Source of the DNA: Edaphochlamys debaryana | Taxonomy: Eukaryota > Chlorophyta > Chlorophyceae > Chlamydomonadales | Reading direction: 5' to 3' | Length of the DNA stretch: 64,000 nt | Assembly (NCBI GenBank): GCA_016858145.1 | Contig: JAEHOE010000190.1 | Span: 1 to 64,000, forward strand | Shown here: positions 1-64,000 of the stretch, one piece after another | Layout of the letters: the number at the start of each line of letters is the position of its first letter | How positions within the stretch are numbered: position 1 is the first letter of the stretch | The notes under the pieces: model-generated | Told to the model about the DNA's origin: nothing | Databases searched by the model: none | The model's input: only the letters and a program-made list of their open reading frames with translations | Position numbers and translations under genes: made by a program

Positions 1-1338
1 GGCGCGAGGGGGGGCGGGGCGGGCGGGGCGGGCAGATTGCACTGTTGGGCAGTGGAACGTGCCCGTCTGCAGACTCAGACTTCCAACGTGACCTGACGTA
101 TTGACAGCGTATGATTATCCTAGGTATCGTACAATAGCGGGTGTTTTGCATTGGGTGTCGGCGTTTGACCCCAGGAGGCCGCCCAGTGCGCGGGCCAATG
201 CCATGTGCACGGGCTTCCGATACCGTAGGCGGGGGCAACTGGCAATACCCCAGCGCCCTTGGTCCTGGTGCTGTCGACTGACTGCTATTGAAGAGGCTGA
301 ACCGGGAGGTGGGCTTGTGAGATACTGGGTGCGGGCTCCGTTATTCTGCACGTGTTGTACGGATGTAGGCTGTACTGGTGGTGGACCTACGCGGCGCACC
401 CGGAGGCTGTTGCGCTGGCGCATGAGCCGAAGACATGATTGTGCGTCCCTGTGAATTCCGTGCGAAGGGACTCTGAGAACCCCTGTGACACATCAATCCG
501 GTTAAGCGCTCTCGCGCCTCGATGTGCCATCTTCCACGTTCCACACGAACTCAGTCTGAGATCAGTACCCGTCAGTAACTTCCAGCGCCCCCCCCTGCGC
601 TTCAAGGTGATCTGGCCGCCAACACGCTGCGAATCCCCATCACCTGCACCGCCAGAAGCCCACGACATGTCCCAGAAGACCATATCCCGAAGGCCGCAAC
701 ATGCCTCCAGCGTTCCCGTTCATAACCATCCCTCCCCAAATGCGATAAAGAAGATGCGGGGCCTAAACCCCATTGGATAACCAAACATACATCGGCCTTC
801 CATACAGTGCTGCGCCCTGCCCCCCCCCTCAGCAGTTCAGTTAATATTGCACCCCCGCACCCCCGCAACTCTACTCAGTGCTTCACGTATCGACTTTGCA
901 ATTGCCACGAAATACAGAAGAGAACGTTTTAGCAACCTGCATCAACTATCTACCCGCGAACGCCCTGACAGCCCGTCCATCGGCCAGCTCCGCTCAAACG
1001 CAACGAAATTGAAGGGAGGCGCAAACGTAGGAAGCGGGTTGGTGTCTCAGTCAAGATGCACACCGCTGCCTGCCCCCACCGGTGCCAGGCGCGGCAAGCG
1101 GTAGACGGGGGAGTTACAACCACCACCGCCTTCACGCGAGGCTACAAGAGGCCCCCAGCACATCCTCTCTCAGCTGCCATGACGCCCGGTCGACAGACAC
1201 TCGATGGCAAGGGAGCCTGGCAGAAAGCCCCCGCGTGTGACTGCCGGGCAGGTGCCGCGTGTCGGCCTGCCTTTTGTACCGGCATGTATCCCTGCAGCGG
1301 CTTGGGGCCCGGTAGCTGCAGCGCAGTACGTCAGCCTG

Positions 1339-1386
1339 CCTACCGGCAGCTACCGGCAGCTACCGGCAGCTACCGGCAGCTGCCTA
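1339..1386. repeat. Decamer repeat CTACCGGCAG in the 3' flank of each unit
   Basis: CTACCGGCAG is repeated four times just beyond the methyltransferase stop codon. The block recurs near 3541, 5734 and 7936, once per large unit. It probably lies in the 3' UTR or just downstream. No function is evident. Confidence 0.8.
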
Positions 1387-1396
1387 CCGCAGCTGC

Positions 1397-2150
1397 CTAG
1401 CCCTGCAGCGGCTTCCTGAAGCTGAGCGTCTTGGTGGCGGAGCTGACGTACTTGGTGTCGGGCTGCAGCCCCGCGGCCTGGAAGAGGGCGCCCAGGTCGC
1501 ACGTGATGTAGGACCTGACAGGGGGGTGGAGGGGGGGCAAGGGGGAGGGTAACGGGCAGATGAGGACCCCGCAATCTAGTTCGTGTGGCGCAAGGCGGCG
1601 CATGAGAGACTCCACGCCCCGGCCCTCCCCCTCCCACCCGCTCCCTCGATCCGAAGTGCGAGCCCCCTTCTCTTTCCCCGCCCCCCTCCTCGTAGTGTGG
1701 CTCGTTGAAGGCCCCGAACATGCCGATGCTGCACGGAGGGACAGGGTGGTGGGTGGGGGGCAGAGGGGGAAGGGGCCCGAGCGAGCGGTTGGGAGGAGGG
1801 AAAGAGATAGGCAGCCCCCCAGCACCGCAGGATGCACGGCCCCTGTACGCATCCCGCACCCACCCTCAACCGCTCCCATCCCAGACCCCAGGCCCCAGCC
1901 CCCAGCTTTCTCCTCTCTTGCGGTCCCCCCTGCCTCCCTCCCGCCTCCCCACAGCCGCCCCTTCCGCGTCCCTCCCGCCCCCCTCCCCCCCCCCGCCCAC
2001 CCACTTGCGGTCCCACGCCGGCCGGTCCCCCCGCTGCACGCTGTCGCTCAGCACCAGCAGCCCCCCGGGCCGCAGCACGCGGGCGAACTCGCGGGCGGCG
2101 GCAGCGCGGGCCTCCTGGGGCAGCTCATGCATGAGGTAGACGTTGAGGAC
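1397..2150 (-). pseudogene. Detached methyltransferase 3' exons, copy 1
   Basis: Contains copies of the last three exons: 2150-2004 (reads VLNVYLMHELPQ), about 1732-1690 (IGMFGAFNEPHY) and 1514-1397 (SYITCDLGALFQ to the stop). No upstream exons are attached, so it cannot encode the enzyme. The donor site after the middle exon, GTGAGG in the other copies, is here GGAGG, so that intron could not be removed normally. This is a by-product of the tandem duplication. Confidence 0.8.
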
Positions 2151-3597
2151 CTGACAGGGGGGAGGAGGGGGGGAAGAAGAGGAGAGAAGGGCGGCGGCGG
2201 GCGAGGCGCGAGGGGGGGCGGGGCGGGGCGGGGGCGGGCAGATTGCACTGTTGGGCAGTGGAACGTGCCCGTCTGCAGACTCAGACTTCCACGTGACCTG
2301 ACGTATTGACAGCGTATGATGTATCCTAGGTATCGTACAATAGCGGGTGTTTTGCATGGGGGTGTCGGCGTTTGACCCCAGGAGGCCGCCCAGTGCGCGG
2401 GCCAATGCCATGTGCACGGGCTTCCGATACCGTAGGCGGGGGCAACTGGCAATACCCCAGCGCCCTTGTGACTGGTGCTGTCGACTGACTGCTATTGAAG
2501 AGGGCTGAACCGGGAGGTGGGCTTGTGAGATACTGGGTGCGGGCTCCGTTATTCTGCACGTGTTGTACGGATGTAGGCTGTACTGGTGGTGGACCGTACG
2601 CGGCGCACCCGGGAGGCTGTTGCGCTGGCGCATGAGCCGAAGACATGATTGTGCGTCCCTGTGAATTCCGTGCGAAGGGACTCTGAGAACCCCTGTGACA
2701 CATCAATCCGGTTAAGCGCTCTCGCGCCTCGATGTGCCATCTTCCACGTTCCACACGAACTCAGTCTGAGATCAGTACCCGTCACTAACTTCCAGCGCCC
2801 CCCCTGCGCTTCAAGGTGATCTGGCCGCCAACACGCTGCGAATCCCCATCACCTGCACCGCCAGAAGCCCACGACATGTCCCAGAAGACCATATCCCGAA
2901 GGCCGCAACATGCCTCCAGCGTTCCCGTTCATAACCATCCCTCCCCAAATGCGATAAAGAAGATGCGGGGCCTAAACCCCATTGGATAACCAAACATACA
3001 TCGGCCTTCCATACAGTGCTGCGCCCTGCCCCCCCCCTCAGCAGTTCAGTTAATATTGCACCCCCGCAACTCTACTCAGTGCTTCACGTATCGACTTTGC
3101 AATTGCCACGAAATACAGAAGAGAACGTTTTAGCAACCTGCATCAACTATCTACCCGCGAACGCCCTGACAGCCCGTCCATCGGCCAGCTCCGCTCAAAC
3201 GCAACGAAATTGAAGGGAGGCGCAAACGTAGGAAGCGGGTTGGTGTCTCAGTCAAGATGCACACCGCTGCCTGCCCCTCCCACCGGTGCCAGGCGCGGCA
3301 AGCGGTAGACGGGGGAGTTACACCACCACCGCCTTCACGCGAGGCTACAAGAGGCCCCCAGCACATCCTCTCTCAGCTGCCATGACGCCCGGTCGACAGA
3401 CACTCGATGGCAAGGGAGCCTGGCAGAAAGCCCCCGCGTGACTGCCGGGCAGGTGCCGCGTGTCGGCCTGCCTTTTGTACCGGCATGTATCCCTGCAGCG
3501 GCTTGGGGCCCCGGTAGCTGCAGCGCAGTACGTCAGCCTGCCTACCGGCAGCTACCGGCAGCTACCGGCAGCTACCGGCAGCTGCCTACGCAGCTGC

Positions 3598-4343
3598 CTA
3601 GCCCTGCAGCGGCTTCCTGAAGCTGAGCGTCTTGGTGGCGGAGCTGACGTACTTGGTGTCGGGCTGCAGCCCCGCGGCCTGGAAGAGGGCGCCCAGGTCG
3701 CACGTGATGTAGGACCTGACAGGGGGGTTGGAGGGGGGGCAAGGGGGAGGGTAACGGGCAGATGAGGACCCGCAATCTAGTTCGTGTGGGCGCAAGGCGG
3801 CGCATGAGAGACTCCACGCCCCGGCCCTCCCCCTCCCACCCCGCTCCCTCGATCCGAAGTGCGAGCCCCCTTCTCTTTCCCCGCCCCTCACTCGTAGTGT
3901 GGCTCGTTGAAGGCCCCGAACATGCCGATGCTGCACGGAGGGACAGGGTGGTGGGTGGGGGCAGAGGGGGAAAGGGGCCCGAGCGAGCGGTTGGGAGGAG
4001 GGAAAGAGATAGGCAGCCCCCCAGCACCGCAGGATGCACGGCCCCTGTACGCATCCCGCACCCACCCTCAACCGCTCCCAGACCCCAGGCCCCAGCCCCC
4101 AGCTTTCTCCTCTCTTGCGGTCCCCCTGCCTCCTCCCGCCTCCCCACAGCCGCCCCTTCCGCGTCCCTCCCGCCCCCCTCCCCCCCCCCGCCCACCCACT
4201 TGCGGTCCCACGCCGGCCGGTCCCCCCGCTGCACGCTGTCGCTCAGCACCAGCAGCCCCCGGGCCGCAGCACGCGGGCGAACTCGCGGGCGGCGGCAGCG
4301 CGGGCCTCCTGGGCAGCTCATGCATGAGGTAGACGTTGAGGAC
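3598..4343 (-). pseudogene. Detached methyltransferase 3' exons, copy 2
   Basis: Same three-exon block as copy 1, with the middle-exon donor GTGAGG kept. There are small indels: near 4260 the Arg-Pro-Gly-Gly stretch of the first exon has lost a base relative to copy 1, and near 4310 CTGGGG is shortened. Both break the first exon. No upstream exons are attached. Confidence 0.75.
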
Positions 4344-5790
4344 CTGACAGGGGGGGAGGAGGGGGGAAGAAGAGGAGAGAAGGGCGGCGGCGGGCGAGGC
4401 GCGAGGGGGGGCGGGGCGGGGCGGGGGCGGGCAGATTGCACTGTTGGGCAGTGGAACGTGCCCGTCTGCAGACTCAGACTTCCACGTGACCTGACGTATT
4501 GACAGCGTATGATGTATCCTAGGTATCGTACAATAGCGGGTGTTTTGCATGGGGTGTCGGCGTTTGACCCCAGGAGGCCGCCCAGTGCGCGGGCCAATGC
4601 CATGTGCACGGGCTTCCGATACCGTAGGCGGGGGCAACTGGCAATACCCCAGCGCCCTTGTGACTGGTGCTGTCGACTGACTGCTATTGAAGAGGGCTGA
4701 ACCGGGAGGTGGGCTTGTGAGATACTGGGTGCGGGCTCCGTTATTCTGCACGTGTTGTACGGATGTAGGCTGTACTGGTGGTGGACCGTACGCGGCGCAC
4801 CCGGGAGGCTGTTGCGCTGGCGCATGAGCCGAAGACATGATTGTGCGTCCCTGTGAATTCCGTGCGAAGGGACTCTGAGAACCCCTGTGACACATCAATC
4901 CGGTTAAGCGCTCTCGCGCCTCGATGTGCCATCTTCCACGTTCCACACGAACTCAGTCTGAGATCAGTACCCGTCACTAACTTCCAGCGCCCCCCCTGCG
5001 CTTCAAGGTGATCTGGCCGCCAACACGCTGCGAATCCCCATCACCTGCACCGCCAGAAGCCCACGACATGTCCCAGAAGACCATATCCCGAAGGCCGCAA
5101 CATGCCTCCAGCGTTCCCGTTCATAACCATCCCTCCCCAAATGCGATAAAGAAGATGCGGGGCCTAAACCCCATTGGATAACCAAACATACATCGGCCTT
5201 CCATACAGTGCTGCGCCCTGCCCCCCCCCTCAGCAGTTCAGTTAATATTGCACCCCCGCAACTCTACTCAGTGCTTCACGTATCGACTTTGCAATTGCCA
5301 CGAAATACAGAAGAGAACGTTTTAGCAACCTGCATCAACTATCTACCCGCGAATGCCCTGACAGCCCGTCCATCGGCCAGCTCCGCTCAAACGCAACGAA
5401 ATTGAAGGGAGGCGCAAACGTAGGAAGCGGGTTGGTGTCTCAGTCAAGATGCACACCGCTGCCTGCCCCTCCCACCGGTGCCAGGCGCGGCAAGCGGTAG
5501 ACGGGGGAGTTACACCACCACCGCCTTCACGCGAGGCTACAAGAGGCCCCCAGCACATCCTCTCTCAGCTGCCATGACGCCCGGTCGACAGACACTCGAT
5601 GGCAAGGGAGCCTGGCAGAAAGCCCCCGCGTGACTGCCGGGCAGGTGCCGCGTGTCGGCCTGCCTTTTGTACCGGCATGTATCCCTGCAGCGGCTTGGGG
5701 CCCCGGTAGCTGCAGCGCAGTACGTCAGCCTGCCTACCGGCAGCTACCGGCAGCTACCGGCAGCTACCGGCAGCTGCCTACCGCAGCTGC

Positions 5791-6545
5791 CTAGCCCTGC
5801 AGCGGCTTCCTGAAGCTGAGCGTCTTGGTGGCGGAGCTGACGTACTTGGTGTCGGGCTGCAGCCCCGCGGCCTGGAAGAGGGCGCCCAGGTCGCACGTGA
5901 TGTAGGACCTGACAGGGGGGTGGAGGGGGGGCAAGGGGGAGGGTAACGGGCAGATGAGGACCCGCAATCTAGTTCGTGTGGGCGCAAGGCGGCGCATGAG
6001 AGACTCCACGCCCCGGCCCTCCCCTCCCACCCCCGCTCCCTCGATCCGAAGTGCGAGCCCCCTTCTCTTTCCCCGCCCCCCTCACTCGTAGTGTGGCTCG
6101 TTGAAGGCCCCGAACATGCCGATGCTGCACGGAGGGACAGGGTGGTGGGTGGGGGGCAGAGGGGGAAAGGGGCCCGAGCGAGCGGTTGGGAGGAGGGAAA
6201 GAGATAGGCAGCCCCCCAGCACCGCAGGATGCACGGCCCCTGTACGCATCCCGCACCCACCCTCAACCGCTCCCAGACCCCAGGCCCCAGCCCAGCTTTC
6301 TTTCTCTCTCTCTTGCGGTCCCCCCTGCCTCCTCCCGCCTCCCCACAGCCGCCCCTTCCGCGTCCCTCCCGCCCCCCTCCCCCCCCCCCGCCCACCCACT
6401 TGCGGTCCCACGCCGGCCGGTCCCCCCGCTGCACGCTGTCGCTCAGCACCAGCAGCCCCCCGGGCCGCAGCACGCGGGCGAACTCGCGGGCGGCGGCAGC
6501 GCGGGCCTCCTGGGGCAGCTCATGCATGAGGTAGACGTTGAGGAC
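5791..6545 (-). pseudogene. Detached methyltransferase 3' exons, copy 3
   Basis: Third copy of the three-exon block. The first exon is open across VLRPGGLLVLSDS and WDRK, and splice sites appear usable, so this copy looks better preserved than the one joined to the full gene. It still lacks the upstream exons that carry the SAM-binding motif. Confidence 0.75.
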
Positions 6546-7991
6546 CTGACAGGGGGGAGGAGGGGGGAAGAAGAGGAGAGAAGGGCGGCGGCGGGCGAGG
6601 CGCGAGGGGGGGCGGGGCGGGGCGGGGGCGGGCAGATTGCACTGTTGGGCAGTGGAACGTGCCCGTCTGCAGACTCAGACTTCCACGTGACCTGACGTAT
6701 TGACAGCGTATGATGTATCCTAGGTATCGTACAATAGCGGGTGTTTTGCATGGGGTGTCGGCGTTTGACCCCAGGAGGCCGCCCAGTGCGCGGGCCAATG
6801 CCATGTGCACGGGCTTCCGATACCGTAGGCGGGGGCAACTGGCAATACCCCAGCGCCCTTGTGACTGGTGCTGTCGACTGACTGCTATTGAAGAGGGCTG
6901 AACCGGGAGGTGGGCTTGTGAGATACTGGGTGCGGGCTCCGTTATTCTGCACGTGTTGTACGGATGTAGGCTGTACTGGTGGTGGACCGTACGCGGCGCA
7001 CCCGGGAGGCTGTTGCGCTGGCGCATGAGCCGAAGACATGATTGTGCGTCCCTGTGAATTCCGTGCGAAGGGACTCTGAGAACCCCTGTGACACATCAAT
7101 CCGGTTAAGCGCTCTCGCGCCTCGATGTGCCATCTTCCACGTTCCACACGAACTCAGTCTGAGATCAGTACCCGTCAGTAACTTCCAGCGCCCCCCCTGC
7201 GCTTCAAGGTGATCTGGCCGCCAACACGCTGCGAATCCCCATCACCTGCACCGCCAGAAGCCCACGACATGTCCCAGAAGACCATATCCCGAAGGCCGCA
7301 ACATGCCTCCAGCGTTCCCGTTCATAACCATCCCTCCCCAAATGCGATAAAGAAGATGCGGGGCCTAAACCCCATTGGATAACCAAACATACATCGGCCT
7401 TCCATACAGTGCTGCGCCCTGCCCCCCCCCTCAGCAGTTCAGTTAATATTGCACCCCCGCAACTCTACTCAGTGCTTCACGTATCGACTTTGCAATTGCC
7501 ACGAAATACAGAAGAGAACGTTTTAGCAACCTGCATCAACTATCTACCCGCGAACGCCCTGACAGCCCGTCCATCGGCCAGCTCCGCTCAAACGCAACGA
7601 AATTGAAGGGAGGCGCAAACGTAGGAAGCGGGTTGGTGTCTCAGTCAAGATGCACACCGCTGCCTGCCCCTCCCACCGGTGCCAGGCGCGGCAAGCGGTA
7701 GACGGGGGAGTTACACCACCACCGCCTTCACGCGAGGCTACAAGAGGCCCCCAGCACATCCTCTCTCAGCTGCCATGACGCCCGGTCGACAGACACTCGA
7801 TGGCAAGGGAGCCTGGCAGAAAGCCCCCGCGTGACTGCCGGGCAGGTGCCGCGTGTCGGCCTGCCTTTTGTACCGGCATGTATCCCTGCAGCGGCTTGGG
7901 GCCCCGGTAGCTGCAGCGCAGTACGTCAGCCTGCCTACCGGCAGCTACCGGCAGCTACCGGCAGCTACCGGCAGCTGCCTACCGCAGCTGC

Positions 7992-10900
7992 CTAGCCCTG
8001 CAGCGGCTTCCTGAAGCTGAGCGTCTTGGTGGCGGAGCTGACGTACTTGGTGTCGGGCTGCAGCCCCGCGGCCTGGAAGAGGGCGCCCAGGTCGCACGTG
8101 ATGTAGGACCTGACAGGGGGGGGGGGGGGGGGGCAAGGGGGAGGGTAACGGGCAGATGAGGCCCCGCAATCTAGTTCGTGTGGGCGCAAGGCGGCGCATG
8201 AGAGACTCCACGCCCCGGCCCTCCCCCTCCCCCCCCTCCCTCGATCCGAAGTGCGAGCCCCCTTCTCTTTCCCCGCCCCCCTCACTCGTAGTGTGGCTCG
8301 TTGAAGGCCCCGAACATGCCGATGCTGCACGGAGGGACAGGGTGGTGGGTGGGGGGCAGAGGGGGAAAGGGGCCCGAGCGAGCGGTTGGGAGGAGGGAAG
8401 AGATAGGCAGCCCCCCAGCACCGCAGGATGCACGGCCCCTGTACGCATCCCGCACCCACCCTCAACCGCTCCCAGACCCCAGGCCCCAGCCCCCAGCTTT
8501 CTCCTCTCTTGCGGTCCCCCCTGCCTCCTCCCGCCTCCCCACAGCCGCCCCTTCCGCGTCCCTCCCGCCCCCCTCCCCCCCCCCGCCCACCCACTTGCGG
8601 TCCCACGCCGCCGGTCCCCCCGCTGCACGCTGTCGCTCAGCACCAGCAGCCCCCCGGGCCGCAGCACGCGGGCGAACTCGCGGGCGGCGGCAGCGCGGGC
8701 CTCCTGGGGCAGCTCATGCATGAGGTAGACGTTGAGGACCTGACAGGGGGGGAGGAGGGGGGGAAGAAGAGGAGAGAAGGGACGGGAAAGGGTTTCAAGG
8801 GCAGGGGTGAGGGAACGTGAGAGGCGAACGCGCCCGAAGAGCCCCCTTGGGCCTGAGTGCGCTGCCGGGCCCCTCTGTTTACCGCCCCCGAAGACGGACC
8901 ACAACGGACCAACACCCTGCCCCTGGGGCCCCGAGCCCCACCGTGCCCCCGCCTTGCCGTCGCTCCCGCCCCGCCTCACGGCCTCTTCCCTCCTCCCTGT
9001 CGCCAGACGCCCCCGTCCCACCCCCCAGGCGCTCACATGTCGAAGGACTCGTCGGGTGCCGCCAGGGCCTCGGCGGGGCCTGCAGGAACTCCGCCCGCAG
9101 CCGTCCACCCCGCCCAGATCGCGACCGGCCTGCGGATGGGAAGGACAGCAGAAAAAATGTTACATCCCGATACACACAGCCCATGTCGGGCTGCACCGAG
9201 CAACCTCAGCGGCACACCCTGCTCCTGTGCTCCAACCCCTGCCGACAGCAAGAAGCTGCACTTGACAGCCCACGGATACCCCACCCCCAGAGCGCCGCCT
9301 TACAGCAACGGCCCTGCCCTTCGCGCACCCTCTCCTCCCCCTTCCCCTGTCCCACCCCCCACCCACCCCAGCCGCACCTGCCGCGTGCGGCCCAGTAGGC
9401 CAGGTTGTCCCGGGCCTTGGCCAGGTAGAAGGGGGAGAGGTCGGACACCACGGAGGGAGGTCGGGGAAGGCGTCCTGTCAAGGGGGGAAGGACCACGAAG
9501 GAAGGGAGAGGGAGAGAGCGAGAGGGAAGAGGGCGGCTTGCGGTCAGAGCCGAGCCCCAGACGCGAGCCCACGCTACTCTCACGCAGTCTATCCTCAACG
9601 CACTTGCCGATGCTCCTTCGGCCACCCCGAGGACCGCAGGCTTCCTTGCCCCCCCTTCCCTCCTGCCCCCCTCGCCATCCCCGCCCCCACCTTGACGAAG
9701 GTGTGGAACCGGCCCGTGCCCGCCGCCACCTCGAGCAGCCGCATTTGGGAGGGCGCCACGCCCTGCTCCGCCCTCTCCCGCACGAAGTCGGCCAGGGGGA
9801 GGAGCGAGGTGCGCTGCATGGCGTCCTGGGGGGGGGGTAGTGGGGAGGGGAGGTTGAGAGCGGGGCGGTGAAAGGCAGGTAACACTAGGTAGGAAGGGGA
9901 GGGCGGAGTAGAAGGTGAGCTGGCTGAGGTGAGGGCGAGCCTACAATGAGCATGCAGCTTCTCCCTCAGCCCTCCCCTCCCTCCCCTCCCCCCCCCCCCA
10001 CCTGGCGGCCCAGGAACAGGACCTCCGTGGAGTGCTCGTAGATGGCAGCGGACCTGACAGGGGGGGGGGAAAGAGGGGGCAGGAGGGTTTCAGTTTAGAG
10101 GGGGGACGTAGGGTAGGGGGACAGGACGGTAACGGCAGGAGACCGAGGCAGGGTGCGGGAGCCCCACGGTGACCCAGGCACCGCCGAGTCTTAAGGCCTC
10201 GAGAAGAACTTGGCACCCCCTGCCCCCCGCCCGAACCCCACCCACTTGGCGGAGAACCAACCGTCCGTCTGGAAGTGGAACGTGGTCTGCACAGGGGGGG
10301 AGGGAGGCCGAGGGAGGGGTCTGGCGTTCTGCCTTGGTGGCTGGAGAGGCAGGGCGGCGGCTTGACTGCAGCAGGGCAAGCACGCCCCACACAACCCAAG
10401 GCGCTCTCCCTATCCTTCTCCACAAGTCCTATTCCCCCAACCGCCCCACCTCCCTCTCCCCCCCTTGCCTGGTAGTAGTCCGGGTAGAGCCCCCCGCCCT
10501 TGAGCCACAGCGGCTCGGGGCTGCCCCGCACCCTCCGCCGGAGCGTGGCCACGGACTCATTCAGGAAGCGAGCGGTGCTGGGGTGCGGCGGAGGGGAGGG
10601 AGGTTGGGGGGGTGGGATTTGGGTTGGGTTCGGGGGCGGGAAGGTGAGGGGCGGAAGGGCAAGGTGAGGAGATGGCGGGGATGTAGGTGGCCGGAGGCGG
10701 GGGGTATCTCGCACGGTGGCGGAGGGGTAGGTCGGGTAACGCAGCCGAGGGGATTCCGTCATGTCGCCAGGAGCAATGCCGGGAGGGGGTCCAGGGAGGG
10801 CGAGGACATGGACAAGGAGGGGACCTGAGGGCTGCAGCAGGCTATACCCCCCACCCCCAACAGGACGCACGTGCTGAGCACCCTGAGGGGGTTGTTCCTG

Positions 10901-13312
10901 GCGGTGCCCAGGGGTGACCATGTCCCAGGGCAGGGGGTAGGCGCCGGAGGAGATGTTTGTCCCAGTCCTGATTGCGGGCGAGAGGGCGGGTGGGCGGGTG
11001 GGCGGGTGGGCGGGGCTCGCGAGGTACCGGTTGCCGGTGTAGCCTCAGGGAATAACGGTCCGCCATGGAAACTGACCCCTTTTCTCCGTGGACCCAACGC
11101 ACACCACACTGAGCTTGCGGCGCCTCCACCCCTCCTATGTCCCTCGACAAACTTACTAAACCCCACGACTAAACCCCATTCCTCTCCCCCCCACCTGCTG
11201 GAACGTGGCCACCGCCTCCCCCACCCGGCTCGCCAGCTCCTGCCTCGCATTGGCGCTCAGCCTCTCGAAGGGCGTGGGGGTGCCGGCAGGCAGGTCGCCG
11301 CCGGTGGGGCCCGCTTGGGCCCCGTGCGGCCCCCAGCAGGGCCCCCAGGGGCCCGTCCGGGCCCAGCGCTGCGCTGATCGGCGCGGGCAGCAGCGCTGCG
11401 GGGCCCTTCTCGGACAGGTGGTGCGCAGCGACACCCGCAGCGGCCTGTCAGTGGGGGGTTGCAAAGTAGGTAGGGGAGGGGAGGTAGCAGGGTTGCGTCG
11501 AGGGTGTATTGGGGCATGGTGTGGGTATAGCGGGTATTGTGAACCTGTGATCGGAGGACTCGGGACTCGGGACAACTGGTGCCTCAGGAGGCGGCGATGT
11601 CCTGACAGACTGAGAGAGATGCCAGCGTGGCTTCGGGCAAGTGGTGAGCTCGCACGCTGGACCACTGCCTTGCTTGTCACGTAAGGGCGAGCGCTCTCAA
11701 CCCCACCACTGCTCCATGACTGGCTCCTCTGCTGCGTAACCCCTCTCCTCCTAAGCCCCGCCCCTCTCTTGCCCCCCCGTTCCTTTCCCCTTCTACCTCA
11801 TCTTCTTGCCCCTCCCCCACTCACCTGGCCGATGAAGAAGCCCAGGCGGGCGGTGTGGTAGGCCCAGTAGGCCGCCGCCCGGGGTCCCCCAGCAGGGAGG
11901 GGGCGGCCACCCCGCTGGACAAGGTCCTGCAGGGGCGCGTAGAGGCTGCAGGGAGGGGGGGCGTGAGGGGCGGGGGGAGGCAACGAGCGATACAACATGA
12001 GGTGTGGGATTCAGGCGCAGGCCAGATTGGCACGGGAGTGCAGCAGCGTGTGCAGTCCGTGTTGGAGCTGCTGAAACCCCGCGCCCCTGAGTGAGGCTTT
12101 GAGCCCCCGCCCCACACGACCGCCTCCCCGGTCCGTTTGTCCACCACCGCGGTCGGTGGTACCGTTCACACCATCCACCCACACCGCGTGTTCAGCCCCC
12201 CCTCAAGCACAGCTGGACCCTGTGTTTAAAACCGCTACAGGGCTACAGGGCTCCCGACGGCCCTGTCCCTCTGCTTCCGCCTTCTTGCCCTATCTGCCCC
12301 AACCCTCTGCAGTCTGCACCCCGTACCTGTCCCGTACCTCCGCCCACCTGCCCTGTCCGTCCGCGGCCCACATGGTGTTGATGGGGGAGGTGAAGCCCTG
12401 CCAGTGGGCCACACTGGGGGGGCAGGGAGCGGGACAGTGGGTGGGATAGAGGGATGGGAAAGAGGCTCTTGGGGGGCGCTGCCAGGGGGGACATGCGGTG
12501 GTGTGATCCCCATCACCGCTGGATCCCATTGCGTTGCCGGGCTGGACACGCAAGTACACAGCCCTGTCCTTTCACCTGCCCTAAGAAGACCTCCGGCTTC
12601 GCCCCCCTCTTTCATTGCCGTCCGTCGGTCCTGTCCCCTGGACCCACCTTGGGTGCAGCTTGAAGCGTTGCGCGTCCAGCTCAGCCACTGAGGGGCCTGG
12701 GACCGCCTGGGCCTGGGAATGGGCCTGAGGCTGGGCCTCTGGGCCCGATGACGGGGGCTGGGGCTGGGGCTGAGGTGGCGGCTCTGAGGGGCTGTTCCGA
12801 GCATCCACCTCACCAGCTGAGAGGCCGGTGGGGCTGTGGGGCTGCGCTGGGTTCCTCGTTTCCGTGATAGGCTCTGGGGAGGGAGCGAGGCGGGGACAGA
12901 AGGGCGGCGGGTGGGGGGAAGGCAGGTGCTGTGGCGTTCAGGGCCACGTCTGGTGGGGGGCGCCCGGGGTGACGCGGCGTACCGAGAGGCCACGCACCCT
13001 GGCCCTACCTCACGAGTGCAGGGGCCGTGACTACGGTCTCAGCAGTCACTCGTAGTGCCCTTACGACCGCTTCTCTATGCTGGCAGTACAGGTTGAGCCC
13101 CCAGTTGGCCGCGCGTGGCATCGCGGCCGCGCGACCGCGATGTGGAGGATGCGATGGCCGGGTTTCGCTCGCGACCCACCAGCCGTCTGCAGCTCCAGCT
13201 GCTGCGTCGCACGTGCAACGCCATAGGTGCGTTTCCATCGCGGCTGTAGGTATGCGCTCCGGCCGAGCCTCGCTCCAGGCGCTCGGCGAGCGAGCATACG
13301 CGCGACCAGCAT
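7992..13312 (-). CDS. SAM-dependent methyltransferase (UbiE/COQ5-like, class I), probably organellar; reading frame damaged
   Basis: A gene of about 15 exons running leftward. Landmarks in order: an Arg/Ala-rich start near 13312 that resembles an organelle transit peptide (start uncertain, an overlapping frame begins at 13343); exons near 12808-12640 (VAELDAQRFKLHPRW), 12415-12330, 11945-11825 (YWAYHTARLGFFIGQ), 11450-11192, 10577-10467, 10290-10243, 10051-9993; the SAM-binding motif I LLEVAAGTGRFHTF at 9828-9687; DLSPFYLAKARDNLAYW at 9458-9374; PDESFDM at 9120-9037; VLNVYLMHELP at 8740-8597; and two final exons to the stop at 7992. Motifs fit the Methyltransf_11 type. The substrate cannot be told. 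Frame or splice phase fails by one base near 9455, 9040-9090 and 8608. Near 8608 this copy has CACGCCGCCGG where copies 1-3 have CACGCCGGCCGG. It is therefore a decaying gene or an assembly with indel errors. Confidence 0.7.
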
Positions 13313-13503
13313 TTGGCTGATTCAAGAAAGGTTGATTGTCCACCGTGTAACGCGACCGTCAATGGCGGGGTATGCGTCTGCGCGGAGCCGCGTCAGGTCT
13401 GATGAAGGGCCTTGATTCCCGCGAGGGCAGCATGTCAAGCTGCCAAGGGGACTACCGCATACCTCACAACATACAGGTCTACACGTGAGCAGACATATGC
13501 AGA
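13313..13503. promoter_or_regulatory. Short divergent intergenic region
   Basis: About 190 bases separate the putative methyltransferase start (minus) from the twin-CX9C gene (plus). This suggests a shared bidirectional promoter. No clear TATA box is seen. The call rests on spacing only. Confidence 0.35.
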
Positions 13504-13887
13504 ATGGCCTCCGAGCCAAACAAGCCATCCGATGCTTCCGCAGACGAATCTTTCCAACAGGACAGGCAGCGGCTAGCCCGTGACTTTGACCCCTACCTGC
13601 AAGACAGCTTCAGTATCTACCGCACAAACCCGCGCCGACAAGAGGCCTATGACCGATGCGCCCCCGACGTCGTCAAGTTCCTGAAGTGCGTGGACGCAGA
13701 AGGGCCAACCTGGTTCTGGCGGTGTAACACGCTGCACATCGAGCTGCAGCGGTGCTACGAGGCGAACAAGCCAGCCACCCCGCCGCTGCTGCAGACCTAT
13801 GCGCGCGACTTCAAGGACACTGCCCTCACGCGCTGGCAGCAGGCGAAGGATCTCTTCCACGATCTGACCGGCGGGAGAGGGCAATGA
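13504..13887 (+). CDS. Small twin-CX9C (CHCH) mitochondrial protein, CMC1-like
   Basis: An intronless 127-aa ORF. It has two CX9C motifs, CAPDVVKFLKC and CNTLHIELQRC, separated by a short loop with the WFWRC segment. Twin-CX9C proteins form a disulfide-linked helical hairpin and are imported into the mitochondrial intermembrane space by the MIA40 relay. The spacing and the aromatic-rich loop resemble the Cmc1/COX assembly family, so a role in cytochrome oxidase biogenesis is likely but not proven. No N-terminal presequence is visible, as usual for this class. The first ATG is used. It is the cleanest single-exon host gene in the window. Other CHCH families, such as small complex I subunits, are alternatives. 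Confidence 0.75.
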   Translation: MASEPNKPSDASADESFQQDRQRLARDFDPYLQDSFSIYRTNPRRQEAYDRCAPDVVKFLKCVDAEGPTWFWRCNTLHIELQRCYEANKPATPPLLQTYARDFKDTALTRWQQAKDLFHDLTGGRGQ

Positions 13888-15929
13888 GGAGGCGGGGGCC
13901 TGGAGCTGGGGTCCGCCCCAGGGGCGGGGGTGGCACGCCGTGCTGAGCTGGACGCAGGAGCAGCCGGTCCGGCTTTGATCTAATGGGCGCACGCAGTCCA
14001 TGGAATAGGCATATGCATTTGTGTGTGGGGCGGAAGTATTGACGAGAACTGCAGGTATGGGAACGCACTTTTGCGACGAGTGGGGGGCCTAGTCGCTGCA
14101 AGGACGAGTGGCAGCGACCCGAGGCACGGGCCAGTCGGAGAGAGGGGTGCCGTACCCTCTGCTGAGGCCGGCGCTGCTCGGACGGGGGCCAGGTCTGCAT
14201 GGGCTGCCCAGTTGCTGGCGCGCCTCCGTGAGCCAGCGCCTGCGGGGACCAGCCCGGGTGGCGCATGGAGCGGGGACCAGCCCCGATGGCGCATGGAGCG
14301 GGGGCGGCCCGCCTCAGCAGGTGTTTCCACACCCAGTGGTCCCCGGCGCTGAGGCGCCCCCATGCGCCGCATGCAGCTATGGGATCGGGCGGCAGCCTGG
14401 GGCCCATGTGCAGGGGCGGCGAGCTAGTGGATGGCAGGGCAGCTGTGTTGGAGGAGGGGTTGTCGCTAGGTGGCAAGCGCTGACACTCGGGCGGCTCGAG
14501 GCTGCACCCATGCCTGGTGCACGGGGTGGGTACCGTATTGCCAGGGGGCGAGGGCGTCGTCGCTGGGCCCCTCCCTGGACTGGTGCGTTACTGGTAGGCA
14601 GGCTGGGGCGACGGTCAGGCTGACCAGCGCTGGGCTCGCGACGGCTGGCGCGGGGTGCAGGCCGGGGCTGCGTGAATGGGAGCGGAGCATGGCGTGCACG
14701 GCGGCCGGCTTGCAGTAGGACAAGCATGATAGATTGATTGGGGGGTCGGGGGTGGTCCAGGAAGCTCGCCGGCCCATGGCGGTCAAGAGGAGTGCTATGA
14801 CGGAGGCTGACCGAGGAGTGCTGTGATGACGCGGCTGGCTGGGAATGCGAGCGAGGCGGGCGGGCTAGGACTGAGCTCTGATGCGGGTACTTGTGTGGTT
14901 AGTAGTGTGGTACACCGTGTGGCAGGTCCTGAAGGAACGTGACAAAGCTAAGTTTGACGGACGGGAGGCCGGACATTACAATCTGTGGATCTTGCAGGGT
15001 TGTGCGAGGGCAACCGGACTGCCTGTGGGACTGCCAAATGGCCCTCTATCTGGCGTAGGAAATGCAACGCATAAGCAGTGCCCCCGTGCTCGCTCCGGCG
15101 GCCTTGGCTGGGTGGCTGATGTGCGCAGAGCGGGGTGGACTGCGGTCGAGCGCCGAGGCGGGGTGATGGACGGCGCCCGGGGCAGGGGCAGTGAAACTTC
15201 GGTAGTCCCTTTGTAGCGCCTGGTCATTGAGCGTCCCCAACGTCGCCATAGAAGGGACTACCTGGGGCTTAGGAGCACGTTGCAGGCATGCAGGTTCAGC
15301 ACGATGCAACATGGTTGGTTGGAGGCTGCGGCCACCCGGCACGCATGGCGTGCCTAGCTAGCGTAGTACGTAGCAGGCCGGCACGGACTGCGCACCGTGC
15401 TGCCCTTGCCTGGCTACTCAGCAGCAGGCATGCTGCCTGTAAAATGCTTCAAGGCTTGCAAGTTGACACAACCGCCTCATCACGGCAATGGTCCTCCTCA
15501 GCACGACTGACACGTGCCTCGGCCGGCCTTACTTGGCCCAAGTACTTGGCTAAAGGGCGGAGCGCACGGCAGGGATTAAAGCAAAGCGCAATGCAGCGCA
15601 GAGCACAATGGCACGCACGGCAGGGACTGCGCACCCAAAGGTATGGTCTGTTGACCCAGCCAGACCCCGCGCACTGCGTCGGATGAGTAGATGCAGCGCT
15701 AGCGGGTACCAGCCGGTGCACTGCGCGTGCCCGGGGTGGCGAGGGTGCGCCGTAACTGTACACATGGGTCATGGCACCCCAGATCGGGGCTGACTTCATC
15801 GCTGCTGAGACTCGGCTTTGCGTGCCGCTGTGCAAGTTTGCGACTGTTCTGTTCGGCTTGCTCAGGGCATTGTGGGTCTAGGGCCGGGAGGCCATGACTG
15901 GAGCGCTGAGCTGATGTGTTGGCCGGGAG
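13888..15929. other. Non-coding stretch
   Basis: About 2 kb with only short, overlapping, low-quality ORFs on both strands. I see no conserved domain, splice-consistent exon chain or clear RNA gene. Confidence 0.5.
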
Positions 15930-16547
15930 CAGTGCTGCTATCTTCCTTTCGTCCTCCGTCGTGAAAGTTTCGAATCTGAGTGCTCTGCACGAAAGCGTTT
16001 TGGCAACTTTCGTGCAGGGGTCACGAAGGATTTCCCCCTGGGGACCCATGTTTCGTGCCCATGTACCGAGCGAAGGATTTGGCCCCTGCTGACCCCCATT
16101 CGTGCGTCTGGTCCAAGCTGGGGAACACTTTATGACAAGGTCTACCGCTCTACCCGGCACAAGGGTTCACGGTGTCAGTTGCACGCTCCCGGAGTGCTGG
16201 CACGCCAAGGAGACAGGGTTTACAGGGGGGTTGCTCGACGGGGAACACTTCCCGACAAGGCAATCATGCTGACGCCGCACCGCACGGTGCCTCCTGTGTG
16301 ACCCCTGCGCTCTGCAAGGACAGGAATCAAGGTTCCTGTAGCGGGGAACACTTTCTGACGAGGGGCCCTAGCGCAGGGCACGAATGTGCCAGCTGCAACA
16401 CGGCCTCCCAACCCCTTGTACCGAAACCGAAAGCCTGCGCAAGCCAACTTTCGTGCACATGTACCGAAAGCCACGGCCCCTGGAGGGGTAGGAGGGGGTA
16501 CTTTCGGTCAAAGCCAAGAGCCAAGCCCCAGGAAGATAGCAGCACTG
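15930..16547. mobile_element. hAT-type MITE (non-autonomous DNA transposon), 618 bp
   Basis: Starts CAGTGCTGCTATCTTCCT and ends with its exact reverse complement, an 18-bp terminal inverted repeat beginning CAGTG as in hAT elements. It is bordered on both sides by the 8-bp direct repeat GCCGGGAG (15922-15929 and 16548-16555), the length of a hAT target-site duplication. There is no transposase ORF inside. Internally the words TTTCGTGC, GTACCGA and GGGGAACACTT recur several times. Confidence 0.9.
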
Positions 16548-16653
16548 GCCGGGAGGGCCACATAGAGGGTGGGGCGGCGGTGCCGAGCGAGAGTGCCACT
16601 GCCATGTGGCAGTGGGAACCACCGGGGTAATGGGGGCGGGGCTGCATGAATCT

Positions 16654-18722
16654 TGTTGGCCCGGAGAGAGAGTTTCCATGCGCTACGCTCGGTTTCGGCT
16701 CGGTGCTCTTTGCGTGTACGCGCGGTGGGGTGAGCCAAGCAGTGCAGTTGCATGTTGTAGGAGGGAATGCGGACGAGCCGACCGTGGCTACCGTGGCAAT
16801 GGACGTCCGCTGCCGGAGGATGGACACTGAACAGCCAAAGGCGCATTCACTCCTGAGTGCACCCCGCTGCACCCCCCGGCTACCTTGCAGCACCGCAACT
16901 GTCCCCATGCTGCACACACACTGCACACTGCCCCACACTGGGTTGGCAGAGCTCCGCTCCTGGAGGAGGTGGGGTGGAGAGGGGGCGTGGACGCGGGGTG
17001 CACGTGCCACGTAGGTCACTGGCGAGCCGGCCTGCAGTCGGCTGGGAGTGTGAAGGCGCACCGCAGGAGGCAGCCGCGGTTACGAATGGTGCGCGCTCGC
17101 TTGGCATGCCCACCACGCGTTCTCTGCACCGCGGGTACGCCGTCGGTCGTGCCGCCGCCCCCACGCCACCTGGGCGGGCCCACGCACCCTCTGGTCTTGC
17201 GGTAGTTGCGGCCTGCTTCCATCCAGGACGCACATACAGCGCCTGAGGTGCAGGGTGTAGCTCCTGTGCAGCGGGAGGGGGCTGTGGTAGGGAAGGGAAC
17301 AGAAGAGCGCACCTGTGGTAGGCGGTGTACACCGCCGCACATGTGCGGCACCCGAAACTCTCAACGCAAGGCAACCAACAGAGCGCGGCCTCTGTCTGCC
17401 CAAGCGCTGCATGCAGCAGCCCAGCCCAAGAGACGCTTCGCAGTGCTATTGACCAGACCGAGGGCATCGGGTTGTGGGCGTTGAGGGCCTCCGTACCCGT
17501 GCAGGTGTGCCGGGGGTGTGGTCGGGGTGCAGCGGGGGCGCAGCCGTGGGATACGGCGGGACGCGAACAGTCAGCTGGCTGCTCTTTTGATCGGCTACTG
17601 CAGAAACGCCTACAACTGAGAACACTACATTCTTACCTGAACGTGGTCTTACATACGACGCGGCCTTCTATCTGTCCGACGACGTTGGTTTGCTCGACCG
17701 ATTTAGGCCCACAAGCGCCGTTTCTCGCCGCCTCAGGCGCAACACATATACGCTAAGATGTCATCAAGACATTGTATAGCCTTTGGGGTCGCCTTGGCTG
17801 TGGTCGCACTCGCGAGCGGGCCCATCGGGGCGACCGCCGCGCGCCTCGGCCTCCAGCAGGAGCAGGACTTCAGTGGCTACTTCGGCCGCAAGCTGCATCA
17901 ACAGCCAGCGAGGGAAACCTGCCTCTTCGGATGTGCGAAGTGCGTGAGGGCAGGGCGTGTGCGCGCGTGTCTGCCCCTCACGGGATCCGCTATCGTGTCG
18001 TGTGCGGGCGAGGGCCCACAAGCCACCTAGCAAAGTCCCCAGGGGGGGGGACTGCCGGGCATCCCCTGCACGTCCGCTGTCGAGGTTCACGCACACGCAT
18101 GGACTTGTCAGCAGCAAGTTAGCGAGGTACACATACATATGGCGCGCTTCTGATGTGTGGTCCCCTAATAAGCATTTACTGCGGTCCGCATGCAGCCCCG
18201 CCCGCTCCGCCTCACCGGTTCCTTCCGTCGTGTCCCCACCCACCCTACCTCAGGCTGGCTACGTGTGTCACCGCCACGTGCGCCTACTACAACGCGACGT
18301 ACAACGCCGTAACCGTGTCCATGGGCAGCTGCAAGGGGGCCACAATCTCGTGAGTGAGGGGGGCGGTGAGCGTGGGGGGAAGACCCATCGAAACGTGGGC
18401 GGGAGTTCGTGAGAATGGCAGGTGACCTAGTGAGGGGCAGGATCGGGCTCTTCAAGCGCTTGTCCATCCGCGAGGCATCTGCAGTGCCGGTGTCTTGATT
18501 GTCTTACCTGCATCTCACTCCAAGGCGTTGCTCACCGGCCACCCGCCCACCACCTGTGCAACCCCGCCCCGGCCCCCCAGCTGGTTCTGCTGCCGTGAGG
18601 CCTCCGGAACTTGCAGCCTGGACACCAGCTCATGCGTCTCGGGCAAGACCTCGGGCGGCAACACCTGCAACGACCTCACCAGCGCTGCCTTCTTCATGTT
18701 GAACACCGTAACGAGCTTCCAG
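16654..18722. repeat. Segmental duplication, copy A (pherophorin 5' region)
   Basis: Collinear and nearly identical to 36217-38299, apart from small indels. It covers about 1.1 kb of upstream DNA plus the first three exons of the pherophorin gene. The main difference is near 16980-17040, where copy B has an A-rich insertion and lacks part of copy A. Similarity ends inside exon 3, at the word AGCTTCCAG. Confidence 0.9.
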
Positions 18723-21302
18723 GCCCAGGCAAGGGGGGCGCGTACGAAGCACGCCATCGACTTGCGCTTGAGACGGCGCAACAGTCTTTCCTGATGTTCA
18801 GTGCCAGTCAGCAGCGAGCCTCTTGTCCCCTGCCCCCGCCGGTTCTTGCTGAATACCCCCTACCTCAACCGATCGATGTGTGTCCCCAGATGCACGACGG
18901 AAACCTGGACGGAACCAACAAGTGCACGAACTCGGGAGACTGCTGCGCCGGGGCTGGCAACGGCAACAGCTGCGGCGGCTCGGGCTCGGTCTGCGACTTT
19001 ACGATCACCGTCCCATCGTAAGTGCCATGGGCCCGATGAGGCACGTGTGTCATGGGATGTGCACATGAAGGCAGGCGCACTGCATGCATGCGGCCCCTCC
19101 TACGGAAGGCCGAGGATACGCACTACTCATGCAACTCTTAATGCATTCCAGCCATGCCGGTCACGAGTACCCCGAGTGGGTGCCTCGCCGAGCGTACATC
19201 GAGCGAGCACTGCCTCTGCCCTTGCAGATGCCTCCCGCCGCCCAGCCCGCCGCCCCCGAGCCCTCCGCCGCCTCCACCTCCCAGCCCCCCGCCTCCCAGC
19301 CCGCCCCCGCCCCCTCCTCCCCCGCCCCCGCCCAGCCCCCCGCCTCCCAGCCCTCCCCCGCCCCCTCCTCCCCCGCCGCCGCCCAGCCCCCCTCCTCCCA
19401 GCCCGCCCCCTCCCCCTCCTCCCCCGCTGCCGCCCAGCCCCCCTCCTCCCAGCCCTCCCCCGCCCCCTCCTCCCCCGCCGCCGCCCAGCCCCCCGCCTCC
19501 CAGCCCTCCCCCGCCCCCTCCTCCCCCGCCGCCGCCCAGCCCCCCTCCTCCCAGCCCGCCCCCTCCCCCTCCTCCCCCGCCGCCGCCCAGCCCCCCGCCT
19601 CCCAGCCCTCCCCCGCCCCCCTCCTCCCCCGCCCCCGCCCAGCCCCCCTCCTCCCAGCCCGCCCCGCCCCCTCGTCCCCCGCCGCCGCCCAGCCCCCCTC
19701 CTCCCAGCCCTCCCCCGCCCCCTCCTCCTCCGCCCCCGCCCAGCCCCCCTCCTCCCAGCCCGCCCCCGCCCCCTCCTCCCCCGCCGCCGCCCAGCCCCCC
19801 TCCTCCCAGCCCGCCCCCGCCCCCTCCTCCCAGCCCCCCCTCCTCCCAGCCCCCCGCCCCCCCCCTCCTCCGAGCCCCCCGCCTGTCGCTCCCGTTGGCG
19901 ACAACACTGCTACGCCTCCTCCCTCTCCCCCTGCCTGCGCGAACGACACCCTTTGGGCAGCTCCTCGTGAGTGTTAGCGTTGCTGCTTTACTTAGCTTGG
20001 CGTGCCGAGCTGCATGGCTCACAGTGCTTGATGTTAGGACCCTCTATTTATTTCAAGCCCCCGCGGCTCGTTGCTCAACGGTAGTCCCGTGTGCCCTGTC
20101 CCTGGACCCACAGGCAGCACGGGCAAGGCCCAGCCGGGGACCACTGTGCCCACTTTCAAGTTCACCACCGGATCTCCCGCGGCCTCGTCGTCCCCCCTCT
20201 TCACTTGGGACCCTCTCCAGACAATGATCACCGATGCCGGTTCTGACAAGTGAGTTAAAAAGAGCTCCGCTGGCGTGGGTCCGCAGCAGGGAAGGTAGCA
20301 CGGCCACCTCTCCGGAGCTGAATCATCAAGCAAAGCCAGCAGCTTATCGGCCGGCAGGGTTAACCCCGGCAACGTGGCCGCCAGCAGGGTGTATCGTACG
20401 ACCCGCCGAACAAAGGGCTTGATCGATCGATGCATGCCACGGCTGCCATGCGCACTTCGCTCGTCAGTAGTGTCGCCGCCCCCTTAGCTGATGAGGGTAA
20501 CATGTGTGCGTGCCCCTCCGTGTGCAGGTGGGGCGGCTACTTCACGATCACCACCCCGTCTTCAGGCCAGACCTTCACCACCGCCACCACCGCCACCACC
20601 ATCGCCGCCGGCCCCTTCGGCTGCGCCGGCTGCGCCAAGAACGACCCCCGCAGGGGCTGGGACGTCGGCGGCGTCATTATCCAAGTGTGAGGACTAGTGG
20701 TGCACTGACGCGGTTGCGGTTGCGCTTGGCTTGCCGGTGCTTGCTTGGTGCTGGCGGCTACGAGCGCTGCCCCGCTGCCTACCTGCCTAGCGAATCCGTT
20801 GCAATGGTGTGCTGCCGGCTTACAACTATGCGGAGGTGTAGATTGAGCCGCCCTCGCTGATGACTGGAGCCCCGCCCTTCCCCATCCGTGCAGTCGCGCC
20901 ATCAACGCCACCTTCGTGACCGCCTCCTGCTCCCTGCTCATCCGCAACAACGCCAACGTCACCGCCGTGGTGGACCAGGCCCACTTCTACGCCAGCTACA
21001 CCCCCATGCCCAACTTCAACCCAGGCCAGGTGAGCGTGGGCATGACACGGCGGTGCGTCGGGGTTTGCGGGCCCATGCCGCCGCGTCCTGCGTCCAGGCG
21101 ACTCGAAAAATGCTCGTTTACTGACGGGTAGCGTGTGGCTTTCCCCGCCCCTCTCCGCCCGCAGTTCCCCGCGGCTACCATCACCGGCATCCCGGGCGCC
21201 GAGGGCACCAACACCACCATGACCGCGCGTGTGGGCGGCACCAAGGCCGCGAACTCCTCCCCCATCTACCTGGCCTGCCACTGGGGCGTCGCGGCCTGCT
21301 GA
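17758..21302 (+). CDS. Pherophorin-like hydroxyproline-rich extracellular matrix glycoprotein
   Basis: Nine exons: 17758-17939, 18254-18349, 18581-18728, 18890-19017, 19228-19966, 20114-20250, about 20528-20687, about 20893-21029 and about 21165-21302. The N-terminus is a signal peptide (VALAVVALASG core). A cysteine-rich domain follows (CVTATCAYYN, SWFCCREASGTC, CNDLTSAAFFMLN), then a long rod of SPPPP and PPPPPPP runs, then a globular C-terminal domain with possible N-glycosylation sites (NATF, NVT, NTT). This domain-rod-domain layout is that of pherophorins and related wall glycoproteins, which are secreted and hydroxylated and glycosylated on proline. Intron 3 has a GC donor (CAG|GCAAGG at 18729). 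The rod exon enters in one frame and leaves in another. Two C runs near 19840 and 19865 are each one C longer than the repeat pattern predicts. That is either assembly error or a disabling mutation. Confidence 0.8.
19229..19920 (+). repeat. Proline-rod coding repeat (SPPPP/PPPPPPP)
   Basis: A ~690-bp C-rich imperfect repeat built on CCCAGCCCCCCTCCTCCCAGC blocks. On the plus strand it encodes alternating SPPPP and oligoproline in the frame set by exon 4. The other frames give long artefactual Ala/Pro/Ser or Gly-rich ORFs. It is a likely hotspot for length change. Confidence 0.85.
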
Positions 21303-21716
21303 GCGCGCGCAGCGCCGTAAGTTGCTTTACGAAATGCAGCAGCAGAGCTGGGCTCTAGCTGTGATGGACAATGTTGTACGCGCGGTGTGTGTAACAAGCG
21401 GTATTGTTGGTGACTGCGAACACATGTCCGCAGGGGGTGGGAGCGAGGGGTGTATATACTGACTGATCCGATGGGCACAGAGGTTCTTCATGAAGGGCCT
21501 AGTTAAGCCATGATGTACATACATCAGTGCACAAAGGCGCCAAGCGCGCACGTAATGTGCTTGCAAGCCAGCAAGGGATAATGCATGTAAAGAAGAGAGT
21601 CCAAGATTGCAGTGCCTGGATGGCCGGCTGGCGCATGTGGCAGAGGAAGGTACCACTCTCAAGTCAAGCCTCAGCTGCCATGCTGCGGTGGATGCAAGTA
21701 CCCCCTGCTGCCTTTT

Positions 21717-21866
21717 TGGGCTGAGCCCCCGGTGTCATGGAGCTAGGCACATACTTGCGATTCACGCCCATCCCAGGATTCCACAAGCCAGAGTCTGCTC
21801 ATCCCTACAGTGCATCGTTAAGGGCAGGGAAATTTTATCGACCCAACACGATCGCGAACTCAACAT
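21717..21866 (+). repeat. Interspersed repeat copy 1, left part (cut by the retrotransposon)
   Basis: Starts GGGCTGAGCCCCCGG and runs to CTCAACAT. It is collinear with 35290-35460 and continues at 34480 after the LTR retrotransposon, which split it. No coding capacity was recognised, and it may be an old transposon fragment. Confidence 0.7.
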
Positions 21867-23155
21867 TGTTGCACGAGGGTGGTTGAACATGAGGATTGGG
21901 TGTCCACGCGACACGCTCCTGCGTGTGCCGCGCGCTTTGCGGCTGTACCATAGCACTTGCATGCCCACGAGCGATTGGCATGCGCTCATGGCAGGGCACG
22001 CACATTGACAAGTCGGGGGTGCACTTCTAAGTTTCTACGGCATTCCGTGACATGCGGCGTGGTGTGTGTGGCGTGTGGCCTGGAGCAATGACACGTGTAC
22101 CACTGAGTAAGCAAGGGTCCCCTGGACCACTAGTTGTCTTTGTGGCGAGCGAGGCGCCCTGGATACCCTGGGACGAGTGGAAGGGCACCGTATGTGGGAT
22201 AAGGGTGTGTGGTCGTGAGGGCTGAGCGGTCGGGAGCACATCTGCGGCCTGTGTACAATATTGCAAGTGGATCTGGACCATGCAAGATGGGTGGCGAGGG
22301 CCAAGGGGGAAGAGGGTGTGTGGTTGTTGACGCTCGGAGGTGTTTGGTGGTCACGGCAATTGTGGTTTGGGTTGATTGATGTGGTTGTGCGGTAGTGCGT
22401 GAAGCTTTCAAAGGGGCCTTATGCGATTGCCCGGGAGTACATAAGGAGTGACCGGTGACGGATGGGGTAAGCCCCGGATCCAAAACCGTGATCGTCTGGA
22501 GCGTAAACCTGCCCTGACTCGCTATTCTGCGGCTTTATTGCCAAGTGCTATCCTGCCGAGCCCTCTGTAATCTGAGAGCTCACTTCTGTCTCCGACCTGG
22601 AGCCCCGCGCCCTGTTCCCAGAGGCGTCAGACACGGACCCCTGGTCCCTGCCCCCACTCAGCCTGCCTGCCCCGCAGCCGGCTGTGTTTGTCTCGTGTCC
22701 CCTTCAGCGCTCGCACTAGCGCCACAGGACACGCTCCCCGCTCCTCGCCTGCATCAGTGCGCGAGCGGAGGCGAGCGCATTGGCTTCCTACCCGATCACA
22801 CGCCAAACCCTGCGGGCCCTCAGCCCAGCCAGGTCTTCACCGCAGCAGCCCCGCGCCGCTGCTCCATCCCCCCCCCTTCCGTCAGCTCGCACCCCTTTGA
22901 CCCCGTCACGCTATACGCTTCCGCTGCATCACTTCCCAAACCTAAGTCCCACTTCGACGTGCGCAATACCCCTGCGTCACGAGACCCGCGCTTGAGACAT
23001 CCCGAGCCCGCTCCCTGAGGCGAGACCAGAGTCAGCGTCTTCACACGCTAGATCCTGGGCACCACCGGGCGTGCAGAACGATCCTAGGGCAGCAATCCAC
23101 ACGACTGGGCCACAAAAAAAATTGTGGGTACTCATTAAGTGTGGCCCTGCTTTCC
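21867..23155 (+). repeat. 5' LTR
   Basis: 1289 bp, starts TGTTGCACGAGG and ends CCCTGCTTTCC just before the primer-binding-like site. In the stretches compared it matches the 3' LTR except for one A in the A run near 23113-23121. Promoter and polyadenylation signals should lie here, but no TATA box stands out. Confidence 0.92.
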
Positions 23156-23172
23156 TGGTAGCGGGACCTGGT
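23156..23172 (+). other. Putative primer-binding site
   Basis: TGGTAGCGGGACCTGG directly follows the 5' LTR. TGG is the complement of a tRNA 3' CCA end and the word resembles initiator-Met-type sites. The exact tRNA was not identified. Confidence 0.55.
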
Positions 23173-23254
23173 TGTGCAAGTCAGTGGCTGCACCTCGCTC
23201 TCATAGCCGGTCAGACGTACAGTAACACCCAACACAAGAAGAAAAGGGGCCAAT

Positions 23255-26200
23255 ATGGAAGACCAAGAGCGCCAACATGGCGTTACCGCGTCAGGCTTGA
23301 ATGCCATCCCCCTGTTCGATCCGGATCTGCATGATGCACGGCAATGGCTAAACCGCATTGAGCGCCACGCCCAGTTGTTTGAATGGCGTGATGAGGATAA
23401 ATTGATGGTGGCGTGCTGCCGCCTGAACTCGGTCGCCCAGATTTGGGAGGCGGGGCTTGGACCAGAGCTAGGAAACTGGGCGTCCTTCAGACGGGCTTTC
23501 GTGAACCGGTTCGCCGAGAGAGAGGACGAGTTGTACAGCCGCCTGGCAAACTGCAAGCAGGGGCGCAAGGAGAGCGTGAGGCGCTATGCGGACCGATATC
23601 GGCACCTGTGCTCACAGCTCAGCATTGATGCAAACGAGGACCCCACATACATGTATAACTTCCTGCGAGGGCTGCAACCCCGCATCCACGCCAAGGTTTA
23701 CCTGTTGCGGCCACGTGACCTTGACGCTGCCATCAGCGATGCCATTTATGTGAGCGAGGGTCTGGACCTGGCGAGGGATGATCAAGGGGATGAGGAGGAG
23801 GGGGAGGATGTGGGCCGGTCTGCGCCCAGTCGCAAGGGCCGAGAGGAGGGTCCCCGGTTTGAGCGAGTGAACCCAGCGCCCCGTTACGAGCTTGTGAGAC
23901 CCGAGCCACGAAGCGGTGGCATGGCACGGGGACGGGACGCGCAAGATCGCCCTCGTGTACGGTGGGATGACCGCCGGGAGCCAATGGGGAGGCGCGAAGA
24001 CACACGCACCCCACCGCGGGCGGCACCTCCCCCTCGCCCACCTGCGTCTCCCACCGGAGGGGCTTCAAACGACATTGAGGCGTTGCGGCGGGAGTTCGCA
24101 CGCCTCTCCGTGAACCTGCAGGAGATGCAAAGGAGGCAGGAGGGTGGTTACCCGACAAGGCGGGGAGATGACCTGGCGACCATGGTCAGCATGGTGGACG
24201 TAGACCACACTCCTCAGGTCTACTCCGCGCATGGGGGGCCTCTGCGGGGCCGATTCCCGCGCCTGAGCCCGACACCCCCTCGATACCAGTCGCCACGGTT
24301 CCACAACCATCAGGCTCACCGGGATGAGGTGTACCTGAAGCGGATGGGTGACTTCCCGAACACCACGCTGCCCCGCAAGAGGGTGGCGATTGACCCAGCC
24401 AGTTATGTGAATCCTGCTGGGGCGGGCGGAGCCCGTGAGGGGCGAGCGGGGGGAGAAGAGGAGCGCCCGCATGTGGCGGCACGGCGTGCTATGCCCGCTG
24501 GGACAAGGATGGACCCACCTCCCGCACAGCCCCCGGCCTTCGAAGCCAGGCGGAGCCCCGGCCGCGTGGGGTGGCGGCCGCCACCTCGGGCCGCCGGCGA
24601 GACCATGGGCCGCACGCACGCCATCCCTGCTGGCAACCCGATGGAGGAAGAGGGGAGGGTTGCGGATGAGATCATGCTGAAGGTCAACAAGTTTCCCCTG
24701 ACCCTGGGGTCAGCGCTGCGTGTCAACCCTGTCAACGTTTACACAAAGCTAGGTGCTCGGATCCTCAACGTGGCACGTGCCCAGCGCGACAAGGGGGCGG
24801 CGGCCGCGCCTTCCCCCGGTGCGCCAGCTGCGCCCGCGCAGCATGCAGCCGAGATCAACCCGGACTCACCCGACCAAGCTCGGGGCGACCCGATGATTAT
24901 GCACGCCGACCCTGGGGTGGTGATGAAGACCACCGCCTTGGAGCCACCTCGGTTCCAGGTGTGCCGGGCAGAGATCCTCCTGGCTGATGCGGAGGGCGTC
25001 ATGGTCAAGACCCCCAGCATCATCGATAGTGGGGCGTCCAACAGCCTGGCGCCGTACCAGACCGTACGGAAGCTACGCCTGCTGCCCAGCATTGAGCCAA
25101 CCAGTGCCACGTTCCTGTCGGCGGACGGGAGCAGTGCGAAACCGTCAGGGCGGATTAGGGAGCTTTTCACATCGACAGGGGACATGGTGATCACGATTGA
25201 CCCATTTGTGAGCCAGGCGAGGTCGTACTACATGCTGCTCGGCTGCGATTGGCTGAGTCAGGCGCGGGCAACCATTTGCTATGACACTTCACGCCTGTAC
25301 TACACAAACGACGATGGGCAACGTAGCTTTATCCCCATCACCTTCCTGAGGTCTCCCGAGGCCATGATGGTGGAGACCATTCCCGAGGAGGACTCACCGG
25401 AGGGGGCCTTGGTGGCGGACTTCGACCCGCCCCCTGCCGCGGCGGCGGGTGCTCGTACGCAGTCCGCAAGCACCAGCGCACCGGGGGCCGGAGAACCCAT
25501 GGATGACGGTGACCTCCCGCCACTCGTGGAGGACTCTGACGAAGATGAGGACGAGGCTGAGGAGGGCGAGGAAGAAGAGGGGAGTGAGGAGGGCAGCAAC
25601 TCGGAGAGCGAGGATGACGATGGGGATGATGATGCTGGGGCCGGAGGGAGCCCAGGCTCATGGGGGTCGTGGGAGGATAATGAGGATGGGCCGGATCAGG
25701 ATGACTGGGAGCGGCAAGCCCAGTCAACGCGCCGACCCAACGTTGAGGTGTATCTCTCACCCTCGGCTGCCGGCCCGGCTCGCTCGGCCGCCAGCCCAAG
25801 CGGGCGGACGGCGCCTGCGGGGGAGGGTGAAGGGGCCGTGGCCCAGTTGGGAACGAAAGGGTCGGGGCGGACAGAAAGCCTGCCTAGCCCGCCGACCTTC
25901 ACCTCGGCGGAGGAGCACCTGGCAGCAGCCCGGGCCCTCGCTACCCGTGCGTGGGCACGCAACAAGGAAACGCCCCCAAGGGAGGAGCTGAGTAACACGC
26001 TGCGGGAAAGGATCAACCCGGATCTCACCTCGGCACAAAGGGAGGGGATGTATCAGCTCCTGATGCGCAACCATGACATGTTCGCCTTGACGAACAGCGA
26101 GCTGGGGCGCACGACGTGGGTAACCTGCAAGGTGGATACGGGGGACAGCCCTCCGGTTTACACCCCGCCGTACCGAATGTCACGTGTTGAGATGGCGGCG

Positions 26201-28624
26201 GTTGATGCGGAGATGGCCAAACTACTGAAGGACGGACTGATCGAGCCCAGCACGAGTGCCTGGGGTTCCCCTGTCATGGTCATCCCTAAGAAGGCTGATC
26301 CCGTGGCGGTCACGGCCGACGGGCAGGATGAGACGAGCAAACCCAAGCCCCCGGCTGAATTCCGGGTGGTGACCGATGCGCGAGCGTGCAACCTGGTCGT
26401 CCGCCGGCAGCGCTACCCAATGGGGAATATCCAGGACCTGTTGGACACCGCCGCGCCGTCAGGCGGGTCCACTATGATCTACTCCAGCCTGGACCTCAAG
26501 GCGGGATACTGGCAGGTGCCCATGCATGATGAAGAGTCGAAAGACAAGCTGACGATTGTGACCCCACACGCCGCGTATCGCCCTACGGTCATGCCCATGG
26601 GCTTTCGGAACTCAAGTGCGGTGTTCAGCCGGCTGATGTCCCTCGTGATGGCGCCTTTGATGCCCGGCTCTCATTACCAAGAACGGGAGGCTGCAAGCGC
26701 GGACCGCCCACGCCCTCGCCCATGCTGCGTGGCCTTTGCCGACGATGTGCTCACCTTCGCCCCCACGTGGGAGGAGCACTTGAGGGCACTGGAGGACGTG
26801 TTTGCATGTCTGCGACTGGCGGGCTTGCGCGTGGCGCTGAAGAAGTGCAGGCTTGGCATGAAGAGGGTGATCTTTCTGGGACACCTGCTGGACGGAGTGA
26901 AGGGCACGGTTGAGCCTGACCCGCGTAACTTGGCAACGATTGAGCGGCTGCCCGCACCGCGGACGGTCAAGGAGGTGCGCAGTTGGATATCGACGGCGGC
27001 ATACTACAAGGCGTTCATCCGCAACTTTAGCCTCAAGGCAAAGCCCCTGTACGAGCTGACGCGCAAGGACCAACCTTGGCAGTGGGGACCGGAGGAGCAC
27101 GAGGCGTGGAGCACGTTGCGGCAGGCCCTGCTCAGCACGCCAGTCCTGGCCGCGCCTGACTTCTCCCGGCCGTTCATCATCGCCACGGATTGGAGCAAGC
27201 ATGCCGTGGCGGCGATCCTGAGTCAAGTGGGGCCAGATGGGAAGGAGAGGGTGGTGCAGTACGCAAGCAAGAAGATGTCAGGATGCCAGCTCAACTGGTC
27301 CGCAGCGGACGGCGAGTGCTATGCCGCCGTCTTCGGCGTGACTCACTTCCGCCCATACGTGTGGGGAACGCGCTTCACCCTCCTCACCGATAGTATGGCG
27401 GTGCGGTACTTGATGACCGCCAAGACGTCCAGTCTGCAGGGCAAGCTCGCCCGCATGGCCCTTAAGCTTATGTCGTACGACATGGACATCCAGCATCGGG
27501 CGGGCGAGAAGCATGGGAACGTGGACGGCCTGAGCCGGCTGGCACACTTGGCGGAGGACAGCGACGATGAGGAGCGCCCGCCTGGGGTGGCAAGTGGAGT
27601 GGCTAGCTCAGAACACTGGCAGGCGGAGGCCACCACGGTGGAGATGTGTGCTGGTGAGGCTCCGAGAGCGGAGCTCTCGCCAGAAATCGAGGTCTACGTC
27701 ACGAGCCGTATTGCCTCAGCGCAACCCGTGCGTCGCAGCCTATGTGCGCCGAATCCGCGGCCCTGGCGGCGACCGACGACCCTCTTGCCGAAGTCGGTGA
27801 GCGCCCCTAACCGTCGTGACACGGCGCCCCTGGTATCCTACCGTGGGGTGGCTGCGATCAGGATGGAGGACTTGGGGGACGGCGAGGATGAGGGTACGGC
27901 GGACCTATGGGGAGGAGCGCACACCGGTCTGGAGGTGTACATGACTGATGGGCGCTCTGAAGCTAACCGTAACTGCAACACTTACTACGCTCCGGATTAC
28001 CGGCCGGGTGGCAACCCGCCCGCGCCCCGCATCTCACCGCAGCAGCTTCAGGCCAACCAGGCTCTGGGACGACGGCTTGCGCGGGAGGAGGCGGCAGAGG
28101 GGGAGGCCCACCGCAGGGAGAACCTGAAGTTGGACGAGAGGGAACGACGGGCGGGCATGACACACGAGACTGGGGTCGTCACAGGTCGCTCGAGCATCCG
28201 CTCCCATCGCTTCCCCCGGGTGCCCTGGGTGCCAGCGCCCGGAGCACCGCGGCGCCCTGTCGTGGAAAGAGAGGAGGAGGAGGCCCCGGTGCCCCTCACG
28301 CAGCCAGCCCACGCACCTGTGCGCGCCGCCGAGCACGGTGCGGGTGAGGTGGACGGGATGGACATTCCACAGACTCAACCCGTGGCGCGGGAGGCGGAGG
28401 GCCCAGTCCCCATGGAGGGCGATGATGACCGGACGCAGACACCCTCGGGCGGTGAGGAACCAGGAGTGGTCCCCGTCTATCCGGGAACCGAGCCCCAGTC
28501 ACCGCTGTGGGCAAGAGGACGCGACCCCCGGGGACGGGGAAGGGGGGCAACAGACCAAGCGGCAGCGCAGACGGAGCTGCCTGCTAACCGGGTTCGTGGA
28601 CCCAGAGAAGGAGGGCACCTCTGA
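23255..28624 (+). CDS. Retrotransposon Gag-Pol: Gag, protease, reverse transcriptase, RNase H
   Basis: A 1789-aa ORF from the first ATG after the LTR. The Gag-like domain covers about residues 20-170 ([30 protein letters not shown]). No CCHC knuckle was seen. The aspartic protease motif [10 protein letters not shown] is near residue 590. A strongly acidic linker follows near 755-800. RT motifs are [15 protein letters not shown] near 1073 and the catalytic FADDV near 1160. RNase H carries [14 protein letters not shown] near 1310, and the domain ends with [16 protein letters not shown]. The last ~300 residues are low complexity. The integrase lies in another frame that overlaps the end of this ORF by up to 287 bases. 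It is likely a functional polyprotein, given how young the element is. Confidence 0.92.
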
Positions 28625-30794
28625 GAAGCGGGGGCAAGGGTCCCCTGAGGACTGGAACCCCGCGATCCGGTGCTCCGTGTGCGGTCAAGGGATGCCTGAT
28701 GACTCCTTGCTTCTCTGTGACTATTACGGGTGTACCCAGGCCTTCCACACTTTCTGCCTCAACCCGCCCCTGGCCCACGTGCCGCCGGGCATGTGGATGT
28801 GCCCAGGCCCACACGCACCGTTTGTACCGCCGGCCCCAGTGGCCCCCGCAGCCGCTGCGGCCCCTGCGCCGCCGCAGGCCCCGGTGGCAGCGCCTGGGCC
28901 GAGTGACCTGACGACGGAAGGCACCGGCGCAGAGGAGGACAGTGGCGGGTCGGCCCGTGAGAGCCTTGTGGTGTCGTGGAGGCCTGAGGACAAGGGGGAG
29001 GAAGAGGAGGGGGAAGGCATGGGTGAGGATGTGGCTGTGGAGCTGGAAATTGAGGAGGGAGAAGGGGCGGATGAGGGGGATGAGGCTGGACCCTCGAAAC
29101 CCCGGGCGGAGAGGTCGCCCTGGGAAGACACGGCCCTGATCCATTACCTGCAAACGGGGCGCTGGAGCTTCCCCGAAAACATAGGCCTGGAGAGGGCAAT
29201 CAAGGAGACCAAGAGGATTGAGCGTCGGGCAGAGAACTATATGTGGCTCGAGGGGACGCTGTACAAGGTGCGGCGCCAGCAGCGATGGCTTCCAGCCGGG
29301 GAGATCTCAAAGTGGAAGGTCCCCAAGCCGGCCGAGTGCGCGTCTATTGTGCGCACGGTGCACAGTCAGGGGCATCAGGGCTTTGACAAAACCTACAGCT
29401 CCGTGCAGGCCCGGTTCTGGTGGCCCGGCGTGCGCAAGGATGTGGAAGCCTGCCTACGTCAGTGCCCCGAGTGCGCTAGCAACCAGAACAAACTGCTGCG
29501 CCATCCTCGGCTTCGCCCCCTTCCGGTCGTACCGATATTGGATACAGTGCACTTGGACCTGTTCGGCCCGGTGACAAAGACGCCGCGCGGGCATCGTTAC
29601 TGCTTGGTCATGGTGGACAGCTTCAGCTCTTGGGTAGAAGTAGTGCCCCTGAAGACGAAGAAGGCGGCGGAGGTCTGGACGGCCTTCTGGCAGAACTGGG
29701 TCTGTCGGTATGGCGTGCCAAGGGTGGTGGTGTCAGACCGTGGTACAGAGTTCACGGGCAAGGCCTTCGCACGCGAGCTGCGCTCCCGCAGCATCAAGCA
29801 GTACGTCACGGCCGGTAGCAACCCGCGTGGCAACGGGAAGGCGGAACGCATGGTGGGGACCTTGCTGGATTCTCTCCGCAAGTTGATCACCGAGGAGACC
29901 GAGTGGGATGCCAAGTGCTACGACGCCGCTTATGCTTATCGTACGGCGGCCCACGCCGTCACCAAGATGAGCCCTGCTCTGTGCATGTTTGGGCGCGAGC
30001 TCACCTTGGCTGTGGAGCTGGCTCCCCCGGCAGACCCGGAGGCCTCGCCGGAGGAAGTTGAGCCCGAGCAGGTCCGTGTAGAGTGGACGTCCGAGCACTA
30101 CCAGCTCCTGAGGGCACGGCGAGAGCGCATGGAAGGGTTGGCGGTGGATGCGGAGAAGAGGCACGTTGAGGCGAAGGAGAGGGCGGAAAGGGAGTATCAG
30201 AAGAGGCGGCACCAATCCAAGCCCAGGCAACGAGGGCAGAAGCCCGGCAAGCCGGAAGACGGATCGGCGGCAGGGGCGGGTCCAGTTAACCCCCTTGGGG
30301 AGGAAGTAGTGGCGGCGGCCCGGCAGGCGACTGTGCAGCGGAAGCCGCGCGGTAAGGAGGCGGCCCAGCCCCCCTTGGCTAAGCCCCAGCAGCGGGAAGG
30401 TGCCAACCCGGGCGCCGTACCTACCCAAGCACGCGCGTCAGCCCCGGAGATTGGTCCGGCGGATCAGAGGCGCGAAGCGCCCGCCGCCGCCGGTGGTGCG
30501 CCAGCTGAAGGGGCAGGCCCGAACCCTGGACCTGTGGAAAGGGAGACCGGGGGACAATACAATGTCAGGCCAGCACAGGCGCACGAGCTTCGAGGGCTGC
30601 CCGACATCCCGCAAGACGCTTTGGTGTGGAAGCTGAAGCGACGGGATAGTAAGATGGCCAAGGACCGTGAGGGACCCTACCTGTTCCAGTTTTGGCGGGC
30701 ACCCGACGGCTCCCACGCCATCGTCAAGGACGCGCAAGGGACCATGTTTCCCGTCGCGTCGCACCTCCTGTTCGTGCCTCGGTCCAGCTTGTAG
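28338..30794 (+). CDS. Retrotransposon integrase with N-terminal PHD finger
   Basis: An open frame of 818 codons, shifted by one base from the Gag-Pol frame. Its true start is unknown: expression may need frameshifting in the 28338-28624 overlap, or a base in the G runs near 28535-28550 may be wrong. A PHD-type zinc finger lies near residue 112 ([26 protein letters not shown]). An acidic linker follows. Integrase has its zinc-binding module ([16 protein letters not shown]) and a DDE core with HLDLF, SDRGTEF and GKAERMV. The C-terminal tail ends after [14 protein letters not shown] fingers read histone tails, so this one may steer integration (inference). No chromodomain is seen. Confidence 0.88.
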
Positions 30795-31680
30795 GCAGGG
30801 TGCCTGCGGGCGAAGGGCGGGGTGACGGTCGGGACAAGCCGGACACCGACCGAGACAGGGACCTCTTCCGCCACGACAAGTGGCCATAACTTTGAGTTAT
30901 CCGACGACGGGAGGCAATCCTTGAGCGAACTGTGCTGTGCTGAGGGGCGCGGTCGCGATGGTCGCAACATCGCACGCCCAGGTGACCGGGAGTCACAGGA
31001 CACGTGTGGCGCACGGGTTGGAAACGCCCCGTGACTAACCATCAAGTTTCTGGTCAACGCACCAACGAAAAGTGACAGGCTCCGAACGCGTTGACCACAA
31101 CCACGGTAGGGTTTGCGACGAAAAAGGGCACGCCGGCAGACGCCGCGTAAGGAAAGCCTTATGGGAAGTGTAAGCAAGGAAGGAGTGCCGCCCGGCTGCT
31201 GAAGCAGAGGGGCAGGGGCGCATATCCTGTGGCAAACCGCTAGGGTCAACGGTCCAACTTCTCACGCCGGGCCCTACCCGGTCTGCGGCTCCCCTCAATG
31301 GGTGCACGTGACACTTCAGAAGACTAAGGATGCGTCGGCTGGGGCAAACGGGCATGGGTGGCGGTGTTCGCTCTCCAGGGCTGACCCGCCAGCGCCGCCA
31401 GCGCCCCCGCGTAGGCGACGCCGGCCCCCATAGCGCCCCGCGGTAAGGTGCCGACTATGGAGTCTGTGCTGGAGAAGCCTCCAACGCGCAAGCTCACAAG
31501 CTCGTGCCGTACGGGCGGTTGGCCAAGCCTGGTGCACAGGTGGCAAATAAACGACCGCCGGAGGAGGGGGCAACCGAACGCCACCCTTAAACGCCAACAC
31601 AACCCGGCAACCCGTTACACGCTGCACACGCGACAACATTATTGCCTCTGGAGCGCTGAGGTTTCTAGCTAACCCGCATC
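30795..31680. other. Spacer between integrase and ORF3 of the retrotransposon
   Basis: About 0.9 kb without a convincing ORF. It could hold the promoter or a splice acceptor for the downstream ORF. No decisive motif is visible. Confidence 0.5.
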
Positions 31681-33084
31681 ATGCTTGCTGTCGCCGCCAA
31701 AAAGGCTGACTCCGGCCGTAGCGCTAGGGATGCCGGTGTGCATGGGCTCCGCCCGAGCACCGCGCTTAGGACGTCGGTCCGTGTGCGTGGTTTTGTCAAC
31801 TACAAGGGAGTGCGCCTGGTGAGGGCCCTCCCGGCGGTGCGCGCCCGGCCCAACGGCAAGCCCAGCGTCGCGGCCGAGGCCGACAAGGACCCCAAGTCCC
31901 TGACTAAGGACTTCATCTATACCGGTACCCAGACGGCTGCGGTCAAGTGGCTGCTCAAGAAGCTCAACGTGAGCGGAAGGAGCGTGGTGGCGCTCAACCA
32001 TCTGGTGTCTCAGATGTCGCTTCAGCTCGCGCGGGCCGAGAAGGCCCACAGCGATGTCACCAAGGAGAATCTGTCGCTGGCTGAGCTGCTGGGAGTACTC
32101 GCGGCGCTGGTCGGCGGGGTCCTGTTCCCGTACGCAGACCCCATCATGCTGACTCAGTACATGATGGCCGCCCTGGGCTCTGGGCCGGGCACCGGGGGCC
32201 TGTTCTTCGAGGGCGAGATACTGCCCCCCAACGAGGCTTTCACCACCGTGGTCTCCGGTGTGCAGCGCCTGTCCATGGCCCTGACTGACCCGCGCATTGC
32301 GCCCCACATCGCCAAGGTGTTTGACATGGCCCGCTCGTACAACACGACCGACACCTTCGCCTCCGCCTTCGAGGACCTCGGCATCTGCGCGCCCAGCTCC
32401 GGCAAACCTTCCTCGACGGCCGTCGCCAAGGCCATTGAGCGGGGCGCATGGGCCACGGCTAAGGCCAACGTGCACCTGCAGTCCCTGATCCCGCCGATCC
32501 CGCCCATGCACGCCCCCACGGGCATTGTGTTCGCTGAGCACCCTCCTCCGCCTCCGCCTCCCCCGCCTAGCGCCTCCTCTCCGGCGGCTGACAACGGCGG
32601 CGCTCCCATGGACACCAACCTGGGCAACGAGATCCCCGACCCCGTGTTCGCCCCCTGCGACCCCGAGACGGTCGAGGCCTTCGGCGCCTACTCCTCACCG
32701 GACGCTAAGATGTGCGAGCCGCCCGGCTCCCCCACCTGCTCCGCCGGCCTGGTCCCCATGACTCACGCCCCCTTCAACCCGCTCGAGGAGAGCCCCGCTC
32801 CCTTCGCCACCTCCTTCCCCAGCCCCATGGACTACCAGGTGGTGCCGCAGATGGACTGCCCGCCTTTCGTGCCGCCGTCGCCGCCCGGCAGCCCGGACTT
32901 CGGCGACTCCGGCTTCCCCGACTCCATTCCCGGCCCCGGCAGCTCCCCTCCGCTGGTGGTTGTGTTCAAGGGCAAGGTCAAGGACCCCCGCCGGCACCTG
33001 CGCGTGGTCCGCTCCATCGGCTCCCGCCGCGTGCGCCTGGCGACTGACCCGCCCGCGGCGAGCCCGGAGGTCATGGTCGAGTAA
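31681..33084 (+). CDS. Retrotransposon ORF3, unknown function
   Basis: A 467-aa ORF in the place where envelope-like genes sit, between integrase and the 3' LTR. Residues ~75-260 look folded and helical (VKWLLKKLNVSGRSVVALNH, LAELLGVLAALVGGVLF). A proline run and a long Pro/Ser/Asp-rich region follow, then a basic tail (KVKDPRRHLRVVRSIGSRR). There is no signal peptide, no cysteine-rich ectodomain and no clear C-terminal membrane anchor, so it does not look like an envelope protein. Its codon use and GC content match the rest of the element, so it is not an obvious recent foreign insert. Function not recognised. Confidence 0.7.
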   Translation: MLAVAAKKADSGRSARDAGVHGLRPSTALRTSVRVRGFVNYKGVRLVRALPAVRARPNGKPSVAAEADKDPKSLTKDFIYTGTQTAAVKWLLKKLNVSGRSVVALNHLVSQMSLQLARAEKAHSDVTKENLSLAELLGVLAALVGGVLFPYADPIMLTQYMMAALGSGPGTGGLFFEGEILPPNEAFTTVVSGVQRLSMALTDPRIAPHIAKVFDMARSYNTTDTFASAFEDLGICAPSSGKPSSTAVAKAIERGAWATAKANVHLQSLIPPIPPMHAPTGIVFAEHPPPPPPPPPSASSPAADNGGAPMDTNLGNEIPDPVFAPCDPETVEAFGAYSSPDAKMCEPPGSPTCSAGLVPMTHAPFNPLEESPAPFATSFPSPMDYQVVPQMDCPPFVPPSPPGSPDFGDSGFPDSIPGPGSSPPLVVVFKGKVKDPRRHLRVVRSIGSRRVRLATDPPAASPEVMVE

Positions 33085-33175
33085 GGGGCGGGTTGATGCA
33101 GCGGTCGAGCAACCGCAGCGTGGGTTCTAGCTGACGGGACGTGCAGCCCCGCAACTACCCCCAGCGTTGTACAGC

Positions 33176-34465
33176 TGTTGCACGAGGGTGGTTGAACATG
33201 AGGATTGGGTGTCCACGCGACACGCTCCTGCGTGTGCCGCGCGCTTTGCGGCTGTACCATAGCACTTGCATGCCCACGAGCGATTGGCATGCGCTCATGG
33301 CAGGGCACGCACATTGACAAGTCGGGGGTGCACTTCTAAGTTTCTACGGCATTCCGTGACATGCGGCGTGGTGTGTGTGGCGTGTGGCCTGGAGCAATGA
33401 CACGTGTACCACTGAGTAAGCAAGGGTCCCCTGGACCACTAGTTGTCTTTGTGGCGAGCGAGGCGCCCTGGATACCCTGGGACGAGTGGAAGGGCACCGT
33501 ATGTGGGATAAGGGTGTGTGGTCGTGAGGGCTGAGCGGTCGGGAGCACATCTGCGGCCTGTGTACAATATTGCAAGTGGATCTGGACCATGCAAGATGGG
33601 TGGCGAGGGCCAAGGGGGAAGAGGGTGTGTGGTTGTTGACGCTCGGAGGTGTTTGGTGGTCACGGCAATTGTGGTTTGGGTTGATTGATGTGGTTGTGCG
33701 GTAGTGCGTGAAGCTTTCAAAGGGGCCTTATGCGATTGCCCGGGAGTACATAAGGAGTGACCGGTGACGGATGGGGTAAGCCCCGGATCCAAAACCGTGA
33801 TCGTCTGGAGCGTAAACCTGCCCTGACTCGCTATTCTGCGGCTTTATTGCCAAGTGCTATCCTGCCGAGCCCTCTGTAATCTGAGAGCTCACTTCTGTCT
33901 CCGACCTGGAGCCCCGCGCCCTGTTCCCAGAGGCGTCAGACACGGACCCCTGGTCCCTGCCCCCACTCAGCCTGCCTGCCCCGCAGCCGGCTGTGTTTGT
34001 CTCGTGTCCCCTTCAGCGCTCGCACTAGCGCCACAGGACACGCTCCCCGCTCCTCGCCTGCATCAGTGCGCGAGCGGAGGCGAGCGCATTGGCTTCCTAC
34101 CCGATCACACGCCAAACCCTGCGGGCCCTCAGCCCAGCCAGGTCTTCACCGCAGCAGCCCCGCGCCGCTGCTCCATCCCCCCCCCTTCCGTCAGCTCGCA
34201 CCCCTTTGACCCCGTCACGCTATACGCTTCCGCTGCATCACTTCCCAAACCTAAGTCCCACTTCGACGTGCGCAATACCCCTGCGTCACGAGACCCGCGC
34301 TTGAGACATCCCGAGCCCGCTCCCTGAGGCGAGACCAGAGTCAGCGTCTTCACACGCTAGATCCTGGGCACCACCGGGCGTGCAGAACGATCCTAGGGCA
34401 GCAATCCACACGACTGGGCCACAAAAAAAAATTGTGGGTACTCATTAAGTGTGGCCCTGCTTTCC
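33176..34465 (+). repeat. 3' LTR
   Basis: 1290 bp, one A longer than the 5' LTR. It is followed by GCGTTGTACA, which the 5' LTR lacks at this point. The same 10 bases also occur just before this LTR (33164-33173). No clean polypurine tract is visible upstream. Confidence 0.9.
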
Positions 34466-34479
34466 GCGTTGTACAACAT

Positions 34480-34900
34480 GTTCGGAAGGATCGCACCACC
34501 TCGCACCCAAAGCCCGGGGAGTCATGTGGGTCTGTTTCCAGATGCGGTTTACACTGTGGGTGAAGCTAAGACCAAAGTAGTTCTGACAAGTTTTCGCGCA
34601 ACTGCTGCGAGGATGTTTCTTAGGGTGCCGAGCGACTTCGATCAAACTTTGCTGAGCAAGCGAGGACTGAGCGATATTGCTAGCCAACTTGTCAGATCCG
34701 CGGATCCGCGGATCCATCCATCTACCGGCCCCCCGTGCCCCCGAACCTTTGCGCGGTGCACGCCGAACGGTCCCACGCTGTGCACCATGCCATATGCTGC
34801 TGCCCAGCTACGCCAGGTCGCAGCCCTTCATTCCAGCGGCAAGGAGGCTGACACCTATTACTTGACCAGCTTCGAGGAAGCCCACACCCATCTTGCCTGT
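34480..34900 (+). repeat. Interspersed repeat copy 1, right part
   Basis: Continues copy 1 after the retrotransposon. It shares with copy 2, in the same order, CACCACCTCGCACCC, GTAGTTCTGACAAG/GTAGTTCAGACAAG and CAGCTTCGAGGAAGC. The copies are well diverged, so the duplication is older than the retrotransposon. Confidence 0.65.
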
Positions 34901-35154
34901 GGAGGGCACCCGTGGGCGCAGGGTGCCCATCCATGCGCGCCAAGGTGTCCTGGCGCCAGACATCAACACACCGCGCCCAGCCCGCCCGCAATACCAGGAG
35001 CAATGATGTCCGCCGGGGGGACCTCCGGTGGGACGACAGATAGCCTGTGAAGTTCAGGTCCTTCTAGGGGATCAAGGGAGGATCTAGGTGCCGTGAACTA
35101 CGATCCCAGGACTCTCTTAGGATGGACCCTGATGAGCGGGAGGACCCTGCTTCG

Positions 35155-35235
35155 CTCCTGACCCCCCTGTCCCCCTTCCCCTTTACCCCCTACCCCCTTT
35201 ACCCCCTACCCCTATCCCTACCCCCCGCCCTTGTG
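35155..35235. repeat. Pyrimidine-rich simple tract
   Basis: Runs of CCCTTTACCCCCTACCCCC on the plus strand. It lies between the two copies of the interspersed repeat. Simple sequence, no gene. Confidence 0.7.
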
Positions 35236-35289
35236 AGTTCGCCACCGCTCCCAAGTCCACCGCCGCCCTCCTGACCTTCGTGGCCCTCT

Positions 35290-35910
35290 TTTGGGGCTGA
35301 GCCCCCGGCGCGTAGCGCCTGGCGCGGAGCGCCAGCCGTCACGCATATACTTGAGACTCACGCCTAGCCCGCGACGCCACAAGCTTTAGTTTCCTTATCC
35401 CTATATATCGTATGTAATTTAGAGCAGGGAAGTTTATCGACCCGGCGCGAACTTGACATGTTGGGAAGGCAGTCACACCACCTCGCACCCCTCGCCCAAG
35501 GATCAATTCGGACATTCAATTTTATAGCTGCCTAACACCTTGAAGCTATGAGCGAGGTAGTTCAGACAAGTTTGCGCGCGGCTGTTGGAGGATGCTGCAT
35601 TGCCGACTTGGGTCAAACCTGGCTGACCAAGCCCGGAACGAGCGCGATGTTGCGATATTACCCACAAGCAACTCAGATACATCGATAAGGACGTACTTTC
35701 AACACTTTGCCGCCAGTCGGCACGCAATTAGTGTGTTTTGCGCCGCGTCCATCCCCGGGGCCCGGGCCCCTGGCCCCCCGAAGCTTCGCGCGGAGCTCGC
35801 CACACGGTTCGCGCTTTGCACCGTGCCTGCACGCATGTACCGCTGCCCAGCCATCCTAGGGCTCGGCCCTTTTTCCAGCTTCGAGGAAGCTGACACCCAC
35901 CTCGTCCCTC
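35290..35910 (+). repeat. Interspersed repeat copy 2 (uninterrupted)
   Basis: Begins GGGCTGAGCCCCCGG and passes through GAACTTGACATGTTGGGAAGG, the counterpart of the retrotransposon insertion point. It ends near CAGCTTCGAGGAAGCTGACACCC. No ORF of note. Confidence 0.65.
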
Positions 35911-36216
35911 CTTTCGCTCCTGTATGTCCCTTCCACCGCCCCCAAGTCCACCCCCAGTCTCCTGGCCCTCGTCGCCCTCTTAACCCGTGTTTCCTCCTTT
36001 CCTTTAAAGTCCTCCACGTGTCTCCTCCGTCCACATTCTCCCGGCCCCTCTTAGCCCCTTCCCTCCCCTCCCCTCCCTGCCCTCCCGGCCCCTTTCATCC
36101 CGCGGAACCTCTTGGTTCTGCGACCCCTCCGCCCCCCCCCGGCGACCTCCCGGCCCATCCAGTCCTTCTACGGCTAGATGACGGGCGGGTGGACTGGGGG
36201 CGGCGGGGCGGCCTGC

Positions 36217-38299
36217 GTTTTGTTGGCGCGGAATGAGAGTTTCCAAGCGTTACGCTCGGTTTCGGCTCGGTGCTCTTTGCGTGTACGCGCGGTGGGGTGA
36301 GCCAAGCAGTGCAGTTGCGTGTTGTAGGAGGGAATGCGGACGAGCCGACCGTGGCTACCGTGGCAATGGACGTCCGCTGCCGGAGGATGGACACTGAACA
36401 GCCAAAGGCGCATTCACTCCTGAGTGCACCCCGCTGCACCCCCCGGCTACCTTGCAGCACCGCAACTGTCCCCATGCTGCACACACACTGCACACTGCCC
36501 CACACTGGGTTGGCAGAGCTCCGCTCCTGGAGGAGGTGGGGTGGAGAGAGCGCGGAGGTCACTGGCGAAAAAAATAAAAAAAATGGCGAGCCGGCCTGCA
36601 GGGTACTCGGCTGGGAGTGTGAAGGCGCACCGCAGGAGGCAGCCGCGGTTACGAATGGTGCGCGCTCGCTTGGCATGCCCACCACGCGTTCTCTGCACCG
36701 CGGGTACGCCGTCGGTCGTGCCGCCGCCCCCACGCCACCTGGGCGGGCCCACGCACCCTCTGGTCTTGCGGTAGTTGCGGCCTGCTTCCATCCAGGACGC
36801 ACATACAGCGCCTGAGGTGCAGGGTGTAGCTCCTGTGCAGCGGGAGGGGGCTGTGGTAGGGAAGGGAACAGAAGAGCGCACCTGTGGTAGGCGGTGTACA
36901 CCGCCGCACATGTGCGGCACCCGAAAATCTCAACGCAAGGCAACCAACAGAGCGCGGCCTCTGTCTGCCCAAGCGCTGCATGCAGCAGCCCAGCCCAAGA
37001 GACGCTTCGCAGTGCTATTGACCAGACCGAGGGCATCGGGTTGTGGGCGTTGAGGGCCTCCGTACCGGTGCAGGTGTGCCGGGGGTGTGGTCGGGGTGCA
37101 GCGGGGGCGCAGCCGTGGGATACGGCGGGACGCGAACAGTCAGCTGGCTGCTCCTCTGATCGGCCACTGCAGAAACGCCTACAACTGAGAACACTATATA
37201 CATTCTTACCTGAACGTGGTCATACATACGACGTAGCCTTCTATCTGTCCGACGACGTTGGTTTGCTCGACCGATTTAGGCCCACAAGCGCCGTTTCTCG
37301 CCGCCTCAGGCGCAACACATATACGCTAAGATGTCATCAAGACATTGTATAGCCCTTGGGGTCGCCTTGGCTGTGGTCGCACTCGCGAGCGGGCCCATCG
37401 GGGCGACCGCCGCGCGCCTCGGCCTCCAGCAGGAGCAGGACTTCAGTGGCTACTTCGGCCGCAAGCTGCATCAACAGCCAGCGAGGGAAACCTGCCTCTT
37501 CGGATGTGCGAAGTGCGTGAGGGCAGGGCGCGCATGTGCGCGCGTGTCTGCCCCTCACGGGATCCGCTCTCGTGTCGTGTGCGGGCGAGGCCCCACAAGC
37601 CACCAAGCAAAGTCCCCAGGGGGGGGGACTGCCGGGCATCCCCTGCACGTCCGCTGTCGAGGTTCACGCACACGCATGGACTTGTCAGCAGCAAGTTAGC
37701 GAGGTACACATACATATGGCGCGCTTCTGATGTGTGGTCCCCTAATAAGCATTTACTGCGGTCCGCATGCAGCCCCGCCCGCTCCGCCTCACCGGTTCCT
37801 TCCGTCGTGTCCCCACCCACCCTACCTCAGGCTGGCTACGTGTGTCACCGCCACGTGCGCCTACTACAACGCGACGTACAACGCCGTAACCGTGTCCATG
37901 GGCAGCTGCAAGGGGGCCACAATCTCGTGAGTGAGGGGGGCGGTGAGCGTGGGGGGAAGACCCATCGAAACGTGGGCGGGAGTTCGTGAGAATGGCAGGT
38001 GACCTAGTGAGGGGCAGGATCGGGCTCTTCAAGCGCTTGTCCATCCGCGAGGCATCTGCAGTGCCGGTGTCTTGATTGTCTTACCTGCATCTCACTCCAA
38101 GGCGTTGCTCACCGGCCACCCGCCCACCACCTGTGCAACCCCGCCCCGGCCCCCCAGCTGGTTCTGCTGCCGTGAGGCCTCCGGAACTTGCAGCCTGGAC
38201 ACCAGCTCATGCGTCTCGGGCAAGACCTCGGGCGGCAACACCTGCAACGACCTCACCAGCGCTGCCTTCTTCATGTTGAACACCGTGACGAGCTTCCAG
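36217..38299. repeat. Segmental duplication, copy B (pherophorin 5' region)
   Basis: Second copy of 16654-18722, about 19.6 kb away in the same orientation. It carries an A-rich insertion (near 36570-36586) not present in copy A and stops exactly where the CACTA element begins. Confidence 0.9.
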
Positions 38300-38317
38300 C
38301 CCTATGGCACTACTTGA
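37331..38317 (+). pseudogene. Truncated pherophorin-like gene (first three exons only)
   Basis: Matches exons 1-3 of the gene at 17758. Exon 1 is 37331-37512, exon 2 is about 37831-37926, and exon 3 starts about 38158. Exon 3 is cut after ...AGCTTCCAG at 38299. The transposon end then reads in frame as PYGTT and a stop at 38315-38317. A transcript would give only the signal peptide and the N-terminal cysteine-rich part, without the proline rod. Upstream, ACTATATACATTC replaces ACTACATTC of copy A, which creates a TATA-like word ~135 bases before the ATG. Confidence 0.85.
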
Positions 38318-38510
38318 GTCCGTAATGGGGGGGTAGAGTCCCTTGTCCTCCGTAACCCCCCCCCCCCCTTTACGGCCACCCCACCGTAGCCCATCGTAGC
38401 CCCCCCCCCCTTTACGGCCACCCCACCGTAGCCCATCGTAGCCCCCCCCCCCTTTACGGCCACCCCACCGTTGCCCACTGTAGCCCTTCCCTCCGTAGCC
38501 CCTCTTCGCG
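38300..38510. repeat. Left inverted terminus and subterminal repeats
   Basis: After the terminal repeat come about three copies of a ~48-bp unit built of a long C run, TTTACGGCCACCCCACCGTAGCCCATC. In CACTA elements such repeats bind the element's own DNA-binding protein. That role is inferred here. Confidence 0.85.
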
Positions 38511-38977
38511 CCTTTCGCGCCTTTCGCGACGTCCTCGACAGACGCCTTCATGTGCTCGTACACTTCTGGAACTCGCCTGGGCGCCTTCTTATAGCTCAAG
38601 TTGCCGCTGCCAGGTTGTTATCACCACACATCACGTCTTCGACGCGTATCCCCAACGCTGCACCCTGCTCCTGCCCCTCGCGCGTCGCTCGCGTCCAAGT
38701 AATTCAAGTAAGCGCGGGCTTTGTTTGCTCTTGAGTGCTCTCCGTTGTTGCCTGGCTGCACTGGCTTGCAGCCATCGCTGCCTGCTCTGGCTCGCTGTAG
38801 AGGAGCACGCCCGTTCCACAGCCTCCCTAGCCCCTAGCCCGCGGTTGCTCCTGCTCACGGACCCCCCCGTTATCTCTGCCTCCCTGAGCTTTTAAGCCAG
38901 CATCGGAAGGCCTTATCCCCCACAGCCCCCAACCCCGCGGCCGCTTTCCCACTCTCCTTGCCTTCTCCCCCAGAGAA

Positions 38978-39862
38978 ATGGCACACGAGGTGGACTCCCA
39001 CGTTATTGCCGCAGGCACGGATACTCACTGGATGATCCGCCCCGGCACTCCCCTGGGAGGCAACCACGGCCTCAAGCTGCGACAGCCTGCCCGCTGCTCC
39101 ATTGGTTCTGTCCTCCGCCGGAGCGGCCCCATCACGCCCCTATTCAGGATTCAGGACGTTTACGCCGCCTCCCTGATTCCCAAGAACGCCCAGGGCGTTC
39201 ACCCGGTCAAGGTCAGTCGCCTATCTTTGTTCAGCGCTGGCCAGCCATACGTTGCGTCTGGCCCTCATGGGGTCTCCAAAAGGGCCAGCAAAGGCAGTAG
39301 AGACCTTCCGATCCTACAGATCTCCCCCCCCCCCTCCCTTACCATCCGCTCACAGGCCTGGATTCCCGCCGGCAACGTCACCATCGGCACCCTGTACGCA
39401 GGCGGCCACGTCGACCCGGACTGCTTCTTCTGCGAGATCAGCTACGAGGACCTGGTGTCCCGGCTGCACCTCGAGCTGCCCTTTGTCGAGCTGTCTGACC
39501 ACGACCTCGAGCGCTGCACCCCCATTCTCTGCCCCCACACCAGGGCCTGGGGCCTGCTAAGCGAGAACCGCAGTCACGCGTTCCTGCACCCCGAACCCCG
39601 CTCGGTCCCCTGGCCCACCACCAGCACCGTGGAGGGGCTCATCTGGGTAGAGCGCGTGTCCCTGACCTACGCTCCCATCTTCACCAACGCCCTCACCGAC
39701 CCCGTCGTCCTGGACCGCCTGCCCTCGCACCTGGGCATCTGGTACCCCGAGGGAGGGGTGGACGCCCCCCCCATGGAGGAGGGCGCTGCCGTGCAGGGCG
39801 CCGTGCTGCAGGTTGACCCCGCCGATGGCGAGGCCGAGGCTGAGGCCGAGGCCATGGCATAG
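38978..39862 (+). CDS. Unknown 246-aa protein of the CACTA element
   Basis: Two exons, 38978-39211 and 39356-39862, joined by a GT-AG intron of 144 bases with a strong pyrimidine tract. Each exon is in phase. The intron happens to be open and a multiple of three, so an unspliced 294-aa form is also possible. The protein has a globular, acidic look (DPDCFFCEISYEDLVSRL, LIWVERVSLTYAPIF) and ends in a Glu/Ala-rich tail. No membrane segment, signal peptide or known motif is seen. It is the first gene inside the left terminus and converges on the JmjC gene. Confidence 0.65.
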   Translation: MAHEVDSHVIAAGTDTHWMIRPGTPLGGNHGLKLRQPARCSIGSVLRRSGPITPLFRIQDVYAASLIPKNAQGVHPVKVSRLSLFSAGQPYVASGPHGVSKRASKGSRDLPILQISPPPSLTIRSQAWIPAGNVTIGTLYAGGHVDPDCFFCEISYEDLVSRLHLELPFVELSDHDLERCTPILCPHTRAWGLLSENRSHAFLHPEPRSVPWPTTSTVEGLIWVERVSLTYAPIFTNALTDPVVLDRLPSHLGIWYPEGGVDAPPMEEGAAVQGAVLQVDPADGEAEAEAEAMA

Positions 39863-40495
39863 TAGCCATATGCATAATAGCAGCTGAAGCTTGTCCTGAG
39901 CGCAAGAGGTACTTGCACTTGGAGGATGGGATGGATGGATGGGCCAAGAGGGCCCCGGGCGCCTTTTGGTTGTTGGCATTTGGCGCAGGAACTTTTCGGA
40001 GCCAAGGCATGTTTTGTGGTGGCATGGCATTATGGACGTCAATGAGTGGCTTGGGAAGCGTTGAGGGCCGGCAAGATCTGGTCTGGGGCGGGCTGGAGCG
40101 GCTTGGGCGGGGCGCAGGATTGCAGGATGTTGGCAAGACACGGACGTATGGATGCAGCACTAATGATGTTAAAGCCTGTGTCCTGTCGGTGCCCCTATAC
40201 ATGTGTCCACTCTCCTGCTCCTGCTCACCACAGCCCATCACAGCCCTTCATTGTTTATGTGCCCTGCCTTACACTCCAGGCATAGCGTGTTCAGCTTAAT
40301 GCACTACCACGGGCCCTTAAGCGTAACCATTCCTTGTCATGCCACGCACGTTAGTTCTTCCGCTGCTCCCATCATCCTCATTTCCCACACCAAAGCCACG
40401 CTAGACATCCGAATGTTAACAGGCGTCCAACCACCATATGTTGGCCGGAAGAAGCGTGCCTAATGCACCGAAAGCCCCTGAGGCCCCCCACGTAA
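39863..40495. other. Gap between converging genes
   Basis: About 630 bases holding the 3' ends of the 246-aa gene and the JmjC gene. Nothing else was recognised. Confidence 0.5.
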
Positions 40496-42654
40496 TCACA
40501 GGACCCTCGCCAACGCCACTACATTTTTGGTCACCAGTTTTTCGAGGTACGTATAGTCGAATCCATAGTATGAAATGAGGCCCTGAGTGGCCAGGAAACG
40601 AGGGAGCCAGAAGAGGGGCCCTGCCATCCTTAGGTCGGCCACCTCCCACGCCACCTTGACATTGCTGTTGACGTTGGTGACCTGGTGGGCCCACCCCGGG
40701 GGCACTTCCACCAGGTCAGCGTGCTTCTGGTCCACCACCCGCACATGCTCCTCCCCGAACTCCTCCACACATGCGTCAATGCCCTCCTGTGTGAGGTGAG
40801 GCTGCATCACCCAGGTCGGAGTAGGCGCCCAGGGTGTGCGGTTGCGGCGCTCCCACTTCACCTTCTTAGCCCCTCCCTTCTTCCCCTTCAGCCCCACCAC
40901 CCACTCGTTGAATTTTGAGATTATTGCAGGGCTGATGAACACCCAGCGTGCAAGCACCGCACCAGGAGGCACGTGCCATGCTGCAAACGCGACATTCTTT
41001 GCCCCCGCACGATCTATGTGGAAAGCCGAGAAGGTCACTCCTCCCCGCCCAACAATTATGAGCACGATCATCGACCAAGGCGACACGTCCCTCCCCGGGG
41101 CGCCCCCGCCAGACTCCACCCTCGTCCCACAGCGTCTTGATCACCCAGTACAGGATGGACTTCTCTCGCTTCTGCGGCGGGCAGTCGTAGTTGAAGCTGC
41201 GGTAGATCTTGCAATTCGAGTCCTCCGCCAGGCAGCTCCCCACTGCCGCGGCTCCTCCCTCCTCAACCAGCGCACTGCAAGAGGGACACGGGGGGGTGGG
41301 GGTGGGGTGGGGGGCGCGGGAGCAGACGGAGAAGGTCGTTGGAGGGAAGGGGGCGGGGAGGACACCCAGGTTGGTAGTACTACCGAGCACAAGAGCCGGG
41401 CAAAGCATGGGTGTGGTCAGCAAGGTTGGGCCAGAGGCTCCTGAACTTCCCAATCCAACCTTCCAACACACCTGAACTCTGGGTCCTTCTCCTCCTTCAC
41501 AAGCCTCGCCAACGCACAGTTGCCCCACAGCGTCATCTCCGCCTCCATCATCTCTGGCGTCCACCGTGGCGCTCCACGCTCAGGTAGCAGGCATTGTAGC
41601 TCCTCGACAGCGCCCAGCTCAGACAGGACAGGGTAGACGCTACAGGACAGGAACCGCAAGCACAGAAGCAGCTTGGCCTCTTCAGCCTAGCATGCCCTCA
41701 CTGTTCCCTCCCACCCCCAATCCTGCGCTCTACTCTTTCCCCTGACCACAGTGTCCCGCCCACCTTGGTGGCGTATTAGCCAAGTTGGTCGGCTTGAAGG
41801 GGATGTTACCGATGTGGTAGGCGTTGAGCACCTTCCTGTACTCAGGGGACGGGCAGTGTAGGCACGAGTCAGGCACGTACCCATTCCTTCCCCTTCGTCC
41901 CCTCTTCATTCCCCTCTCACCCCCCCCCCCCCCCCCCCCCCCCTCCCCGCGTTACGCACTCGAGCGCATCCAACTCTTCCTTCTCGGCGATGCAGAAGCG
42001 CTGCAGGCAGAAGCCCTCCTCCTCCGCTCTCTGGGCTGCCACAACGGGAGCGCACGCCCAGCACCACCACTCCGAGCCCTCCTCCTGATACCCAATCGCC
42101 TCCTTGCTGGGCTGTGCGAACACTACAAGCGCACACTTGGCCGCGCACAAAGCGCACGTCCACTCGCCACCCTCGCTCTGATTGTTCTCTCGCCTGATGA
42201 TGCTCTCCCTACGCAGCTCGTCTACTGAGTGCCTGCCCTTGCCCTGTCCCAGCATAGTCCCCACAGCAGCGACCAGTGCGTATGACTCCTCCCGGTGGCG
42301 CGCCTCGTCCTCCCGGCCTGGCGGCAGCTTGATGTGCCGGACGATTTTCGCTGCGTGAGACCCGTAGCGGGCCTCCCACTGCTCGATGCAGCAATCGCTG
42401 GCAAGGACAGGGTCCAGGTCGGCGTTGGGAGCGTCGTCGTCAAGAAACGACGCCAGCATCCGCTTGCTGGTGGGCTTCCGGCACAGCTTCTCCGCTACAT
42501 GTTGGCCTATGTGGTCTTTGCAGAACAGCTTAACACTCGACCTGATGTTGTTGGGGTCCTGTAGGCAGAGGTCCGGGCAAGCGCACATTGTGTACGCGGC
42601 CCGCCGCCCGCACTTCTGTGCGCCGCACTGCACGAAGCAGTAGTCCTTTGACAT
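40496..42654 (-). CDS. JmjC-domain protein with N-terminal cysteine clusters, carried by the transposon
   Basis: Four exons: 42654-41960, 41835-41764, 41639-41472 and 41274-40496. The N-terminal part has zinc-finger-like clusters (CFVQCGAQKCGRRAAYTMCAC and later CALCAAKC, WWCWAC). The C-terminal part matches a JmjC 2-oxoglutarate/Fe(II) oxygenase: FHIDRAGAKNV supplies the H-x-D metal pair and PPGWAHQVTN the distal histidine. NVKVAW follows, as in KDM3-type demethylases (HQV-N-VKVA pattern). Enzymes of this family remove methyl groups from histone lysine, but activity and substrate here are inferred. Phases of exons 1-3 agree. Exon 4 is one base too long, with the break in the G/C runs near 41090-41115. 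This gene and the HNH gene diverge from a shared 425-bp region. Confidence 0.72.
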
Positions 42655-43079
42655 GTTGCTATGATATTGGGTAGCCTATGTGCAGTAGGGTGCTTTAGAG
42701 AGGCGACCAGTCCCTGTGCCGTACCGGCGACCCCATTACGGAGGGTGCAAGGCTTCCTTGCACCCTCCGTAATGGGGGGTGCAGCGCAGCCTTGCACCCC
42801 CCGTAGACCTCCCGCGCCCCGTTACCCCCCCGTTACGGAGGGTGCAAGGCACCCTTGTGCCCCCGTAGCCTCCCCGCACCCCGTTACCCCCCCCCCCCAC
42901 CTTTCCTCCTGCCTTGTCCGCCCTGGGGCGCCGTACACAAAGTCCATGCAAGCCCGCGAAATTTAAGTTGCCGCACTTCAGCGTGAGTCCCACAAGCAAC
43001 TGCTCGTGCATGTGTTGAAGCAGCGCCAGACACACACGCCCCCCATCGCCCCCAATACGCCAAGCCCTCCGTGCCCGCT
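42655..43079. promoter_or_regulatory. Bidirectional promoter region with copies of the terminal motif
   Basis: Lies between the divergent JmjC and HNH genes. At 42728-42776 there is a near-perfect hairpin with arms CCCCATTACGGAGGGTGCAAGG and its complement. Further TTACGGAGGGTGCAAGG and CCGTTACCCCCC words continue to about 42897. The word TCCGTAATGGGG is shared with the element's termini, which suggests a common binding protein (inference). Confidence 0.6.
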
Positions 43080-44139
43080 ATGTCGTCGACTCCTCGCTCT
43101 TCAGCTTTCGGCGACCTGGTAACGGAGCTGCAGACCGTCCCCACAGATGAGACTAAGTGAGTGCAGGGTGTGCAGTGAATTCAGGGTGTATTTTGAGCTG
43201 GGAAGGCCGCTAGCCTCCACGGCACGCTATTACCGAACTCGCCTCCCTCGCCACCACCTCGCACCTCACCCCCGCCCCCCTTCCCCCCACAGCTGTCCCC
43301 CTCGTACCTTCAAGGGCATCAACTACCTTTGCGAGGATTCCCGCTTCAGGTCTGAGAAGAATTTCCAGGAGGCCAAGACGGCTATCCGCGCCTATCTGAG
43401 CGGCATCCCTGGAGTCCTCCTGCCTCCGTGCATCCCCTCCTGGATTGTACGTGACGCCATCAACACCACCCCCTCTTACTTCGAGAATAAGAAGGGCTCG
43501 GGGCGCTACGTCATGGACATGCAGAAGTGCAAGGACCTGAAGCGCATCATGAGGGCCAATTTCATCCGCCAGAAGATGCGCCTCGAGTTCAAGCCGTTCC
43601 CGTGGGCGCCCGTGCCTGTTCCCAGCTCCATGGAGCCCATGCCCACTGCGAACCTCACCCTGCTGATGGCTCCACCGCCCGCACCCATCCCCGCACACCC
43701 TCTGCTGGGTCCAGCCGCCTCGTCCACCACTGAGGGCCCCTCGCCCGCTCTGGCCCCCGCCCCTCCGCCCTCCGCTCCGCCCTCCGCTCCGCCCTCCGCG
43801 TCCACGCGCCTCCGTGTTCCCCCCGTGCTCCGTCCCTCCTACCGTGACATTGCATACCGTGTCTCGCCCACGGGTGAGGTGTGGGGCCCGAGGGGACACG
43901 CCCTTCTTCACCGTGGCCACCACAGCCGCGTCATGGTGAGGATCCGCGGTGAGGCGGCCCGCCTTGACATGATTGTGGCGCACGCCTGGCTGGGCAACGG
44001 CTCTCTCCTGCACCGCCCCGGTTACAACGTCTTCCACATCGACGGCAACCGCTTCAACAACAACGCCAGCAACCTCATCGTGGCCACCAAGCAGCAGGCC
44101 AGGTGGCTAAAGGCGAAGCGGTACCGCTTCCTGGTGTAA
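43080..44139 (+). CDS. HNH endonuclease carried by the transposon
   Basis: Two exons, 43080-43156 and 43293-44139, with matching phase, giving 307 aa and no frame break. The N-terminal half contains a basic helical region (NFQEAKTAIRAYL, KDLKRIMRANFIRQK), then an Ala/Pro-rich linker. The C-terminal ~90 residues match the HNH_3 type: SPTGEVWGPRGHALL, then RLDMIVAHAWLG, then VFHIDGNRFNNNASNLIVAT. The usual HH pair at the start of the signature is FH here. Homing-type HNH enzymes of this form occur in phages, algal viruses and mobile introns. It may cut or nick DNA during movement of the element, or be a passenger. Confidence 0.75.
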
Positions 44140-44145
44140 AGAGCA

Positions 44146-44462
44146 GTAACCGTATGCATAGCACCATATGGTCCGCTGGCGCAAGGGTGTCAGCATGCAG
44201 GGTGGTGGACAGGATGGCAGTAACTGTGTGTGTTTGGTCTGGCTGCGGGCTGGTGATGCCAAGCAGCAACGAGGTCTAGTTAGAGGGATGCAAGTGCGCT
44301 GGCTGCGGTATGGCAGAGATTTGAGCGACGGCCCTTGACGGTTGGGTGCACCGTTTCCTTATGTGGGGCACTGGAACTGTATGCATAGAACCAGATGGTC
44401 TGCTGGCACAAGGGTGTCAGCATGCAGGGTGGCGGACAGGACGGCTGCGGGCTGGTGATGCC
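44146..44462. repeat. Short diverged tandem duplication
   Basis: About 110 bases at 44146-44260 (GTATGCATAG...GTGTCAGCATGCAGGGTGG) recur at 44371-44462. No ORF. Confidence 0.75.
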
Positions 44463-44565
44463 CTTTTGCTTGAGAAGTGGATTGAGCGGCTTGACAGAGA
44501 TTCGAGCAGAACAGTAACGGGCTCAACATTAGTGCTGCCCCCTTCGATCGTTCCCATCTGCCCCC

Positions 44566-46719
44566 GCGCAAAGGGGCTGACCATCTAGGACAGTCGGCAG
44601 GACAGGGCTTTGCCAGCGGGCTGGGAAGGGGTACCAGTCATCCAAGCGGCGGGGCTCTCGCGCAAAGGGGCTGACCATCTAGGACAGTCGGCAGGACAGG
44701 GCTTTGCCAGCGGGCTGGGAAGGGGTACCAGTCATCCGAGCGGCGGGGCTCTCGCGCAAAGGGGCTGACCATCTAGGACAGTCGGCAGGACAGGGCTTTG
44801 CCAGCGGGCTGGGAAGGGGTACCAGTCATCCAAGCGGCGGGGCTCTCGCGCAAAGGGGCTGACCATCTAGGACAGTCGGCAGGACAGGGCTTTGCCAGCG
44901 GGCTGGGAAGGGGTACCAGTCATCCGAGCGGCGGGGCTCTCGCGCAAAGGGGCTGACCATCTAGGACAGTCGGCAGGACAGGGCTTTGCCAGCGGGCTGG
45001 GAAGGGGTACCAGTCATCCAAGTGGCGGGGCTCTCGCGCAAAGGGGCTGACCATCTAGGACAGTCAGCAGGACAGGGCTTTGCCAGCGGGCTGGGAAGGG
45101 GTACCAGTCATCCGAGCGGCGGGGCTCTCGCGCAAAGGGGCTGACCATCTAGGACAGTCGGCAGGACAGGGCTTTGCCAGCGGGCTGGGAAGGGGTACCA
45201 GTCATCCAAGCGGCGGGGCTCTCGCGCAAAGGGGCTGACCATCTAGGACAGTCGGCAGGACAGGGCTTTGCCAGCGGGCTGGGAAGGGGTACCAGTCATC
45301 CGAGCGGCGGGGCTCTCGCGCAAAGGGGCTGACCATCTAGGACAGTCGGCAGGACAGGGCTTTGCCAGCGGGCTGGGAAGGGGTACCAGTCATCCAAGCG
45401 GCGGGGCTCTCGCGCAAAGGGGCTGACCATCTAGGACAGTCGGCAGGACAGGGCTTTGCCAGCGGGCTGGGAAGGGGTACCAGTCATCCAAGCGGCGGGG
45501 CTCTCGCGCAAAGGGGCTGACCATCTAGGACAGTCGGCAGGACAGGGCTTTGCCAGCGGGCTGGGAAGGGGTACCAGTCATCCGAGCGGCGGGGCTCTCG
45601 CGCAAAGGGGCTGACCATCTAGGACAGTCGGCAGGACAGGGCTTTGCCAGCGGGCTGGGAAGGGGTACCAGTCATCCAAGCGGCGGGGCTCTCGCGCAAA
45701 GGGGCTGACCATCTAGGACAGTCGGCAGGACAGGGCTTTGCCAGCGGGCTGGGAAGGGGTACCAGTCATCCGAGCGGCGGGGCTCTCGCGCAAAGGGGCT
45801 GACCATCTAGGACAGTCGGCAGGACAGGGCTTTGCCAGCGGGCTGGGAAGGGGTACCAGTCATCCAAGTGGCGGGGCTCTCGCGCAAAGGGGCTGACCAT
45901 CTAGGACAGTCGGCAGGACAGGGCTTTGCCAGCGGGCTGGGAAGGGGTACCAGTCATCCGAGCGGCGGGGCTCTCGCGCAAAGGGGCTGACCATCTAGGA
46001 CAGTCGGCAGGACAGGGCTTTGCCAGCGGGCTGGGAAGGGGTACCAGTCATCCAAGCGGCGGGGCTCTCGCGCAAAGGGGCTGACCATCTAGGACAGTCG
46101 GCAGGACAGGGCTTTGCCAGCGGGCTGGGAAGGGGTACCAGTCATCCAAGCGGCGGGGCTCTCGCGCAAAGGGGCTGACCATCTAGGACAGTCGGCAGGA
46201 CAGGGCTTTGCCAGCGGGCTGGGAAGGGGTACCAGTCATCCGAGCGGCGGGGCTCTCGCGCAAAGGGGCTGACCATCTAGGACAGTCGGCAGGACAGGGC
46301 TTTGCCAGCGGGCTGGGAAGGGGTACCAGTCATCCGAGCGGCGGGGCTCTCGCGCAAAGGGGCTGACCATCTAGGACAGTCGGCAGGACAGGGCTTTGCC
46401 AGCGGGCTGGGAAGGGGTACCAGTCATCCAAGCGGCGGGGCTCTCGCGCAAAGGGGCTGACCATCTAGGACAGTCGGCAGGACAGGGCTTTGCCAGCGGG
46501 CTGGGAAGGGGTACCAGTCATCCAAGCGGCGGGGCCCTCGCGCAAAGGGGCTGACCATCTAGGACAGTCGGCAGGACAGGGCTTTGCCAGCGGGCTGGGA
46601 AGGGGTACCAGTCATCCGAGCGGCGGGGCTCTCGCGCAAAGGGGCTGACCATCTAGGACAGTCGGCAGGACAGGGCTTTGCCAGCGGGCTGGGAAGGGGT
46701 ACCAGTCATCCGAGCGGCG
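44566..46719. repeat. 94-bp satellite, about 23 copies
   Basis: The unit starts GCGCAAAGGGGCTGACCATC and contains GGTACC. The spacing is exactly 94 bases at the junctions measured (44566, 44660, 44754). Copies are almost identical, differing mostly at one site (CCAAGCGG or CCGAGCGG), with rare CCAAGTGG. It lies between the 3' ends of the HNH and transposase genes. Apparent ORFs entering it from the right are fortuitous. Confidence 0.97.
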
Positions 46720-46964
46720 TTCATCTCGTTTGCACTCTTGCAAGGCCGTAAAGACCATCCAGTCAACGTCCCCGCCAATCTGACTGCATCTGCCACCACC
46801 GCCGCCACCGCACCGCAGGACCGCCACCCGCACCGGCACGCTACACCTCCAACCACCAGGGCCACCACCGCAGCCACCGCAGCCGCCAACGTCCCAACCA
46901 CCGCACCGGCACGCTACATCTACTACCACCAAGGCCACCACCGCAGCCACCGCAGCCACCGCCA

Positions 46965-49900
46965 CTACCATCGTCGCCACCGCAGGTGGAGGCTCTTGAA
47001 GTTGCGGAGAACGTGCCAGTGCCTTGCGAGCACGACTTGTCGCCGCTTTGCAGCGGCTCGCTTCTCGTTGTGTGGGTGCGGCTGTGCAAAGCACACCCAG
47101 GGCACAATTGCTCTCGGCAAGAACCATGGCCCGTCTGCGTGTGATTTCGCCTCCATGGGGATCACTGGGCAGTGGAGCAGGGGGTCAGGCTTTGACTCGG
47201 CTTTGTACCATTTGGCCATCACCAGTGCCTCTGCATACCCGTCACGTCCCACGTGCTTGATTACGTTTTCCACCTTGCCGAACCAAAGCTCACCCGACGT
47301 GTCAGGGCGGCAGAGAAACCAGGACCCAGCGGACAGCTTCACACGCCCCACCCTCACTCCCTTCAGGACTTTGACCGTCGCATCCCCACCCACCGAACTG
47401 TCCATGTCCCACCGTTCATATGCCGCATCGAGCTGCGACATTTGCTTCTTCGACAGGGTCATCTCCGGCAGCGCCCGTCGCTCCTCATCGTCCCCGATGG
47501 GGACAACAGTCGGTGTACGGCAGAAGTAGGCTCTCTCGTCGTACATGTCGACCAGGTCGTCGCAGTTAGCGTCCTCCTCTTCAGAGGCGGCCACACGCTC
47601 GACATCGCGCAGCCCCCCCTCGTCCTCGACCTCGCCCTCGCTCCCACCCTCATTGCCCTCGCCCTCGCTCCCACCCTCATCACTGTTGCCCTCGCTCCCG
47701 CCCTCAGCGTAGCCCTCGCTCTCACCCCTGGCCTCAGCCTCACCCTCCCTGTCACCATCGACCTCGGCCTCGGGATCGGCCTCACTGCCCATGCCCTCCC
47801 CTCCGCCACCTTCCGCGTCGGCCTGCGTGGCCTCGTACTCCAGCCGCAGTGCAAGGCAGACCTGCCTGTCGAGGGCCGAGTAGAACATGGAGGCCTCCAT
47901 GTAGCGCTTGCTGTGTGCCCACCGGCCCAGCACTCCCCATAAGTGCTCAGCCTTGAACATGGCAGTGCAGTAAAGGGGCCCTGTATAAGGAGATATGGGC
48001 GTAGGAAAAGGGATGGGGAAGAGCACAACGATGGCCCCCGAGCCCCCTAGGCCTCCACCCAAACCCCAAGGCCCCCGAGCAACTGACCCAAAACCCAAGG
48101 CCCCGCCACCCCCCCCCCCCCAGGCCCACCGAAGTTGGCTATGCCGTCCACCAGGTGGATGCAGTTGTGCAGCTTGATGTCAAGCTGCACTGCACCCAGG
48201 TAGGTCTCCACGAGGCACAATGCGGTTGCGACCCGTGCCTTAAGGGCTGGAAGCCTGTCTCGGCACGGAATCTTGTCCCACAGGTCACACGACACCTGGA
48301 GAAGGGCGATGAGCGTTTCCTCCACTTCAGGACTGAGCCCCGCGCTCGCGACGGCATATGACCCGTATGGCCCCGCCAGCAGGAAGAATGTATGCGACTT
48401 GGCCTTCTTTCCAGCGGAGGTCAGGCGGGCAAGACGCTTTGCCCCTGGATCGATCTTGGCAATCTCCAGCAGTGCGTCCCGGAACTTGGCAATCACGTCA
48501 GGTGGGAAAGCTGTGGGATGGGGGAAGACGGTGCTCAGACCCAGCCCCCAGCCCCCAGCCCCCCAGCCCCCAGCCCCCAGCCCAGCCCCCAGCCCCCAGC
48601 CCCCAGCCCCCAGCCCCCAGCCCCCAGCCCCCAGCCCCCAGCCCCCAGCCCCCAGCCCCCAGCCCCCAGCCCCCAGCCCCCAGCCCCCAGCCCCCAGCCC
48701 CCAGCCCCCAGCCCCCAGCCCCCAGGCCCCCAGCCCCCAGCCCCCCAGCCCCCAGCCCCAGCCCCCAGGCCCCCAGCCCCCAGCCCCCATCCCCCATCCC
48801 CCAGCCCCCAGCCCCCAGCCCCCAGCCCCCAGCCCCCAGCCCCCAGCCCCCAGCCCCAGCCCCCAGCCCCCATCCCAGCCCCCAGCCCCCCCCATCCCCC
48901 AGCCCCCAGCCCCCAGCCCCCAGCCCCCAGCCCCAGCCCCCAGCCCCCAGCCCCCCAGCCCCCAGCCCCCAGCCCCCAGCCCCCAGCCCCCATCCCCCAG
49001 CCCCCATCCCCCAGCCCCCAGCCCCCAGCCCCAGCCCCCAGCCCCGCAGCCCCCATCCCCCAGCCCCCAGCCCCCAGCCCCAGCCCCCAGCCCCCAGCCC
49101 CCCAGCCCCCAGCCCCCCAGCCCCCAGCCCCCAGCCCCCAGCCCCCAGCCCCATCCCCCAGCCCCCACCCCCAGCCCAGCCCCCAGCCCCCAGCCCCCAG
49201 CCCCCAGCCTCCCAGCCCCCAGCCCCAGCCCCGCCCCCAGCCCCAGCCCCCAGCCCCAGCCCCCCAGCCCCCATCCCCCAGCCCCCCTAGCCCCCAGCCC
49301 CAGCCCCCATCCCCCAGCCCCCACCCCAGCCCCAGCCCCCAGCCCCCAGCCCCCAGCCCCAGCCCCACCCAGCCCCCAGCCCCCAGCCCCCAGCCCCCAG
49401 CCCCCAGCCCCCAGCCCCAGCCCCCAGCCCCTTCTTACGTGTGATGGTCAGGTTGTTTGCATTGTCGTATGCAGTAATGGCGGGGCTCCGCTCACGCAGG
49501 TTCTGGAGAGTCAGTACGATGGTATCCTTAATCACGCCGGCGAGGGTGTGCATGGCGTCGTAGTTCCACGACAGTACCGGGTCAAAGGATGGTGAGTTGT
49601 AAACAGGCGAGGACACCTGGGGCTGATCACGCGAACGGGGGGTTGCTACACGGCTCCAGGTAGCGTTGAGGGGAGGGAGGTTGGGCTCACTTGCTGCTGG
49701 TGGGCCGTTCATGCCCCGGCGGATCTCCTCTGCCCCCCGTTGCCGGGGCCGTTTGAAGGGGTTAGTGTTCCCGGCCAGCCTCCATGATTGAGCCACAACT
49801 GGCGCTGCTGCGTCCGCCGCTCCATCACCACCCGCATCCTCATCTTCTTCAACCCAATTGTCCTCGTTGTCACTGCCGTCTGCTGGCCGCTCTTGTTGAC

Positions 49901-52365
49901 GCTCTTGTTGACGGCCCCAGCCCTGGCCCTCGGGATCACGGCTGGTGAAGTTGGCCTTGAGAGCGCCAAAGAGAGGGTGGCTGGTAGGAAGGAAGCGAAA
50001 GTGGTCGGTATAGACCGTCTTGCCGCCACACTTGAAGCCTGGCTGCCAGCACTTGAGGCATGCCCACAGGGCAGGAGAGAACTTGACGCCCACGTGCTTC
50101 TGTAGCCCACGGTAGTCTGATACCATGCCCAGGAGGGTGGCATAGCACCTGGGGAGGGGGGAGGGATTGAATGCGTGGCGTTAGTAGCAGTAGTAGCAGT
50201 AACAGCGGAGGTAGCAGTAGTAGTAGCAGTCACTGGTGCCTGGATCCTCACCTGAACGTCTCGTTGCCACGTGAGGCGTCCTGCAGCAGGACACCCTCCT
50301 CCTCCAGGAACCGAAGCTCGTCTAAGATGAGGGCGAGGACGTGGTTAGGGTCCATTGGAGGCGCACACTTGTCTCCCGGGTACTTGATGTTGCCGCCAAT
50401 GATGGCGAGCACGGATGAGTAACCGAGCTCAAATCGACTCTCCTGAGGGGCATTGACGGCCACCAGGTACCATGGAGTGCTTGACCGTTGCGATTCGTCG
50501 GAGGGGACCTTTATAAGGCGGGGCAAGGGCAAGGACACCCAGTCATATAAGGAATGCAAGGCACACAAGCATCCCAGGTGCCCGAAGTGCCCCAAGCAAC
50601 CCACAAGCCCCTGAGCCCCACCAGCTCCACCAGCCCCACGCACCAGCCCCTCCTGCCCCACACCCCCCGCCGGATTCAGCACTTACAATGAACGGGTCCG
50701 TGATGAGGACGAAGATGACGTTGCGCCTTTCAGTCTTAAACTTAGGCTGCTTGGCGAAGAGGTCGGCGATGGCTGCCCCATCGCCGATGTCAAACATGCA
50801 GTCCGAGTGGGGCTGTGTCCGGTGTTGCGCCTCCAGGCGTTCCTTCCATGCCCCAAACTGAGAGGCGGTCACCTTGTTGCTGTAGATGCTTTGGAGCCAC
50901 TGCCTGATGGAGTTGTAGAGCATATAGCGTGATGGGTCCATGGGCTTGTTGCAGCGCTTGGACTTGGTGCCTGGCGAGAGGGCCGGACAGGCCTTCGCCT
51001 TGGCGTGCTCTCCGCGATACACGAAGCCACACTCGCACATGGGGTATCGCCAGATGACCGGCCACTTCACTCCAGCAATGTCCTCCAGCATGGTGAGTAC
51101 CTGCAGTGGACCGCAACGTGTAGGACCGCAAGGGAACCGCAACCCTCCACCCGCCAAACCCACCCGCCAACCACCTGACAAACCCACTGAGCCCCTTGCT
51201 CCCCAGCCTACGCCAACACACCTGCTTGAACGTGGTGGGCAGGTACTTGGCAGCATGCTTCTGCACCTCACTCGCAAAGGGACCCGCAAAGGATTCCCGG
51301 ATGCTCTTGAGAAAGCGCGCCACTGAGGTCTCGGTCGCGCCAGGGCTGCACTCCTTCTGCAGGATGGCCTGGTATAGGACACGGGTGACTAGGCGTGTAA
51401 CATCCGCATCTCCAGTTGGGAGCTCGAGGTACTGAAGGCGCTGCGCACGGCGGCGAGGCTTTCCGCCATCACAGCCATTGCCAGGGCACCGGGCGAACAA
51501 GCCAGATGAAGCTGCGCAAAATGGGTGGGATAGGGAAGGACGGATACCGGGATCAGCGGCATGCACATTCCTCGCCCCCCTGAAAAGAGGCTTCTCTGTC
51601 CCCCGCCCCCCGCTCTTGCTCCCTGGCCCAATTGAAAAGCCTAGACCCCCCGTCCCAACCGGTGAAGTTCTCGACGCCGCCAATGCCGCCCCCGCCATGG
51701 CTTGGGATGACGGGGTCAACGTCGCCAACACCCCCACTGCGTGCTGCAGCTGCAGCTGCTAGTGCGTCAGCAGCAGGCGGTTGAGTGACCGGAGGGATCG
51801 CTGCTCCAACCTCCCCCGGCTCAGGCTCTGCTTCGTCTATGCCCCACTCCGCTAGCTCCGTTTCGTCAAGTGCAGGCCCGGCGGGGGGAATGGGGTGGGG
51901 TCCCGGGGGGGCTGCACCAGCAGGAGGGGGGGCGGCTGGCGTGACGTCTTGCGAGTGCGGGCCTGGGTGTAGGCCGCCACCCTGATCTTGGTCGTGTTGG
52001 GAAGGGCCACCAGGATCTGTGCCCCCTGCGGAGTCATTGGAGAGACGCCGAAGGAGAGATGGGCTGAGGCTGGGAATGGGAGAGGGCCTGAGTAGCAGTG
52101 GAGTTGCTGCCTGATGCTGTACGCCGCGGCCACTGGTGCTTGGCGAAGACAATGCTCCGTCGCCTGGGGCTATGGCCTCGTGCCGGTCCAGAAAGTAGGC
52201 CTCAGCAGGTTCCAGTAGAGGAATGTCCTGTACCGCTCGGTGCCGAGGAACAGGCGAGCCCAGGGGCCCAATACCATCGGCATTTCCATTGCCAGCCACG
52301 CTCTCGACAGCGCCGATGCCACAACCACTGTCATCGTGGGCTTTGCGCTTACGTTGTCGTCCCAT
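46965..52365 (-). CDS. CACTA-type (tnp2-like) DDE transposase, apparently intact
   Basis: Seven exons: 52365-51660, 51511-51222, 51100-50687, 50508-50252, 50148-49439, 48510-48130 and 47980-46965. All phases agree and the total is 3774 bases, 1257 aa plus stop. The N-terminus is basic ([12 protein letters not shown]) and disordered. An in-frame upstream ATG at 52473 would add 36 residues. Zinc-binding-like pairs occur ([23 protein letters not shown]). Typical tnp2 features are VLITDPF near residue 466, [41 protein letters not shown] near 750, [11 protein letters not shown] and [13 protein letters not shown] near 930. These offer candidate D, D and E residues. The long acidic segment near 960-1060 is low complexity. 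It should cut and join the element's ends. Intron 5 holds a G-rich heptamer array. Confidence 0.85.
48538..49432 (-). repeat. Heptamer minisatellite (AGCCCCC / GGGGGCT) in a transposase intron
   Basis: About 900 bases of near-perfect 7-bp repeats, interrupted by occasional CCATCCC and CCAGGCCC variants. On the transposase coding strand this is a continuous series of GGGGGCT, so the intron RNA is G-rich. It lies wholly in the intron 48511-49438. All long Pro- or Gly-rich ORFs here are artefacts. Confidence 0.95.
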
Positions 52366-52709
52366 GAAAGACGCAGACGCGATTAGCAGGGCAGTGAGAG
52401 TAAGTGCAAGGAGGATGTGGCGTGCAGGTTGGTGGGCAGGGTAAGGAGAGTGTCGCGCGTACGCGCGCGACATGGCGCTAGTGAAGCACTGGGGAAAGTA
52501 TCTACATTACAAACGGCTTGGGGTCTGTGCGTACCTTGGCTGGGCGGCGCATGCCACGGAGATGCCCCCCATTGCCATGGTCGATTGATCCTGTCTCCTG
52601 CGCCACAAACCACCGCAGTCCGCTATCCACTATCCACTGTCTTCCTGTCCACTATCTCCCTGTCCGTTACCGCGCGAATGCCATACATCTAACATAAGCG
52701 TTGGCAGAC
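52366..52709. promoter_or_regulatory. Divergent promoter region of transposase and partner gene
   Basis: 344 bases between two divergent start codons. The two genes are likely co-regulated. It contains CGCGCGTACGCGCG, a palindrome near 52456-52469. No TATA box is clear. Confidence 0.45.
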
Positions 52710-55486
52710 ATGGCCGGTATAGGAGAAGTCGAGGCTCAGCCTTCAACTACAGATGACGTGGCAGAGGCGGAGGAGTGTGTGGAGAGGGAGGAGCAGCATC
52801 ACAGCGGAATAGAGGGAGAAGGTCCGCAGCTGCCAGGTGAGCTCTGTGATTCGAGCGGCGGGGCTCTGGTGCAGGCTTGTGATGCCGACCCGCTGATGTA
52901 TATGTAGTTCTCTGGGACGTTAATAACTTCTAGGGATAGGACTGGGCAGCGGGGAGCCCTGGAAGGCCCGCCCAGACGCTTGACCGGGAAGCAAGCACTT
53001 GCCATGACACCGCTGACCGTCTGGCTGTCCCGCCGGTGTTGCAGGTGATGTTGAAGGGGAGGAGGAGGATCCATACGCTGAGTACAGCGAGGAGCTTCGC
53101 GAGGAGTTGCGCGGCATCGGGTATCGCGGGCTTCCGGAGGCGCTGCGCAGCAAGCTCCAGCAGACTAAGGGCGCCGTGCAGCGCTTGGTGCTGACTGTGG
53201 AGACCAGTCCCATATGGGACAGCTGCGACGACCTCTGGAAGTCGTCGATTTCCCTCGCTGCCAATGTGCCTGGCTTGCAGAGCATGATGGTGCAGGCAAT
53301 GGGAGGTGACGTGCTCGGGCACTACATTGCGTCAGCAATCGTCGCGGTGTTGGGGGAGACAAGCCTGACGCCGGAGTCGGGCGGCAAGACCAAGAGCTCG
53401 AGGTGTGTCGGGGATGGGCGTAAGTGTCTGGGGACGGGCGCCTGGGGATGGGCATCTGTGGATGGGCGCAAGGGGACAGGGCATCTGGGGACGGGCGTCT
53501 GGGGACGGGTGCAAGGGGACTGTGCATCTGGGGCGGGCGTCAGGGCCTGGTCTCGGCATGAATGTGTCAGGGGCTGGTCTCTGCATAAATGCGTACGCGT
53601 GAGCCAGGAGTCGTAATTACAACACCCCCGTGTGCCCATTCCCTCGACCAAAGCAGGCCGAGCGCCAAGGCCAAGAGCAGCGAGAAGGGCGAGGTAAAGC
53701 TCAGCGAGGCGCAGGAAACCCTGCGCAAGGAGTTGGGCAAGCCATTCGAGGAGGTCTTCAACAAGCTGGGGCTCCAGATAAACCACGCGAGCCTGGTGCG
53801 GGTGTACGGCGTGGCGCTCGTCATGACCCGAATGTGAGCCTGCCGGCTGGGCTTGGCTGGGCTTGGCTGGGCTGGCTGGGCTGGCGAATTCCCGAAACCG
53901 GCGAAGTCAACCAGCACACCCCGCTTGCCCATGCAATCCACAACTCGTGTTTCTCAAGCCAGTGGCTTATACCCTCCCGTCCATGCAGGTTCGTCCGCTG
54001 CGGGCTGCAGTGGGCGGATGTATACAAGGGGCGCAGCGCTGATATTGGCCAGGTAGTCGTCAACGGCATGGACATGCACGTTCTGTATGTCAGCTACGTC
54101 CGGTCGATCCTCAAGGCGTGGATCAACTACACGGGCGATAAGAGCGCCACAAACCACGTGGCCAACCTGACCTTAAGCCAGGTCAGGGCGCTGGGCGACC
54201 TCCTCAACGACAAGATCAGCAACGTGATGCAGAACATCCAAGGGAGCAGACGTAGGTGGGGGTGGTGGTGGTGGGGGATAGATGCAGGGCTGTTTTAAGT
54301 TGGGGGGGGACGTGAAGCTTCCAGGTTTTGGCTTCTTAAGCTGATGGAGAGCCCTGCCTTGTCCTAATGTTGTTGTGCCGGTGTGCTGCCCTCTATTCCT
54401 CGCAGTGTTCCCCCTCATCAAGAAGATCCTGGAGAAGAGGGCGAAGAAGGCGGCGAGGGCCGCTGAGGACGCCTCTGCTGCTTCCGCTGTCGACGCGGCT
54501 GCAGCCGGCCCCAGCAGGCCGCTGCCCAAGCGGCGGAAGACGAACGCGGGGAGCGGGGGGGGCGGCTGAGCAGCCCGCAGCTGCGGCGGCGGCTTGTGCC
54601 GTGACTGACAGCGAGGTGGAGGCAGCGGTGGCGGTGGCCACGACCTTCAAGCCACCCGCGCAGTTCACGCACGCCTTCGACGAACGGGTGTACCCCTGGG
54701 GATACAGTTGGAAGCTACCCGGCGGTCGCGGCCCGCCATGCAGCGTGGAGGCGGCGCGGGCTTACTTCTTCATGAACGAGGCCGCTGCAATCTTCAAGGA
54801 GTTCGACATTGCCGGTGGCAACAAGTGCACCAGCATGGGTGGGTTGGTTACAACACGTGCTACCAAATTGACTTGCTGTTTGCTTGCTTGCCCAGCTTGT
54901 TGCATGATGTGCCCAGCTTACTAACTTCTAACTTGCCCCTGCCTACAGCGAGCATCAACGAGTTCATGCTCATCGTGTACAGCCCCAGCGTGAAGTTCTG
55001 CGTGGAGCAGCTGGTGGGCATGTAAGCCAGGGCCCTCGGGGATAGGCTTGGTTAGTGCTGCTGCCGGGGAGGGGCCTTGGTGGTGAGGGAACTTGATTGG
55101 AGAGGTCTTGGAGGCAGGGGAGGGTATTGAAGGGCGGCTTGGCTTGACATGGCATGGCTTCGCCCCACTAAGACGACTCCTTCTCCCGAAACCACAACAG
55201 CATCGAGGTCGCGCCGAGGGAGGAGGGAGGAGCCGGTGGAGACGGAGGAGCCGGTGGAGCCGGTGGAGACGGAGGAGCCGGTGGAGACAGAGGAGGCGGT
55301 GGAGCGGGTGCGGCAGGTGTGGCCGCGGAAGCCACGGGGGCGCCACAGGGCACGGCACAGCCCGAGCAGCCGGGAACCGCGGAACCGCGGAACGTGCAGA
55401 AGCCTCCTGCCCAGGCGGCCGTCGTGGCGGAGGCAGGGCAGACAGCACGAAGGCCAACCCGCCCTACAGGCCGCCAAAAGCCATAG
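52710..55486 (+). CDS. Second CACTA-element protein, multi-exon, unknown function
   Basis: Seven exons: 52710-52836, 53045-53402, 53657-53833, 53989-54251, 54406-54838, 54949-55021 and 55201-55486. Phases agree everywhere except in exon 5, which is one base too long at a run of eight G near 54556. With that base as read, translation stops at 54570. The protein is about 570 aa. Features seen: an acidic N-terminus, helical segments (SEELREELRGIGYRGL, VFNKLGLQINHASLVRVYGV), a lysine-rich region (IKKILEKRAKKAARAAED), a basic nuclear-signal-like PKRRKT, and a Gly/Ala-rich tail. Its place beside the transposase suits the role of the DNA-binding helper (TnpA-like) of CACTA elements, but no sequence similarity was recognised. 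Confidence 0.65.
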
Positions 55487-55579
55487 GCCCTGGCGGCCGG
55501 GGCAATGGCCGCGGCGACAGACCCGGCAGGGGTGACCGCTAGCAGGAGCAGGCAGCGGGGTTGGTGGAGGTGGCATTGG

Positions 55580-55951
55580 GGGCTGATGGGGGGGTACGTG
55601 ACGGACGGGGGTCCATGACGGATGCTATGAAGCCTACGGGGGGTAGGTGACGGACGCGGGTCCATTACGGATGGTCTGAAGCCTATGGGGGGGGGGGGGG
55701 GGTAACGGACGCGGGTCCCTTACGGATGGTGTGCAGCTACGGGGGGGTAGGTAATGGACTGGTCCTTTACGGACGGTATGAAGCCTACGGGGGGGTTGGT
55801 AATGGACTCGGATCCGTTACGGATGGTACACCCCCTACGGTTCCGTTATGGACTCAACTCCGTAGCCACATCAGAGACCGTTACGGGGGGGGGTCCGTAA
55901 TGTGTGTGTGTGATCTACCCCCCCATTACGGACTCAAGTAGTGCCATAGGG
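55580..55951. repeat. Right subterminal repeats and inverted terminus
   Basis: About six degenerate ~50-bp repeats of CCTACGGGGGG...GGACGCGGGTCC...TTACGGATGG, then CCCCCCATTACGGACTCAAGTAGTGCCATAGGG. It mirrors the left end in motif but not in exact unit, as is common in CACTA elements. Confidence 0.85.
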
Positions 55952-57517
55952 CGCAGAGTCCTCTCTGCAGGCGAGGCAGGACGCAGCGGCCGCTGTGGAC
56001 GAGGTCCGATGCATCTTCCGACGCAAGCGGACGGAGCAGACCTACCTGACAGCGGTAAGACGCACGGTTTCAGAAGAGGAAGTCAGACGCGGCTGGGCGC
56101 ATGGGCAATGATGGTTCCACCCTGAGCGGACGCCACCCACCCACCACCCTCCCGCACCCTCGCAGGAGCTCTTCAAGAGCCTGCCCCGGGTCCTCGCCAT
56201 CTGCGAAGGCCACGAGCAGCGGTACGGCATCCTCAACATCATACTGCACGAGGCCCTTCAGCTCATGCCCCGCAAGGCAAGAGCTTAGGGCCTGCTAGAT
56301 CGGGTATCAACGGCTACCTCCTACCCCCAGCCAATCAAGGGTTCCTATTGTCCGTTCCTGGTTCTGCCCCTCGCTCCTTGGGGACGGGCCCCCCTTAGTA
56401 ATGGTGCGAAACCCTAACGACAGCAGCCCGATCCTGGTCATGCCGCGCAGAGTAACGAGATGTTGATGCAGGAAGTGGAGGCGGAGGGCATCGAGACGTG
56501 GGAGGAGGCCGAGCTGGAGGCGCAGGTGGACGCAAAGTCTGAGCAGGGCAGGGAGCTTCAGTCCCTGGCTGTGGGTCTGTTCAAATGGCTCGAGGGCGCT
56601 TGGCCCGAGCACCCCGGCGCCTTCAAGCTGCTTCTGCTGCAGCAGGACAAGGACTGGCACGACACGGCGCTGCACACGTGCTGCAGGTGGGTTGGTGGTT
56701 GGTCGTTGGGCGGTTACATAGTTGGGGAGCGAGCGGGCGGTTGGCGATGCAGCTAGTGGCGCGGCTCACCAACCCTCCCTCGGCGACCCGCAGGTTCGGC
56801 CTGCTGAAGGTGCTGAAGTGGCTGCTGGGCTGCTGTGACCCAGACGTCCTCGTGGCGTCGACGCGGGCCGGCTGGACTGCACTGCACACGGCCTGCCGCG
56901 CCAAGCAGCTGAAGGCGGCGGTGAAGTTCCTGAAGCACGTCGAACGCAAGCGCCTGCTGGAGCGGACCGTGGTGGTTGGCGGCCGAGAGCTGCAGGCCTC
57001 GCAGGTAGTTTGCAGGGGACTCACGTTCATGCACCAGTCAGGTCTGGCCAGACCCGGTTGCACATTGCCTTCACGCGCCCTAGGGCCCTACTGACGTCGG
57101 GACCCTCGCACCCAATGCTTGGCCACAAGCCCGCCCTCTTCTGCCACATCCCCACCGGTCTCCAGGTCCTCCTGTCCGACCCCGCCTTCAACCGGTTCTT
57201 CGTTCGGCACAGGGGCAGCGAGCGCCTGCGGCGAGCGGTGGAGGAGGTAAGTCACCACCTGCCTTGTGATGCTTATTGAGCAGGTACAGCGCATGATCTT
57301 GCCTGAAGGCGGTGCCTTGCCCTACTTGCCCCTGCAACAAACAAGTTCCAACCCCCCTGCGCCCTCCCTCCTCGTGTTGCTGCTGCCCCCCATCCACCAG
57401 GTGTGGCCCAACCCCGCCTTGCGGCCCCAGGTGTGCTCCACGCTGGTGGACAACCGGGTGGACCTGAAGCAGAGCATGGAGGCCCTCGCACGCGCGCTGG
57501 GAGGCATGGAGCTGTGA
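55952..57517 (+). pseudogene. 5'-truncated gene of unknown function with ankyrin-like segment (family member 1)
   Basis: Exons 55953-56054, 56166-56274, 56451-56686, 56794-57004, 57166-57246 and 57401-57517 join in phase to a stop at 57515-57517. The first exon begins exactly at the transposon border, so the 5' part is missing here or lies elsewhere. It is a clear paralog of the gene at 59027: both have MPRK before an intron, VEAEGIE-W, TALHTC-R and GLL-V--WLL--CDP. DTALHTCCRFGLLKVLKWLL and GWTALHTACRAKQLKAA resemble ankyrin repeats. The second intron has a GC donor (AAG|GCAAGA). No function is known. Confidence 0.6.
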
Positions 57518-59026
57518 GGGGCGGAGGCGCAGCGGGCGGACCTAGAGCAGAGGAGCAGAGGAGCAGAGGAGCAGAGGGACATGGGGGCACTACGCTACTG
57601 GCCGCCCACGCATGGAGCATCCGGCTCGAGTGGGAGTGCGACGAGCAGGCCCTGTGCCGCTGTGAGGGCCAGGGAGTTGTGTAGCGTGGCGGCCCGAACG
57701 AAGTTCCGAAGGGCTAGCCGTAGCTGTTGTGCGCAGACCGCCGCAGAGTGAGCATGACCCAGCGTGAGCTGAGAAGGGGGACAGCAAGACACGTGACGCC
57801 GTGTGCCGAATGGCATGAATGGGCGATGACAACGCTTTGGTTAATGGATGGGGGGACCGGAGCTTTCAGTCGCGCAACGGATGACCTACCGGTACGGTGG
57901 AGTGCGTGGAAGGGCTGAGGAACGTGTGGGCTGAAGTGCGGGGGGCGGATATGATGAGGGCCTGCAGGTTGCTTGCAGCAGAGCAGGCGAGCAGAGGACT
58001 AATCTGTTGTAAGCGCTGAGCTGCCCCCGCACAACGCCCCATCATCACATGTGTGCGAGCTCCTCGATGCTAAGCGATGCTTGGGAGGATGGGCAAGCAC
58101 CAAGGGATGACGGGTCAGGATCTGTCGCAAGGATGGCCCAGGCCAAGAGAGTCTTGAGGTGCAACCATAGAAGCCGTAAGTGTAGTCTGCAGGCTGCAGA
58201 ATGTGCAGATCGAGCGCGCGGACATCCGGGCATCCGGATGGTGAAGGAAGGATGGTGCCACCAAGGGGAGAACTACGTGAATGCCGCATTGTGAAGTATT
58301 CGGGCGTGGGGGAGGGGGGGGGAGGGTACGGAACCACTAGGGGGAGGGCAGGGTTCGCGGGAGGCGGCTTGCGCGTTTGTCGCCGGGGGAAGGGGCACGC
58401 GGGGCCGCGAGCTGGGTACGTGCCGGTCGCGGCGTGGGTCACAGACTTCGTCAAACTCCTTCCTTAGGGGCACTAAGCTAGCTCACTGCATACTCGGCAC
58501 CATGTAGAACCCTGAGCACAAGCTGGGGATGCCTGAAGTGCACCACGCGCTTGGCTCGTTTGGCTCACGGGCGGTGCCTCGCCGCTCACGGCCGCATGCG
58601 CTCACGAGGACTTTCGGTCGCTCCGGGCGCTACTAACTTCAAACACCGGACCCGTGATGGTTCCAGGGTGCTTCGTTGCGGCCTGAGGCTCGCAACGCCA
58701 GCTGTCAAGGCCTGCTGGAGCGACGTTGCCGCCTTTGGGTGAGCTTCTCGCGTTCGCTCCTGTGCTGGTCATTACTTATGCTAGCCAGAGCGATGCAGAC
58801 GCCGTCAGGTTGCACGGCGGCACGGCCTGCGCTCGCTGGCCATCCACAAAACGCGCATTTCTGCACAACCCACATCCGCCTGGCCCCGGCCCCGCAGGTC
58901 GCGAGGGAGTGCGCTCGTTTGTGCACCAGAACCCCTTGAGCTCAGGTGCTGGGGCACCATAGGGACGTTCCGCGATCTGCGGGGGCGCCCTTGGCTTGGG
59001 GTCCTGGCCATCTTGGTCGGTGACCG
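57518..59026. other. Intergenic region between paralogs
   Basis: No convincing gene. A short GGAGCAGA repeat lies at 57547-57575. The part near 58640-58720 resembles 63553-63620 (TTCAAACACC...CCGTGATGGTTCCAG), so it may be a shared upstream region of the gene family. Confidence 0.5.
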
Positions 59027-62000
59027 ATGGCGTGGGTGCCAGGTGGAGGACAGCAACAGGTGCCCGGCACGGAGTCTGATGACCGACTGTTGAGGAACTT
59101 CCTAGTCAGCGACTTCGAGGATAACCCGGATGATAACATCCTGGGCGGATGGGGTCTTGAGACGGCGCTGGGAATAGCTCCGGCGGTGCACAACACACCG
59201 AGCCCGGGGCTGACGAGGCTCCTGGAGGCAGAGGGCCTACTTGATGACGCTCCCGTGGGAGCCAGCAGCAGCCAGGCTGGGGCGCAACTGCTCATTCCCT
59301 TCGACACGGGCGCGGCCACTGTGGCTGCTTCTGAAGGCGCCGCAGGCGCGGGTGCTTGCGGCGCTGCAGGGGCGCTTGCTGGCGCTGGTGCGTCGGCCCC
59401 ACCACCTCCGCTGCCTGCAAGTGCCAATGAGGCCGGCGTGCCGGCTGCTGCGGACGGCGCCAGTGCTGGGACCGGTGCGTCGGCCTCCACCGCTCCTCCT
59501 GCTGTGCGGCTGCGGATCCGGGAGGTGCTGGGGGAGCTCCAGGCGGATCCGGAGGCGTGGCACGCGCGGGCAGGCAGGGAGCTCCTGAGCGCGTCGGCAC
59601 ATATACAGCAGGCGGCCCGGGAGAGGGTGGTGCTCAGGCTTCTGGGCAGGCAGCTGGGCGAGGGCGGTGGCCAGCCTGGTGCCACCTGGACCCATCCTGA
59701 CTGGGACCTGCTTCGGACGGATGGCTTCGATCTCCAGTTCGTACAAGCTGGCCCCAACCGCGCGTCGCAGCGTGAGTAGCGCAACAGGGCCGGGAAGTGT
59801 TACGCCAGGGGTCTGGCAGACTGCTGGGGCCTGGGGCCCGTGTCACAAGCTTGGGTTGCCCGCCCACGCAGACACGCGGAACCCCATCTCCACCAGACTG
59901 GGAGTGGACGAGCGCGGCTGTGTCTGGTGGGCGACCTCGAGGTACCACCGGCGGTGCGCGAGCTGCAACAACCTGTACGATGGCAAACGGTCGGGAGAGA
60001 AGTCGTGCGCCGGCAAGCGCCACCCCTACTGGGACGTGAGCTGGGCACGCATGGCTGGGGCTTGCGGGTACCCTGACTGCCAGCCTTGTGCTCCTGCCGT
60101 GCTCCTTACAAACTACTCCTCTCTTCATCACTGTGCTATGCCTCAGCTGCTGGAGCTGAGTCCCGCCCTGGAGGCGCCGATCGACTCACTGCCGACTGTA
60201 CCGCAGAAGTATACCGTGGCCAAGGCGGAGGGCCATGCGAAGGTGCTCTACGCCCTTCGGGACCCCGTCGCCACCGCCTGGCTGACCAGGGGCTTCGTGG
60301 AGCCCGCTGCCGCGGAGGCGGCCCCTGGGGCTGCCGGGGCGGGGGCTGCGGCTTACCAAACTGTGGCCGGGGCCTCTGGGAGCGGCCAGAGCCGGCGCAG
60401 CAGGCGGCGGGCCAGGCGGGAGAAGCTGCTGGGCCGAGGCCCTCGGCGGGGAGCGGTGCGGCCGCGGCCGCCGCGCCTCCGCTCGGAAGCCAGCCGCCGC
60501 CGCAGGCAACCGGCCTGGCGGCAGGGCAAGCGGCGCCGGCGGCAGGGCCCGGCGGCAGCGCTGGCGGCGCCGGTAGCGGAGTCCCCGAGGAGGGGCCCGC
60601 GCGATTGCGAGCAGCGGAGCAGGAGGGCGGCGGCGCGGGGCCGAGCCAGAGGACATCGAGCTCCCGGCAGCAGGGCTCGTGGCCGCGAGCAGCTGACGAA
60701 ACTGCAGCAGCTGAGGTCTGCCTGCACCTTCTCCCGCAACTCGAGCTGCACTCAGCCCAGCCTCCGACGGCCCCCGTGCCAGGCGCCCTGCCGGACACGG
60801 GCGGTCCGCAGGCGGAGGCCGTGCCGGAGTGGATGGCTGGAAGTGCAGCTCTCGCGGTCCCAGCCAGTGGGGAGGGGCATGGCATGAGCACTGCTGGACT
60901 TGCCGTGGCGAGCACCGCTCAGGTCGGCAGCGGCAGCGCTGGCCTGGCGACAGGCCGGCGGGGCCCGGACCGGGCGGGCGGCTCAGCTCCGCAGCCTGGA
61001 CCCCAGGGCCAGCCCCGGGAGGCCGAGGGTCCTGGAGTAGCAGGCACGGCGCGAGTGCGGGCGGCGGAAAAAGAGGGCAGCGGCGCGGGGCCGAGCCAGA
61101 GGCGGCGCACCGAGGGCGCGAGCGACGCGGCGGCTGCGCGGGTGCAGGGGGGCGCAGAAGCAGGAGAGAGTGCCGCATTGTCGGCTGAGGAGCGGGCACA
61201 GGCCACCGCAGACGCAAAGCTCGCGGCCCAAACGACTGCCGTGTTTCTCGAGCTCAACCCGCCCAACATCTGGAAGCTCTTCCTCAAGAAGGTGTGATGC
61301 AGGGCGGGTTGCCGTGTGCTTTTGCTGGTTATGTCCCTGGTCAGTTCGACCTCCCTGGCCGGGCCCTGACTGGCACGCCTCCCATCATGTTTCCGCAGCT
61401 CTCCGGCCCTGACGGGGCGCCCAACCTGGGCCGTGTGCTGCGGCTGCAGCACGGCCACCCGCGGGGCCTGGGACTACTACACAAGATCATCACCGAGGCG
61501 ATTGCGCGCATGCCCCGCAAGGTAAGCACGGCATCACCGGACCCTTAGCATACATACTGTACTGCCAGGCTGGAGCACTGTGGCTAGAGCGCTACAGGCC
61601 TTCGTCCCGTACACGGCGTCTTACTGACCGGCACCGATCCCCCGCCACCCCACCTTGTGGGCAACAGAGCGAGGAGCAGCTGAGGCGCGAGGTGGAGGCG
61701 GAGGGCATCGAGGAGTGGGACGATGTGGAGATGGACCTAAAGGCGGGCGCGCCAGACGAGGTGCAGGCCAAGTGGCCCGTGGACGCGACGACACAGGAGG
61801 GCCTCCGGCTTCAACGCCAGGTCGTGGCGGCGTTCAAGTGCCTGGCCGGGGCCTGGCCGGGGCATCCGACGGCCTTCATGCAGCTCGTGCTGCAGCAGGG
61901 CGGCAGGTAGCAGGACACGGCCCTACACACCTGCGTCCGGTGAGGAGGGAGAGGAGAGGGGTCCACGGGAAGGATTAAGGTCACCGTGTACGGGACGGGG

Positions 62001-62503
62001 CGGACGGGACCGGACTGATCCGGACTGATCCTCTGTTCTGCGGTCCCTGCCCCGTGCACGTTCTCTCACCTCCCACGGCGTGCCTTGTCCAACACGCCGC
62101 AGGCACGGACTGCTGCACGTGATGGAGTGGCTGCTGCCCCGCTGTGACCCAGAGGTCGTGGACGCATTCTACAAGGAGGGACGGCCGATGTGGCTCAAGG
62201 ATGCGCACTTTCGGCAGCCGCAGGCTGAGCTGCTGGTGCAGCGGCGGGTGCGGGAGGTAAATATAAGCCTGGTGCTGGTGCTGTGTTGGCCTGCCTGCTG
62301 CAGTAGATGCCAATGCCCCCCCCCCTTTCCAAGAGCCGCTCCTCTGTGCCCTTCAGGTGCGGCAGTTCCATGGCCCAATCGTTTACACCAGCGCTGGCGG
62401 CCGCGTCGAGGAGATACTGCCCTTGTGGCTTCGACTGCTGGTGATGATCCTGGTCTGGGGTGTGAGGTCTTTGTACGACTACTACCAGTCCCGGAGCCCC
62501 TGA
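59027..62503 (+). pseudogene. Unknown gene with cysteine/histidine cluster and ankyrin-like segment (family member 2), nonsense codon and frame break
   Basis: Exons 59027-59771, 59872-61291, 61399-61521, 61668-61939, 62103-62256 and 62357-62503. A low-complexity N-terminus leads into a zinc-finger-like region (GCVWWATSRYHRRCASCNN, CGYPDCQPC). A long Ala/Gly/Pro-rich linker follows, then the paralogous C-terminal half (LLHKIITEAIARMPRK, VEAEGIEEWDD, TALHTCVRHGLLHVMEWLL), and last a hydrophobic stretch (LWLRLLVMILVWGV) that could be a membrane anchor. TAG at 61908-61910 interrupts the frame close to where family member 1 has a Trp codon. A one-base frame change is also needed between about 60400 and 60450. 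It is probably inactive, or an allele or assembly with errors. Confidence 0.6.
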
Positions 62504-63887
62504 CGGCAGTAGTAGGTGTCCCGGGCGTGGAGCAGACTTGCGGAACGCAACCAAGCGTCACGGCACAGCAACGTCTGGGGCCTGTCTGCTTGGGTATGAA
62601 GCGCACAGATGGGCTTGGTGAACCGATATGTTGCATCGGTGGTGCGCGTGGTGAAGCGGGGCGCCGGGCATGGGCACGCGGGCATGGGCAAGATGATATT
62701 AGGAGCCACCTTGCAAGCAAATGAGCCACGGCCCTGCGCCCCTGAGAGTGCAAAGCTGTGTAGGGGAGACGGAGGATTGGGAGGTAGGTTGGGCTTGGTT
62801 ATGCGCGCCACACTCTGTGATGTTGGCGCACGAAGAATGCAAGGAGCTTGACTAGGTTGATGAAGATGGGTCTGGGCCGTGCTCGCGGGTTGCCGGGGAA
62901 AGAAAGAACGACGGTGGAGAGAGTTGAAATGCGTTGTGGGGTTGGGGCTGCGGACAAATAGTGGAGCCAGGCGGAGGAGAACTTCTCACTGGGGCGCCCT
63001 GCTCCGGGGGGTCCTTCAATGTAACCACCGAGGACTGCTCCGCCCAGACCTATAATTCAACCCGCATCGAATCAACTCGCGCCTTTCAAACCGTCTTCCC
63101 AACTGGGGGCGTCCAGAGCCCAGTGGGGGGCTCGTGGCCTCGTGCATGTCTGCGCATGTCCGCACCGAACGGGAATGGGCAAGAATGGCAGGAAGGCGTG
63201 CGTGATACCAGCATGCCACAGCTCTTGTGGCGCGAGCTCAGAGGGGGGTGAGGGGTGCGGGCGAACGTGGTCCTGGGGCACTTCTCGCGGTAGGCAGGGT
63301 CGTGGGTTCGTGTGGGTTGCGCGCGTGGGTTCGTGTGGGTTCGTGTGGGTTGCGCGCGGCGGGTCGCGCCGAGCCGCGGTCGCGAAGTCACGCGCTATGC
63401 AGCTCAGCTGTCTAGCAAACATTACTCAGTCTCGGTCCCAACACAATGCATCAGAGCAGAAGCTCAGGTAAGCTCCGCTCGCGTAGAAGGTCGCTCACTG
63501 TTGAGGCTCACTGGCGCGACGCCGGCCGGGACTTCCCGGCGGGGCCTGCCCTCTTCAAACACCCTGAACCGTGATAGTTCCAGAAGCCGGTGTTCACGGG
63601 CCGCGGCCACAGCAGCTGTCGAGGCCTGGCAAGCGCATCATGGTAAGCGCGCCACTGCGGGTGCTTGCCAGTGCTCGGGCCTTGCAGCTGATGTGCAGCA
63701 TCCCGTGGTAGCACCACAGTGGGATCGCGGGCCTCACCGCGTGCCGGCCGGCCTGACCATGCGTTGCCGCGGCCATGTCTCGCCTGACCCCTTCCCCGCA
63801 CCCTTGGCTCGCCCGACAGACCAGACCCGCCTACGGCATCCCCGCTTCTCCCTGAGAGCCTGAGGCGGTTTCGCTGACTGCGCACGC
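62504..63887. other. Intergenic region
   Basis: No supported gene. It contains a short direct repeat of GGGTTCGTGTGGGTTGCGCGC type at 63301-63361, and near 63553-63620 a block similar to the region upstream of the gene at 59027. Confidence 0.45.
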
Positions 63888-64000
63888 ATGGAGCCGCCGG
63901 GTGACTTTGGGGGGCCCCAGCCCGCCACTGGGATTGGCGGTGGGGCAACCTCCACTACTGCACCCGCCCACGCCTTCGACCCACTTTCCCTCCTGGCGGG
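63888..64000 (+). CDS. Possible start of a third family member (partial)
   Basis: An ATG at 63888 opens a frame (MEPPGDFGGPQPATGIGGGA) that runs off the window. Support comes from the upstream block shared with the gene at 59027. The protein start itself is not clearly similar, so this is tentative. Confidence 0.3.
   Translation, partial: MEPPGDFGGPQPATGIGGGATSTTAPAHAFDPLSLLA

What the first reader, a model, noticed from the sequence alone, without database searches (positions are those of the whole stretch)
38300..55951. A ~17.6 kb CACTA transposon with five genes in a symmetric layout
The element has exact inverted ends containing CACTA, subterminal repeats, and an apparently complete 1257-aa tnp2-like transposase. 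It also carries a JmjC protein, an HNH nuclease and two unknown proteins. The genes form two divergent pairs (JmjC/HNH and transposase/partner) and converge on a satellite. CACTA elements usually encode a transposase and a DNA-binding helper. A chromatin-enzyme-plus-nuclease cargo is, as far as I know, not a described arrangement.
Basis: partly seen in the sequence, partly recalled or inferred. Interest (0 to 1): 0.92.

Follow-up and report, generated by a model that had tools for sequence, protein, structure and literature searches.

The report
Algal transposon carrying chromatin-enzyme cargo
In a green-alga genome, a family of large cut-and-paste transposons carries, besides its transposase, a conserved gene of the histone-demethylase type and a nuclease-like gene, which may help the transposon escape being silenced by its host.

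Summary
The element is real. It runs exactly 38300-55951 with perfect 38-bp inverted ends. The end pattern has 57 matches in the genome. Of 13 elements whose two ends were read, 10 have perfect 3-bp target-site duplications. Of 11 elements read in full, 8 hold all five gene regions; 3 have internal deletions. So the refutation test (cargo found only here) fails.

At four places a second family (34-70% protein identity by stretch) keeps left end, P1, JmjC, HNH and transposase in the same order and orientation. JmjC is the most constrained gene (pN/pS 0.09-0.11; transposase 0.47-0.58).

Corrections: the ends are CCCTATGG..CCATAGGG; CACTA lies inside and is GACTA in a subfamily. By transposase the element is a relative of Volvox Jordan, in the EnSpm/CACTA superfamily. 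The window's JmjC has a private 1-bp insertion, its flanks do not match, and an HNH active-site His is missing in the second family.

Best reading: a Jordan-like transposon with its own JmjC-type eraser, probably for anti-silencing (inferred). New variant of a known kind.

The parts
38300..38337 (+). left terminal inverted repeat, 38 bp perfect
   Evidence: CCCTATGG precedes CACTA in all 30 end loci read, of 57 matches
38358..38486 (.). left subterminal 42-bp array x 3.1
38978..39862 (+). P1, unknown protein, two exons (38978-39202, 39353-39862)
   Evidence: 44-60% identical stretches in the second family; pN/pS 0.34 and 0.38; no Pfam family
40496..42654 (-). JmjC gene, three exons (42654-41960, 41639-41472, 41274-40496); the window copy has a private 1-bp insertion near 41119
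   Evidence: the joined frame is open in C7, C25, C62 and C173
42655..43079 (.). divergent JmjC/HNH intergenic region: 62-bp repeats, a GGGTGCAAGG..CCTTGCACCC palindrome, three copies of the end hexamer CCGTAA/TTACGG (42736, 42767, 42833)
43080..44139 (+). HNH_3-domain gene (start uncertain: 43080 or 43147)
44565..46719 (.). 94-bp satellite x 22.9; seed count varies 3-25 among 8 elements
46965..52507 (-). tnp2-type transposase; supported exons about 51491-51222, 51103-50675, 50512-50251, 50150-49439, 48510-48130, 47981-46965; N-terminal exon uncertain
48540..49431 (.). 7-bp minisatellite, apparently inside a transposase intron
53020..55025 (+). P5, unknown partner protein (matched stretches 53050-53388, 54011-54250, 54637-54846, 54939-55022)
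55588..55840 (.). right subterminal arrays (about 49 bp)
55914..55951 (-). right terminal inverted repeat, 38 bp

Best explanation
This is a large DNA transposon of the Jordan-like (EnSpm/CMC) lineage that encodes a JmjC-type 2-oxoglutarate oxygenase as part of its own long-kept gene set. Shown: the ends, the 3-bp duplications, the recurring five-gene layout, conservation of four of the five genes in a second family, and purifying selection on JmjC. Inferred: the JmjC protein removes a repressive chromatin mark from element copies (self-desilencing); JmjC and HNH are co-expressed from a shared divergent promoter that carries the element's own end motif, so that an element-encoded DNA-binding protein could control them. 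HNH is most likely a DNA-binding or degenerate nuclease domain. P5 may be the accessory protein that CACTA elements usually have.
For: Recurrence: 8 of 11 fully read elements hold all five gene regions, and 6 of these 8 (C7, C25, C65, C368, C62, C173) have their own perfect 3-bp duplication. By exon matches, 10 of the 18 two-ended elements have all five genes. Second family: at C11, C69, C173 and C393 the left end, P1, JmjC, HNH and transposase lie in the window's order and orientation. Selection: JmjC pN/pS 0.11 and 0.09 (p 4e-6 and 4e-7) between the CACTA and GACTA subfamilies; dS 1.40 against dN 0.35 between families for JmjC exon 3. The H-x-D..H pattern is kept in the three JmjC sequences aligned. 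Leaving out the window's own insertion, 6 of 7 (C62) and 6 of 8 (C173) indels in the exon stretches are multiples of 3. Promoter: 3 end hexamers in 439 bp, reached by 0 of 1000 shuffles. Precedents: TET/JBP dioxygenases in fungal DNA transposons (PMC12730594, passages) and VANC anti-silencing proteins (PMC10398659, abstract).
Against: No expression, structure or activity data. JmjC matches Pfam only over its last third; in the window family the protein scans fall under the cut-off (23.6, 22.2), and the same stretch weakly matches other families such as GPI, also under their cut-offs. No solved structure matches. Two protein searches found no JmjC homologue, each scoring 8000 candidates. Only 4 of the 8 second-family left ends have JmjC; beside C9, C48, C128 and C324 only P1 was found, with a weak 31% HNH match at C48. 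P5 was not detected in the second family, and a distant transposase relative on C2 has no JmjC or HNH match. The end hexamer was chosen after reading the ends, two of its three promoter sites are arms of one palindrome, and it is absent from the second family's intergenic region.
Confidence: 0.5

Rival explanations
1. The JmjC protein acts in transposition itself (opening chromatin at donor or target sites, or hydroxylating the transposase or another protein) rather than against silencing.
For: JmjC is more constrained than the transposase and is kept with it in two families.
Against: Nothing here separates the two. Element C69, which lacks JmjC and HNH, has intact ends and a 3-bp duplication, but it may have lost them after insertion.
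Confidence: 0.25
2. The cargo is passive: captured host genes carried along, as in Pack-CACTA elements.
For: CACTA elements do capture genes (PMC13317346, passages). HNH and JmjC are lost in some copies.
Against: Same gene order in a second family; purifying selection on JmjC. The best JmjC match that I could not assign to a copy of either family is C59 (43-46% over 61-122 residues), whose nature was not examined.
Confidence: 0.1
3. HNH is a homing-type nuclease that spreads its own part of the element by gene conversion, in the way proposed for KolobokP's nuclease-driven spread.
For: The domain matches phage HNH families and HNH_3. From 43456 to 44202 there are 0 substitutions between the window and either GACTA copy, after 122 and 121 in the preceding part of the alignment.
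Against: In the second family HIDGN is NINGD, so the presumed general-base His is lost. Conversion can be passive.
Confidence: 0.15

Closest known systems
Jordan (and Idaten) of Volvox carteri, EnSpm/CACTA superfamily
   Same: Transposase 37% identical over 83% of the query to the 'jordan transposition protein'. Jordan is described as resembling En/Spm and CACTA, with inverted ends (PMC5093975, passages). CCCTA..TAGGG ends and a 3-bp duplication for Idaten are recalled, not from a call.
   Different: I recall no JmjC or HNH gene in Jordan or Idaten. The Idaten paper is not held; the Jordan paper was not looked up.
TET+ DNA transposons of fungi (PMC12730594)
   Same: DNA transposons, EnSpm among them, that encode a dioxygenase thought to help escape methylation-based silencing (passages).
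   Different: TET/JBP acts on DNA bases; the cargo here is JmjC. The word JmjC occurs 0 times in that paper's main text. Host is a green alga.
VANDAL elements with VANC anti-silencing proteins
   Same: Transposon-encoded anti-silencing acting on tandem repeats in noncoding regions (PMC10398659, abstract).
   Different: Mutator-like transposase and no JmjC domain in VANC (both recalled).
KolobokP (PMC9587614)
   Same: DDD/E transposon with an HNH/His-Me nuclease gene on the opposite strand (abstract and one section).
   Different: Kolobok transposase, long terminal direct repeats, His-Cys-box type nuclease; only two proteins named.

Membership tests
CACTA/EnSpm (CMC) superfamily | tnp2-type DDE transposase | tested here: met
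   Transposase_21 36.8 bits, cut-off 28.6; catalytic residues not checked
CACTA/EnSpm (CMC) superfamily | 3-bp target-site duplication | tested here: met
   10 of 13 elements; not the window copy, C171 or C444
CACTA/EnSpm (CMC) superfamily | first and last 5 bp are CACTA/TAGTG (as stated in PMC4158355, passages) | tested here: not met
   ends are CCCTATGG; CACTA at positions 9-13, GACTA in a subfamily
CACTA/EnSpm (CMC) superfamily | subterminal repeats of a protein-bound motif | tested here: inconclusive
   12 of 16 CCGTAA/TTACGG hexamers lie in the end regions; binding not testable
Jordan-like volvocine transposons | transposase homologous to the Jordan transposition protein | tested here: met
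   E 2.4e-92, 37% identity, 83% coverage
JmjC oxygenases | Pfam JmjC over cut-off (24 bits) | tested here: inconclusive
   second family 25.7 and 25.1, over; window family 23.6 and 22.2, under, in protein scans and 24.5, over, in the genome scan
JmjC oxygenases | H-x-D..H iron ligands | tested here: met
   pattern invariant in the three sequences of A1; assigned by motif, not by structure
JmjC histone demethylases | demethylase activity on histones | not testable with these tools
   needs biochemistry
HNH nucleases (HNH_3, I-HmuI type) | Pfam HNH_3 over cut-off (24.8 bits) | tested here: met
   27.9 in the window; the second family's C11 copy 14.9, under
HNH nucleases (HNH_3, I-HmuI type) | active-site His kept | tested here: not met
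   HIDGN in the window family, NINGD in the second-family copy; the role of this His is recalled from I-HmuI
TET+ DNA transposons | encodes a TET/JBP dioxygenase | tested here: not met
   no such Pfam match in 10 window ORFs or 6 proteins; not every ORF of the element was scanned
KolobokP | Kolobok transposase and long terminal direct repeats | tested here: not met
   tnp2-type transposase; terminal repeats are inverted

The most novel reading that the evidence does not exclude
A DNA transposon lineage that carries its own histone demethylase as a core gene under stronger selection than its transposase, expressed together with an HNH DNA-binding partner from a promoter marked by the element's own end motif: a self-contained, sequence-guided anti-silencing module based on JmjC chemistry.
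Probability: 0.4. Interest if true: 0.9.

Novelty: new variant of a known kind. Interest (0 to 1): 0.74.

Why it matters
Transposons that fight silencing with their own proteins are known: TET/JBP in fungi (proposed) and VANC in Arabidopsis. A JmjC-type eraser kept as a core transposon gene would extend this to histone marks and make it testable in volvocine algae. Also, 19 of 36 JmjC exon matches in this genome lie in copies of this transposon (lower-bound counts), which matters when chromatin enzymes are annotated.

Tried and rejected
Chance neighbours or nested insertion: rejected by recurrence on different flanks and in a second family.

Viral origin of the cargo: JmjC and HNH alignments against viral contigs gave no confirmed relative (134 and 77 pattern stretches). 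NCBIfam gave nothing over a cut-off. A profile match of the HNH alignment's N-terminal and proline-rich part to capsid VP1 (E 0.001) was judged chance. I-HmuI (1u3e) came up only at E 0.87.

The first end pattern was a guess made before the ends were read and is not used. A plasmid protein search found nothing.

Structure prediction never ran, as the queue was full, so no fold comparison was made.

Automatic gene models failed for P1 and P5, and were wrong or incomplete for the JmjC 3' end and the transposase. They were corrected by comparison with relatives.
Full report
Where it lies. The source genome has 141.9 Mb in 502 contigs. Size, contig number and telomere type fit Edaphochlamys debaryana (142.14 Mb, 527 contigs, TTTAGGG; PMC8226300, passages). 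That identification is an inference.

The ends. The window element has perfect 38-bp inverted repeats that begin CCCTATGG. In all 30 end loci read (of 57 matches) CCCTATGG precedes CACTA, and in a subfamily the pentamer is GACTA, so CACTA is neither terminal nor invariant. The end pattern with up to 3 mismatches has 57 matches, 40 exact, against 2 and 0 in the reversed controls. Of 13 elements whose two ends were read, 10 have a perfect 3-bp duplication; the window copy, C171 and C444 do not. The window's right flank recurs on C368, whose element has its own matching duplication, and C368's other flank recurs at an end on C202; 13 bp of the window's left flank recur at the end of C444, whose other flank is that of C25. 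So the window copy is either an assembly mis-join between insertions or a recombinant.

Gene content. I read 11 elements in full, the window included. Eight hold all five gene regions: C7, C25, C65, C368, C444, C62, C173 and the window. Three have internal deletions: C230 lacks most of HNH, C171 lacks most of JmjC and nearly all of HNH, and C69 lacks both. By exon matches, 10 of the 18 two-ended elements have all five genes; two of the ten, C14 and C289, are rearranged and were not read, and C41 has no HNH match. Short elements (C18, C27, C338, C15) show only P1 or P5 parts. The satellite varies from 3 to 25 seed copies in 8 elements. 'Five gene regions' does not mean intact genes: besides the window's JmjC insertion, 1-bp indels lie in exon stretches of C7 (transposase), C368 (P1, JmjC, transposase), C173 (transposase) and, in large number, C444, which looks unpolished.

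Second family. C11, C69, C173 and C393 encode JmjC at 49-70%, HNH at 47-55% and transposase at 54-68% identity per matched stretch; the N-terminal part of JmjC is only 34-35% identical. At all four, left end, P1, JmjC, HNH and transposase lie in the window's order and orientation; two of the loci were read (L055, L056). Homology between C11 and C69 starts at CCCTATGGGACTAAAAAAGTC. That pattern has 12 matches with up to 3 mismatches (controls 0 and 2), 7 of them exact and all 7 beside P1; the end at C69 has 2 mismatches. Of these 8 left ends, 4 have JmjC, HNH and transposase. Beside C9, C48, C128 and C324 only P1 was found, plus a weak HNH match at C48. Right ends of this family were not found with that pattern, and P5 was not detected there. 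At C89 and C62:67669, P1 and a 64-residue start of JmjC survive, at 58-65% and 51%: perhaps a third lineage. A distant transposase relative on C2 has no JmjC or HNH match.

Selection. Between the CACTA and GACTA subfamilies JmjC has pN/pS 0.11 (C7/C62) and 0.09 (C25/C173), with one-sided p of 4e-6 and 4e-7. Transposase has 0.58 and 0.47 (p 0.02 and 0.0008; the first is disturbed by a frameshift in C7), P1 0.34 and 0.38 (p 0.03 and 0.04), P5 0.87 and 0.66 (not significant, three stretches), HNH 0.22 and 0.67 (5 and 3 changes, not significant). Between families dN is below dS in all five stretches tested; dS exceeds 1 in four of them. Leaving out the window's own insertion, 6 of 7 (C62) and 6 of 8 (C173) indels in the exon stretches are multiples of 3; one of the exceptions, near 48105, probably lies in an intron. 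The 1-bp insertion near 41119 in the window's JmjC is lacking in all seven other aligned copies.

What the proteins are. Transposase: Transposase_21 at 36.8 bits. Its two hits among 8000 scored candidates are a Pleodorina starrii protein and the Volvox 'jordan transposition protein'. JmjC: the Pfam score is over the cut-off in the second family and, in the window family, under it in protein scans and just over it in the genome scan. H-x-D..H is conserved, and the Cys-rich N-terminal part has no Pfam family over its cut-off. Two searches of 5.8 billion proteins, 8000 candidates scored each, found no homologue. HNH: HNH_3 over the cut-off in the window family, phage HNH families at E 4.5e-10, but the C11 copy has NINGD where the window family has HIDGN. 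P1 and P5: unknown.

Regulation. The hexamer CCGTAA/TTACGG, chosen after reading the ends, occurs 16 times in the window element: 12 in the end regions, 3 in the 439-bp JmjC/HNH intergenic region (0 of 1000 dinucleotide shuffles reach 3) and 1 in the remaining 16.2 kb (shuffle mean 2.4). C62 has 2 in the intergenic region. Two of the three sites are arms of one palindrome. A GGGTGCAA..TTGCACCC-type palindrome is also seen in the C11 intergenic region, but the hexamer is not. I infer shared control of JmjC and HNH by an element-encoded DNA-binding protein.

Mechanism and rivals. The favoured reading is an element-encoded chromatin eraser used against silencing. The main rival is a role in transposition itself. 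Passive capture is disfavoured. Homing by HNH is possible in the window family: from 43456 to 44202 both GACTA copies have 0 substitutions, after 122 and 121 before. Ordinary gene conversion would also explain it.

Literature. Nine searches bear on this; a tenth asked for the end letters and found nothing. Judging by listed titles and abstract starts, several lists being capped, none describes a DNA transposon with a JmjC gene. Most subscription papers and Repbase lie outside the library, and the Idaten paper is not held. PMC12730594 (passages) gives the nearest precedent, TET/JBP in fungal DNA transposons including EnSpm; JmjC occurs 0 times in it. PMC9587614 (outline, abstract, section 9) gives an HNH precedent. 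PMC4158355 (passages) gives the usual CACTA layout of two reading frames.

Noticed in passing
window 1-8785: Four tandem copies of a unit of about 2.2 kb, 97.9-98.6% identical; the one long ORF scanned there has no Pfam match at E 0.001.
   Followed up: partly
window 23207-30791: Retrotransposon reading frames (gag, reverse transcriptase with RNase H, integrase) whose second frame also has a PHD finger, another chromatin-related domain in a mobile element.
   Followed up: no
window 19250-19831: 51-bp array x 11.4 within long open frames; the unit is C-rich and would read as proline-rich.
   Followed up: no
window 43456-44202 against L051-L054: Zero substitutions between the window and the two GACTA copies over most of the HNH gene, against about 2% before it: recent conversion or recombination.
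   Followed up: partly
G000 C25:893922-896112: A related left end (2 mismatches) followed by a 44% identical HNH gene with no JmjC or P1 match nearby: perhaps a lineage with HNH only.
   Followed up: no
G000 C4:1702824-1703360: Weak match (29%, E 9e-5) to the Cys-rich N-terminal part of the second-family JmjC, outside the copies listed: possible host relative.
   Followed up: no
G000 C59:23703-24089: JmjC match of 43-46% over 61-122 residues that belongs to no element end found here.
   Followed up: no
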